A stretch of 51,084 nt of DNA. It comes from Myxococcales bacterium. Its GTDB lineage: Bacteria > Myxococcota_A > UBA9160 > SMWR01. The notes under the pieces were generated by a model. The model ran no database searches. It worked only from the letters and a program-made list of their open reading frames with translations, and was not told the origin of the DNA. The position numbers and the translations under genes were made by a program. Each line of letters begins with the position of its first letter. The first letter of the stretch is position 1. The stretch spans positions 1-51,084 of the forward strand of contig JAOUNA010000004.1 of the NCBI GenBank assembly GCA_029881215.1, read 5' to 3'. Positions 1 to 51,084 of this stretch are shown in pieces.

Positions 1-921
1 GAGGGCAATCACACCTTCGTGCGCATCGAGAAGCGCCTGCGCACCACGGAAGAGGTGGCCCGCGACCTGGCGCGCGCGGCCGGGGTGTCGGCCCGCGACG
101 TCGGCTACGCGGGCCGCAAGGACCGGCGCGCGGTCGCGACGCAGTGGTTCTCGGTTCCCGTGCTGGATCCCGAGCGCGCGCTCGCGCTGGCGCTCCGCGG
201 CGCGCGGGTTCTCGAGGCGGCTCGACACCCGCACAAGCTGCGCACGGGTCAGCTGCGGGCGAATCGCTTCGACCTGGTCGTGCGTGATGTCGACGCCGCC
301 GCCTGCGCCGCGGCCGAGACCCGCCTGGCTGAGGCGATCGCGCGCGGCTTTCCCAATCGCTTCGGCGGCCAGCGCTTCGGCCGCGACGGGCGCAACGTCG
401 AGCACGCCCAGCGCATGCTGCGCGGAGAGTCGGTGCCCGGCGGCCGTCGCGCGGCGCGCTTCCTGCTGTCGGCGCTGCAGGCCTCCGTGTTCAACGCCGT
501 GCTCGCCGCGCGAAGCGCGCCGCCGCATCGGCTGGAGCGCGGAGACGTCGCCGTGCGGCACGATTCGGGCGGTCTCTTCCTCGTGGAGGACGAAGTGCTC
601 GAGGCGCCGCGCGCCGAGGCGTTCGAGATCAGCCCGACCGGGCCGATCTTCGGCACGCGCAGCCTGGAGCCCGCCGGCGCCGTGGCGGAGCGCGAGCGAG
701 CGGTGCTGGCGCAGCACGGCGTCGATCTCGCGCGACTCTTCCCGCCGCGCGGGATCCGGCTGCGGGGCGGGCGGCGCGCGCTCCGCGCCCGGCCCGAGGA
801 CGCGCTGCTCACGCGCGGCGCCGATCACGTGCGTCTGTGCTTCACGCTGCCGTCCGGCAGCTACGCGACGGTGTTGATCGAGGAGCTGCTCGGTGCGGAC
901 CTGGCGGAGGGTTTCGAATGA
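1..921 (+). CDS. truD: tRNA pseudouridine synthase TruD (5' truncated by window edge)
   Basis: Frame open from base 1 (EGNHTFVRIEKRLRTTEEVARDLARAAGVSARDVGYAGRKDRRAVATQWFSVP); GYAGRKDRRAVTTQ-type TruD motif and NRFGGQRFGRDGRN. Confidence 0.93.
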   Translation, partial: EGNHTFVRIEKRLRTTEEVARDLARAAGVSARDVGYAGRKDRRAVATQWFSVPVLDPERALALALRGARVLEAARHPHKLRTGQLRANRFDLVVRDVDAAACAAAETRLAEAIARGFPNRFGGQRFGRDGRNVEHAQRMLRGESVPGGRRAARFLLSALQASVFNAVLAARSAPPHRLERGDVAVRHDSGGLFLVEDEVLEAPRAEAFEISPTGPIFGTRSLEPAGAVAERERAVLAQHGVDLARLFPPRGIRLRGGRRALRARPEDALLTRGADHVRLCFTLPSGSYATVLIEELLGADLAEGFE

Positions 922-972
922 CAGCGGGCGGGTCCACGGGGTATGCTGGCGCGCCAATCGGGGGTCCATCGC

Positions 973-1932
973 ATGAGAATCGCAGACAAAGTCACCGAAC
1001 TCATCGGCCATACGCCGCTGGTGCGGCTCCACCGGATCAGCTCGGGCGTCTCACCCGAGATCGTGGTGAAGCTCGAGAGTGCGAATCCGGCCAACAGCGT
1101 CAAAGATCGCATCGGGCTGGCCATGATCGAGGCCGCCGAGCGGGACGGGTTGCTCGAGCCGGGCGTGAGCGTGATCGTCGAGCCGACGAGCGGCAATACC
1201 GGCATCGCGCTCGCCTTCGTCGCGGCGGTGAAGGGCTACCAGTGCATTCTGACCATGCCCGAGTCGATGAGCCCCGAGCGACGCGCCGTGCTGCGCGCCT
1301 TCGGCGCCAAGCTCGTGCTCACGGATCCGGCCAAGGGCATGCCGGGCTGCATCGAAGTCGCCAATGAGATCTGCTCCAAGGTGCCGAACGCCTTCATGCC
1401 GCAGCAGTTCCGCAACCCGGCGAATCCCGAGGTCCACCGCCGCACCACCGCCGAGGAGATCTGGAACGACACCGATGGAAAGGTCGACGCGCTGGTGGCC
1501 GGGGTCGGCACGGGTGGGACCATCACCGGCGTCTCCCAGGTGCTAAAGGAGCGCAAGCCCTCCTGCCGGGCGATCGCGGTCGAGCCGGCTGCGAGCCCGG
1601 TGCTGTCCGGAGGGCCGCCCGGGAAGCACGTCATCCAGGGCATCGGCGCTGGCTTCATCCCGGACGTGCTCGATCAGTCGCTGATCGACGCCGTCGTCAC
1701 CGTCAGCAACGAGGAGTCACTCGAGATGGCGAGGCGTCTCGCGCGCGAGGAAGGGATCCTGTGCGGGATCTCGTCCGGTGCGGCGGTGAGCGCAGCGGTG
1801 AAATATGCGGGCGGCGCTGGGGCCGATCTCGAGCTGATCGTCGTGATCGTTCCGAGCTTCGGCGAGCGCTACATCCAGACCAGTCTCTTCGATCCCTACC
1901 GGTACGACGGGAGTGACGACATCGGAGTCTGA
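973..1932 (+). CDS. cysK: Cysteine synthase A (O-acetylserine sulfhydrylase)
   Basis: [25 protein letters not shown] (PLP lysine), [22 protein letters not shown] motifs. ATG at 973 preferred over the 943 ORF start. Confidence 0.94.
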
Positions 1933-2479
1933 GACGCGCTCCGGCCCGTTCCCGGGTGCGGTGGTCCGCGCGTATGCGGGCGCGCGGCCTCGCATCCACG
2001 CGTCGGCCTGGCTGGCGCCGGGCTGCACGGTCGTGGGTGACGTGGAGATCGCGGCCGACGCGAGCATCTGGTACGGGACCGTGGTGCGCGGCGACGTCAA
2101 TGTGATCCGCATCGGTCGCGCGACCAACGTGCAGGACAACAGCGTGATTCACGTGGAGCACGGGAATCACCCCTGCATTCTGGGCGACGAGGTGACCGTA
2201 GGGCACCGCGCGGTCGTGCACGCGTGCACCGTTCGCGACGGCGCGCTGATCGGGATCGGGGCGATCATCCTCGACGGTGCGGAGATCGGCGCGGAGGCGT
2301 TGATCGGAGCGGGGGCGGTCGTCACGCCCGGTACGGTCGTGCCGGAAGGGGTGCTGGCGGTGGGAATTCCCGCTCGCGTCGTGCGCGTGCTGAGCCCCGC
2401 GGTTCGCGCCCAGCAGCGGGAGCACGCGCGCCGCTACGTCGAGACGGCGCGGGAGAACGCTCGGGCGGTCGATCGGTGA
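1913..2479 (+). CDS. Gamma-carbonic anhydrase family protein (left-handed beta-helix)
   Basis: Hexapeptide-repeat protein with [43 protein letters not shown] start overlapping cysK 3' end. Confidence 0.9.
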
Positions 2480-3129
2480 GCGAAGTCGACTCCGAATCGC
2501 TTCGCGAGCAGAAGAAGGCGAAGTCGCGGCGGCGCATCCTGGAAGCGGCGCGCGAGATCTTCTTCCGCGACGGATTCATGCACGCCAACCTCGACGAGGT
2601 CGCACAGCGCGCAGGTGTCGCGAAGGGCACCCTGTACCGGTACTTCGACAACAAGGCCGAGCTCTACGTGGCGGTGCTGGCGCACAACGGCGAGATCTTC
2701 CAGGAGAAGATGCGCGAGTGCGCCGCCACGCGCGGTGTCGATCCCCCGGATCTGATCCGCCGCGTCGGTCGCTTCTACTTCGAGCACTGGACCACGAACC
2801 GGGACTACTTCCAGATCTTCTGGGCCATGGAGAACCAGTCGGTCATCGGGGAGCTGCCCGTGGGTGTCGTCGACGAGGTGACCCGACTGTGGTCGCAGTG
2901 CGTCGAGATCGTGGCGCAGATCGTGCAGCGGGGCGTCGACGAAGGGTTCTTCAGGCGCTGCGATCCGTGGGAGGTGGCGGACATTCTCTGGACGCTCGCG
3001 AACGGCTTGATCCAGTCGGAAACCAGCCCGGCCCATCGCAGGTTGCGCCGCCGCCGATTGGAGCACACCTTCACGGATGCGGTGGATCTCGTCTTGGAGG
3101 GCCTTGCGACGCTCGCGAAACCCGGTTGA
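2476..3129 (+). CDS. TetR/AcrR family transcriptional regulator
   Basis: KSRRRILEAAREIFFRDGFMHANLDEVAQRAGVAKGTLYRYFDNKAELY HTH; GTG start overlaps preceding stop. Confidence 0.92.
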   Translation: MSEVDSESLREQKKAKSRRRILEAAREIFFRDGFMHANLDEVAQRAGVAKGTLYRYFDNKAELYVAVLAHNGEIFQEKMRECAATRGVDPPDLIRRVGRFYFEHWTTNRDYFQIFWAMENQSVIGELPVGVVDEVTRLWSQCVEIVAQIVQRGVDEGFFRRCDPWEVADILWTLANGLIQSETSPAHRRLRRRRLEHTFTDAVDLVLEGLATLAKPG

Positions 3130-3180
3130 CACGACCGTCCTCCTGCGGGATCCTGCGCGCCGACCACGTGGCGAGGGGGA

Positions 3181-3202
3181 GACTTTCACCGCGGTGAACG
3201 TC
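3181..3202. promoter_or_regulatory. Candidate TetR-family operator: 22-bp near-perfect palindrome GACTTTCACCGCGGTGAACGTC
   Basis: Central TTCACCGCGGTGAA (3185-3198) is a perfect palindrome; GAC/GTC extend it with one mismatched pair. Lies between the tetR and acpP genes. Confidence 0.5.
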
Positions 3203-3372
3203 CGGGGAGCGCGTACGGACCGTCGGTCCAGAGCGCGTGGCGCTTCGGACCGCGAGAGAGCGGCGCTGCACGACCGGTTCGGATTGCGAGAGTCAGAGGT
3301 CTTGGAGCTCAGCGAAGAAGACCCAGCGTGAGCGAACACGACCGAAGGGACCCAAGGGAGAGGGGAACGAAG

Positions 3373-3621
3373 ATGGCGGACGGTCTCGAGACGAAGATTC
3401 GATCGATCCTTGCAGAACAGCTCGGTGTGGAAGCCGAGGAAGTGACCACGGACGCGAACATTCTGGATGATCTGGGCGCGGATTCGCTCGACGTGGTCGA
3501 GTTGGTCATGACCCTCGAAGAGGCCTTCGACATCGAGGTGCCGGACGAGGAAGTCGAAGAGATGCGCACCGTGGGCGACGTCGAGCGCTACGTGATCAAG
3601 GCGGTCGGCGCGGCCGCCTAG
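3373..3621 (+). CDS. acpP: Acyl carrier protein
   Basis: 82-aa acidic protein with [27 protein letters not shown] phosphopantetheine motif (DSLD). Confidence 0.95.
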
Positions 3622-3697
3622 CCCGCGTCCGACATGCTGCGCCGCCGCGCTCGGGTTCCCGTGCGAGGGGCGCCCGCTGGCCGCTACGCTCCCGAGC

Positions 3698-6385
3698 GTG
3701 CCGCAGAGCGCTCCGCCCGACGCACCCCACGTCGTCATTGTCGACGGAACCAACACGCTGTACCGCGCCTTCTTCGCGATCCCGGGCCTGCGCGCGCCCG
3801 ACGGGACCCCCACGAACGCCGCCTACGGCTTCGTGAACATGCTCGGGAAGGTGCTGCGCGAGCAGCGACCGGATCGCGTCATCGTGGTCTTCGACGCGCG
3901 CGGCGAGACCTTTCGCCATCGCATCTACGACGCCTACAAGGCCCACCGCGACGCGCAGCCCGAGGATCTGTCCGCCCAGATTCCCCTCGTGCGCGAGCTG
4001 GTCGAGGCGCACCGCATTCCCATCATCGAGGTCGAGGGATTCGAGGCGGACGACGTCATCGCGACGCTGGTCCGGCGCACCCCTGGCGCCGCGCGCATCT
4101 CGATCGTTTCGACGGACAAGGATCTCATGCAGCTGGTGGACGATCGGGTTGCGCTGCTCGACGGCATTCGCGAGCGCCGCTACGGACCCGAAGAGGTCGA
4201 GGCGCGCTTCGGAGTGCCGCCCGAGCAGATCCTGGATCTGCGCGCACTCGTCGGGGATCCGAGCGACAACATTCCCGGCGTGAAGGGCATCGGGGAGAAG
4301 GGAGCGGCCAAGCTCATCCTCGAGTGGGGCGATCTCGAGACCCTGCTGGCGCACGCCGATGAGGTCGCTGCCAAGCGCGCGCGCAGCGCGCTGAAGGAAG
4401 GGGCCGATTCCGCGCGCCTCTCGAAGCGGCTGGCGACGCTGCGCACGGACGCGCCGCTGCCGCTCGATCCGGAAGCCCTCGCGCCTCCCGAACCCGACCG
4501 CGAGCGCTTGCGCGAGATCTTTGCCCGCCTGGGCTTCACCCGTCTGCTCGAGGCGCTCGGCGGCGTGGCGCAGGCGCCGGAGGAGGCGCGGTCCTCGGGC
4601 GAGCTGCTGGTCGAATGTGTCAGCGAGGCGGATGCGCTCGCCGCGCTGGGGGAGCGCGTGCGCGCTCTGCCCCGGCTTCCGCTGGTGGCGGTGGTGGACG
4701 GGGAGGGCAGCGTGGCGTGCCGTCCGGTCGGATTCGCCCTGGCTCTGGCCCCGGCGCGCGCCGCCTACGTGCCGCTCGCGCCGCTGGGACCGGCATTCGA
4801 GGCGCTGATCGAGGCTCTGCGTCCCGCGCTGGCCGCACCCGGAAACGTCGCCTGGCTCGCGCCCGATGCGAAGCGCATGCAGGGCATCTTCGCCGAGCGC
4901 GGGCTCGAGCTCGGGCTGCCCTGCTTCGACGTCGAGCTCGCCGGGCAGCTGCTCGACGCCAGGGGCGCGCGCGGTGTGGCGGCGCTCGCCGCGCAGCACC
5001 TGGGGCGCACGCTGGGCAGCTGGGAAGAGCTGGCGGGTCGCGGCGCCAAGGCCAAGGCTGCCTCGGAGCTGCCCGTGGACGACGTGGCGCGCTGGGCCGC
5101 CGAGCAGGCGTGCGCTGCGCAGGCTCTCGTCGAGCCACTCGCTCGGCAGCTCGAAGAGGCGGGGCTCTCGGCGCTCTACGACGAGGTCGAGCTGCCCCTC
5201 ACGCGGGTGCTGGCGCGCATGGAGCGCGTCGGCGTGCGCGTCGACGAAGCGGCGCTGGAACTCCTGTCGTCCGAGTACGAGTCGGAGCTCGCGCGCATCG
5301 AGCGCGAGATCCACGCGCTCGCCGGTGAGGCGTTCCTGATCTCTTCCCCCAAGCAGCTCCAGCAGATCCTCTTCGAGAAGCTGAAGCTGCCGGTGGTCCG
5401 GAAGACCAAGACGGGATATTCGACTGACGAAGGCGTGCTCGAGCAGCTCGCGGCGCAGCACGAGCTGCCGGCGCGCATCCTCGCGTACCGGCGCCTCGCC
5501 AAGCTCAAGAACACCTACGTGGATGCGTTGCCGCGCCTCGTGAACGAGACCACGGGGCGCATCCATCCCACCTACAATCAGCTGGGCGCCGCCACCGGAC
5601 GGCTCTCCGCCGCGAATCCGAACGTGCAGAACATTCCGATCCGCAGTGAAGAGGGTGTGCGCATCCGCGAGGCCTTCGTGCCCGCGGAGGGCTGTCGGCT
5701 GGTGTCCGCCGACTACTCGCAGGTCGAGCTGCGGATCCTCGCGCACTATTCGGGCGATGAGAGCCTGATCGAAGCGTTCCGCCGCAACGAGGATATTCAC
5801 CGCCGCACCGCCGCGGAGGTCTGGAGTGTGACACCCGAAGACGTCACGCCGGAGCAGCGCGCGCGCGCCAAGGCCGTCAACTTCGGCATCATCTACGGGC
5901 TTTCCTCCTTCGGTCTCGCCAACCAGCTCGGCATCGCCGCCGCCGAGGCCCAGGCCACCATCGAGACCTATTTCGAGCGCTACCGCGGTGTGAGGCGCTT
6001 CCTCGACGAGACCGTCGCCCGCGCGAAGCGCGAGGGATACGTGCGCACGCTGCTCGGGCGACGCCGCGCGCTGCCGGATCTGAACTCGCGCAACCGCGTG
6101 CTGCGTCAGGCGGCGGAGCGCATGGCGGTCAACACCGTCATCCAGGGTACGGCGGCCGATCTGATCAAGAAGGCGATGCTCGCGGTGGACGCGGCGCTCG
6201 AGGCGGCACGGCGGCGGGCGCGCATGATTCTGCAGGTCCACGACGAGCTCGTGCTCGAGGTGCCGGAGCGCGAGGTCGAGCCGGTCTCGGAGCTGCTGCG
6301 CGAGCGCATGGAGAACGTCTTCCCCCTCGGGGTTCCGCTGCGCGTCGATGTGGGGAGTGGCCGAAACTGGCGCGAGGCGCACTAG
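3698..6385 (+). CDS. polA: DNA polymerase I
   Basis: 895 aa; N-terminal 5'-3' exo (VIVDGTNTLYRAFFAIP), C-terminal polymerase motifs (DYSQVELRILAHYSGD, RAKAVNFGIIYGLSSFGL, QVHDELVLEVPE). Confidence 0.96.
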   Translation: MPQSAPPDAPHVVIVDGTNTLYRAFFAIPGLRAPDGTPTNAAYGFVNMLGKVLREQRPDRVIVVFDARGETFRHRIYDAYKAHRDAQPEDLSAQIPLVRELVEAHRIPIIEVEGFEADDVIATLVRRTPGAARISIVSTDKDLMQLVDDRVALLDGIRERRYGPEEVEARFGVPPEQILDLRALVGDPSDNIPGVKGIGEKGAAKLILEWGDLETLLAHADEVAAKRARSALKEGADSARLSKRLATLRTDAPLPLDPEALAPPEPDRERLREIFARLGFTRLLEALGGVAQAPEEARSSGELLVECVSEADALAALGERVRALPRLPLVAVVDGEGSVACRPVGFALALAPARAAYVPLAPLGPAFEALIEALRPALAAPGNVAWLAPDAKRMQGIFAERGLELGLPCFDVELAGQLLDARGARGVAALAAQHLGRTLGSWEELAGRGAKAKAASELPVDDVARWAAEQACAAQALVEPLARQLEEAGLSALYDEVELPLTRVLARMERVGVRVDEAALELLSSEYESELARIEREIHALAGEAFLISSPKQLQQILFEKLKLPVVRKTKTGYSTDEGVLEQLAAQHELPARILAYRRLAKLKNTYVDALPRLVNETTGRIHPTYNQLGAATGRLSAANPNVQNIPIRSEEGVRIREAFVPAEGCRLVSADYSQVELRILAHYSGDESLIEAFRRNEDIHRRTAAEVWSVTPEDVTPEQRARAKAVNFGIIYGLSSFGLANQLGIAAAEAQATIETYFERYRGVRRFLDETVARAKREGYVRTLLGRRRALPDLNSRNRVLRQAAERMAVNTVIQGTAADLIKKAMLAVDAALEAARRRARMILQVHDELVLEVPEREVEPVSELLRERMENVFPLGVPLRVDVGSGRNWREAH

Positions 6386-6454
6386 GCCGCGAATCAAACG
6401 GACGCCGGCTGCGTCGAACGGTCGAGTCCGCGGGTACTTCGGGAGGTCCTTGCG

Positions 6455-7093
6455 ATGCGTTCCGCCGCCCGGCCCACGTCGGAGCTACCCGACGCTGAAG
6501 CCGTGGCGCGCGCCCGGAGCGGCGATCACGAGGCGTTCCGCGTTCTGGTCGAGCGGTATCAGGCCCGCGCGTACCGCCTGGCGCTGCGCATGCTGCGCGA
6601 TCCCGAACAGGCCCGCGACGCGGTCCAGGAGGGATTTCTCAAGGCCTACGCAGCGCTCGATGCCTTCGAAGGTCGCTCCGGATTCTACACATGGTTGTAC
6701 CGCATGGTGTTCAATCTCTGCATCGATACGAAGCGGCGCGACCGCTCCAATCGCCACGTCGCCTGGAACGACGAAGTCGCGGTCGAGGTCGCATCCTCGC
6801 CGGTTCCGGCGGCAGCAGCGCTCGGCGCTCCCGAGAAGGACGCCGCGCGCGGCGAGCTGCGCGCGGCGGTGCTGCGCGCCGTCGCCGCGCTTCCGGAGGA
6901 CGCGCGGCGCACGCTGCTGCTGCGCGAGGTGGACGGCTTGAGCTATGCGCAGATCGCCCGGGCGCTGCGAATTCCGAAGGGGACGGTGATGAGTCGGCTG
7001 CATCACGCGCGTCGGCGCGTGCGAGAGATTCTGATCGAGGCGGGTGCGCTGGAGCCCCAGGTGCCCCCCGCCGAAGAAGGAGGTGCGGCATGA
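6455..7093 (+). CDS. ECF-type RNA polymerase sigma factor
   Basis: ARSGDHEAFRVLVERYQARAYRLALRMLRDPEQARDAVQEGFLKAY; region 4 GLSYAQIARALRIPKGTVMSRLHHARRRVRE. Confidence 0.93.
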   Translation: MRSAARPTSELPDAEAVARARSGDHEAFRVLVERYQARAYRLALRMLRDPEQARDAVQEGFLKAYAALDAFEGRSGFYTWLYRMVFNLCIDTKRRDRSNRHVAWNDEVAVEVASSPVPAAAALGAPEKDAARGELRAAVLRAVAALPEDARRTLLLREVDGLSYAQIARALRIPKGTVMSRLHHARRRVREILIEAGALEPQVPPAEEGGAA

Positions 7094-7617
7094 GTGCGAT
7101 GCGGCACGCCATGGACGGCCGGAACGCCGAGCGGCTCCATGCATACCACGACGGAGAGCTGTCCGGCCTCGCGCGCCGGCGGTTCGAGCGGCAGCTGCGT
7201 CGCAGGCCGGAGCTGCGCAGCGAGCTGCGAGCGCTGGCCGCGCTGCGCGCCGCGCTGCGCGAGCTGGACGCGGCGGCGCCGGCGCCCGATCTGTGGCGCG
7301 AGATCGCGCCGCGCCTCCCCGCCATCGATGCGCGTGCGAGGCAGGCGACCCGCCGCGACGCGGAGAGGCTCTGGTTCTGGCTGCCGAGGCCCGTCGCTGC
7401 CGCGACCGCGGCGGCAGCCGCGGCGGCGCTCGTCGTGGCCGTTGCGGTGGGCCTGCTCTGGCCCCAAGCGCCGCAGGGCGGCCAGGTCGTGCGCTGGATC
7501 GACGGCGGCGCTCGCAGCGTCATGGTGCTCGACGACGATCCGGACACTACGATCATCTGGGTGCTCGACGCCTCGCTGGACGAGGCCTCGACGGGAGGCA
7601 GCGGCAATGTGGTCTAG
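7090..7617 (+). CDS. Putative anti-sigma factor (single-TM, zinc-finger-like N-terminus)
   Basis: ATG overlaps sigma stop; RLHAYHDGELSGLARRRFERQL N-terminus and one TM (AAATAAAAAAALVVAVAVGLLW). Confidence 0.75.
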   Translation: MSAMRHAMDGRNAERLHAYHDGELSGLARRRFERQLRRRPELRSELRALAALRAALRELDAAAPAPDLWREIAPRLPAIDARARQATRRDAERLWFWLPRPVAAATAAAAAAALVVAVAVGLLWPQAPQGGQVVRWIDGGARSVMVLDDDPDTTIIWVLDASLDEASTGGSGNVV

Positions 7618-8098
7618 CAGCGCGATTGGCGTGCGCAGCGCGCTGCGCGCCGTGGTGTTCTTGACATGGATGTGTGTCGTTTGGGTCGGCGGCGCGTGGG
7701 CGCAGCCAGGACCGCCGGCCGCGGCGCCGGCCCCGAGCGACGTCATCCAGGCCACGCTGATGGTGACGCACTTTTCGAATCGCGATGGCGGCATCGATCC
7801 GCGCGCGCGCGGGCTCAGCGAGCGGCTGCAGCGCCAGAACATCCGCTATCCCAGCGCCCGGGTGCTGCTCGAGCGGCGCGCCGCGCTGCGCCTCGAGCAG
7901 GTCGAGACGCTGGCCCTGCCGGATGGCCGCAGCGCCCGCTTTCGGCCGATCCACGTGGGCGCGCAGGGCGTGCTGATGGCCGTCGACGTGGAGCGCGCCG
8001 TGAAGATGGACGCCCGTGTGCGCCGGGGGCACATGCTCGTCATCGACGCCGGTCGCTTCGAGGACGGCAAGCTGGTGATTTCGGTCGAGCCGGACTAG
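7607..8098 (+). CDS. Secreted hypothetical protein translationally coupled to the sigma/anti-sigma pair
   Basis: ATG overlaps upstream gene; signal peptide (LRAVVFLTWMCVVWVGGAWAQ). Confidence 0.65.
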   Translation: MWSSSAIGVRSALRAVVFLTWMCVVWVGGAWAQPGPPAAAPAPSDVIQATLMVTHFSNRDGGIDPRARGLSERLQRQNIRYPSARVLLERRAALRLEQVETLALPDGRSARFRPIHVGAQGVLMAVDVERAVKMDARVRRGHMLVIDAGRFEDGKLVISVEPD

Positions 8099-8107
8099 GC
8101 GGCGCCT

Positions 8108-8135
8108 GCTCGCGCCCCCCCTCGGGGGCGCGAGC
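8108..8135 (+). terminator. Strong hairpin at the end of the ECF operon
   Basis: GCTCGCGCCCCC-cctc-GGGGGCGCGAGC, 12 bp perfect stem, 10 nt after the stop codon. Confidence 0.7.
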
Positions 8136-8140
8136 ATCTT

Positions 8141-8250
8141 CCGAAATTTTTCTTGCCACCCCGACCGGTTGGCGGCCACTTCCGGGTAGACAGCAAAATC
8201 CCCTTCCCAGGGAGGCCCGGAGCTGGAGTCAGCTCTGGGCCTTTCCGTTT
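8141..8250 (+). ncRNA. Candidate intergenic small RNA, copy 1 (C-rich, ends in intrinsic terminator)
   Basis: Blocks CACCCCG / CGGCCACT / CAGCAAAATCCCCTTCCCA / hairpin 8214-8241 / TTTCCGTTT, matched in order by 11402-11520 on the minus strand. Confidence 0.45.
8214..8250 (+). terminator. Intrinsic terminator
   Basis: GGCCCGGAGCT-ggagtc-AGCTCTGGGCC followed by TTTCCGTTT. Confidence 0.65.
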
Positions 8251-8263
8251 GGAGCCGCGCCGC

Positions 8264-8902
8264 CTAGGCCGCCGCGGGGCCCGGGGCGTTCGGCAGGCTC
8301 ACGCGGAATGCGGCGCCGCGGGCCGTGCGCACCAGGTCGATGCGGGCGCCCTCGGCGCGCTGCGCAGAGAGGGGGTCCAGGCGCAGCGTCACGCCGCTCG
8401 CTTCGACTTCGACGTCGTCCGCATCCGGTGGCGCGAGCAGCACGCGCGTGCGGTAGCGCGCGTCGACGCTGAGCCGCAGGGCCAGATCCGACGGCGCTTC
8501 CCGGTCGGCGATGCGCAGCTGCTCGGCGGCGGCAGCTTCGATCGTGAGCGAGGGCGTCTGCGCCTCGTCGCGCGCGACCCCGAGCGTTTCGTGCAGCTCC
8601 CCGCTTGCGAAGGTCTCCATCACGATGTCGCAGCCGCCCACGAATCCACCCCGCACGTAGAGCTGGGGGATCGTCGGCCAGGACGAGAAGGTCTTGATGC
8701 CTTCGCGGATGGCGGGATCGGAGAGCACGTCGACGGTTTCATAATCCGGCAGGAGGTGGTCGAGGAGCTCGACGACCCTCGCGGAGAATCCGCACTGCGG
8801 TGCTTCCCGCTGCCCCTTCATGAAGAGCACCACCTCGCTCGAGTCGATCAGCGTGCGGATGCGTTCGCGCGTCGCGTCGTCGAGAGGCGCGGCTTCGGTC
8901 AT
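8264..8902 (-). CDS. Grx4-family monothiol glutaredoxin fused to a cysteine-free A-type-carrier-like C-terminal domain
   Basis: VVLFMKGQREAPQCGFSARVVELL (CGFS), FSSWPTIPQLYVRGGFVGGCDI; C-terminus SLTIEAAAAEQLRIA...LRLSVDARYRTRVLL...VTLRLDPLSAQRAEGARIDLV resembles HesB/IscA. Confidence 0.9.
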   Translation of the reverse strand: MTEAAPLDDATRERIRTLIDSSEVVLFMKGQREAPQCGFSARVVELLDHLLPDYETVDVLSDPAIREGIKTFSSWPTIPQLYVRGGFVGGCDIVMETFASGELHETLGVARDEAQTPSLTIEAAAAEQLRIADREAPSDLALRLSVDARYRTRVLLAPPDADDVEVEASGVTLRLDPLSAQRAEGARIDLVRTARGAAFRVSLPNAPGPAAA

Positions 8903-9035
8903 GGTCACTCCGTGGCGGCTGGAGCCGGCGCTTCCGGGCCGGCGGCCCGATTTCCCGGCGAGCGGATGCGTGGTTGCGGGCGCGCACAGCTTAGGCGTGG
9001 AAGCCGCGTGCACGCAACGCGCTAAGGTCCACGCC

Positions 9036-10967
9036 ATGCTTCTGCGGCTCGACGCGGTGACGCGCTCGTTCGGGGGCCGGACGCTCTTTCGCGATGTGTC
9101 GCTCACCGTGAGTGCCGGTGACCGCATCGGGATGGTGGGAGCGAACGGCACCGGCAAGACCACGTTGCTGCGCATCGCGGCCGGTGAGGACGCCCCGGAT
9201 GCGGGCGCTGTGCACACCGGGCGCGATGTTCGCGTCGGACTGCTCAAGCAGGAGATCGATCCCCGCGTCGAGCGCAGCGTGCGCGAAGAAGTCTCCCGCG
9301 TGTGGAGCCGCCTGGACGCCCTGGAGCGCGAGATGCGCGATCTGGAGGCGCAGATGGAGGCCGGCGCGCGCAGCGGCGCCGAGATTTCCCCGGAGCTCGC
9401 GGAGCAGTACGACCGCTGCCGCGCCTCCTTCGAGCTCGGGGGTGGATTCGAGCGCCAGGCGCGCGTCGAGCGCGTTCTGGACGGACTGGGCTTTGCGCGA
9501 GACGCGCTCGATCGGCCGCTCGGGAGCTTCAGCGGCGGTTGGCTCATGCGGGTGGAGCTGGCCAAACTCCTGCTGTCGGCGCCCGATGTGCTGCTTCTGG
9601 ACGAGCCGACCAATCATCTGGACCTCCCGTCGATCCAGTGGTTCGAGGAAACGCTCGCGGCATACCGCGGCGGCGTCGTCGTCATCTCGCACGACCGCAC
9701 GTTTCTCCGGCGTCACGCCGGGCGCATCGCCGAGCTCGAAGCCGGGCGCTGCCGCGTCTACGAGGGGGGCTGGGAGCGGTATCTGGAGCAGAAGGCGGAG
9801 CGCCACGAGCAGCTCCTGGCGCGCAAGCGCAACGAAGACCGTCGCGCCGCGGAGACCGAGCGCTTCATCGAACGCTTTCGCTACAAGGCGAGCAAGGCGC
9901 GGCAGGTACAGAGCCGCATCAAGAGCCTGGAGCGCATGGAGCGCGTCGCGCTCGAGCCCGAGCGCGGCCGCACGCTGCGCATGCGCATTCCGCCGCCGGC
10001 GCGCGCGGGGGAGATCGTGCTGCAGCTGCACGGCATCCACAAGCGTTTCGCGGATCATGTGGTGTACGACGGGGTCGACCTCGAGCTCCGCCGCGGCGAG
10101 CGCGTGGCACTCGCCGGTCCCAACGGCGCGGGAAAATCGACGCTGCTGCGCATCGCCGCCGGGGTGCTGGCGCCCGACGCCGGGGATCGGCGGCTCGGCC
10201 ACAACGCGGTGGCCGCCTTCTATGCGCAGCACCAGCTCGAGGCGCTCGACGCCGGGCGGACCGTGTTGGCTGAGCTCGAACGCGTTGCGCGCAGCGGGGA
10301 TCACCCGCGCCTGCGCGGCCATCTCGGAATGTTTCTCTTCTCGGGCGACGACGTGGAGAAGAAGGTGGCCGTTCTCTCGGGCGGCGAGAAGGCGCGCCTC
10401 GCCCTCGCGAAGCTGCTGCTGCGCCCCGCGAATCTCCTCATTCTCGACGAGCCCACCAATCATCTCGACATGGCCTCGTGTCAGGTTCTCGAGGAGGCGC
10501 TGCGGGGGTACGCCGGCACGCTGCTGTTCATCTCGCACGATCGGGCGCTGATCAACGCGCTGGCCACGCGCGTCATCGACGTCCGCGCCGGGCTGCTGCG
10601 ATCCTTTCCGGGAGACTACGACGCTTACCAGCACGGGCTCGCGCGCGGCACACCGGAGCCCGCCGCGCTGGAGGCGCCCGCAGCGCCTTCCGAGGCAAAA
10701 GCCGAGCGCATGGCGGCGCGCGCCCGGGAGAAGCAGCGCAGGCGGCGCGGTGAGCAGGCGCGCAGGCGGCTCGAGGAGATCGAGCGGGAGCTGCTCGCTC
10801 TCGAGGAGCGCCTCGAGGAACTCACCCGTCAGCTCGCCGAGCCCGAGGTGTACCGCGACGCAGATCTGACGCGCGCTGTCGCGGCGAATCGCGCCGAGCT
10901 GCGCGCTGAAATCGAGGCGCGCTACGCGGCGTGGGAGAGGACGGCCGCGGAGATCGAATCCGCTTGA
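9036..10967 (+). CDS. ABC-F family ATP-binding protein
   Basis: Two ABC domains (GANGTGKTTLLR, GPNGAGKSTLLR; LSGGEKARLALAKLLL; two DEPTNHLD), no TM, basic C-terminal coiled coil. Confidence 0.94.
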   Translation: MLLRLDAVTRSFGGRTLFRDVSLTVSAGDRIGMVGANGTGKTTLLRIAAGEDAPDAGAVHTGRDVRVGLLKQEIDPRVERSVREEVSRVWSRLDALEREMRDLEAQMEAGARSGAEISPELAEQYDRCRASFELGGGFERQARVERVLDGLGFARDALDRPLGSFSGGWLMRVELAKLLLSAPDVLLLDEPTNHLDLPSIQWFEETLAAYRGGVVVISHDRTFLRRHAGRIAELEAGRCRVYEGGWERYLEQKAERHEQLLARKRNEDRRAAETERFIERFRYKASKARQVQSRIKSLERMERVALEPERGRTLRMRIPPPARAGEIVLQLHGIHKRFADHVVYDGVDLELRRGERVALAGPNGAGKSTLLRIAAGVLAPDAGDRRLGHNAVAAFYAQHQLEALDAGRTVLAELERVARSGDHPRLRGHLGMFLFSGDDVEKKVAVLSGGEKARLALAKLLLRPANLLILDEPTNHLDMASCQVLEEALRGYAGTLLFISHDRALINALATRVIDVRAGLLRSFPGDYDAYQHGLARGTPEPAALEAPAAPSEAKAERMAARAREKQRRRRGEQARRRLEEIERELLALEERLEELTRQLAEPEVYRDADLTRAVAANRAELRAEIEARYAAWERTAAEIESA

Positions 10968-11061
10968 CGCTCGAGGGGCGCGCGCGCCCGTGCGCGCGCG
11001 CAGCTGGGGCGTGGGCGACGCTTTCCGCGCTCGCCAGGTCCGTCCGCAGGCGAAAGGGATC

Positions 11062-11274
11062 TCAGTTGTCTTCGTACTTGAACGAGACGCGCACCTTCGC
11101 GCGATACGCGAGGATGTTGCCGTCCTCGATCTGCATGTCGAGCTCCGAAATCTCCGCCACGCGCAGGTCGCGCAAGCTCTTCGCAGCCCGCGATACCGCC
11201 GCCTTCGCCGCGGCCTCCCAGGAATCGGTGCTCGTGCCCACCAATTCGATGATCTTGTACACACTCTCCGACAT
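11062..11274 (-). CDS. Dodecin family flavin-binding protein
   Basis: 70 aa MSESVYKIIELVGTSTDSWEAAAKAAVSRAAKSLRDLRVAEISELDMQIEDGNILAYRAKVRVSFKYED. Confidence 0.93.
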   Translation of the reverse strand: MSESVYKIIELVGTSTDSWEAAAKAAVSRAAKSLRDLRVAEISELDMQIEDGNILAYRAKVRVSFKYEDN

Positions 11275-11401
11275 CGGGACCTCCTCTGGGCCGAAGGCGG
11301 CGCCGCACGGCGTCCGCGGCCTGCATTCCATCGTAGGCCCGCAGCGTCGCCGACCCAAGCGAAAAGCAGCGGGGGCGCCCCGTGGGCGAGTGTGCATCGC
11401 T

Positions 11402-11520
11402 CCGAAACGAAAACGGGTCGCGCCTGGTTGGTGCGACCCGCTCCGTATGGGAAGGGGATTGTGCTGTGCTGTTGCTCGGGGAGTGGCCGTCGCGGGTCCC
11501 GGGGTGACGCAGATTTTTCG
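11402..11520 (-). ncRNA. Candidate intergenic small RNA, copy 2 (or dodecin leader)
   Basis: Minus strand: CGAAAAATCTGCGTCACCCCG...CGGCCACT...CAGCACAATCCCCTTCCCA...CGGGTCGC-n11-GCGACCCG-TTTTCGTTT; same block order as 8141-8250. Confidence 0.45.
11405..11440 (-). terminator. Intrinsic terminator on minus strand
   Basis: CGGGTCGC/GCGACCCG perfect 8-bp stem followed on the minus strand by TTTTCGTTT. Confidence 0.65.
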
Positions 11521-11659
11521 AGCCCGGCTGAAAAATTCTCGAAGTTCTCGAAAATCAAGGGGCTTTGGCACGGGGCGCGGGCGCGAGGCGGCACTCCCCG
11601 CGGTCGTGGAGTGGCGCCCGGGCCTTCAGAGCTCCTTCGGGTGCGCCGAAGCGTCCAGC

Positions 11660-12859
11660 GTGAGCCATGCGCCGTCCGTCCTCATCCTCGACGATGGAGA
11701 GCTCGATCGCCTCCAGCACGTCCTCGAGCGGCTCGGCGCCGATTTCGAGCGGCTCAGCGGAGATGCCATCCCCGAGGAGATCCTGCCGCCCCGGGATCTG
11801 TTGATCACTTCCGGGCGGCGCGCCATGACCATGCCGCGCCTCGGCCCGGTGGCGCAGGGCGGCACCGAACCCTTCTGGGTGTGCATCTACGACGTGGATT
11901 TCCGGCCGCTGCGCGAGCGATTGCGCGCACTCGGCGTGCACTTCCTGATCCACGGTGAGGTCGATGCCGAATCCGTGCGGCTCTTCCTGACGCAGCTGCT
12001 GCACCGCGGCGCCGAGCGCCGCTGTTGCCGCCGCATCCCGCTGCGCTGCGAGATCGAGCTCGAGGTCGGCAGCGACCGGCGCAAGGTCGATCTCGTCGAG
12101 ATTTCCGAAGAGACGTGCCGCTTCGTGACCGACCGCGACATCCCGGGCGGAGCAGCCGTGAGGCTGCGCCTGCCGACATCGCTCACCGCGGGGGAGCCCT
12201 GCGAGCTCGTGGCGCGTCGCATCCGTGCGGCAGCGTGTCAATCCGCCGCGGGTGAAGGCGCCCTCGGCATCGTGGTCGGATTCCAGGATCTCGAGCCCGA
12301 GGCGCGCCTGCAGCTGCAGAAGATGCTGGCGGGGGGGCAGATCGGCACCCGGGTGACGCCGCTCGCGAGCGAGCCCAAGAAGACGGATGCGGTAGCGCCC
12401 TGCCCGGCGGAAAGTCCGGCCGATCCGGAGTCGCCTGCGCCCGCGCCGTGGGATCCGACGCGCGACGGCGAGCGGCGCCGCCACCCACGGCATGCCTACG
12501 GCCGCCGCGTCGAAGCGCTGCGTTGGAGCAGCGACGAAGGGCCGCGCGTGGCACTCGGCAAGGATCTCTCCCTGTCCGGCGTGCGCATCATCACCAGCTC
12601 GCGACCCAGCGCCGGCGCACGCGTGACACTCGCCCTCTACGGCGGTCCACGCGAGGAGCCGATCGTTCTCGAGGCCGAGGTGGTTCGCGTCAACGGCGCG
12701 GAGTCGAGTCTGCGCTTCGTCGGGATTCCCGCGGACGAGAAGCGACAGCTGGAGAAGCTGTTGGGCGACCAGCCCCAGGTCGAGTCGCTTCAGGAGGAGC
12801 CGCGGGAGCGCCTGGTCGTGGCGCGCCTCCTGCCCGGTGAGCTCGTCTCGGAGCGCTGA
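11660..12859 (+). CDS. Tandem PilZ-domain protein with receiver-like N-terminus
   Basis: N-term VLILDDGELDRLQHVLERLGADFE; PilZ-like RRCCRRIPLRCEIEL...VDLVEISEET; second PilZ RRRHPRHAYGRR...GKDLSLSGVRI. Confidence 0.8.
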   Translation: MSHAPSVLILDDGELDRLQHVLERLGADFERLSGDAIPEEILPPRDLLITSGRRAMTMPRLGPVAQGGTEPFWVCIYDVDFRPLRERLRALGVHFLIHGEVDAESVRLFLTQLLHRGAERRCCRRIPLRCEIELEVGSDRRKVDLVEISEETCRFVTDRDIPGGAAVRLRLPTSLTAGEPCELVARRIRAAACQSAAGEGALGIVVGFQDLEPEARLQLQKMLAGGQIGTRVTPLASEPKKTDAVAPCPAESPADPESPAPAPWDPTRDGERRRHPRHAYGRRVEALRWSSDEGPRVALGKDLSLSGVRIITSSRPSAGARVTLALYGGPREEPIVLEAEVVRVNGAESSLRFVGIPADEKRQLEKLLGDQPQVESLQEEPRERLVVARLLPGELVSER

Positions 12860-12979
12860 CGAGGGGCGCGAGCGCATGGCCGTCGCCCGCGCGATCGCGC
12901 AGCCGGTCTGTGCCGAGGCTGCGTCCCGCGCCGTGCGAGATTCCGAGCGCTGCCGGATCTCGACGCTGCGTCGTGATTT

Positions 12980-12995
12980 CGTGACATCCGTCACA
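12980..12995. promoter_or_regulatory. Candidate CRP-like site CGTGACATCCGTCACA
   Basis: Fits TGTGA-N6-TCACA with one mismatch; ~95 bp upstream of the ATG at 13089. Confidence 0.4.
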
Positions 12996-13088
12996 GTTGC
13001 AATCCACTGGATCGCACACCATGGCCTCCCCGAGTCCACCGGGCCGCTGGGGCTCCGGACGAATCGGGCGCTCGAGGAGGGATGCAGC

Positions 13089-13346
13089 ATGCGAACGATC
13101 GTGACGGGAATTCTTGTCGGTGCCGCGCTTCTGCTCGCTGGACCGGCCTTCGCGGAGGCGCAGGGCAAGGGTCAGGAGAAGGCGGCCGAGCAGGCCCAGG
13201 AGGCCGTGAACAAGCAGACGCCCGCCGCGGTGAAGGCTGCGCCGCCGGCCGTGGCGGAGCAGGCGGAGAAGGCGAAGAAGGGCGAGAAGGCCGCCAAGGC
13301 GACCTCCAAGCACGCCGTCGAAGCCGTCGAGCAGGTGGCGGAGTAG
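13089..13346 (+). CDS. Small secreted Ala/Lys/Glu-rich protein
   Basis: Signal peptide MRTIVTGILVGAALLLAGPAFAEA followed by low-complexity helical sequence. Confidence 0.65.
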   Translation: MRTIVTGILVGAALLLAGPAFAEAQGKGQEKAAEQAQEAVNKQTPAAVKAAPPAVAEQAEKAKKGEKAAKATSKHAVEAVEQVAE

Positions 13347-13428
13347 CGCGCGGGCGCAGGCCCGCGCAGCGGCTCGCTGCCCGGGCCGTCCGCGCGGACG
13401 GACACGCGGCAGCGCCGCGCTGACAGGT

Positions 13429-13447
13429 CCCGCCCGCGCCGGGCGGG
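13429..13447. terminator. Hairpin between convergent genes
   Basis: CCCGCCCG-cgc-CGGGCGGG; another hairpin GCGCGGGC/GCCCGCGC at 13348-13367. Confidence 0.45.
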
Positions 13448-13453
13448 GCTGGG

Positions 13454-14380
13454 TCAGTCGTCTGCGTCGTCTTCCTTGTCCTCGCCGAGCACGACGAGTC
13501 GGTTGCGACCCCCGTGCTTGGCGCGGTAGAGGGCGGAGTCGGCCGCCTTCAGCAGATCGAGCGCGGAGAAGCCGTCGCGCAGTACGTCGGAAGCGGCGAG
13601 GCCGGCGCTCATCTGGAGCTTGAGCGAGTTCGTGCCGACGGGCACCTCCACGTTCGAGACTCGACTGAGCAGGCGGCGCGCGGCGCACTGGGCTTCGGGC
13701 CCCTCGACCTGGGCGAAGATGATGCCGAACTCGTCGCCGCCGAAGCGGCAGGGAATGTCATACGGCCGGCAGCTGCTCTTGATGGATTGTCCGGCCGAGC
13801 GCAGCATCTGATCCCCGACGCCGTGACCGTAGCCGTCGTTCACTTCTTTGAAGTGGTCGACGTCGATCATCAGGAAGCCGACGGGTTGGCCGGTGCGCTC
13901 GTGCGCGGAGGCCGCGGCGACGAGCGCATCGTCGAGTGCCGCGCGATTCCAGAGACCCGTCAGCGGATCGATGCGCGCTTGCTCGCGCAGCAGATCGACC
14001 ATCTGCTTCTCGCGCAGGGCCACGCGCACGCGCGCCTGCAGCTCGATCGGATTCACCGGCTTGCGGATGTAGTCGGTGGCACCGCAGTCGAGGGCGCGCG
14101 CCAGGTGGATCACGTTGGTGTCCACCGTCAGGAAGAGCACCGGCACATCCCGTGTCGCCGCGTTCTCCTTGAGGACCCGGCAGACCTTGAAGCCGTCCAT
14201 GTCGGGCAGATTGATGTCGAGCAGGATGACATCGGGAGGCGACTCGAACGCGAGCCGGATGCCGTCTCCCGGGACGTACGCGCTGTCGATGCGATTCACC
14301 AGATGGGGGCGCAGCGAGCGCTCGACCTCCTGGTGGATGTTGGCGTCATCGTCGATCACGAGTACGCGGACTTCGTGCAT
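13454..14380 (-). CDS. Response regulator diguanylate cyclase (REC-GGDEF)
   Basis: VLVIDDDANIHQEVERSL...ILLDINLPDMDGFKVCR...FLTVDTN; GGDEF motif CRFGGDEFGIIFAQ with RPYD five residues upstream (I-site RxxD). Confidence 0.95.
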   Translation of the reverse strand: MHEVRVLVIDDDANIHQEVERSLRPHLVNRIDSAYVPGDGIRLAFESPPDVILLDINLPDMDGFKVCRVLKENAATRDVPVLFLTVDTNVIHLARALDCGATDYIRKPVNPIELQARVRVALREKQMVDLLREQARIDPLTGLWNRAALDDALVAAASAHERTGQPVGFLMIDVDHFKEVNDGYGHGVGDQMLRSAGQSIKSSCRPYDIPCRFGGDEFGIIFAQVEGPEAQCAARRLLSRVSNVEVPVGTNSLKLQMSAGLAASDVLRDGFSALDLLKAADSALYRAKHGGRNRLVVLGEDKEDDADD

Positions 14381-14580
14381 GGCGTTCCCCTGGTGCGGCT
14401 GAAGACTCCGACCGGGTGCCCCCTGCGGGGGCACTCCCTGCCTTCGATTCGACCAGCCGCGGCGAGGACTTGATCGCTCTCGCACATCTCTCTGACACGC
14501 GCGGGCTCGAGTGGCCACATCCGGGAGGAAGCACACGGAGAATGGCCCGGGGCGCGTCCCCGGCGCCGGGGAGGATCGCG

Positions 14581-15072
14581 ATGCTCCGGATGGTCTGCGC
14601 TGGATTGCTCACGGTGTTCATCGCGCTGTCGACCGCGAGCTCGGGGCGCGCAACGATCTCGGATCCGCAGCCGGCGAACGCACCGCCGCTCGCGAGCACG
14701 CCGGCCGACCCCTCCGTACCGCCGCTCGTCCCGCAAGACGGGGCAGCGCCGCCGGTGCTGGCGCTCGAGCTGCCGGGCTCGAGGGCGGGGCTGATGCTGC
14801 GCGGAATCCTGGCGGTGTTCTCGGCCGCACCACTCGGCGGGGCATCGGGCGTGAGGCTCCTCGTGCCGCCGGGCCCTCCGGACTTGATCGGTCTGGTGAA
14901 CCTGCCCGCGCCCGTCTCTCTGTTTCCCGGTCGGGGTGCACGGCCCTTCGGCGGTTCGCCGCCCAGCGCTCCGCCGGACGGCGACTCGGGTGTCGTTCCG
15001 GAGCCCCAGACCGCCGTGCTGGTGCTGCTCGGCCTGAGCGGCCTGGCCGTGGCGGGACGCAAACGCAGCTGA
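14581..15072 (+). CDS. PEP-CTERM sorting domain protein
   Basis: Signal peptide and C-terminal VVPEPQTAVLVLLGLSGLAVAGRKRS. Confidence 0.8.
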   Translation: MLRMVCAGLLTVFIALSTASSGRATISDPQPANAPPLASTPADPSVPPLVPQDGAAPPVLALELPGSRAGLMLRGILAVFSAAPLGGASGVRLLVPPGPPDLIGLVNLPAPVSLFPGRGARPFGGSPPSAPPDGDSGVVPEPQTAVLVLLGLSGLAVAGRKRS

Positions 15073-15142
15073 GGCCTGCGCTGCGGCGGGACGCGCGCTG
15101 ACGCGAGCGCGCAGGCCTCGTGCGCACGGGGCGAGCCAATTC

Positions 15143-15580
15143 CTAGGCCTGCACCGGCTTGGTCTGGATGCGCCCGAAGGCGATGCCCTCCGGCGTCTCA
15201 TCCGGGGGGCATCCGAACGATGCTGCGGCGGGCAGCTTGCGCATCAGCCGTTGCACGCGCCGCTGCGTCGGGCGGTCCGGCTCGAGGAACAAGAGCAGCC
15301 AGCCGAGATTGCCGTCGTCGCGAACCGCTTCGACACAGAGCCGCACCGGATCTGCCTCGCCCGCTTCGAAGAAAGCCACCTCGAGCTGGTCTCCGAGCTG
15401 GATGCCCGGATGAGGCTCGACGCGGATGCCGCGCTCCGAGAGATCCGCACCCACCAGCACATACTGCACCCTCGCCGTGTGCGGATCGAGCACGAGGATC
15501 TCCGTGTCGAAGCGTGTCCGGGGATGGCGGCGGCGATCGCGTGCCTGCGTGCCCGGCATGTAATGGTGCGAGAGATCCAT
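15143..15580 (-). CDS. PilZ domain protein
   Basis: RRRHPRTRFDTEILV (RxxxR) and VGADLSERGIRVEP (DxSxxG). Alternative start at 15658. Confidence 0.85.
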   Translation of the reverse strand: MDLSHHYMPGTQARDRRRHPRTRFDTEILVLDPHTARVQYVLVGADLSERGIRVEPHPGIQLGDQLEVAFFEAGEADPVRLCVEAVRDDGNLGWLLLFLEPDRPTQRRVQRLMRKLPAAASFGCPPDETPEGIAFGRIQTKPVQA

Positions 15581-15846
15581 GCGGCAATGGCTCCGCAGCC
15601 CCGATCCGCCTGCGCGCTCGGGCGCTCCTGAGTCTGTCCTGGGGCGTGGTGTATTCACCTCAAATATCGTTCATCCGGCGCAGAACTTCACCTCTTTGCG
15701 AGACTCGCCTGCGCGAATTACCGTGCACTTACAGTAACTTGCCAGTCTGCTGCGCGGCTTCTGCGGATCCGCTGCGCGCTCGGGATCCGATCCGCCATGC
15801 GGCTGCGCGCGCGGGTCCGGCTCGAGCGCCCGCTAGACTGCTGCGC

Positions 15847-16482
15847 GTGCAGGATGCGGTCGGGCGCGGTGCGGCGCGTTGCTCGCGCTGGGTTTGCTGG
15901 CTCGGTGCGATGTGCGCCGCTGCGGCACTCGCCTGCGCCTGGGGTGAGCGGCGTGCGCAGCCCGGCCAGCCCGATGCAGAGGCGGTCGCGGAGCGCGCCG
16001 CCGCGCCTCCCGAAGGGGTGACCACACCCAGCCCCGACGCGCGCGCCGCGGCCGCCCCCGCGCCGCGTCCCGCCGAGCCTGCGGCCGCCTCCGCGCCCGC
16101 GACAGCGCCGACACCGGAGCCGGACGCGGGAGCGCGCGCGGCCGAGACCGGGCCGCCCACGAGCGCTGCAGCGGAGACGACGCTCGACCTGGCGGCGCTC
16201 GAGCACAGACTGCGCGCCACCCGCGCGCTGGGTCCGTTCACGAAGCTCGCGCTCAAGAACGACATCGACGATCTCGTGGCGCAGATGCGCGACTTTCACA
16301 CCCAGGGGCGCGGCGACCTCAGACGGCTGCGCGAACGCTTCGAGCTGCTGCTGATGAAGCTGTTGAGTCTGCTCCAGGATCGCGAACGCGACCTCGCCGA
16401 CGAGATCGCCCGCTCGCGCGACGCGCTCTGGGCGCTGCTGGTCGATCCGCGCGCGTTCGCGCGGCTTTCCGAGAAGAGTTGA
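15847..16482 (+). CDS. Hypothetical protein, Ala/Pro-rich linker plus helical C-terminal domain
   Basis: N-terminal hydrophobic segment, A/P-rich linker, ordered helical domain (LKNDIDDLVAQMRDFHTQGRGDLRRLRERFELLLMKLLSLLQDRERDLADEIARSRDALW). GTG start uncertain. Confidence 0.55.
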   Translation: MQDAVGRGAARCSRWVCWLGAMCAAAALACAWGERRAQPGQPDAEAVAERAAAPPEGVTTPSPDARAAAAPAPRPAEPAAASAPATAPTPEPDAGARAAETGPPTSAAAETTLDLAALEHRLRATRALGPFTKLALKNDIDDLVAQMRDFHTQGRGDLRRLRERFELLLMKLLSLLQDRERDLADEIARSRDALWALLVDPRAFARLSEKS

Positions 16483-16493
16483 GGGGGAGTGCA

Positions 16494-16763
16494 ATGACAA
16501 CGGGCAAGCGGGTGCGACTCACGCTGCTGATGCTCGGTGTCGCGTGGGCGGCGCCGGGACTCGCGCAGGAGGAGACGCCGCCGTCGCGCGTCGAGGTTCC
16601 CGCGGATCTCCTGGCGGTGATTACGCTGCGCGGCAAGCCGTGCGGGGAGGTGGTGCGACACGAACGTCTCGGCGCGGATGACTATCTCGTGCAGTGCGCC
16701 TCCGGACACCGCTACCGCGTCTACGTGAACCCGCAGGGTCGCGTCGTCGTCGAGTCGCGCTGA
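16494..16763 (+). CDS. Small secreted hypothetical protein
   Basis: Signal peptide (LTLLMLGVAWAAPGLAQ) and compact 60-aa domain with two Cys. Confidence 0.6.
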   Translation: MTTGKRVRLTLLMLGVAWAAPGLAQEETPPSRVEVPADLLAVITLRGKPCGEVVRHERLGADDYLVQCASGHRYRVYVNPQGRVVVESR

Positions 16764-16814
16764 CGCGCGCGCCACGGCGCGCAGCGGACGTGTCCTCGGC
16801 GCCGGGGGCGCTCG

Positions 16815-18935
16815 TCAGGCGCTTCGCTTCGGAAGGATCAGCGCGTCGACGGCGACCGCCCGGTCCGGCAGGGCCGTCAACGGGTTGACGTCGATCTCTC
16901 CAATCCACTCGCCCAGATCGCCCGCGAGCGCCGCGAGCCCCAGCGCCGATCCGATCACGGCTTTGAGGTCGACCGGAGGGCGACCGCGCACGCCGCGCAA
17001 GAGCGCCGCCCCGCGCAGGGAGAGCAGGGCCTCCCGGACGGCTTCGGCTGTGGTCGGCAGCATGAGCATGCGCACGTCCTTCAGCACTTCGACGAGGATG
17101 CCGCCGAGCCCCACGGTCAACATCGCACCGAATTGCGCATCGTTGACCACGCCGAGGATCAGCTCGACGCCCGGCGGAATCATCTCCTGCACGAGAACCT
17201 GCGCGCCGAGGCGAGCCTCGAAGTCGCGATAGGCGGCGGCGAGCGTCTCGGGCGTTTCGATGTCGAGGCGCACGCCTTCGCGTTCCGTCTTGTGGAGATC
17301 GCCGCTGGCGGTCTTGAGCGCCACCGGGTAGCCGATCTCCCGGGCGGCGCGCAGCGTCTCGTCGAGCGAGTCGGCGCGCAGCTCGCGCGTCACGTCGAGC
17401 CCGTATGCCTGCAGGAATTGCTTGCTGGCGTATTCGTCGAGCGCTCCAACGGCGTTCGCGAGCTGGGCGCGCAGCGCGTCCAGGTTGCCGGGCTGCGGCA
17501 CCTCGCGCGTCGCCTCTCGCTTGCCCTGCGCGCGCGCCCGCTGGAACGCGCTGTACTCGAGCACGTGTCGGGTCGCGCGCAAGCCCGTCTCGGTTCCCAT
17601 CAGGACGGGCACGCCCATCTCGCGCAGCTGCGCCATCTGCGCCTCGCTGGCGGTGAGGCTCAGGTGCACCATGAACGCCAGCGGATTGCGCAGTGCGTCT
17701 TTCACGGGGCGGACGATCGACGGGTAATAGGATCCGGGGTCGTCGAGGGGATAGAGATCCACCGCGAAGAGATTCAGTCCCGTCGAGGGATCGGCGTCCA
17801 GGGCCTGGAGCGACTCGACGTAGATGTTCGCGGAGCCGTTCCCGGTGCCCCACGCATCCAGCGGGTTGATCGGATCGAGGCCCGGCTCGAGCACCTCGGC
17901 GAGCTTGGCGGAGGTTGCCTCGGTGATGGGAGCGAACGCGACGCCTTCCGCCTCGGCGAGATCGACGAGCAGCGCGCGCTGTCCTCCCGAGTCGAGCAGC
18001 GCCGACACGTACGGGGTGGCGGGCCGCATGCCCGTCGCGAAGAGCTCGAGCGTGTCGATCATCTCGTCGATGGAACGGACGCGGCGCACGCCGTAGTGCG
18101 CGAAGAGCGCGTTGTACGCGCCGTCGGCTCCGGCCAGCGCGCCGCTGTGGGCCCTGGCGAGCTGCGCGCCCCGTTCGCTGCGCCCCGTCTTGAGCGCGAC
18201 GACGGGGATGTCGCGTTCGGCGGCCTCGGTCAGCGCGGCGGTGAACGTCGCGGGGTCGCGCACGGTTTCGAGAAACAGACCGATCGCCCGCGTGGTCGGA
18301 TCGTTCAACGAGAACTGCATGTAGTCCGCCATGCTGGTGACCATCTCGCTGCCCGGCGACACGATGTAGTTGAAGGCCATGTCGCGGCGATTCTGCAGGA
18401 AGGCATCCCAGACCGATCCGCTGTGGGAGATCAGCGTGACGTTGCCCGCGGGCGTTCCGGGGTTGGTGGGGTAGCCGGTGATCGGCAGCCGGCTCGCCAG
18501 CGAGACGAAGCCCATGCAGTTCGGACCACACACGATCATGTCGTGGGCGAGAGCAATCTCCCGGAGGCGTTGCGCGAGGGAGGGCTCGCCCTCCGCGGGC
18601 TCGGAGTACGCGCTGGCGAAGATGACGGCGGCGGGGATCGCGCATTCCGCCGCGTCCTGCAGTGCGTCCACCAGGCGCGCGTTGGGCACCGCCAGCAGGG
18701 CGCAGTCCGGTCGCTCGGGGAGATCGCGCAGGGAGCCGTAGCAGGGCTGGTCGTACAGGCTCTCGTAGCGCGGATTGATTCCGTAGATGCGTCCGCCGTA
18801 GCCGAATCCTTCGAGGTTCTTGTAGAGGATGCCGCCGAAGCGATCCGGCTGGCTGATGCCCACGATGGCGACCGACTTCGCCTCCAGCAGCGGCGTCAGA
18901 TCCTGGCGGTGGTGCAGCGGATTCCTGGTGTGCAT
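16815..18935 (-). CDS. Acetate--CoA ligase family protein (NDP-forming acyl-CoA synthetase, CoA-binding plus ATP-grasp)
   Basis: LLEAKSVAIVGISQPDRFGGILYKNL; GPNCMGFVS; LISHSGSVWDAF; C-terminal ATP-grasp GYPVALKTASGDLHKTEREGVRLDIETPE. Confidence 0.92.
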   Translation of the reverse strand: MHTRNPLHHRQDLTPLLEAKSVAIVGISQPDRFGGILYKNLEGFGYGGRIYGINPRYESLYDQPCYGSLRDLPERPDCALLAVPNARLVDALQDAAECAIPAAVIFASAYSEPAEGEPSLAQRLREIALAHDMIVCGPNCMGFVSLASRLPITGYPTNPGTPAGNVTLISHSGSVWDAFLQNRRDMAFNYIVSPGSEMVTSMADYMQFSLNDPTTRAIGLFLETVRDPATFTAALTEAAERDIPVVALKTGRSERGAQLARAHSGALAGADGAYNALFAHYGVRRVRSIDEMIDTLELFATGMRPATPYVSALLDSGGQRALLVDLAEAEGVAFAPITEATSAKLAEVLEPGLDPINPLDAWGTGNGSANIYVESLQALDADPSTGLNLFAVDLYPLDDPGSYYPSIVRPVKDALRNPLAFMVHLSLTASEAQMAQLREMGVPVLMGTETGLRATRHVLEYSAFQRARAQGKREATREVPQPGNLDALRAQLANAVGALDEYASKQFLQAYGLDVTRELRADSLDETLRAAREIGYPVALKTASGDLHKTEREGVRLDIETPETLAAAYRDFEARLGAQVLVQEMIPPGVELILGVVNDAQFGAMLTVGLGGILVEVLKDVRMLMLPTTAEAVREALLSLRGAALLRGVRGRPPVDLKAVIGSALGLAALAGDLGEWIGEIDVNPLTALPDRAVAVDALILPKRSA

Positions 18936-19035
18936 GCTGTCTTCGACGCCTCGCGATGGATCGGATCCGTATTCGTCGCACAGCCCGTGTCGCCGCGCCA
19001 GACCACGCGCGCGAGGATCGGCGCCCGCGCAGGGC

Positions 19036-21051
19036 TCAGACCGGCTCGATCCGCACCCGCGTGCCGTGCACGCTCGAGCTGTTGCCCATGTCGCTGCGCG
19101 TGCCGGGATTCAGCGCGTTGACGTTGCCACTCGTTCCGTCGAGCTTCGACCAGCGACCCTTGTGCGCGAGCGCCACGCCGGGCAATACCTCGTCGGAGAC
19201 CGCGACGCGCAGGGTGAGCTCGCCCGTCGCGTTGAACAGGCGCGCGCTGTCCCCGGGCGCGAGTCCGCGTGCGTGCGCGTCATCCGGATGCAGCGTCACG
19301 CGGGGCTCTCCGAGTCTGCGGCGCACGCTCGGGTCGTTTGCGTAGCTGTCGTTCATGAGCCAGACGCTCGCCGGCGACAGCAGCCGGAGCTCGCCCGCGC
19401 CCGGGCGCGCATCCACCAGTGCCTCGGGCACGCGCGGGTAGCCCTGCGCCTCGGCGCGCGCCGAGGCGAGCTCGATGCGGCCCGAGGCTGTCGGGAACTT
19501 GCCGTCTGCAAACTGGATCACCGGCTCGCGGAAGGGGTCGATGGTCCCGCGCCGCGCGAGGCTCTCGAAGTCGATCCCCAGCTCGGAGCGCGCGAGCAGG
19601 GTATCCAGGATCTCGCGATCCGATGCGTGGAGCTCGGGTTCTTCGAATCCCATGGCTCGCGACAGGCGCCGGAAGATCTCCGGATTCGGCAGCGCTTCTC
19701 CGGGGGGATCCACGGCCTTCACCTGCGCCGAGACCAAGAGGTGAAAGTAGGGGAGGACCAGGTCGTCGAACTCGAGGAAGCTCGCCGCGGGGAGCACGAA
19801 GTCCGCGTAGTCGGCGCTCTCCGTCTGGAAGAGATCGATCACCACGCTGAAGAGATCCTCGCGCGCGAGCGCGCGGCGCAGCGCCCCCTGGCGCGGCGCG
19901 GAGGCAGCCACGTTCATGTTCCAGCAGAAGAAGGCGCGCGAACGCGCCGGGTCCGCGAGCACATCCGCCAGGTCCATGTGGCTCACGCTGTGCTCGGGCG
20001 CCCGGCGCAGATGCGGCGCGCTCACGATGTCGGTGTCGATGTCGCGCGGGCCGCTGCCATTCAGGTAGCAGATGCCGGTCCCCGGCTTGCCGAGGTTGCC
20101 CGTGATCGCCGGCAGCGCGCCGCAGGCGCGCATCACGTTGCCGCCGCGGGGCTGGCGCTGCAGCCCCTGTCCGAGCCAGAGCATCGAAGGCCCCTCGGCG
20201 TAGCGTCGCGCCAGCGCTTCGATCGTCGCCACGTCGATCCCCGTCGCCTCTGCGGCCCAGCGCGGCGTCGTCTGCTTCACGATGCGGGCGAGCTCCTCCC
20301 AGCCGACGCAGTGCGCCTCGAGGTACGCCTCGTCCAGCAGACCGTCCCGCTCGATCACGTGCATCAGGCCGAAGGCGAGCGCCGCGTCGCTGCCGGGGAA
20401 GAGCTGCACGTGGAGATCCGCCTTGGCGGCCGTTGCGTGGCGAATGGGATCGATGACGACCAGCGATGCGCTCGCTTCGTCCAGCCAGTGCTCGTGGACG
20501 TGGGGGGCCGAAGCCGAAGGGTTGGCGCCCCAGATCACCAGGCAGCGCGCGTCGCGAATCGTCTTGGGATCGAAGCCGTCGCTGGAGGTTCCGTACATCA
20601 ATTCGAGCGCGACGTGGCCGGCGTTGTTGCAGATGGTGTCGGGCTCGACCTCGGTGGCACCCAGCCGGTGGAAGAAGCGCATGGGGAAGTCGCCAGCCAG
20701 CACGGAGCAGGTTCCCGTGTAGTGCGCGTGCAGGATGCTCTCCGCGCCGTAACGCTCGACGCTGTCGCGCAGGCGCTCCGCGATCTCCGCGAGCGCCTCG
20801 TCCCAGGACACGGGCGTGAAGCAGCCCGCGCCCTTCGCGCCGGAGCGGCGCAGCGGCCTGTGCAGGCGCGCCTCGGGGTCGCGCCACACGCCGTTGTAGG
20901 CCATGGCGCACTTCGCGCACAGCTTGCCCCGGCTCACCGGATGCGCGGGATCTCCGAGCACGCGGGCGATGCGGTCGCCGTCGAGTTCGACCACGACGCC
21001 GCAGCCGTCGTAGCAATCTCTCGGGCAGGTGGTGCGCAGCTGTCGCTTCAC
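19036..21051 (-). CDS. Molybdopterin-dependent oxidoreductase (DMSO-reductase superfamily)
   Basis: TCPRDCYDGCGVVV...GKLCAKCAM 4Fe-4S motif; C-terminal molybdopterin-dinucleotide domain (VTLHPDDAHARGLAPGDSARLFNATGEL). Confidence 0.92.
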   Translation of the reverse strand: MKRQLRTTCPRDCYDGCGVVVELDGDRIARVLGDPAHPVSRGKLCAKCAMAYNGVWRDPEARLHRPLRRSGAKGAGCFTPVSWDEALAEIAERLRDSVERYGAESILHAHYTGTCSVLAGDFPMRFFHRLGATEVEPDTICNNAGHVALELMYGTSSDGFDPKTIRDARCLVIWGANPSASAPHVHEHWLDEASASLVVIDPIRHATAAKADLHVQLFPGSDAALAFGLMHVIERDGLLDEAYLEAHCVGWEELARIVKQTTPRWAAEATGIDVATIEALARRYAEGPSMLWLGQGLQRQPRGGNVMRACGALPAITGNLGKPGTGICYLNGSGPRDIDTDIVSAPHLRRAPEHSVSHMDLADVLADPARSRAFFCWNMNVAASAPRQGALRRALAREDLFSVVIDLFQTESADYADFVLPAASFLEFDDLVLPYFHLLVSAQVKAVDPPGEALPNPEIFRRLSRAMGFEEPELHASDREILDTLLARSELGIDFESLARRGTIDPFREPVIQFADGKFPTASGRIELASARAEAQGYPRVPEALVDARPGAGELRLLSPASVWLMNDSYANDPSVRRRLGEPRVTLHPDDAHARGLAPGDSARLFNATGELTLRVAVSDEVLPGVALAHKGRWSKLDGTSGNVNALNPGTRSDMGNSSSVHGTRVRIEPV

Positions 21052-21061
21052 CGAGCGCGTC

Positions 21062-22222
21062 TCAGCCCAGCAGGCGGCCGAGGTCGCGCTTCATCACGCC
21101 ATTCAGGATGATCGAGCGCATGATCTCGGAGGTACCCTCCCAGATCCGGTCCACGCGCACGTCCCGATACAGGCGCTCGGCCGCGTAGTCGGCGCAATAG
21201 CCGCGCCCGCCGAAGATCTGCACGACGCGGTCCGCCACGCGGTTTGCCATCTCCGCCGCATACAGCTTGCACATGGCGGCCTTGGCGTGGAGCTCCTTCG
21301 GGTTCGACGCTCCGGCATCTTCTTCCCAGCCCGTGCGATAGGTGAGCAGGCGCGCCGCGAAGAGCTCGGTGGCGGAGTCGGCGAGCATGAAGCCGATGGC
21401 CTGGTGCTCGTAGAGCTTGCTGCCGAACGCCTCGCGCTCGGCGCACCAGCCCTTGGCTTCCTCGATCAGGCGCTGGGCTGCGCCCAGGCAGCGCGCCGCG
21501 ATGTGCAGGCGCTCCTCGCGGAACCACGCCTTGCTGATCGAGTTGGCTTCGCCTCGCTTGCCGAGGATGGCCGAGTCCGGCACTTCGCAGTCCTCGAAGA
21601 GGATCTCGGGATGGCGGTCCGGGTGGCGATGCATGAAGCGGGGAATGCGCTTGATGCGCATGCCCGGCGTGCCGTGGTCCACCAGGAAGAGCGTCTCTTC
21701 GCCCGGTCCCGTGAGCGCGTGGCAGATGATCGCGATCGACGACTCGCCGCCGCTCACGAACCACTTCTCGCCGTTGATGATCCAGCGATCGCCCCGCTTC
21801 TCGGCCCGGGTCTTCAGGTTGGTCGTGTCGGATCCGGCGTGCGGCTCCGTGACCGCGTAGGCGGCGGCCCACTCGCCGCGCAGCGCCGGCTCGAGATACT
21901 TGGCCCGCTGCTCTTCGTTGCACTGCATGAGCGCGTTGTAGGGTCCTCCGACGAAGGACCACAGGCCGTTGGTGGCGCGCCCGGCCTGCTCCTGCACCAC
22001 GATCTGGGCCAGCACCGACGAGCCCAGGCCGCCGAGCTCCTTCGGGACGTTCATCGGCCAGAAGCCCTCTTCGATGGCGCGTCTGCGCAGTCGATCGCGG
22101 ACCTTGGCGGAGAGGGCTTCGGTCTCGTCCACCTCGCGCTCGTGGGGAATCAGCTCTTCCTCCACGAAGCGTCGCGCCTTGGCCTGGAGCTGCTTGAGTT
22201 CATCGCTGAGATCGAAGTGCAT
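21062..22222 (-). CDS. Acyl-CoA dehydrogenase
   Basis: YAVTEPHAGSDTTNLKTRAEKRGDRWIINGEKWFVSGG; IFGGRGYCADYAAERLYRDVRVDRIWEGTSEIMRSII. Confidence 0.95.
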   Translation of the reverse strand: MHFDLSDELKQLQAKARRFVEEELIPHEREVDETEALSAKVRDRLRRRAIEEGFWPMNVPKELGGLGSSVLAQIVVQEQAGRATNGLWSFVGGPYNALMQCNEEQRAKYLEPALRGEWAAAYAVTEPHAGSDTTNLKTRAEKRGDRWIINGEKWFVSGGESSIAIICHALTGPGEETLFLVDHGTPGMRIKRIPRFMHRHPDRHPEILFEDCEVPDSAILGKRGEANSISKAWFREERLHIAARCLGAAQRLIEEAKGWCAEREAFGSKLYEHQAIGFMLADSATELFAARLLTYRTGWEEDAGASNPKELHAKAAMCKLYAAEMANRVADRVVQIFGGRGYCADYAAERLYRDVRVDRIWEGTSEIMRSIILNGVMKRDLGRLLG

Positions 22223-22726
22223 GGCGTTCTCCTCGAGCCCGCGGGGCCGCGACGGCTCGAACGGGGGTGATGCTCTCCGCAGCGGGCGGAGGGGCGATCA
22301 GGGTAGCGGCGGCCCCACGGCGGTGGCCACCGAGCGCCCCCTCGAATTCGCCCGTGCGATGCGGCATCGAAGCGCTGCGTGCGCGGCCGTGTACACGCGG
22401 AAGAAGACCGGGTCGGATTCGGGCCGAAACGCAAGAGCCGCTGCGAATCGCGTCTCAGCGTTCGCGTGGCGTCTGCCGCGCGGGTTGAGTGCCTGCCGGC
22501 CTGCCCGCTGCCTGCCTCGGAGTTGCCGGTGGGCCCTCTGCGCGCACCCCTCTTGCCGGCTTCGACACCTTCCCACGCAGCAGGGCCACCTAGAGGCGTG
22601 GGGGAGCGTGCCCGCCGCCACTCTCCGAGCGCTGTGTGCGCACAGGCGGGCGCGTCCGTGCGGCGCGGGCGATGCTCCGCTATCGGAAGGCCGTCGAAAT
22701 TGGCCCGAGCATAGGAGTGCAGCGGA

Positions 22727-23803
22727 ATGCTTCGAAACATGGACCGGACGTTGCGTGGGGATTGGCTTCGATGTCTCGCGCCGCTCCGCGCGCCGGCGCT
22801 CGCTGCGCTCGTCGTCGGCCTGGCCTGGAATGCGCAGGCGGGGCCCGCGATGTTCACGGCGAGCTTGAGCCAGCACGCCTTCGGCAACGACTACACGGCG
22901 GGTGGCTTCTATCCCTACAGCACCTACGTCCTCACTGCGCTTCCGATCGGTCGCGCCTGCGGTGCGAGCGCGCCCTACACCACCGGCGGCGCCGCGGATC
23001 CCGCCTACTGCACAGCGGGCGTGCGCGCGGCCGGCGCGCCGGCGACCGGCAGCGGAAGCCTCTCACTCGCGGCGACGGTGGGCGCGCCCGTGCCGTTCCA
23101 GCTGCCGCAGTCGGCGCTGGGCATCAGCGCGACGGGATCGGTCCGACCGCGCACCACCTTCACCGCGACCTACGTGTTCAAGGGCACCTCCGCCGCGTTC
23201 GTGAACGGGCCGGGCAGCTTCTTCGCCGGGGGCGGGCCGGGGGCGGTCAACTTTCGCTACCCCTACGGGGCTTTCAAGGGATGGGTGGTGATCAGCCCCG
23301 GGCCGCAGCGCTTCGGCGGGGCGATGGGCCTGATCGGCAAGCTCGGCATGTCCGGCGTCTACACGCGTTCAGGACAGTCTGGCCAGTGGTCTCCGACACA
23401 GAGCTGGAACATGGCCGCGGTGCTCGGGCAGAACGCGAGCTACCAGAAGCAGGTGAAGTTCGAGAACGCGGCGCTCGCAGCGAGCGAGATGCGCATGATG
23501 AAGGCGACCGGCTTTGCCTGGACCACGGGCGAGATCCTGGTTACGGCGCGCGTGGGCGGCTTCACGACGACCATGCAGCGCACGGGCTACGACGACCGCA
23601 CGGCCATGGGTCTCGGCAACATCCAGCTCGTGACGCCGGTGCTCACCCACTGGGTCGGTGCGAGCCCGGGCGATCACACCGCCCAGATCGGTGTGCTCAA
23701 GCTGCACTTCGTGCCCGAGCCCGGCGCTGGCCTGCTGCTCGCGGCCGGCGCGGTCGCGCTGCAGCTGCTGCACCGCGCGGTGCGGCGCGGGGGCTGCGCC
23801 TAG
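22727..23803 (+). CDS. PEP-CTERM-type exported protein
   Basis: Signal peptide; C-terminal FVPEPGAGLLLAAGAVALQLLHRAVRRGGCA. Confidence 0.72.
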   Translation: MLRNMDRTLRGDWLRCLAPLRAPALAALVVGLAWNAQAGPAMFTASLSQHAFGNDYTAGGFYPYSTYVLTALPIGRACGASAPYTTGGAADPAYCTAGVRAAGAPATGSGSLSLAATVGAPVPFQLPQSALGISATGSVRPRTTFTATYVFKGTSAAFVNGPGSFFAGGGPGAVNFRYPYGAFKGWVVISPGPQRFGGAMGLIGKLGMSGVYTRSGQSGQWSPTQSWNMAAVLGQNASYQKQVKFENAALAASEMRMMKATGFAWTTGEILVTARVGGFTTTMQRTGYDDRTAMGLGNIQLVTPVLTHWVGASPGDHTAQIGVLKLHFVPEPGAGLLLAAGAVALQLLHRAVRRGGCA

Positions 23804-23845
23804 CGCGGCGTCGGGGGCGTTCCGAGCGCCGCGGCGCGCCGTGGC

Positions 23846-24286
23846 TCAGGCGTGTGGCTTGTCGCCCGCCTCACGGCGCTTCGTGCCGCGCACGGCGTCG
23901 AGGGTGGTGTCGGCCGCCCAGCTCTGCATGGCGTGCTTGAGCTGGCTCCAGGCGCCGTGCAGCGGGCACGGATTCGCCTCCCCGCACGCGCCCCAGCCGA
24001 ACGCGCAGCGGCTCTCGTCCCCGTCGGTGTCGAGGTCGAGGGCGATCAGGATGTCCTGGAAGCGGATCTGCTCCGGAGGCCGGGCCAGCACGAAGCCGCC
24101 GCCCTGACCCTTCTGGGAGGTGAGCAGTCCCGCGAGCACGAGCCGCCGCAGGATCTTCGACAGATAGTGCAGGGGGATCTGCGTGGCCTCGGACATGTCG
24201 CGGGCGCGCACGGGCTGCTCTGGGGTCTGGATCGCCATCCACGCCATGGCGCGCAGCGCGTATTCGGCGGTCTGGGAAAGCAGCAT
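23846..24286 (-). CDS. Rrf2 family regulator with three clustered cysteines (NsrR/IscR-like)
   Basis: MLLSQTAEYALRAMAWMA...MSEATQIPLHYLSKILRRLVLAGLLTSQKGQGGGFVLARP; CAFGWGACGEANPCPLH candidate Fe-S ligands. Confidence 0.9.
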   Translation of the reverse strand: MLLSQTAEYALRAMAWMAIQTPEQPVRARDMSEATQIPLHYLSKILRRLVLAGLLTSQKGQGGGFVLARPPEQIRFQDILIALDLDTDGDESRCAFGWGACGEANPCPLHGAWSQLKHAMQSWAADTTLDAVRGTKRREAGDKPHA

Positions 24287-24392
24287 GGCACTCCGAGCGA
24301 ATCTCGATTCCCCGTGGGGCGATCCGTTCTCCGGAACGGCCGGGCTGTGGTTTCCGGATCGGAAGCCTCTTGATGCCCGATCGCGATTGTAG

Positions 24393-24429
24393 TACAAAAT
24401 CGAGTAATCGATATATAGATCTATTTATC
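24393..24429 (+). promoter_or_regulatory. Shared AT-rich regulatory element, copy A (rrf2/porin divergent promoter)
   Basis: TACAAAATCGAGTAATCGATATATAGATCTATTTATC; 30/37 ungapped match to 41775-41811; contains 18/20 palindrome GATATATAGATCTATTTATC (24410-24429). Confidence 0.7.
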
Positions 24430-24630
24430 TCCGGATGTGAATCCCGCGGGTGCGGACAGCCTGAAGGCTGGATCGGGGGAGGACGGCGCCAGGCGTGCGG
24501 CGGGAAGGGCGCTCCAGGCGACCCGACCGGACGGCACAAGCCAACCACACCTCGTTGCGAGCCGGTGCAGGTGAGAGCCTCGGGAGTCCCGAGCTGGGCC
24601 TTCAAGCGAGAACGCGGAAAGGAATGCGTC

Positions 24631-26226
24631 GTGAAGGGGATCGTTTGCTCGGCAATCGCAACAAGTTGTGGTGAAGCGGAGGGGGTGCCGCGGGCGGGCG
24701 TCCGCGCCGCGAGCCGGCTCCGGCTGCGCGCGCCGCACATCGTCGGCGCGCTGGCCTGCGCGCTCGCGTGGCTGCTGCCGGCGGGAACGCTGCGCGCGGC
24801 GGAGGGAGACGGCCTGCACGCGACCCCCTCGGTCTACTGGCAGGACGGCGATCACCGCCTCGACCTCGGCGTCGAGTTTCGCTGGCGCCCGGAGTGGTGG
24901 GACGCGACCCAGGGCAGCACGGATGGGATCCAGGGCCTGCGCACGCGCGTGCACGCCCAGTATGACTTCCGCAAGCTGGTGACGGCCTTCGCGGAGTTCC
25001 AGGACGCGCGCGTGCTGCACATGGGCGCCGACGCGAGTGGCGCCGCCCAGCTCTATCAGCGCTTCTCCGAGAGCCCCACCGACAGCGCCACGTCTGGACA
25101 GGACATCCGCCAGGGCTGGCTCGAGGTGCGGCCGCTCCAGGGTCTCGCCATCCGCGGCGGGCGCATGGATGTCAATCTGGGCACGCAGACGCCAGCCGCG
25201 GAGGCCAACTGGAGATACCTGCAGCTGTGGCGCGCCGCGCTGCGCCTGGTGGGCACGGTGGTCTGGACCAACGGCGAGCGCTCCAACGACGGCGGCTCGC
25301 TCGCCTACGAGACGGACGCCTACCACCTCTTCGTGTTCGGCGCGAACCCCACCACCGGCGTCTTCGACATCCACAAGGCCTACGAGCACCAGAGCAACCT
25401 GGTCCACGGCGGCGTGCAGCTCACCGCCAAGCGCGGCACCTGGCTTCCCAACACTGAAGTGCGTACATTCTTCCTCGGCTATCGGGATGGCCGCCCCGCG
25501 CGTGAGGCCGGCTCCCACGACGGCCAGAACGTCGTCACGACGGGAGCCATGGACATCGACATCTACACCTTCGGCTTCTCGTCGATCGGTGTCTACCCGT
25601 TGGGCGCCGGCCTGGCGGATCTCTTCGTGTGGGGCGCGGGACAGCTCGGCGAGTTCAACGGCCGCGACCACGCCGCCGGCGCCGGAATCTTCGAGGCGGG
25701 CTATAGGCTTCCCGAGCTGCCCGCCAAGCCGTGGCTGCGCCTGGGCATCAACGTGGCCTCAGGCGGGGACACGAGCGGGGATCACACCACCTTCCACAAC
25801 CTGCTGCCCACCAACCACCCGTACTATGGCTTCGCCGACCAGCTGGCCTTCCAGAATCTCATGGATTTGTTCGGCCAGCTGAAGCTGCAGCCGCACGAGA
25901 AGGTGGGGCTCAACCTGATGCTGCACCACTTCCGCCTGCTCAACGCGAAGGACGCGCAGTACTTCGGCAGCGGCGCGTTCTCGAAGCAGGGCACCAAGGC
26001 CGGCGCGTTCGGCTATGGCGGCGTACCGGCCAGCACGCACGGCTTCAACCATGACGTGGGCACCGAGCTCGACGTCGTGATCGACTGGAAGCTGCACCCG
26101 CACGCCGCGCTGCAGGGCGGCTACGCCTATCTGTGGGGCGGTGACGTCTTCAAGGCGAAGACCCGGACGACCACGAGCGATCGCGACGTGCAGTTCGGCT
26201 ACCTGCAGCTCTCGCTCAGCTACTGA
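24631..26226 (+). CDS. Alginate-export-family beta-barrel outer membrane porin
   Basis: Signal peptide; WQDGDHRLDLGVEFRWRPEWW...RTRVHAQYDFRKLVTAFAEFQDARV; terminal aromatic FGYLQLSLSY. GTG start with GGAAAGGAA upstream. Confidence 0.8.
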   Translation: MKGIVCSAIATSCGEAEGVPRAGVRAASRLRLRAPHIVGALACALAWLLPAGTLRAAEGDGLHATPSVYWQDGDHRLDLGVEFRWRPEWWDATQGSTDGIQGLRTRVHAQYDFRKLVTAFAEFQDARVLHMGADASGAAQLYQRFSESPTDSATSGQDIRQGWLEVRPLQGLAIRGGRMDVNLGTQTPAAEANWRYLQLWRAALRLVGTVVWTNGERSNDGGSLAYETDAYHLFVFGANPTTGVFDIHKAYEHQSNLVHGGVQLTAKRGTWLPNTEVRTFFLGYRDGRPAREAGSHDGQNVVTTGAMDIDIYTFGFSSIGVYPLGAGLADLFVWGAGQLGEFNGRDHAAGAGIFEAGYRLPELPAKPWLRLGINVASGGDTSGDHTTFHNLLPTNHPYYGFADQLAFQNLMDLFGQLKLQPHEKVGLNLMLHHFRLLNAKDAQYFGSGAFSKQGTKAGAFGYGGVPASTHGFNHDVGTELDVVIDWKLHPHAALQGGYAYLWGGDVFKAKTRTTTSDRDVQFGYLQLSLSY

Positions 26227-26272
26227 GCAGCGGCACGCGTCTTCGCACCAGGGGGGTCGAGAGAAGCCGGCG

Positions 26273-26302
26273 CCTCACCGGCGGCCTGAGCCGCCGGTGA
26301 GG
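26273..26302. terminator. Bidirectional hairpin between convergent genes
   Basis: CCTCACCGGCGGC-ctga-GCCGCCGGTGAGG, 13-bp perfect stem. Confidence 0.65.
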
Positions 26303-26311
26303 TCGCCTGCA

Positions 26312-27346
26312 TCAACGCGCCGCGTGCTCCGCCCACCACGCGTCGAGCGCGGGCAGGAAGTAGCGCAGGCGCACCTTCTTGAACTCGCGCTCGCTGAAGA
26401 GCACCGCGTAGTCGCCGATGCCGGTCTCGCACGCGAGTCGCGCGGCCAGCTCGTGGCAGCTCTGGCGGTCGGGCCCGTGCGTCATGCTGTAGAGCGTGTA
26501 GGGAAATCCTTCGATCGGATTGCGCGCGTAGCAGTGGCTCACCTCGGGGGCTCGCGCGAGCTGCAGGCCCACCCTCGGGATGTCAGCCTCGGGAACGCGC
26601 CACACCACCATGCCGTTCTCGCGCACGCCGAGCTTGCGGTGGCGCAGCGTGCCCACGTAGCGGCGGATCGCCCCGCCGAGGTGACGCTGTGCGAAGGCGA
26701 GCAAGGCGTCCGCGGATACGCCGGCGTCCTCCGCGAGTGACTCGAAGGGGCGCGCGAGCATGGGAAGCGGTGTCTGCAGCGCGCGCAGCTGCCGCACGGC
26801 GTTCTCCGAGAGTGCGAGGGGCTCCACCGCCGCGGTCGGCGCGAGCGCCGACTGGTTGCGCAGCGTCTCCGGGTCGAAGTTCACGCCGATCTTGAAGACG
26901 TGGCTGCGGCGCAGCGCGTGGAAGCTGCGCACGCCGGTCTCGCGCGCGAGCAGCTCGAGCGTGGCGTCGAGGCCCATCTCGTGGGGCACCGCCAGCGTGA
27001 ACCAGAGGTTGTAGGCGTGGTCGCGCAGGTAGTTGTGGGTGACCGTCGGGTGGCCGTTGACCACCGCGACCACCGCGTCGAGGCGCGACGCCGGCACGCT
27101 GCCCGCCACCAGCGCGCTGTCGTAGCCGAGCGCGCCGCCCTCGAGCACCGCCGAGATCTCGCGCAGCACGCCGCTCTCGCACCAGGTGCGCAGCTGCTCG
27201 AGCACCTCGTCTTCGCCGAGCCCGAGCTCTGCGCCGAGCCGCGCAAAGGGCCTCTCTGCGAACGGCACGTTCGTCTGGATGGCACGCATCAGCGCGTTGT
27301 GCGCGCTCTCCGCTGCCCGCTCGACCGCGGCCCGCGCCCGCGTCAC
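26312..27346 (-). CDS. Single-chain siroheme decarboxylase (two fused AhbA/B / NirDLGH Lrp-like units)
   Basis: Two tandem HTH+RAM-like units: VPFAERPFARLGAELGLGEDEVLEQLR...REISAVLEGGALGYDS, and LPMLARPFESLAEDAGVSADALL...IRRYVGTLRHRKLGVRENGMVVWRVP. GTG start overlaps nirF stop. Confidence 0.9.
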   Translation of the reverse strand: MTRARAAVERAAESAHNALMRAIQTNVPFAERPFARLGAELGLGEDEVLEQLRTWCESGVLREISAVLEGGALGYDSALVAGSVPASRLDAVVAVVNGHPTVTHNYLRDHAYNLWFTLAVPHEMGLDATLELLARETGVRSFHALRRSHVFKIGVNFDPETLRNQSALAPTAAVEPLALSENAVRQLRALQTPLPMLARPFESLAEDAGVSADALLAFAQRHLGGAIRRYVGTLRHRKLGVRENGMVVWRVPEADIPRVGLQLARAPEVSHCYARNPIEGFPYTLYSMTHGPDRQSCHELAARLACETGIGDYAVLFSEREFKKVRLRYFLPALDAWWAEHAAR

Positions 27347-28536
27347 AGGCCGATCCGGAAGGCCCGCCACACGCCGAAGATGCCGGAGGGCGAGGCGAGC
27401 GTCTGCTCGTCTTCGATGCGGTGCGTGCTCGCGTTGACGAGAAAGAGCCGGTCGGCGCCGTTGGCGCTGATCAGCACGTGGGAGCCGCGCGGCGTGAAGT
27501 CCATGTGGTAGATGCGCTTGCCCACCTCGAAGCTGTGCGTCACCTCGAGGCGCTCGGTGTCGACGATCTGCACGAAGGCGTCGTCCTCCTCGCCCGAGAA
27601 GCTCACCCACACCTCGCGCTCGGTCGGCGAGCGCACGGCGTAGACCGGGTGGCCGCGCAGCGGAATCGAGCGGGCGAAGCGCCAGCTGCTCCGGTCCAGC
27701 ACGGCGAGACGATCCTCGCCCACCAGCGGCACGAAGATCCACGGCCCCGCCACCGCCCAGGACGCCATGTGCGGCAGCTTGACGGGCACGTCGCGGTCGA
27801 AGGCGCGCTCGGGGTCGCGCAGCGACACCTCGCGCACGCCCGCTTCGGGCCGGGCGAGGTCGAGCACGGAGACGCGCTCCGAGCCGATGTGCCCGACCAC
27901 GTAGTAGCGGCCGTCGGGCGTGATCATGGCGTCGTAGGGCGCGTCCTGCGGCGTGGGGATGCGGTGCTCGATGGGGAAGTCGGGCCGGGACGCGTCGATC
28001 ACCCAGATCTCGGCGCCCTCGATCAGCACGCAGACGAAACGGTTGCCGGGCGCATCGACGATGCCCGTGACGCGCGAGGTGAGCTGCTGGCCGTCGCGGC
28101 TGAAGCGCGCCGGCTGTCGCTTCAAGAGCTCGAGACTGCGCGCGTCGACGAACGTCACGCCGCCGGGCACGTACTCGGCCGTGGCGATCACTCGGCCGTC
28201 CTGGCTGATGGCGTTGTCGATCGAATTCTCGGAGCTCATCACCACGCCCGCGCGCTCGAGACGCTCGAGATCGATGCGGCTCAGCTGCCCGCTGCGCGTG
28301 GCCAGGTAGCCGTAGCGCAGATCCGGCGAGAAGATCATCGTCGCGTGGCGCAGATCGCCGAGATCCGTGATGCGCTTGGGCAGCAGCTTGCGCTCGAGGT
28401 AATCGTAGACGGCGAGACTCCCCGAGGCGCGCTGCACCACGAAGACCCGCGATCCCAGGCCCTGCGCCTGTGCCGCAGCGGCGCACAGCAGAAGCAATGC
28501 CAGGCTCGCGCATGCGAGCGCGGCGGCGCGTCGCAT
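27343..28536 (-). CDS. nirF: Heme d1 biosynthesis protein NirF (d1-type beta-propeller, exported)
   Basis: FVVQRASGSLAVYDYLERKLLPKRITDLGDLRHATMIFSPDLRYGYLATRSGQLSRIDL; signal peptide; between nirDL-like and nirJ genes. Confidence 0.92.
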   Translation of the reverse strand: MRRAAALACASLALLLLCAAAAQAQGLGSRVFVVQRASGSLAVYDYLERKLLPKRITDLGDLRHATMIFSPDLRYGYLATRSGQLSRIDLERLERAGVVMSSENSIDNAISQDGRVIATAEYVPGGVTFVDARSLELLKRQPARFSRDGQQLTSRVTGIVDAPGNRFVCVLIEGAEIWVIDASRPDFPIEHRIPTPQDAPYDAMITPDGRYYVVGHIGSERVSVLDLARPEAGVREVSLRDPERAFDRDVPVKLPHMASWAVAGPWIFVPLVGEDRLAVLDRSSWRFARSIPLRGHPVYAVRSPTEREVWVSFSGEEDDAFVQIVDTERLEVTHSFEVGKRIYHMDFTPRGSHVLISANGADRLFLVNASTHRIEDEQTLASPSGIFGVWRAFRIGL

Positions 28537-29738
28537 CAGGCCACCTCGCTCGCGACGCGCTCGCCCGGTGCGGTGCCCACGCCGATCTCAGCGTCCTCCA
28601 TCACGCAGGCCGGATCCGACGCCCAGGCGTCCCGGTGATGGGCGAGGGCGCGCTCGCGGTGCGAGCCGCGACACAGCACCCGCTCCGCGCACTCCGCGCA
28701 GCGCCCCTGGATGAAGTCGAGCCGGCGGCGCAGCTGCTCGCGCAGCGGGTGCTCGAGGATGGCGGCGAACTTCTGCTGGCGCAGATCTCCCAGCACCGCA
28801 GAGCGCCAGAACTGGTCGGGGTGCACGCGACCGCGCGAATCGATGTTCAGGATCTTCTCGCCCGCCGAATTCCCGCCCCGCGCGAGCAGCAGGGCGCGGA
28901 CGCGCGCGGCGGCGCCCGCTCCGTAGCGGCGCTCGATCCAGCGCAGCAGGAATACGCCATCGGAGTCGTTCGAGCCCGTCACGATGCGCAGCTCGCTCTG
29001 CGCCTTGCGCAAACTCTCCGCGATCTCGAAGACGCGCTCGAGAATCGCGCGCACGGCGGCGCGGGCCAGGTCGTCGTCGGCTACGTGGAAGCCGCGTCCC
29101 GAGTAGAGCAGGTGGGAGAGGTAGAAGCGATCCGCCGCGAGGTCCCCGGCCAGAGCGATCATGGCCTCGATCTGGTCCGCGTTGCGGCGGGTGAGCGTCG
29201 TGCGCAGCCCCGTACGCATGCCGGCGGCCTTGGCGCAGCGCAGTCCGCGCACGGCTGCCGCGTGGCCGCCGTCGAGACCGCGGTAGTCGTCGTTGAAGGA
29301 CGGAATCCCGTCGATGCTGATGCCCACGTAGGCGACACCGGACGCCGCCAGGCGCTCGGCGCGGCGCTCGTCGATGCACACGCCGTTGCTGGAGAGCTGC
29401 GGCGAGATGCCCAGCGCCGATGCTAGGGCGAGCAATTCGAACAGGTCGGGCCGCAGCAGCGGCTCTCCGCCGCTGAAGATGACCACGCGCACGCCGCACG
29501 CCGCCAGCTGCTCGAGCAGGTCGCATGCCTCCGCGGTCGTGAGGTCGGTGGGGGAGGGCGAGGAGACCGCCGCCGCGTAGCAGTGCGGGCAGGTCATGTT
29601 GCAGTGCATGCACACGTTCCAGATCACCACGGGCGCCGCAGCGGAGGAGCCGGCGAAGCGCGCAGGGGCGCGGGAGCGCACGTCGCTGTCGCTCGTGTGC
29701 TCACTGGCAATCTCGAGGAAGTCACTGACGGGAATCAT
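28536..29738 (-). CDS. nirJ: Heme d1 biosynthesis radical SAM protein NirJ
   Basis: WNVCMHCNMTCPHCYAAA radical SAM motif; SGGEPLLRPDLFEL; C-terminal C-x2-C SPASM-like region (GRCAECAERVLCRGSHRERAL). Confidence 0.92.
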   Translation of the reverse strand: MIPVSDFLEIASEHTSDSDVRSRAPARFAGSSAAAPVVIWNVCMHCNMTCPHCYAAAVSSPSPTDLTTAEACDLLEQLAACGVRVVIFSGGEPLLRPDLFELLALASALGISPQLSSNGVCIDERRAERLAASGVAYVGISIDGIPSFNDDYRGLDGGHAAAVRGLRCAKAAGMRTGLRTTLTRRNADQIEAMIALAGDLAADRFYLSHLLYSGRGFHVADDDLARAAVRAILERVFEIAESLRKAQSELRIVTGSNDSDGVFLLRWIERRYGAGAAARVRALLLARGGNSAGEKILNIDSRGRVHPDQFWRSAVLGDLRQQKFAAILEHPLREQLRRRLDFIQGRCAECAERVLCRGSHRERALAHHRDAWASDPACVMEDAEIGVGTAPGERVASEVA

Positions 29739-29806
29739 TTCGGCCTCTCCGCCGCGCGCAGCATAGCCCAGCCTCCCGCTGGGATTGTCCGCCCCGCTCG
29801 GCGCGG

Positions 29807-31312
29807 ATGGCGCCGCGCCGCTTGACCGGGGGCATGCGATGCCTCAGAGTCGGCCCCTTCGGGAGGCCGGACTTGATCGCGCGCACATCGCTCGGGCTCG
29901 TCCTCGTCGCCAGCGCCGCGGCGCTCGGCGCCGAGTTGGCGCCCGCAGCGGCGCCCGAGCTGACGCGCACGCTGTATCTGCAGCACTGCGCCGCCTGTCA
30001 CGGCGCGCGGCGCTACGGTGGCACTGCGCCGCCGCTCGGTCCGGACGCGCTGGCGCGCAAGAGCGATGAGACATTGCTCGCGACGATCCGGGACGGGCTG
30101 CCGAACACGCAGATGCCCGCGTTTGGCGCCAGCGTCACGCCGGAGCAGGCGCGCGCTCTGGTGCGGCTGCTGCGCGAGCCCCTGCCGGAGATGCGCTGGA
30201 CGCTGCACGACATTGCCGCGAGTCGCGTGGCGGAACGCGGCGAGCCGCACCCGTTGCCCGCCGGCGTCCGGCGCGAGAATCTGACGCTCGTGGTGGAGCG
30301 GGGCCGCAGCAGCGTTTCCGTCCTCGACGGAGACACGCTGCGCGAGCTGGATCGGTTCCCGGCGCGGAATCTCCACGGCGGCATCAAGTTCGACCGCCAC
30401 TGGAGCAGCGCCTTCGCGGTGACGCGCGACGGCACCGCCCTCGCGTACGACCTCGTGCGCGGCGTGTTGCGCGCGACGGCCGTGGTCGGCGTGAACACGC
30501 GCAACGTGGCCATCTCTCCGGACGGCGACTTCGTCGCCGTGGCCAATCAGCTCCCCGCTGGACTGGTGCTCCTCGACGGCGAGCTGCGGCCGCTCGCGGC
30601 GTTCGCCTTCGAAGGGCAGCCGAGCGGCGTGTACGCCCTGCCGGGCGGGGATCGCTTCGCGCTGGCCATGCGGGACGTTCCGGTGCTGCATCTCGTGCGG
30701 ATTCCCTCGCTCGATCTGGAAACCGTCTCGCTCCCCGAGCCCTTCGAAGATTTCATCTTCGTGCCGGGGACACAGCGGATTGTGGCGAGCTCACGCGCGG
30801 GCGAGCGCCTCTTGCTCTACGACTTCGGCAAGCGCGAGGTGCTCGCGTCGCTCGAGACGCAGGGGCTCCCGCATCTCTTCTCGGCGTGCTTCTTCCGGCG
30901 GGGCGGCGTGCTCCACGCGGCCTTCAACCACATCGGCGTGCCCCGCCTCTCGATCGTCGACGTCGAGGCCTTCGAGATTCGCCAGGAGATCGCGCTGCGC
31001 GGATCGGGATATTTCGCGAGAACGCACCCGGCAACGCCGTACATCTGGGTCGACACCAACACCGAGACCGTGCAGTTGGTGGACAAGCGGAGTCTCGCGC
31101 TCGCGGAGCACTCGCTGACGCCCGCACCGGGAAAGAAGGCGATGCACGTGGAGTTCACGGCGGAGGGCGACAAGGCCTTCGTGAGCGTCTGGCACCCGGA
31201 AGGCGCCGTGGTGGTCTACGATTCCAGCAGTCTCGAAGAGCTGGCGCGACTTCCCTATGCGATGCCGGTCGGCAAGTACAATGCCGCGAGCAAGACGCGC
31301 CTGCTCGAGTGA
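29807..31312 (+). CDS. nirN: NirN-like c-type cytochrome with d1-type propeller
   Basis: CAACH heme c motif N-terminal, then ENLTLVVERGRSSVSVLDGDTLRELDRFPARNLHGGIKFD; ends MPVGKYNAASKTRLLE. Start may be 29834. Confidence 0.85.
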   Translation: MAPRRLTGGMRCLRVGPFGRPDLIARTSLGLVLVASAAALGAELAPAAAPELTRTLYLQHCAACHGARRYGGTAPPLGPDALARKSDETLLATIRDGLPNTQMPAFGASVTPEQARALVRLLREPLPEMRWTLHDIAASRVAERGEPHPLPAGVRRENLTLVVERGRSSVSVLDGDTLRELDRFPARNLHGGIKFDRHWSSAFAVTRDGTALAYDLVRGVLRATAVVGVNTRNVAISPDGDFVAVANQLPAGLVLLDGELRPLAAFAFEGQPSGVYALPGGDRFALAMRDVPVLHLVRIPSLDLETVSLPEPFEDFIFVPGTQRIVASSRAGERLLLYDFGKREVLASLETQGLPHLFSACFFRRGGVLHAAFNHIGVPRLSIVDVEAFEIRQEIALRGSGYFARTHPATPYIWVDTNTETVQLVDKRSLALAEHSLTPAPGKKAMHVEFTAEGDKAFVSVWHPEGAVVVYDSSSLEELARLPYAMPVGKYNAASKTRLLE

Positions 31313-31341
31313 GGCGCTTTCAGCGCGCGGAGGTCGCAGCC

Positions 31342-31812
31342 ATGAGAGATGTATTCCGAAGACACGGGTCTCGACGAAACGCAGTGCGGCGCTGGACGCC
31401 GGGGGCGGCGCTCGTCGCCAGCCTCGCGATGGCGCATGTGTCGCCCGCGTTCGCGCGACCGGACGTCCCCGACGAGATTGCGTCCAAGCCGAACCCCGCG
31501 GTTCTGGACGGAGACGAAGTTCGTTACTACGAGCGGCAGTATCGGGGCAAGTGCGCGCGCTGTCACGGCGCCGACGGATCCGGCGGCGGCGAAGAGGCGG
31601 CCGCGCAGGCGGTGCCGCCCGCGAACTTCACGGACGCCGCCTTCATGGCGAGTCGCAGCGACGGGCAGTTCTTCTACCAGATCCTGATGGGGGGCGGCAC
31701 GCGCTGTGCGATGCCGGCCTTCGGGCCGGAATCCGATTCCGGCTGGAGCGAAGAGAAGATCTGGCACATGGTCGCGTTCGTGCGCCGCTTTGCCGCGACG
31801 CCGGCGCATTAG
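31342..31812 (+). CDS. Exported class I-type cytochrome c
   Basis: Signal peptide; YRGKCARCHGADGSGGG...GGGTRCAMPAFGPESDSGWSEEKIWHMVAFVR. Confidence 0.85.
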   Translation: MRDVFRRHGSRRNAVRRWTPGAALVASLAMAHVSPAFARPDVPDEIASKPNPAVLDGDEVRYYERQYRGKCARCHGADGSGGGEEAAAQAVPPANFTDAAFMASRSDGQFFYQILMGGGTRCAMPAFGPESDSGWSEEKIWHMVAFVRRFAATPAH

Positions 31813-31838
31813 CGCGCCATCGACGGCGCGGCGCGCTA
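31810..31838. terminator. Bidirectional hairpin embedding both convergent stop codons
   Basis: TAGCGCGCC-n11-GGCGCGCTA; the TAG arms are the stops of 31342..31812(+) and napB(-). Confidence 0.55.
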
Positions 31839-32375
31839 CTTCTTGGCCTCGCGCTTCACCGCCACGAAGGTACTGGCCGGCGTCGAGACATTCGTCGCCT
31901 GCGGCGTGTGACACATCACGCAGTTGTAGCGCGTGCCGGGAACATCCTTTGTGGCGCGGTAGCTCCGAATCACCCAGGCCATCGGATTTCCCTTCTCGCC
32001 CGGGCCCATCACCGCGCGCTGGAAGTGGCTCTTCGGAAGCGGCGCATCGTCCGCGCTCGTCGCGTTGTCCGGGTGGTGGCAGTTCAGGCATTCGTTGTCG
32101 TTGGCCGTGATCGGCAGCATGTCGGCCACCGAGTGTGGAATCTGAGGCGGAGCATCCGGAAAGGCGCGCTCGAGCCGGGTGGACTCTCCGGCGTCGGTCT
32201 CCGGATACAGCGGGATGGCCTGATTCGACAGCTCGGCGAGGTCCGCGTCGCGGAAGTACACGTCGAGACCGTCGTCTACCTCTCCGGCCTGGCTCTGCAG
32301 CGCGGATCCCAGCGCCAGCACGATCGAGAGCGCGAGGATTCCGTGCCACCGGTTGGGCTGCAATGAGCGGTGCAT
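31836..32375 (-). CDS. napB: NapB, diheme cytochrome c subunit of periplasmic nitrate reductase
   Basis: Signal peptide; two CxxCH (CLNCH, CVMCH); PPQIPHSVADMLPITANDNECLNCHHP typical of NapB. Confidence 0.92.
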   Translation of the reverse strand: MHRSLQPNRWHGILALSIVLALGSALQSQAGEVDDGLDVYFRDADLAELSNQAIPLYPETDAGESTRLERAFPDAPPQIPHSVADMLPITANDNECLNCHHPDNATSADDAPLPKSHFQRAVMGPGEKGNPMAWVIRSYRATKDVPGTRYNCVMCHTPQATNVSTPASTFVAVKREAKK

Positions 32376-32488
32376 GCTGATCTCCTTCTTGGACTGGATT
32401 CGCTGCGCCTCGGTGTCGGCGCGGCGCGCATCGCGACTTGGTTGTGACGTGCGCTCGTGAATCGGGTCTTGCGCTGTCTCCAGCCAGC

Positions 32489-33283
32489 TCACGGCTCCTC
32501 GATTCCCGTCAGATCGTTCATGTCCCGAAGCACAGCGTCGAGGTGGCTCGCCCAGCTGGGGTGATCGGGCCCCCGCTGCGGCGCCGTGAAGTCCACGGTT
32601 CGGCGCGTCCCGCGCGCCGCGTCGGGACGAGCCTCTTCCTCGGCTCGTGGTCGGGCGAGCGCAGTGGGCAGCACGCGGATGGCCGCTTCGTCGAGAATGC
32701 ACGCGTGCTCGCAGCGGCCGCAGCCGGTGCAGTGATCCGCGTCCACCAGCGGCCGGAATCTCGCGCGATTCTCGGGGGACCGCGCAGCCTGCAGCTCGAG
32801 CCGGAGTGCCCTGCCCGTGAGCGGACACGCCCGGTAGCAGGCTTCGCAGTCCTGTCCGCGGCTGGCGAGACAGCTCTCCGGCGCCACGAGGACGGCGAGG
32901 CCCATGCGCGCATCTGCGATCGCCGTGCGCTTGTCGAGCGCACCGGTCGGACAGGACGCGATGCACGGGGCGTCATCGCACAGGAAGCACGGATTGCGTC
33001 GCGCCTCGAAATAGGGTGCGCCCGGAACGCGTTCGGCTCCGCTGCCCGCCAGGGCGAGCGTGTCGAACGGACAGGCCTCGACACAATCGCCGCAGACCGT
33101 GCAGCGCGCCAGGAATTCGCCCTCCTCGCGCGCCCCCGGTGGGCGCAGCCGGTGCGGGTCGCCGCGCGCCCTGCTGAACGCGCGTGGCGCATCCACGGCG
33201 CGGTCGGCGGCCGGCGTCCCCTGGCGCCTGCGAAACGCGCCCGTCAGCAAGTCGCGCCGCGTGAGCTCGCTGCGCCTGCGCAC
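32489..33283 (-). CDS. napG: NapG/NapF-like ferredoxin-type protein (four 4Fe-4S clusters)
   Basis: CTVCGDCVEACPF, CFLCDDAPCIASCPT, CLASRGQDCEACYRACPL, CTGCGRCEHACIL; twin-arginine-like LTRRDLLTGAF. GTG start two bases from the napA stop. Confidence 0.85.
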   Translation of the reverse strand: MRRRSELTRRDLLTGAFRRRQGTPAADRAVDAPRAFSRARGDPHRLRPPGAREEGEFLARCTVCGDCVEACPFDTLALAGSGAERVPGAPYFEARRNPCFLCDDAPCIASCPTGALDKRTAIADARMGLAVLVAPESCLASRGQDCEACYRACPLTGRALRLELQAARSPENRARFRPLVDADHCTGCGRCEHACILDEAAIRVLPTALARPRAEEEARPDAARGTRRTVDFTAPQRGPDHPSWASHLDAVLRDMNDLTGIEEP

Positions 33284-33285
33284 CG

Positions 33286-35892
33286 CTATGCCTTTCCGAC
33301 CTTCACCGCGCACTTCTTGTAATCCGTCTCCTTCGAGATCGGGCAGGTGGCGTCGAGCGTCAGCTTGTTGATCAGGACGTTCTCGTCGAACCACGGCACG
33401 AAGACGAGTCCGCGCGGCACGCGATCCCTTCCCTGTGTCTCCAGCCGCGCCTTGACCGCGCCGCGCCGCGACTCCAGCAGCACCTCGTCGTTGCGCTTGA
33501 GACCGCGCGCCTCGGCGTCGGCGGGGTGCATGTAGCACTTGGCGTAGGGAACGGCGCGGTTCAGCTCCGGCACGCGCTTGGTCATGGTGCCGGAGTGCCA
33601 GTGCTCGAGCACGCGTCCCGTGCAGAGCCAGAGGTCGTACTCGGCGTCCGGGCTCTCGGCCGGCTCCGCGTAGGGTCGGAAGAAGATCTTCGCCTTGCCC
33701 TTGTGCGAGAACTGCTCTCCGGTCGGACCTCCCGACGGAATCGTCTTGAACGCCTTGCCGTAGAAATTGAAGTCCTCGCCCGACTTGACGTACGGATCGT
33801 ATCCCTCGCGGAAGCGCCACGGCGTCTCGCGCCCGCCGACCACCGGCCAGCGCAGACCGCGGACCCGGTGGTAGGTGTCGAAGTCGGCCAGGTCGTGACC
33901 GTTGCCCTGGCCGAACTGGCGATACTCCTCCCACAGCGCCTTGTGCACGAAGAAGCCCGCGTCTTCGGCGACGTCGTTCGCGTGGCCGTCCGCGATGGGA
34001 TCCGGCCATGCGACCTTCGCGAGTTCCTTGCGGGCGAAGAGCACTTCGTAGAGGGTCTGCTCCGGGTCGTACCCCATCTCGCGCGCACCGGCGAGCACAT
34101 CCGGCAGCTTGCCCTTCTCGAAGCCCTCGACGTCGAGGCCGGGCAGCGGCTGCTCCTTCCAGACCTCCTTCAGCTTGAAGCGCTTGGAGAACTCGAGGAT
34201 CTGCCAGAGGTCGGCCTTGGCTTCGCCCGGGGCCTTCACCTGCTGCCGCCAGTGCTGCGTGCGCCGTTCGGCATTGCCGTAGGCGCCCCACTTCTCGTAG
34301 ATCATCGCGACCGGCAGCACGAGATCCGCCAGCTTGGCGGACACCGTCGGGTAGGCATCCGACACCACGATGAAGTTGTCGCCTTCGCGGGCCGCGCGGA
34401 TCCACTCGTTCGCGTTGGCGAAATCCTGGAAGGGATTGGTGACCATCGCCCAGAAGAAGCGCACCTTTCCGCTGCGCAGATCGCGCACCATCTGCACCGC
34501 GTGCGTTCCCACCTTGGGATTCAGCGTCCCGGAAGGGAGGTGCCAGAGCGCTTCGGTCTCCGCGCGATGTTCGGCATTTCCGACGACGCGGTCGGCCGGC
34601 AGTCGGTGGGCGAAGGTTCCCACCTCGCGCGCCGTGCCGCAGGCCGAGGGCTGTCCGGTGAGCGAGAAGGCGGTGGAGCCGGGCGTTGCGATCTTCCCGG
34701 TGAGGAGATGAATCATGTAGGCCTGCTCGTTCACCCAGGTGCCGCGCGTGTGCTGGTTGAAGCCCATCGTCCAGAGGCTCACCACCTTGCGCTTCGGATC
34801 CGCGTAGAGCTCCGCGAGCGCTACCAGCTTCTCTTCGGGCACGCCGGAGAGCTGGCTCACGTAGGCCGCCGTGTAGGGTGCGAGCTCCTTCGCGAATGTC
34901 TCGAAGGAGATCGACCAATGCGCACCCGCCTTCCCGCGCATCGACTGCCCCGCCTCGCGCGGGTGATCGTCCGGTAGCCCGTAGCCGATGTCGGTGGGTC
35001 CCGCCGCGAAGATGCAGTGCTTGTCGACGAACTTCCGGTTCACGGCGCCCTTCTCCACGATGTGACGCGCGATGAAGTTCATGATCGCGAGGTCGGTCTG
35101 CGGCTTGAAGATCAGCTCGAGATCGGCGCTGTCGCTGCTTCGGTTGGTAAAGGTCGAGAGGTTCACGATCTTCATGTTCGGGTGGGTCAGCTTGCGATCG
35201 ATCACCCGGGACCAGAGCATCGGGTGGCATTCCGCCATGTTGGCGCCCCAGAGGACGGCGGTATCCGTCAGCTCGATGTCGTCGTAGCAGCCCGGCGGCT
35301 CGTCGATGCCGAAGGTCTGGATGAAGGCCGCCACCGCCGAGGCCATGCAGTGCCGGGCGTTGGGGTCGAGGTTGTTCGAGCGCACGCCGCCCTTCATGAA
35401 CTTCGCGGCGGCGTAACCCTCGTCGATGGTGTACTGGCCCGATCCGAAGATGGCGACGCTCGCCGGGCCGTACTCGCCGTAGTACTTCTTGAACCGGGCC
35501 TCCATGACGTCGAAGGCCTGCTTCCAGCTCACCGGCGTGAACTGACCCTGCTTGTGGGGCTTCCCGTCCTTCATGCGCAGCAACGGCTTCGTGAGTCGAT
35601 CCGCGCCGTACATGATCTTCGCGTTGAAGTAGCCCTTGATGCAGTTGAGGCCTCGGTTGACCGGCGATTCGGGGTCGCCCTTGACGGAGACGATGCGCCC
35701 GCCGCTGGTGGCGACCATGATTCCGCAGCCGACCCCGCAGAAGCGGCAGACCGACTTGTCCCACTTCCAGTTGGACTCCTTCTCCCATTGCTCGGCCGCG
35801 GCGCGCGAGGCCTTCGGAACGGAGAACCCCAGGCTGCTCGCCACCGAAGCGGCGACGGCGGTCTTGATGAAATTTCGCCGGGTCTGATCCAT
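33286..35892 (-). CDS. napA: Periplasmic nitrate reductase catalytic subunit NapA
   Basis: TAT signal [70 protein letters not shown] Mo-Cys region. Confidence 0.97.
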
Positions 35893-35905
35893 GCTTGCCT
35901 CCGCG

Positions 35906-36139
35906 CTAAGTGGCTTCGACGCAGTACTGGGCGAGCTCGGCCATCAGGACGCGAGGCAGACCCTGCAACTGCTTGAGTCGTTCGATGCTCTCGTCGACGT
36001 CGGCCGCCTCGATCGTGACGACCAGCCGGCCCGCGGGCTCCGTGTGGTGGACGCTCGCCCACGCAAGACCGTCGACCACCGCGATCGTGGCTGCGAGGTC
36101 TTCGGGCCGACAGGCCATGACGATTCCCGAGATGTTCAC
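35906..36139 (-). CDS. napD: NapD chaperone
   Basis: 77 aa [51 protein letters not shown], immediately upstream of napA. Confidence 0.9.
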
Positions 36140-36271
36140 GCGGACCCGTCCTGGCCGCGAGGCAAACAGGCCCGGGCGAGTGCATGTGCCACGGCGTTCC
36201 GCAATCCAGGCGCTCTGGTTGCGGGCGATGCGGTCGCGAGCGGCATGAAGTGCGTCCAGTCAGGGCAGATT

Positions 36272-37549
36272 CTACACAACGGAACGGGCTCGGAAACGCA
36301 TGGTTCCCGCGGTCACGGACAGGGCGACCTTCACCATGGCGGTGAAGAGCAGCGCCCCGATCGCCCACACCCCCGCCGCGACGGCGACTTCGTTCAGGCT
36401 CGGGTTGTACGTGTAGGTCTCCCCGAGCACGTCGGGCGTCATGCCGGGGAGCAGCAGTCCGAGCCCCTTCTCTACGAAGACACCGCCGATCGCCAGGATG
36501 CACGCGCCGACCAGCACGGTCAGCTTGCGCCGCAGCACGGGAACCATGAAACCGATGAAGGCGGTGAAATTGCAGGCCAGGGCCGTCCAGGAGTAGATGG
36601 CGATGTCCTTGCGCTCGTGCGTTCCAAACCACTGGAGATGGGCGTGGATGGAGTGCGCGGTCTCGCCATAGAACTCGGTGAAGACCTCGACTCCGAGAAA
36701 GAAGAGATTGACCGCCATCGCGTACGCGAGCAGCTCTCCCACCTTGAAGAGCGTGTGTTCGGAGACGGGGAGTCTGCCGATCTTGCGCAGCACGAGGAAG
36801 ATCAGCACCAGCAGCGCCGGGCCGGAGCAGAAGGCACTCGACAGGAAGCGCGGCGCGAGAATCGCCGTGTGCCAGAAGGCCCTCGCCTTGAGGCCCATGA
36901 AGAGCATCGCCGTCACGCTGTGGATCCCGACCGCCATCGGGATCGAGAGAAAGATGATGGGCATGATGAAGTTTGCGTTGTATTTCTGCCCCGTGTAGCC
37001 CATGTAGAGCAGATACGTGACGATGAAATAGTTGATCAGGAAGTAGCTGCTCAGCACGAGCACGTCCCACATCAGCATCGAGTGGGGAAAATTCGGCGTC
37101 CCCAGCCCCGGCATCATGTGCCAGACCACGTGGGGGCGGCCGACGTCTACCGTCACGAACAGGATGCACATGACGATCGCGGCGACCGAGAGGATCTCGG
37201 CGAGCAGGACCACGTCTCGAATCGGACCCCAGTTGTAGATGTAGGCGGGGATTACGAGCACCACGGCCGCGGCCGCGACGCCGACGAGGAAGGCGAAGTT
37301 CCCGATGTAGAAGCCCCACGAGACCTGATCGCGCATGTGCGTGGTGATGAGGCCGTGGCTCACCTGGTTCGCGTAGGCGCTCACGCCGCTGCCGATCACG
37401 AGCAGCAGGAAGACGATCCACGCGTAGTAGGGGCCATTGCCGCGGCTCACGACGCCGGCGCTGTCCAGGATGAAGCGGAGGAAGATCCTGGGCCACGACC
37501 ACTGCGGCTGCGCTGCGCGCCAGCTCTGCTCGTCGGACATCGAGTTCAC
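36272..37549 (-). CDS. NrfD/PsrC-family quinone-interacting membrane subunit
   Basis: Multi-TM; YYAWIVFLLLVIGSGVSAYANQVSHGL...VSWGFYIGNFAFLVGVAAAAVV; VTVDVGRPHVVWHMM. Confidence 0.9.
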   Translation of the reverse strand: MNSMSDEQSWRAAQPQWSWPRIFLRFILDSAGVVSRGNGPYYAWIVFLLLVIGSGVSAYANQVSHGLITTHMRDQVSWGFYIGNFAFLVGVAAAAVVLVIPAYIYNWGPIRDVVLLAEILSVAAIVMCILFVTVDVGRPHVVWHMMPGLGTPNFPHSMLMWDVLVLSSYFLINYFIVTYLLYMGYTGQKYNANFIMPIIFLSIPMAVGIHSVTAMLFMGLKARAFWHTAILAPRFLSSAFCSGPALLVLIFLVLRKIGRLPVSEHTLFKVGELLAYAMAVNLFFLGVEVFTEFYGETAHSIHAHLQWFGTHERKDIAIYSWTALACNFTAFIGFMVPVLRRKLTVLVGACILAIGGVFVEKGLGLLLPGMTPDVLGETYTYNPSLNEVAVAAGVWAIGALLFTAMVKVALSVTAGTMRFRARSVV

Positions 37550-38481
37550 CCGTAGAAGTAGAAGAATTTCGGCTGCGTCTTGAGCTCAGCCTTGAGTACG
37601 AAGGTTCGCTTCGTGCGCATCAGCGTTCGAATCTCGCTGTCCGAATCGAGGAGATTGCCGAACTTACGCGCGCCGACAGGGCATGCCTCGAGGCAGGCCG
37701 GATAGCGCCCGTCGCGCACCCTCTGGATGCAGAAGCTGCACTTCTCCACGACGCCTGCCGTGCGCGGACGATTTCCGAGCAGGTGCATGTTCGGGTTGAT
37801 TTCCTCGGCGGGAATGCTCGGCTCGGTCCAGTTGAAGTGTCGCGCGCCGTAGGGGCAGGAGGCCATGCAGTAGCGGCATCCGATGCACCAGTCGTAGTCG
37901 ATCACGACGATGCCATCGGGTTCGCGCCAGGTGGCCCCGGTCGGGCACACGTTGGTGCACGGCGATTCCTCGCAATGCTGGCACGCCACCGGCAGATAGA
38001 TCTTGTCTGCTGCGGGCACCTGCTCGTGATCGTAGTAGGGGTTTCCGTCTTCCAGATCGAAGCCGCGTACGATTGCCTCGCGCTCGAACTCGAGCACGCG
38101 AATCCAGTGGATCTGCGGGTCTCGGGATTGGTTGTTCTCGTCCACGCAGGCGTAGACGCATCGGCGGCAGCCGATGCAGCGCGAGATGTCGAGTCCGTAG
38201 CCGTAGAGGACGCCATCCATGGGACCCGTGGCGTGAACGCTGACTTCCGCGCCGTACTGCTTCGAGTATCTTCGCGAGAGGCGCTTCACCACGTCGTCGA
38301 TTTCTTCGTCCGAGAGCTCGCGGAAGTTCTTCTGGAAGAAGCTCTCCAGGTCGAACTCGAGCGCCTGAGCCGCTCCCGGCGCCCCCGCGAGCGCGCCGAC
38401 GGCGACGGCGCCGGTGCGCAGGAACTCGCGCCGAGAAGCGCCGCGGACCGGCCCTTCCGATTTCTCACTCGGCTTCGTCAT
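37546..38481 (-). CDS. TAT-exported 4Fe-4S ferredoxin subunit (NrfC/HybA/DsrO-like)
   Basis: RREFLRTGAVAVGALAG; CIGCRRCVYACVDENN, CQHCEESPCTNVCPT, CIGCRYCMASCPYGARHF, CSFCIQRVRDGRYPACLEACP. Confidence 0.92.
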   Translation of the reverse strand: MTKPSEKSEGPVRGASRREFLRTGAVAVGALAGAPGAAQALEFDLESFFQKNFRELSDEEIDDVVKRLSRRYSKQYGAEVSVHATGPMDGVLYGYGLDISRCIGCRRCVYACVDENNQSRDPQIHWIRVLEFEREAIVRGFDLEDGNPYYDHEQVPAADKIYLPVACQHCEESPCTNVCPTGATWREPDGIVVIDYDWCIGCRYCMASCPYGARHFNWTEPSIPAEEINPNMHLLGNRPRTAGVVEKCSFCIQRVRDGRYPACLEACPVGARKFGNLLDSDSEIRTLMRTKRTFVLKAELKTQPKFFYFYG

Positions 38482-39100
38482 GCGCTCTCGCTTCGCTCGC
38501 GCTCCCGTTCAACACGATCTGCTCCGGCCTCACTGGCGGCGGCTTCGGGGCAATCGGCGCGAAACGCGGTGCGTGGGGATTGTGACAGAAGACGCAGGGT
38601 TGATATTCCTTGGGGCCCCGCCAGTGGCCGGTGCGCTTGCCGTGCACGCCGGCCCGCCAGTCCGCGAGCTTCTTGCCGTGACATTGCGTGCAGAGCTGCC
38701 ACGAATCCTCGAAGGCAATGAGTGATCCGTCCGCGAGCCGGAGCTTCTCCCGATTGTGCAGATCGTGACACTGCAGGCACCACAATTCGCCATGCGCGAC
38801 CTTCATCGCGTCGTGCTCTTCCTCGAGCTTCCGCCGCTCCGGATTCGGCACTTCTTCCGCACCGTGACAATCACCGCAGGGGACGAATTCGTCGTTCATG
38901 GGCGGCGGCGGCAGGAGCACGGCCTCGCCGTCCGCGATCAGCGCGCGGCTCGGGTAGCTTCGGCTCGTGTCCGGCTGGTGCTTCGTGCGCAGCGAGATCA
39001 GGAAGACGATCAGCAGCAGCGCAGCGCCGAGCAGCAGCCACGTCGTGAGCTGGTAGGGCGGTGGGCGGTAGTCGTGCTGCTTCGAGGGGTCGGGCTCCAC
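38465..39100 (-). CDS. Membrane-anchored tetraheme cytochrome c
   Basis: N-terminal TM (TTWLLLGAALLLIVFLISL) and four CxxCH (CGDCH, CLQCH, CTQCH, CVFCH). Confidence 0.9.
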   Translation of the reverse strand: MEPDPSKQHDYRPPPYQLTTWLLLGAALLLIVFLISLRTKHQPDTSRSYPSRALIADGEAVLLPPPPMNDEFVPCGDCHGAEEVPNPERRKLEEEHDAMKVAHGELWCLQCHDLHNREKLRLADGSLIAFEDSWQLCTQCHGKKLADWRAGVHGKRTGHWRGPKEYQPCVFCHNPHAPRFAPIAPKPPPVRPEQIVLNGSASEARAHDEAE

Positions 39101-39102
39101 GC

Positions 39103-39789
39103 TCAGTCGGCCTCGCCTTCACCTCTCGGGTCGTAGCTCTCGGGAACCGGGTGCGCGATCGCGGCGGCGGCCTGCTCGAAATCGAAGCCCACCTTGCTGC
39201 CGTCAGCACGCGTGTAGCGCTCCGGGTTCCAGGCGGGGCTGTCTTCATTGTGACAAGTCACGCAGTTCTCTTCCACCGGGAGGATCAGGCCCTTCGAGAG
39301 GGCGAGCTCGCGATTCATCATGATCTTCTTCTTGCGGTAGTCCTCACCGGGTCCATGGCATGCTTCGCACTGCACGCCCTGTGTCCGATCGAATTTCATC
39401 GATAGTCGCTCCTGTGAAACGCCATACGCCGTGACGTGACATTTCACGCACCTGGCATCGTTCTGGGGATCGCTGACGCCGGCCTCGGCGGCCCATTTTG
39501 CGGACTGCTCGCTCGCGAGCGTCTCGTAGGCCTTTGCGTGCCGGCTCTCGAGCCACTTTCCGTACTGGTTGCCGATCGTATCCTTCTTGTGGCAGGTCTT
39601 GCACTTGCTGGCGCCGACGTACTCGCGCCCCTCGTGCTCGTCGTCGTGGTCCGCGCTGGCGGCCGCGGGCAGCACCAACACGAGGAGCGCAGCGGGTACG
39701 CCCAGCGCGGCCAGTCGCCACGAGCGGGCGCGCCAGAGGCGGACGCAAGATTCGAAGGCGTCGAGAGTGCGACGCGAGACGATGCTCAT
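39103..39789 (-). CDS. Exported tetraheme cytochrome c, cytochrome c554-like
   Basis: Signal peptide; YVGASKCKTCHKKDTIGNQYGKWLESRHAKAYETL; CKTCH, CVKCH, CEACH, CVTCH. Confidence 0.87.
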   Translation of the reverse strand: MSIVSRRTLDAFESCVRLWRARSWRLAALGVPAALLVLVLPAAASADHDDEHEGREYVGASKCKTCHKKDTIGNQYGKWLESRHAKAYETLASEQSAKWAAEAGVSDPQNDARCVKCHVTAYGVSQERLSMKFDRTQGVQCEACHGPGEDYRKKKIMMNRELALSKGLILPVEENCVTCHNEDSPAWNPERYTRADGSKVGFDFEQAAAAIAHPVPESYDPRGEGEAD

Positions 39790-39830
39790 GTTCCGTACCT
39801 CCCCTTTATGTTGGCTGTCCGCGGCGCCGG

Positions 39831-39865
39831 CCTTCCGACCCGCCCGCGTGGGCCGGGCCGGAAGG
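39831..39865 (-). terminator. Long hairpin 3' of nirS (stabiliser/attenuator)
   Basis: CCTTCCGGCCCGGCCC-acgc-GGGCGGGTCGGAAGG on minus strand (one bulge, one G-U), 43 nt after the nirS stop; no T-tract. Confidence 0.5.
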
Positions 39866-39907
39866 CGAGCTGCTGCAAGCGGCGCGCGCTTTCCCGGGCT
39901 GAGCGCC

Positions 39908-41593
39908 TCAGTAGATGTCGTGGACCGTGTTGTAGACGTTCCACTTGCCGGTCGGTGTGACCAGCCAATCTGCCGCGATGCGCTGCTTTTCCTTCAGGGT
40001 CTTGTCGTCGTAGATGATGATTTCACCCTGCTTGTCCCAGACTGACGTCCACACCTCGTCGCCCGCCTTGTTGTATTCGAAGTGCACGATCTTACCGTGG
40101 TCCGTCGCCTTCCAGCAATTCGCGCCCGCGTCGAAGTCATCCTTTCGGAATACGCAGATCTTCTGGTTGGCGCCCTCTTCCTTCGAGAGCGTGGCGTCCG
40201 TCCAGATGTGGTTGCTCTTTGGATGGGTCTTCAGGAAGAGGCCCGGTCCGCCGGTTTCCTCGTCGCGCACGATCTTCCAGGCGTGCTCCGGGTGGCCCGC
40301 GGGATCCGAGCCGAACACGGTGATGAGCCCCTCGCCCAGATGGGTCGTCGCGCTCACCGGACCGTACTCGGGATCGATCCAGTTGGCACCCCGCCCGGGA
40401 TGCGGCTTCACGCCGGTCTCGAACTTGGTGACGAACTTCTTCTCCTTCGTGTCCACCACCACCATCTGATCGCGCATGTTGGCCGCGATCAGCAGGTAGC
40501 GCCCGCTGGCATCGAAGCCGCCGTCGTGCAGAAAGCGCTCGGCTTCGATCTGCGTCATGCGCAGATTCTTGAGATCGGAGTAGTCCACCAGCCAGATCAG
40601 CCCCGTCTCCTTGATCGCGACCACCCATTCCGGGTCCGCGTGAGAGGCCACGATCGTCGCCACGCGCGGCTCCGGATGGTATTCGTTGGTGTCGTACGTG
40701 GAGGAGCGGGTCGAGACCACCTTGAGCGGCTCGAGGGTCTGCCCATCCATCACCACGAGCTGCGGCGGCCAATAGCAACCCACGACAGCCAGCTTGTCCA
40801 CGAAGTCGCCCTTCGGGCCCTTGTACTTCGAGACCTCGACGGAGCGCGCGTCGAGGCACACGCGACCCTCGGCAACGACGCGGGGCTTCTCTTCGTAGAG
40901 GTCGATGAGGCTCACCTTGCCGTCGCGACCGATCGTGTAGAAGTAGCGACCGGTTCCGGAAGCGCGGAAGATGTGGACCGCGAAGCCGGTGTCCACGATG
41001 CCCATCAGCTCCTTCGTGTCGCCGTCGATGATGGCTCCCTTTCCGGCGTCGCGCAGGATGAAGCCGAAGAGGTTGTCGATGTTGCGCTTGTGAAGCGGCT
41101 TCAGCGGCCGCTGCGCCACGGGCACGTGCAGCTTGTGGGCGGCCTTCATCTCCTTGAGGCCCATCTCCGGCGGGACGGGGGCGGGCATCTGCAGATACTT
41201 CGCCATCAGCTCGGTCTCGCCCCGGGTCAGCTCGCCCGTGCGACCCCAACCCGGCATGCCCGCGTCCGTGCCCTCATAGATCGTCTTCTCGAGCTTGGCG
41301 AGCGTCTGCTTCGTCATCGTCTCGTCGGTGATGTTGGGCCCCGTGGCGCCCTTGCGAAGCGCGCCGTGGCAGCCCGAGCAGCGGTCGAAATAGATGAACT
41401 TCGCCTGCTCGAACGCCTCGTCGCTGAGCTGCGGTGTCGCCCCTGCGCCCGCGGAGCTGGCTGCGCCGAGCGCGACCAGCGCCGCGCAGACGAAGCCGGC
41501 AACGCGACCCATGCCGGGCGGCGCGCCGCGCCTGGGTGCGGCGCGGTCTGCGCGCCCGTCCCGTGCCCCCGGAAACCATCCTGCAACCTGCAT
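39908..41593 (-). CDS. nirS: Cytochrome cd1 nitrite reductase NirS
   Basis: CSGCH heme c domain; d1 propeller (LAVVGCYWPPQLVVMDGQTLEPLKVVSTR, VNEYHPEPRVA-like, HPGRGANWIDPEYGPV); ends PTGKWNVYNTVHDIY. GGGAGGAAGC precedes the ATG at 41593; alternative start 41512. Confidence 0.95.
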   Translation of the reverse strand: MQVAGWFPGARDGRADRAAPRRGAPPGMGRVAGFVCAALVALGAASSAGAGATPQLSDEAFEQAKFIYFDRCSGCHGALRKGATGPNITDETMTKQTLAKLEKTIYEGTDAGMPGWGRTGELTRGETELMAKYLQMPAPVPPEMGLKEMKAAHKLHVPVAQRPLKPLHKRNIDNLFGFILRDAGKGAIIDGDTKELMGIVDTGFAVHIFRASGTGRYFYTIGRDGKVSLIDLYEEKPRVVAEGRVCLDARSVEVSKYKGPKGDFVDKLAVVGCYWPPQLVVMDGQTLEPLKVVSTRSSTYDTNEYHPEPRVATIVASHADPEWVVAIKETGLIWLVDYSDLKNLRMTQIEAERFLHDGGFDASGRYLLIAANMRDQMVVVDTKEKKFVTKFETGVKPHPGRGANWIDPEYGPVSATTHLGEGLITVFGSDPAGHPEHAWKIVRDEETGGPGLFLKTHPKSNHIWTDATLSKEEGANQKICVFRKDDFDAGANCWKATDHGKIVHFEYNKAGDEVWTSVWDKQGEIIIYDDKTLKEKQRIAADWLVTPTGKWNVYNTVHDIY

Positions 41594-41774
41594 GCTTCCT
41601 CCCATCGCGCGCTTCCGGAGCTCGGCTCGATGCCGGCTCCGGTGCGCTGTGTACGATCTGGGAGCTGCGATGTCTCGCGGATGTGGCGATTTGACCCCTA
41701 TCTCGCGAGCCAGGCGCCGCCCCCGTGGTTCCACCCGTTTTCCCATGATTCCCCTTGACCCGCTGCGCGGATTC

Positions 41775-41811
41775 TACATAATCGATAAAAAGATCTCTAG
41801 ATCTATTTATC
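41775..41811 (+). promoter_or_regulatory. Shared AT-rich regulatory element, copy B (nirS/oxidase divergent promoter)
   Basis: TACATAATCGATAAAAAGATCTCTAGATCTATTTATC; 30/37 match to 24393-24429; contains inverted repeat GATAAAAAGATC-tcta-GATCTATTTATC (11/12 arms). Confidence 0.7.
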
Positions 41812-41822
41812 GGGGATTGATC

Positions 41823-43300
41823 GTGTTACCCGCCCGCGCTCTCGAGCCCCTCGCGCCGCCGGAGGCGCGCTGCGCCCGCGCGTGGCTCGCCCTGGCGCTC
41901 GGCGTCCTGGTGATCGCGGGGCTGTTCGCGCTGGTCGTGGTGATCGGACGCATGCCGCCCTTCGATCGGCTCGTGACGGATCCTCTCTTCTTCAAGCGCG
42001 GTCTGGTCGTGCACGTGAATCTCGCGCTGGTCGCGTGGTTCTATTCGTTCATCGCCGCGCTGCTCTTCCTGATGCCGGGCCGCCGCGCGCCGGGTCGCGT
42101 CGCGCGCGCTTCAGTTCATCTCGCGGTCCTCGGCGTGCTGATGATGCTGATGGCCGCCGCGCTACCGGGCACACGTCCGGTGCTCTCCAATTACATTCCG
42201 ATGATCGACCACTGGCTGTTCGGCATCGGGCAGGTCGCCTTCGGCGCCGGTGTGCTGGCGAGCTTCGTGGGTCGGCGCCTCGTCAGCGCGCCGCGCGCCG
42301 CGGGAGTGGTTGTGCCACTGCCCGACGCCGCCCGCTCGGGGCTGCGCACCACCGCCGCCGCACTGCTTCTCGCTGCGCTCACCTTCAGCATTGCCTGGTG
42401 GAATCTCCCCGGCGGCGTGGCGCCCGAGGTGCGCTACGAGCTGCTCTTCTGGGGCGGTGCCACGTCCTGCAGCTCGCGTGCAGCGCGGCGATGGTGAGTG
42501 TCTGGCTCGTGCTGCTCACGTCCCTGCTCGGGCGATCGCCGGTGAGCGCCCCCGCCGCGACCGCTCTGTTCGCGCTGCTGTTCGCGCCGTGGACCTTCGC
42601 ACCGCTGCTCGCGCTCGAGGGAGCCTGGACTTCGAGCTATCGCGCAGGGGTGACGCATCTGATGCAGTGGTCGATCTTCCCGGTCGTCAGCATCTTCCTG
42701 GTGCTGTGCGTCGCCGCGCTGCACCGGGCCTGGCGCGCGGGCCGGCTGGATGCGGGCGCCTTCGCGGATCCGCGGCTCTCCGGCTTCGCGGTGAGCGCCG
42801 CGCTCACGCTGCTGGGCTTCGCGCTGGGCGCGGCGATTCGCGGCTCCAATACGATGGTGCCCGCGCACTACCACGCCTCGATCGGCGGCGTGACGGCGGC
42901 GTTCATGAGCACGACCTACGTGCTGCTGCCGGCGCTCGGCTTCTCGATGGAGACGCGCCGCGTGCGCCGCGCCGCAGCGTGGCAGCCCGCGCTCTACGGC
43001 ATCGGCCAGATGGTGTTCGCGAGCGGTTTCGCGCTGGCCGGCGCGTACGGGATGACGCGCAAGAGCTACGGCGCCGAGCAGGCCGCGCGTGGACTCGCGG
43101 AGAGCGTCGGTCTCGGCGTGATGGGCCTCGGCGGATTGATCGCCGTCGCGGGCGGACTCCTGTTTCTCGGCCTCGTGGCCGCCGTCTGGTGGCGCGGCGC
43201 CGGGACTTCTGCTCAGCGCGCCTCGCAGCGCGCCGGAGGCACCTGGAGGTATCGATGGGCTCGACAGACCGGGATCGAAAGCATCCGATCCAGAGATTGA
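41823..43300 (+). pseudogene. Heme-copper oxidase subunit I-like membrane protein interrupted by an apparent 1-nt deletion near 42460
   Basis: Frame 1 through ...RYELLFWGGA, then HVLQLACSAAMVSVW... continues in another frame. Joined product carries GGAHVLQL...AMVSVW and NTMVPAHYHASIGGVTAAFMSTTYVLLP. Could be a sequencing error. Confidence 0.8.
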
Positions 43301-43410
43301 TGGACAACCCGTGGCTCTTGCTCGTTCTGGGCGTCGTTGTGCCGTTCGTGTCCTACACGCTCTGGGGTTGGATCGAAGTGCTGCTGACTCCGGCGGCGAA
43401 GCTGCCGTGA
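43255..43410 (+). CDS. Small single-TM protein (51 aa), candidate accessory oxidase subunit
   Basis: MGSTDRDRKHPIQRLMDNPWLLLVLGVVVPFVSYTLWGWIEVLLTPAAKLP, directly before subunit II. Confidence 0.65.
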   Translation: MGSTDRDRKHPIQRLMDNPWLLLVLGVVVPFVSYTLWGWIEVLLTPAAKLP

Positions 43411-43426
43411 ACAAGAGGGGGACGCC

Positions 43427-43954
43427 ATGAGCATCTATTCGCCGCCGGCCGACTGGTTCAAGGCGCCGAGCGGACCCGAGCGACTGTGGGTCGGACTCGC
43501 GCTGATCTGGTGCATCGTGATGTTCATCGCGATGCCGTACTGGCATTTCTACGGCAAGCAGAATTCGACGGGAGAGGCCTACGCGGTCGAGCCCATGACC
43601 TTCATGCAGCGGACGATGCAGTTCGCCGACGCGCACAAGATCCGCGAAGAGAGCGGCGTGCCGGTCGCCGAGGTGCCGCCCGGCGGAGACGCCTATCTGC
43701 TGGCCAGGATGTGGTCCTTCTATCCGGTTCTGCAGCTGCGCCTCGGGCAGACCTATCGTCTGCACATCTCGTCGCTGGATCTGCAGCACGGCTTCTCGCT
43801 CCAGCCGCTCAACATGAACTTCCAGATCCTGCCGGGGTACGACCACGTGTTGACCGTCACCCCGACGAGCACTGGAGTCTTTCCCATCGTTTGCAACGAA
43901 TTCTGTGGAATCGGTCACCACACGATGACCGGCCGTATCGTCGTGGTCGAGTAG
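43427..43954 (+). CDS. Heme-copper oxidase subunit II with CuA site
   Basis: N-terminal TM; LDLQHGFSLQPLNMNFQILPGYDHVLTVTPTSTGVFPIVCNEFCGIGHHTMTGRIVV, full CuA ligand set (H, C-x3-C-x3-H-x2-M). Confidence 0.93.
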   Translation: MSIYSPPADWFKAPSGPERLWVGLALIWCIVMFIAMPYWHFYGKQNSTGEAYAVEPMTFMQRTMQFADAHKIREESGVPVAEVPPGGDAYLLARMWSFYPVLQLRLGQTYRLHISSLDLQHGFSLQPLNMNFQILPGYDHVLTVTPTSTGVFPIVCNEFCGIGHHTMTGRIVVVE

Positions 43955-43963
43955 GAGGCAATC

Positions 43964-45697
43964 ATGAGCACAGCCGTCATCGGAGAGAGTCTTCCCGTTT
44001 CGGGCAATCACCCGGCCGCTCTCGTGCGCAGCTGCGATACGACGTCGCTGCCGGTGTGCCTCTCGGCGCAGCGCTTCGTCAAGCTGCACGCCGTGGCCGC
44101 CGTGGTCTTCCTGCTCGTCGGTGGCATCGGGGCCATTCTGCTCGGGCTCACCCGCTGGCCCGCGGTCCACCTGCTGAACGCCGAGTGGTACTACCGCGTG
44201 TTGACGCTTCACGGCCTCAACATGTTGATCTTCTGGATCCTGAATTTCGAGATCGCGATCCTCTACTTCGCCGGGACGGTTCTGCTCAACAGCCGGCTCT
44301 TCTCGAAGGGCCTGGCCTGGGTGGGCTTCCTGCTGATGCTCGCCGGAGCGCTCACGGTGAACGTGGCAATCATGCAGGGGCGCAGCGACGTGCTGATGAC
44401 GTCGTACGTTCCGCTGAAGGCGGCGCCCAGCTTCTACCTCGGGATCATCCTGATGGCGGTCGGAGCGCTGATCGGCGTGATCAACTACTTCGGCACGCTC
44501 TACATCGCGAAGCGCGATCGCACCTACACGGGCTCGGTTCCGCTCGTGGTCTTCGGCGCCACGGCGGCGGCAATCATCGCGGTGGTGACGCTCCTGCACG
44601 GCGCGATCGTCATGATTCCCACGTTCTTGTGGTCGATGGGCCTCGTCGAGAGCGTCGATCCCTCCTGGTACCGGATCACCTGGTGGGGACTCGGACATAT
44701 GTCGCAGCAGGTGAACGTCTGCGCGATGGTCTCCGTCTGGTATCTGCTCGGGACGCTGACGACGGGCTCGAGGCCGCTCAATCAGGCCGTGTGCCGCGGC
44801 GCCTTCGTGCTCTACATCCTGTTCATCAACCTCGCCTCGGCCCACCACCTGCTGGTGGACCCCGGCGTCGGGGCCGGTTGGAAGATCTGGAACACCTCGT
44901 ACGCGATGTACCTCGCGGTGCTGGCGTCGATGATCCACGGCTTCACCGTGCCCGCGTCGGTGGAGGTTGCCATGCGCAAGAAGGGCCACGATCGGGGGCT
45001 CTTCGGCTGGCTGTTCGCCGCCCCGTGGAGCAACCCCGGCTTCTCCGGCTTCTTCCTGTCGCTGGTGATCTTCGGCTTCGGAGGCGGCATCACCGGCGTC
45101 GTGCTGGGAACGCAGCAGATCAACATCATGGCCCACAACACGCTGCGCATTCCCGGCCACTTCCACGTCACCGTGGTGGGCGGCACGACGCTCGCCTTCA
45201 TGGCGCTCACCTACTACGTGGTGCCGCTGCTGTTCCAGAAGGAGTTCTACGCCAAGGCGCTCTGCCGGATTCAACCCTACATCTTTGGTCTGGGCATCAC
45301 GCTCGCGGCGCTCGGCATGTCGTTTGCCGGCTCCTATGGGGTGCCGCGCCGCCACTGGGACGTGGAGTTCACCGGCAGCCTGTTCTCGACCGGCTTCGAC
45401 TCTGGTGCGCACGTCATGCTCGGAATCCTGGGCATCGGCGCCGTCATCGCATTCATCGGCCTGATGCTCTACATCGGACTCGTGGTGGCCGCGGTCTTCT
45501 TCGGCCGCTCCAATGCGGGTCGCGCCATGGAGCCCTGGCACGAGGAGGCGCCGGCCGCGGGACCCGCGCTTCCCGAGGGCGAGGCCGAGCACCGGGTGCC
45601 GGGCACGGTGGCCCTCGTGATCGTGTTCCTGCTGACCTTTGCGGTCTACTACTTTGCCAATTGGAAGTGGCTGAGCGATGTCTGGGAGGTGCGCTAG
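43964..45697 (+). CDS. Heme-copper oxidase superfamily subunit I lacking the catalytic Tyr; eNOR-type NO reductase candidate
   Basis: LHGLNMLIFW low-spin heme His, WWGLGHMSQQVN (CuB His, +4 is Gln not Tyr), ASAHHLLVDPG (CuB HH), IPGHFHVTVVGGTT (heme ligands). Confidence 0.85.
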   Translation: MSTAVIGESLPVSGNHPAALVRSCDTTSLPVCLSAQRFVKLHAVAAVVFLLVGGIGAILLGLTRWPAVHLLNAEWYYRVLTLHGLNMLIFWILNFEIAILYFAGTVLLNSRLFSKGLAWVGFLLMLAGALTVNVAIMQGRSDVLMTSYVPLKAAPSFYLGIILMAVGALIGVINYFGTLYIAKRDRTYTGSVPLVVFGATAAAIIAVVTLLHGAIVMIPTFLWSMGLVESVDPSWYRITWWGLGHMSQQVNVCAMVSVWYLLGTLTTGSRPLNQAVCRGAFVLYILFINLASAHHLLVDPGVGAGWKIWNTSYAMYLAVLASMIHGFTVPASVEVAMRKKGHDRGLFGWLFAAPWSNPGFSGFFLSLVIFGFGGGITGVVLGTQQINIMAHNTLRIPGHFHVTVVGGTTLAFMALTYYVVPLLFQKEFYAKALCRIQPYIFGLGITLAALGMSFAGSYGVPRRHWDVEFTGSLFSTGFDSGAHVMLGILGIGAVIAFIGLMLYIGLVVAAVFFGRSNAGRAMEPWHEEAPAAGPALPEGEAEHRVPGTVALVIVFLLTFAVYYFANWKWLSDVWEVR

Positions 45698-45730
45698 TCG
45701 CGCGAGAAGGGCAGGAGAGAGGTCGAACGC

Positions 45731-46669
45731 ATGAACGCCGTGCGCGGTGTACTCGAGCGGATCCGATGCTTCATCGAGGGTGGGGGCTTTCCTGCCACGA
45801 CGCTGTGTCTGATCGTCTTCTACGAGCTGCTGCTGCTGGGTCTGCTGCTGACGCCGCCCGGCGGCGGCGAGCTCGGAGATTTCGCCGAGGAATTTCGCGT
45901 CTGGTGCTTCGGCTACGACCCCGCAACCGGCGGCATGCAGTGGGCTTATGTGATGGCCATGCTGGCCCCCCAGCTGATGCTCGGGGCCGTGGTGGCACTG
46001 TTCTGGTGGGAGCCGCTGCGCGCCGTATGGGCGCAACCGCGCCGCTTCGCGCGCTACGCAGCGGCTGCAGCCGCGCTGATCGCGGTGCTTGCCTCGGGAA
46101 TGATCGCTCTCGGCTCGGCACCGGCGCGTGGCGAGCTGCCGTTTCCGGCGGAAGCGCTGCGCACGGCCCAAGCGGCGCCCGAGCTAACGCTCGTCAACCA
46201 GGCGGGCGCGCGGATCGATCTGGCGTCCATGCGCGGCAAGGTGGTGCTGCTCACCGCCATGTACGCGACCTGTGGTCACACCTGTCCGTTGATCCTGGCG
46301 CAGTCCAAGGCGGCCGTCGGCGCGCTGACCGACGCGGAGCGCGAGGATCTTCGCGTCGTTGCGGTCACGCTCGACCCGGAGCACGACAGCATCCAAGTGC
46401 TCGCCCAGCTCGGTCGGCTGCAGTCCCTTTCCGCGCCTCTCTACAACCTGGTGACGGGGGATCCGGTCGCGGTGGGGCGCGTGCTCGACAAGATGGACGT
46501 CGCCCGGTCGCGCGATCCCGAAACGGGCATCATCGATCACGCGGCGGTCTTCCTGCTGATCGACCGCGGGGGCCGCGTGGCCTATCGGCTGGGCTTGGGG
46601 CCGCGCCAGGAGCGCTGGCTGACCACCGCGCTGCGCGTGCTGCTCCAAGAGCCGATCGCGAGCGGATGA
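45731..46669 (+). CDS. SCO1/SenC-type copper chaperone with N-terminal membrane helices
   Basis: MYATCGHTCPLILAQSK (CxxxC), GIIDHAAVFLLIDRGG (Cu His); ~3 hydrophobic helices N-terminal. Confidence 0.87.
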   Translation: MNAVRGVLERIRCFIEGGGFPATTLCLIVFYELLLLGLLLTPPGGGELGDFAEEFRVWCFGYDPATGGMQWAYVMAMLAPQLMLGAVVALFWWEPLRAVWAQPRRFARYAAAAAALIAVLASGMIALGSAPARGELPFPAEALRTAQAAPELTLVNQAGARIDLASMRGKVVLLTAMYATCGHTCPLILAQSKAAVGALTDAEREDLRVVAVTLDPEHDSIQVLAQLGRLQSLSAPLYNLVTGDPVAVGRVLDKMDVARSRDPETGIIDHAAVFLLIDRGGRVAYRLGLGPRQERWLTTALRVLLQEPIASG

Positions 46670-46673
46670 GTCG

Positions 46674-48821
46674 ATGTCGCCGCCGCCCGGCAACCCGCTG
46701 GCGCCCGGCGTCGATGGCGCGCAGGAATTTCGCGTGTTGAGCGGTTCGCAGAGCTCCGGCGCGGAGGCGCCCGAGATCCACGTCGAGCCGGTGCTGCTCG
46801 GCGACCGCGCCCTGCGCGTGCTCGAGAAGGGATTCCTGCATCTCGATCGTCTGGTAACGACTGCGCTGCCGGCAGCGTTCAATCCGTTTCAGCAGACGGG
46901 TGCCATCGCGATCACCTCGCTGTCGGTCGCCACCGTCACCGGTATCGTGCTGCTGCTCTGGTACAAGCCGAGCGTGCACCTGGCCTACACGTCCGTCACC
47001 GCCATGTCCGAGGCGCCCTGGACGGCCGGTCTGATGCGCTCGCTGCACCGCTACAGCTCGGATGCCTGCATGTTCTTCACCCTCGTGCACGCCTGCCGTG
47101 TGCTGTTCGAGCGCCGCGTCGGCGGGGCGCGCTGGCTGGCCTGGGTGACGGGCATGGCGCTGATCGGCGTGCTCTGGTTCACCGGCTGGACGGGCTACTG
47201 GCTGGTCTGGGATGAGCGGGCTCAGCAGGTGGCGGTGGGCAGCGCGCGTCTGCTCGACGTGCTGCCCATCTTCATCGACCCGATGGGCCGCTCCTTCCTC
47301 ACCGACGCGAGCGTCAACTCGCTGCTCTTCTTCGTCGTCTTCTTCGTGCACATGCTGGTGCCGTTGGCGATGGCGCTCTTTCTCTGGTTGCACATCGCGC
47401 GGCTCGCCCGCGCCCGCTATCTGACGCGCGGCGCGATGACCGGCTGGGTGCTCGCCTCCCTCGTTCTGATGAGCCTCGTCCTCCCCGCCGACAGCGCCGA
47501 GCCGGCGCGCATGGCGGTGCTCCCGCAGTCCTTCAGCATGGATTGGTGGTATCTGATGCCCCTCGTCCTGACCGACCGGCTCGGCGGCGGCGCGCTCTGG
47601 GCGGTGCTCCTGACGACCGGCGCGCTGGGCTTCTCGGCGCCGTGGTGGATGGTGCGCGGGCAGCCGCGGCCCGCGCAGGTCGTGGTGAGCCGCTGCAACG
47701 CGTGCATGAAATGCTTTCAGGACTGCCCCTACGAGGCGATTTCCATGGTGCCGCGCAGCGACGGGACGACCCGGCATGCCCTGCAGGCCAAGATCGATCC
47801 GGCCAAGTGCGTGGGTTGCGGAATCTGCGCGGGCTCGTGCGACACCGCGGGCATCGGGCTCGACTGGTTCGGGATGGTCGAGCAGCGCAAGCGCATGGAT
47901 GACTGGGTGGCGCAGGCCGTTGACGCGAACAGCGCGCCGCACGTGGCTTTCGTCTGCGCGGAATCCGCCGCCGCGAATCTGCGCATCGATCGCGCGTCGG
48001 GGCAGTGCGCGGAGCTGCCGGGCTACCGCGTGCTCGAGATACCGTGCGCGGGCTGGGTGCATCCCCTGCTCGTCGAGCGCGCGCTGCGCCGCGGCGCGCT
48101 GGGTGTCGTGATCCAGAGCTGTGGACCCGGGGAGTGTCGTTATCGCGAGGGCGCCGAGTGGACACGGCTGCGCCTCGCGGGCGCGCGCGAGCCGGCGCTG
48201 CGAGCCGACAAGATCGAGCCGGAGCGGGTGCTGCTGCTCGAGCTGGATCGCACCCGCACGCGCAATCTCGTGGCGGCGGCGAACGCGTTTCGCGCGCGCG
48301 GCAGCGCGCCGGGGATGTGGCGTCTGCCCGCGCGGCTGGGCGGTCTGGCGGCGGCGGGGCTGGCGGCGCTCTGCATCGGCGTGACCTGGCTGATCAGCGA
48401 CCTCGTCTACGCGGCGCCCGGCCTGCAGGGCTCCGAGCTGGTCGTGACGTTCAAGCATCCGGGCGTGGTGAGCGAGGACTGTCGCGTGCGGACGCCGGAG
48501 GAGCTCGCCGACCTTCCCGCGCACATGCGCCGGGCGGAGGTATGCGATCGCATGCGCGCCGACGTGCGTCTGCAGGTGAGCGTGGACGGTGAGCCGCGCG
48601 TGCGCGCGAGCTTTCGGCCGAAGGGGATCTGGCATGACGGCAACAGCATCGCCGTCGAGCGCGTTCCCGTGGCCCCCGGCGAGCACCGCGTCCGCGTTGC
48701 GATCGGTGACAGCGTCGCTCCCGACGCCTGGCAATTCGTCACCGAGCAGACGCTGCGCTTCGAGCCGGGGGCGCGCCGCGTTCTGGTCTTCGACCGATTG
48801 TCCGGCTTCAGCTGGCACTAG
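46674..48821 (+). CDS. Multidomain fusion: cytochrome b (two heme sites) + 2x[4Fe-4S] ferredoxin + MvhD/FrhD-like iron-sulfur domain + C-terminal TM and exported domain
   Basis: LHRYSSDACMFFTLVHACR and VHMLVPLAMALFLWLH heme pairs; CNACMKCFQDCPYEA, CVGCGICAGSCDTAG; VAFVCAES...IPCAGWVHPLLVERALRRGALGVVIQSCGPGECRYREGAEW; then TM and ~120-aa tail. Confidence 0.88.
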   Translation: MSPPPGNPLAPGVDGAQEFRVLSGSQSSGAEAPEIHVEPVLLGDRALRVLEKGFLHLDRLVTTALPAAFNPFQQTGAIAITSLSVATVTGIVLLLWYKPSVHLAYTSVTAMSEAPWTAGLMRSLHRYSSDACMFFTLVHACRVLFERRVGGARWLAWVTGMALIGVLWFTGWTGYWLVWDERAQQVAVGSARLLDVLPIFIDPMGRSFLTDASVNSLLFFVVFFVHMLVPLAMALFLWLHIARLARARYLTRGAMTGWVLASLVLMSLVLPADSAEPARMAVLPQSFSMDWWYLMPLVLTDRLGGGALWAVLLTTGALGFSAPWWMVRGQPRPAQVVVSRCNACMKCFQDCPYEAISMVPRSDGTTRHALQAKIDPAKCVGCGICAGSCDTAGIGLDWFGMVEQRKRMDDWVAQAVDANSAPHVAFVCAESAAANLRIDRASGQCAELPGYRVLEIPCAGWVHPLLVERALRRGALGVVIQSCGPGECRYREGAEWTRLRLAGAREPALRADKIEPERVLLLELDRTRTRNLVAAANAFRARGSAPGMWRLPARLGGLAAAGLAALCIGVTWLISDLVYAAPGLQGSELVVTFKHPGVVSEDCRVRTPEELADLPAHMRRAEVCDRMRADVRLQVSVDGEPRVRASFRPKGIWHDGNSIAVERVPVAPGEHRVRVAIGDSVAPDAWQFVTEQTLRFEPGARRVLVFDRLSGFSWH

Positions 48822-48829
48822 GAGCAACC

Positions 48830-49753
48830 GTGAGCGCCACCCATCCCGTTTCCCTGTCGACTCTTGCGCTGCAGCGCGGCCGTTCGCGGGCGGCGGCTCG
48901 CGTCCTGGACTACGTCGCACTGACCCGACCCCGGGTGCTCTCTCTCGTGCTGTTCACCGCGCCGCCGGCGCTCTTTCTGGATGCCGGTCGCTGGCCGGGT
49001 GCCACGCCGCTGATCGGCGTGGTGCTCGGCGCGGCACTGGTGGGCGGTGCATGCGGGGCATTCAATGCGTACATCGAACGCGAGCGCGACGCGCGCATGG
49101 CGCGCACGCGCAGCCGACCGCTGCCCACCGGGCGCCTCGCGCCGCAGCAGGCGCTCAAGTTCGGAGTCCTCGTTGCCGGGCTGGGACTGGCGATCCTGCT
49201 CGGCGTCGGCGGTTGGCTCTCGGCGCTGATCGGCGCGCTCACGTTGGCGCACTACGTGGGCATCTACACGCTGTGGCTCAAGCCGCGCACCCCCCAGAAC
49301 ATCGTGATCGGCGGCGCCGCCGGCGCGGCGGCTCCGCTCATTGCCGATGTCGCCGTGGACGGACGGCTCGGCGTGTGGGGCATCGCGCTCTTCGCGATCA
49401 TCTTCCTGTGGACACCGCCCCATTTCTGGGCCATCGCCCTGTACCGCAAATCGGAGTACGCCGCCGCGGGGTTTCCGATGATGCCCTGCGTGGTCGGCGA
49501 CGTGGCGACGCGCCGGCGCATGCTCGCCTACGCGATCGCGCTGCTGCCGGTGACGCTGCTGCCCTGGCTCGGCGGCGCGCTGGGGTTGCTCTACGCCAGC
49601 GTCGCACTGCTCAGTGGAGCGGGGTTCATCGCCAGCATCGTGCGCGCCATGCGGGCGGATTCGAGAGATCAGGACCGGCGCGTGTTCTTCGTGTCCATCC
49701 AGTATCTCGCGCTGCTCTTCGGCGCGATGCTCGTGGATCTCGCTCTGCGCTGA
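48830..49753 (+). CDS. ctaB: Protoheme IX farnesyltransferase (heme O synthase)
   Basis: DYVALTRPRVLSLVLFTAP; AFNAYIERERDARMARTRSRPLPTGRL; FLWTPPHFWAIALYRKSEYAAAGFPMMP. Confidence 0.95.
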   Translation: MSATHPVSLSTLALQRGRSRAAARVLDYVALTRPRVLSLVLFTAPPALFLDAGRWPGATPLIGVVLGAALVGGACGAFNAYIERERDARMARTRSRPLPTGRLAPQQALKFGVLVAGLGLAILLGVGGWLSALIGALTLAHYVGIYTLWLKPRTPQNIVIGGAAGAAAPLIADVAVDGRLGVWGIALFAIIFLWTPPHFWAIALYRKSEYAAAGFPMMPCVVGDVATRRRMLAYAIALLPVTLLPWLGGALGLLYASVALLSGAGFIASIVRAMRADSRDQDRRVFFVSIQYLALLFGAMLVDLALR

Positions 49754-49893
49754 CGCGCGCGCGCTCGCCGCAAGGGCTTGATTCTTCCGGCGTTCGCCCG
49801 ACAATGGATCGCAGCCGAATCGCGGCGGGATCGCTGCGCCGCGAGGAGCGCGGTTGGGAGGGGTGGATTGTCGGAAGCAGCAGGGGGCGCTAC

Positions 49894-50628
49894 GTGACGC
49901 GGGTGACGCAACGCGCGCGCCGCTGCGCCGGTGTGCTGGGCATACTCCTCGCGTGCAGCGTCGTGCCGCCGGCCCGCGCCGACGAGATCGCGCTGCCCGC
50001 GCCGGGCAGCCCGACCTGGCGCTCGCTCGAGTTTCCGCGCATCGAGCGGCATACCGCCTACGGGGTCGAGGCGGACGAGCGCGCCCTGCGCGCGCGCAGC
50101 GCGTGCGCCGCTTCGGGACTGCTTCTGCCACTCGACGACATCGATCTGCGCCAGACGCCGCGTCTTCGCTGGCGCTGGCGCATTCCGCAGCCGATCGAAA
50201 CGGCCCGCGACGAGCGCAGCAAGGCCGGTGACGACTTCGCGGCCCGCGTCTATGTGGCGTTCGCGTTCGAGCCCGAACGCGCCAGCCTCTTCGAACGCGC
50301 CCGGCGCCGTCTCGGTGCCGCGCTCTACGGCGAGCAGCTGCCCGGCTCGGCGCTCGCCTACGTATGGTCTCGCGCCGAGCCGGCTGGCGCGAGCTGGGAG
50401 AACCCCTTCGTCGCGAGCAGCCGGATGATCTCGCGGGGCATGGGTCCGCTGCCCGACTGGCGCGTCGAAGAGGTGGATCTGCTCGCGGACTACACGCGCT
50501 TCTTCGGAACCGAGGCCCCGGCAGCCCTCTTCCTCGCCGTGATGACCGACACGGACGAAACGTGCAGCGAGGCGGAAGCTCTCTACGCGGATTTCTGGCT
50601 GCTCGGGCGCGGGGGCGCGCCGCGCTGA
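49894..50628 (+). CDS. DUF3047-type exported protein
   Basis: Signal peptide ending ARADE; LRWRWRIPQPIETARDERSKAGDDFAARVYVAF; LAYVWSRAEPAGASWENPF. Alternative ATG at 49804. Confidence 0.8.
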   Translation: MTRVTQRARRCAGVLGILLACSVVPPARADEIALPAPGSPTWRSLEFPRIERHTAYGVEADERALRARSACAASGLLLPLDDIDLRQTPRLRWRWRIPQPIETARDERSKAGDDFAARVYVAFAFEPERASLFERARRRLGAALYGEQLPGSALAYVWSRAEPAGASWENPFVASSRMISRGMGPLPDWRVEEVDLLADYTRFFGTEAPAALFLAVMTDTDETCSEAEALYADFWLLGRGGAPR

Positions 50629-50671
50629 GGCGCGGCCGCCACGCGGGCTGCGCCTGGGGCCCGCGCTGCCG

Positions 50672-51084
50672 TCACGCGGGGCGCCCGCTGCGCGCCATCT
50701 CGGCGCCGAGTAGGGCCACGTGCTCCCCGAACGCTTCGAGCGTGGCGATGTGTTTCACGCCGGCGGGCGGCACCAGCCGCGCGCTGCCCGCGCCACCGAT
50801 CCAGATCTTCACGCCGTCAGGGACGCGCGCGCGCAGCGCGCCGAGCCAGGGCTGCGCGGCTTCCGTCGAGAGTGCCGCGATGCCGAGCGCGATGGCGTCG
50901 GCGCCGGACGCCGCCGCGGCGCTCGCCAGCTCGTCCAGCGGGAGATCCGCGCCGAGAAAGATCGGCACGGCGCTCGCGTGGATCGAGACGAGCGCGGCGA
51001 CCAGCAGGCCCAGCTCGTGGCGTTCGCCCTCCGGCGTCGCGAACACGATGCGCGGTCCGGGAATCGCCGTGGGCGTCGGGCGCA
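50672..51084 (-). CDS. B12-binding-domain protein, probably C-terminus of a MerR/CarH-type regulator (truncated by window edge)
   Basis: VFATPEGERHELGLLVAALVSIHASAVPIFLGADLPLDELASAAAASGADAIALGIAA; ExHxxG (ERHELG). Frame open to window end. Confidence 0.75.
   Translation of the reverse strand, partial: RPTPTAIPGPRIVFATPEGERHELGLLVAALVSIHASAVPIFLGADLPLDELASAAAASGADAIALGIAALSTEAAQPWLGALRARVPDGVKIWIGGAGSARLVPPAGVKHIATLEAFGEHVALLGAEMARSGRPA

Follow-up and report, generated by a model that had tools for sequence, protein, structure and literature searches.

What does a protein that joins a cytochrome b, two [4Fe-4S] clusters, an MvhD-like domain and an exported tail contribute to a cluster of nitric oxide (NO) reduction genes? 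Such a protein is encoded in a 51,084-nucleotide stretch of DNA from a Myxococcales bacterium (contig JAOUNA010000004.1; hereafter, the window), where an open reading frame (ORF) of 715 amino acids, already called in a first-pass annotation, occupies exactly positions 46674–48821 of the forward strand. That annotation had read the protein as a quinone-coupled electron hub that exchanges electrons with a cytosolic low-potential partner and is possibly new to denitrification. The adjoining oxidase-type genes appear to encode an eNOR, a recently recognized NO reductase that is widespread in N2O-making bacteria and whose electron delivery and assembly are unsettled; the fusion protein would be either its missing electron donor or its missing maturation reductase.

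Modules and conserved residues of the fusion protein

The fusion, which was delimited by ORF, Pfam, orthologue alignment and AlphaFold, begins with a cytochrome b core (residues 65–326, positions 46866–47651; this and all further parts are on the forward strand) of six transmembrane (TM) helices. The core is recognized by Pfam (Cytochrome_B at residues 65–244, E = 6e-17), by a profile search against the PDB (cytochrome b6, E = 1e-33) and by Foldseek, in which approximately 300 residues of the AlphaFold model match bc1 cytochrome b (best E = 1.9e-6). This model was built from 52 family members and has a mean pLDDT of 91 and a pTM of 0.88. The core is followed by a 2[4Fe-4S] ferredoxin domain (residues 338–391, 47685–47846; Fer4/Fer4_7 at residues 340–391, E = 6e-8) and by an MvhD/FlpD domain (residues 424–541, 47943–48296; FlpD at E = 1.6e-16), and all three Pfam matches lie above the curated cut-offs. 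Hence, both the cytochrome b fold and the MvhD-type domain that had been proposed were recovered by HMM searches, the FlpD domain in 38 of 52 family members at E ≤ 0.001. A last TM helix (residues 553–575, 48330–48398; AlphaFold and topology prediction) leads into a tail (residues 576–715, 48399–48818) that is confidently predicted to form a beta-sandwich (pLDDT 92), for which neither fold nor sequence searches of the PDB returned a significant relative and no Pfam family matched. Judging from the helices and loop charges, the ferredoxin and MvhD part is predicted to be cytosolic and the last 140 residues periplasmic; the final TM helix and exported tail of the first-pass annotation are predicted with high confidence.

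We counted ligand conservation over 78 full-length fusion orthologues. The two haem pairs (H125/H139 and H226/H240, ligands of haems bL and bH), each with the spacing of 14 noted at the outset, are invariant in 78/78 orthologues, as are the eight ferredoxin cysteines (C341/344/347/351 and C379/382/385/389) of the two [4Fe-4S] clusters. The motif DWWYLMP (residues 290–296, 47541–47561) does occupy the position of the bc1 PEWY motif, as had been suggested: in a 52-row alignment, D290 and P296 are invariant and Y293 is nearly so, and the Glu of PEWY is absent from the DxWYxxP motif in the 78 rows of fusion orthologues. This degenerate Qo-type motif suggests that a bc1-like quinol site is kept only in part. 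In the periplasmic tail, H617-M618-R619 (the HMR motif) is retained by almost every orthologue and also by versions that are approximately 31–36 per cent identical. No orthologue (0/78) has a CxxCH motif for c-type haem, and the fusion has no periplasmic redox domain (c-haem or Rieske) able to feed CuA directly.

The MvhD domain is conserved differently. Both motifs by which it had been noticed (IPCAGWVHP and QSCGPGECRY) align to the structurally known MvhD 5odc_D (E = 7e-7), with C458, C483 and C488 falling on cysteines of that protein. All four MvhD cysteines are present in the window's protein and in the Myxococcota fusions but not family-wide (C428 in 68/78, C458 in 61/78, C483 in 61/78 and C488 in 18/78 orthologues). 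A verrucomicrobial clade (Opitutales/Pelagicoccus) has mostly Ala, Thr or Asp at these positions, whereas every haem and [4Fe-4S] ligand is retained. Because the MvhD cysteines are lost in this clade, an MvhD cluster cannot be the shared function of the fusion. Exchange with a cytosolic low-potential partner through the MvhD domain cannot be the conserved function either; the fold is ancestral, and possibly redox-competent in some members.

Gene cluster and co-inheritance with eNOR

The gene order around the fusion is that of a haem-copper enzyme cluster: a CuA subunit II with a CxxxCxxxHxxM motif (43427–43954; Pfam and motif; CNEFCGIGHHTM), a catalytic subunit I (43964–45697; Pfam and alignment), an SCO copper chaperone with conserved CxxxCP and His ligand (45731–46669; Pfam, topology and alignment), the fusion, and a CtaB/CyoE haem o synthase (48830–49753; Pfam), all on the forward strand. 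Subunit I has Gln at CuB-His+4 (GHMSQQVN), and the pattern GHxxQQ[VI]N is found in 63/63 aligned sequences, which is the eNOR signature, defined by Gln replacing the active-site Tyr at that position (PMC8756737 Table A4). The NO reductase activity of eNOR was characterized by Murali 2024 (cited in PMC11388526). By its signature, then, the enzyme beside the fusion is an eNOR, with its CuA subunit directly upstream of subunit I. Orf1 of the ammonia-oxidiser norSY-senC-orf1 cluster was considered as a candidate identity for the fusion and set aside, as the enzyme of our cluster has the eNOR Gln and not the sNOR Asn.

The oxidase-type subunit I, SCO and CtaB had been named correctly as neighbours, whereas the CuA subunit and several genes upstream of it had gone unmentioned. 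One of these is COX1b, a second oxidase-superfamily subunit-I-like gene (41745–43300, forward strand; locus comparison) that is frameshifted near 42450, either by a sequencing error or by a real lesion. COX1b precedes the CuA subunit in 49/58 testable loci and is intact in L002, L005, L012, L077 and others. Its product retains the histidines that bind the low-spin haem, the one that binds the high-spin haem and one of the CuB set, while the HH pair is lost (the second position being mostly Pro); without two of the three CuB histidines, it should have no normal CuB site and would be a conserved degenerate haem-copper homologue. A cytochrome cd1 nitrite-reductase-type protein (39908–41746, reverse strand; Pfam) lies further upstream, and beside the cd1 and eNOR genes the interval 26312–39789 forms a denitrification island with siroheme decarboxylase AhbA/AhbB (26312–28513), a NirJ-like radical SAM protein (28536–29738), NapA (33286–35892; 1410 bits, the cut-off being 904), DsrP/NrfD-type (36272–37549) and DsrO-type (37546–38481) proteins, and multihaem cytochromes. 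The Pfam-scanned neighbours in the window include no Rieske domain, and the scanned cluster genes no hydrogenase or HdrABC partner, as the first-pass annotation had also remarked. The cluster SCO has a multi-TM N-terminal extension with a conserved Trp-Cys/Val-Cys motif (45731–46000 in the window; also in L121, L142 and L193), whereas an ordinary SCO is single-TM.

To place the cluster in a wider context, we examined 80 homologous loci from many phyla, found by homology, and took positional counts only where enough upstream DNA exists. SCO lies directly upstream of the fusion in 74/76 testable loci, and further upstream are eNOR subunit I (62/64) and subunit II (59/62), giving a conserved order of eNOR II – I – SCO – fusion. 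Among 284 genomes of the window's phylum, the fusion occurs in 42, eNOR in 40 and both in 39, and in the four genomes with only one of the two that gene lies at a contig end; the 14 further genomes reached through the loci all have eNOR. Distance matrices of the fusion correlate with those of eNOR (r = 0.90, with 0/2000 permutations as high) and of SCO (r = 0.94), correlations to which shared rates and ancestry contribute. The fusion is thus inherited with one eNOR clade in Myxococcota, Verrucomicrobiota, Rhodothermota, Spirochaetota, Acidobacteriota and Planctomycetota, and homologues fall inside eNOR clusters rather than consistently outside N-oxide gene clusters. Even divergent or split fusions are still beside eNOR (Defluviimonas, L121/L122/L135/L142 and Acidobacteriota L192–L194).

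A few loci depart from this arrangement. The fusion of L024 has neither eNOR nor SCO nearby, and the L024 genome shows no eNOR; that of L136 (the same as L028) also lacks both neighbours, with a complete eNOR cluster elsewhere in the genome. L142, which seemed to lack SCO, has a divergent SCO in place once the strand was read. In L121 (7781–8287) and L123 (6091–6597), an Rrf2-family regulator, a candidate NO-responsive switch, lies between divergently oriented eNOR and fusion genes. Subunit I ends early in four Myxococcota loci (L126, L127, L129 and L130). In several of these the end is a TGA, and a separate small ORF that follows encodes the last TM helix, which looks like gene fission and not like the use of selenocysteine.

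A second eNOR group, approximately 45 per cent identical, comprises Thermus, Thermomicrobium and five genomes of the Rhodothermales phylum, and probably includes Rhodothermus marinus (G516), the source of the characterized eNOR. The clusters of this clade have no SCO, no second subunit-I-like gene and no fusion, and the fusion is absent anywhere in the five genomes of the Rhodothermales phylum. Since these genomes carry eNOR without the fusion, NO reduction as such seems not to need it. The eNOR tree was rooted for drawing only, and gain versus loss of the fusion is not readable from it.

Proposed assembly of the fusion and its possible role

Three states of the protein were observed. In Acidobacteriota L196–L198, a cytochrome b-ferredoxin protein is paired with a separate MvhD protein that has a full-looking cysteine set; there is no tail, SCO or eNOR, and the genes upstream of the pair encode a cbb3 oxidase, c-type cytochromes and a further cytochrome b. 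In L121, L122, L193, L194 and a Defluviimonas plasmid, cytochrome b, ferredoxin and MvhD form one protein, the tail is the next gene, and eNOR and SCO are adjacent. In the main clade, all parts are in one protein. We infer that the fusion was assembled stepwise, in this order. Because the tail is absent from the first state, split beside eNOR in the second and fused in the third, the periplasmic tail is the part specific to eNOR clusters; outside them, 141 genomes of the phylum returned three weak partial matches only. The location of the L196–L198 relatives among cbb3 and cytochrome b structural genes favours a respiratory ancestry. Their cluster has two different cytochrome b genes, one of which carries a 2[4Fe-4S] domain, and may encode an asymmetric cytochrome b complex.

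Taken together, the fusion is very probably a transmembrane electron-transfer protein dedicated to eNOR, although L024 and L028/L136, which carry it without adjacent eNOR, count against such dedication. Our best reading, to which we give an even chance, is that it is an electron-transfer subunit dedicated to the SCO-carrying eNOR clade, on the basis of two bis-His b-haem sites that cross the membrane, a cytosolic 2[4Fe-4S] domain and a Qo-type remnant beside the periplasmic haem site (sequence, alignment and model), and of the co-inheritance with eNOR and SCO. Electrons would run along [4Fe-4S], haem bH and haem bL, in one direction or the other. The putative partner at one end of this path would be either the quinone pool or a donor in the cytosol; at the other end, on the periplasmic side, the beta-sandwich may dock on SCO or on eNOR itself. 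In this view, MvhD would be an ancestral redox module that is now, at least in part, a docking scaffold, and the protein would supply the eNOR system with electrons while it runs, whether for catalysis or in a quinone-linked manner. A role in electron supply rather than in maturation is suggested by the respiratory ancestry and the remnant quinol pocket, and we hold it with a confidence that comes near to even and does not pass it. There is no c-haem or Rieske domain to pass electrons to the periplasmic CuA, the second eNOR clade lacks the fusion, probably in R. marinus too, and the window also contains other genes of quinol-oxidizing type (DsrP/DsrO-like, 36272–38481), all of which argue against supply; a gene so strictly tied to SCO, and placed between SCO and CtaB, would suit maturation equally well. 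A role as replacement for a missing bc1 complex is unsupported, as the genome has two other cytochrome b ORFs (C39 and C65).

By analogy, the fusion could instead be a maturation factor, that is, a transmembrane reductase that takes cytosolic electrons to the periplasm and reduces Cu(II) or the cysteines of SCO or CuA during eNOR assembly. The near-constant SCO gene upstream, the absence of the fusion from eNOR clades without SCO, the SCO–fusion distance correlation and the flanking maturation genes SCO and CtaB all agree with this, and the layout resembles that of the cupric reductase CcoG, which likewise adjoins oxidase genes and contains TM helices along with two tetranuclear Fe-S clusters, ending in a periplasmic Ig-like domain (PMC7558416). 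CrpH, a proposed PepSY_TM reductase, is an earlier example of a haem protein in the membrane that supports haem-copper enzymes (PMC13038864), and the periplasmic HMR motif, retained even at approximately 31 per cent identity, might hypothetically bind copper. However, the tail and TM part have no sequence homology to CcoG/FixG_C (hhalign), and the more distant relatives have no SCO beside them and lie among structural genes for oxidase and cytochrome b. We regard maturation as the main rival, less likely than supply. Less probable still is a low-potential hub, in which the MvhD and ferredoxin domains would exchange electrons with a soluble Hdr-, NADH- or ferredoxin-type partner and be coupled to the quinone pool. 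The MvhD homology, the four cysteines of the Myxococcota members, the separate MvhD proteins of the Acidobacteriota relatives and, elsewhere in the same genome, an HdrA-like ORF that includes an MvhD part (C317, on a separate contig) are in its favour, but the route cannot be general when a whole clade is missing the MvhD cysteines, and the surveyed clusters contain no such cytosolic partner. The hub originally proposed therefore survives in part: its modules are real and linked to an NO reductase, whereas its MvhD cysteines are lost in one clade and its Qo site is partial.

Two further proposals are highly improbable. The redox centres might sense NO or O2 and control eNOR as a regulatory or NO-protection protein, as the Rrf2-family regulator, hemerythrin and DUF542 genes beside some eNOR clusters could suggest; yet the bis-haem and eight-cysteine wiring is invariant, and there is no output domain. 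Alternatively, quinol might be bifurcated at the Qo-like pocket, with one electron going to CuA and eNOR and the other reaching the cytosolic [4Fe-4S] and MvhD centres by way of haems bL and bH. This would be a quinone-bifurcating complex in which an NO reductase replaces Rieske and cytochrome c, and NO reduction would drive the making of a low-potential cytosolic reductant. Against bifurcation as a general rule stand the lack of the PEWY Glu and the loss of the MvhD cysteines in one clade.

Comparison with known systems

The fusion resembles several known proteins in part. With the cytochrome b of bc1/b6f complexes, the fusion shares the fold, four haem ligands, helix order, a GWTGYWLVW-type loop and the remnant Qo motif, but it lacks the PEWY Glu, has its last helices replaced by the ferredoxin, MvhD, TM and beta-sandwich parts, and its cluster encodes neither a Rieske nor a cytochrome c1 partner. 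It is homologous to the MvhD/VhuD/FlpD proteins of hydrogenase–heterodisulfide reductase (5odc_D, with cysteines 458/483/488 aligned); unlike them, its version is membrane-fused, is accompanied in the cluster by neither a hydrogenase nor an Hdr partner, and has lost its cysteines in one clade. In CcoG/FixG, too, TM helices and two [4Fe-4S] clusters are followed by a TM helix and a beta-rich domain in the periplasm, and the gene adjoins a haem-copper enzyme cluster (PMC7558416), whereas the fusion has a bis-haem cytochrome b in place of the CcoG membrane part and an additional MvhD domain, and hhalign gave a probability below 1 per cent for FixG_C homology of its tail.

The closest tabulated protein is RME88945.1, whose cytochrome b6, Fe-S and FlpD domains are joined by a C1 (c-type cytochrome) domain and which is listed without functional description or comment (PMC8756737 Table A3). 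Like the fusion, it combines cytochrome b6, Fe-S and FlpD in one ORF, while its c-type domain is absent here. Beyond this entry, our search of the open literature, which did not extend to the main eNOR paper (Murali 2024) where the genes may be mentioned, returned no description of the fusion, and the suggestion that it is new to denitrification is plausible. The gene is also a marker by which eNOR clusters can be told apart from aerobic oxidases, with which annotation pipelines confuse them. Known eNOR clusters have Gln at His+4, a CuA subunit and, in some, haem o synthase nearby, as does the cluster described here (PMC8756737).
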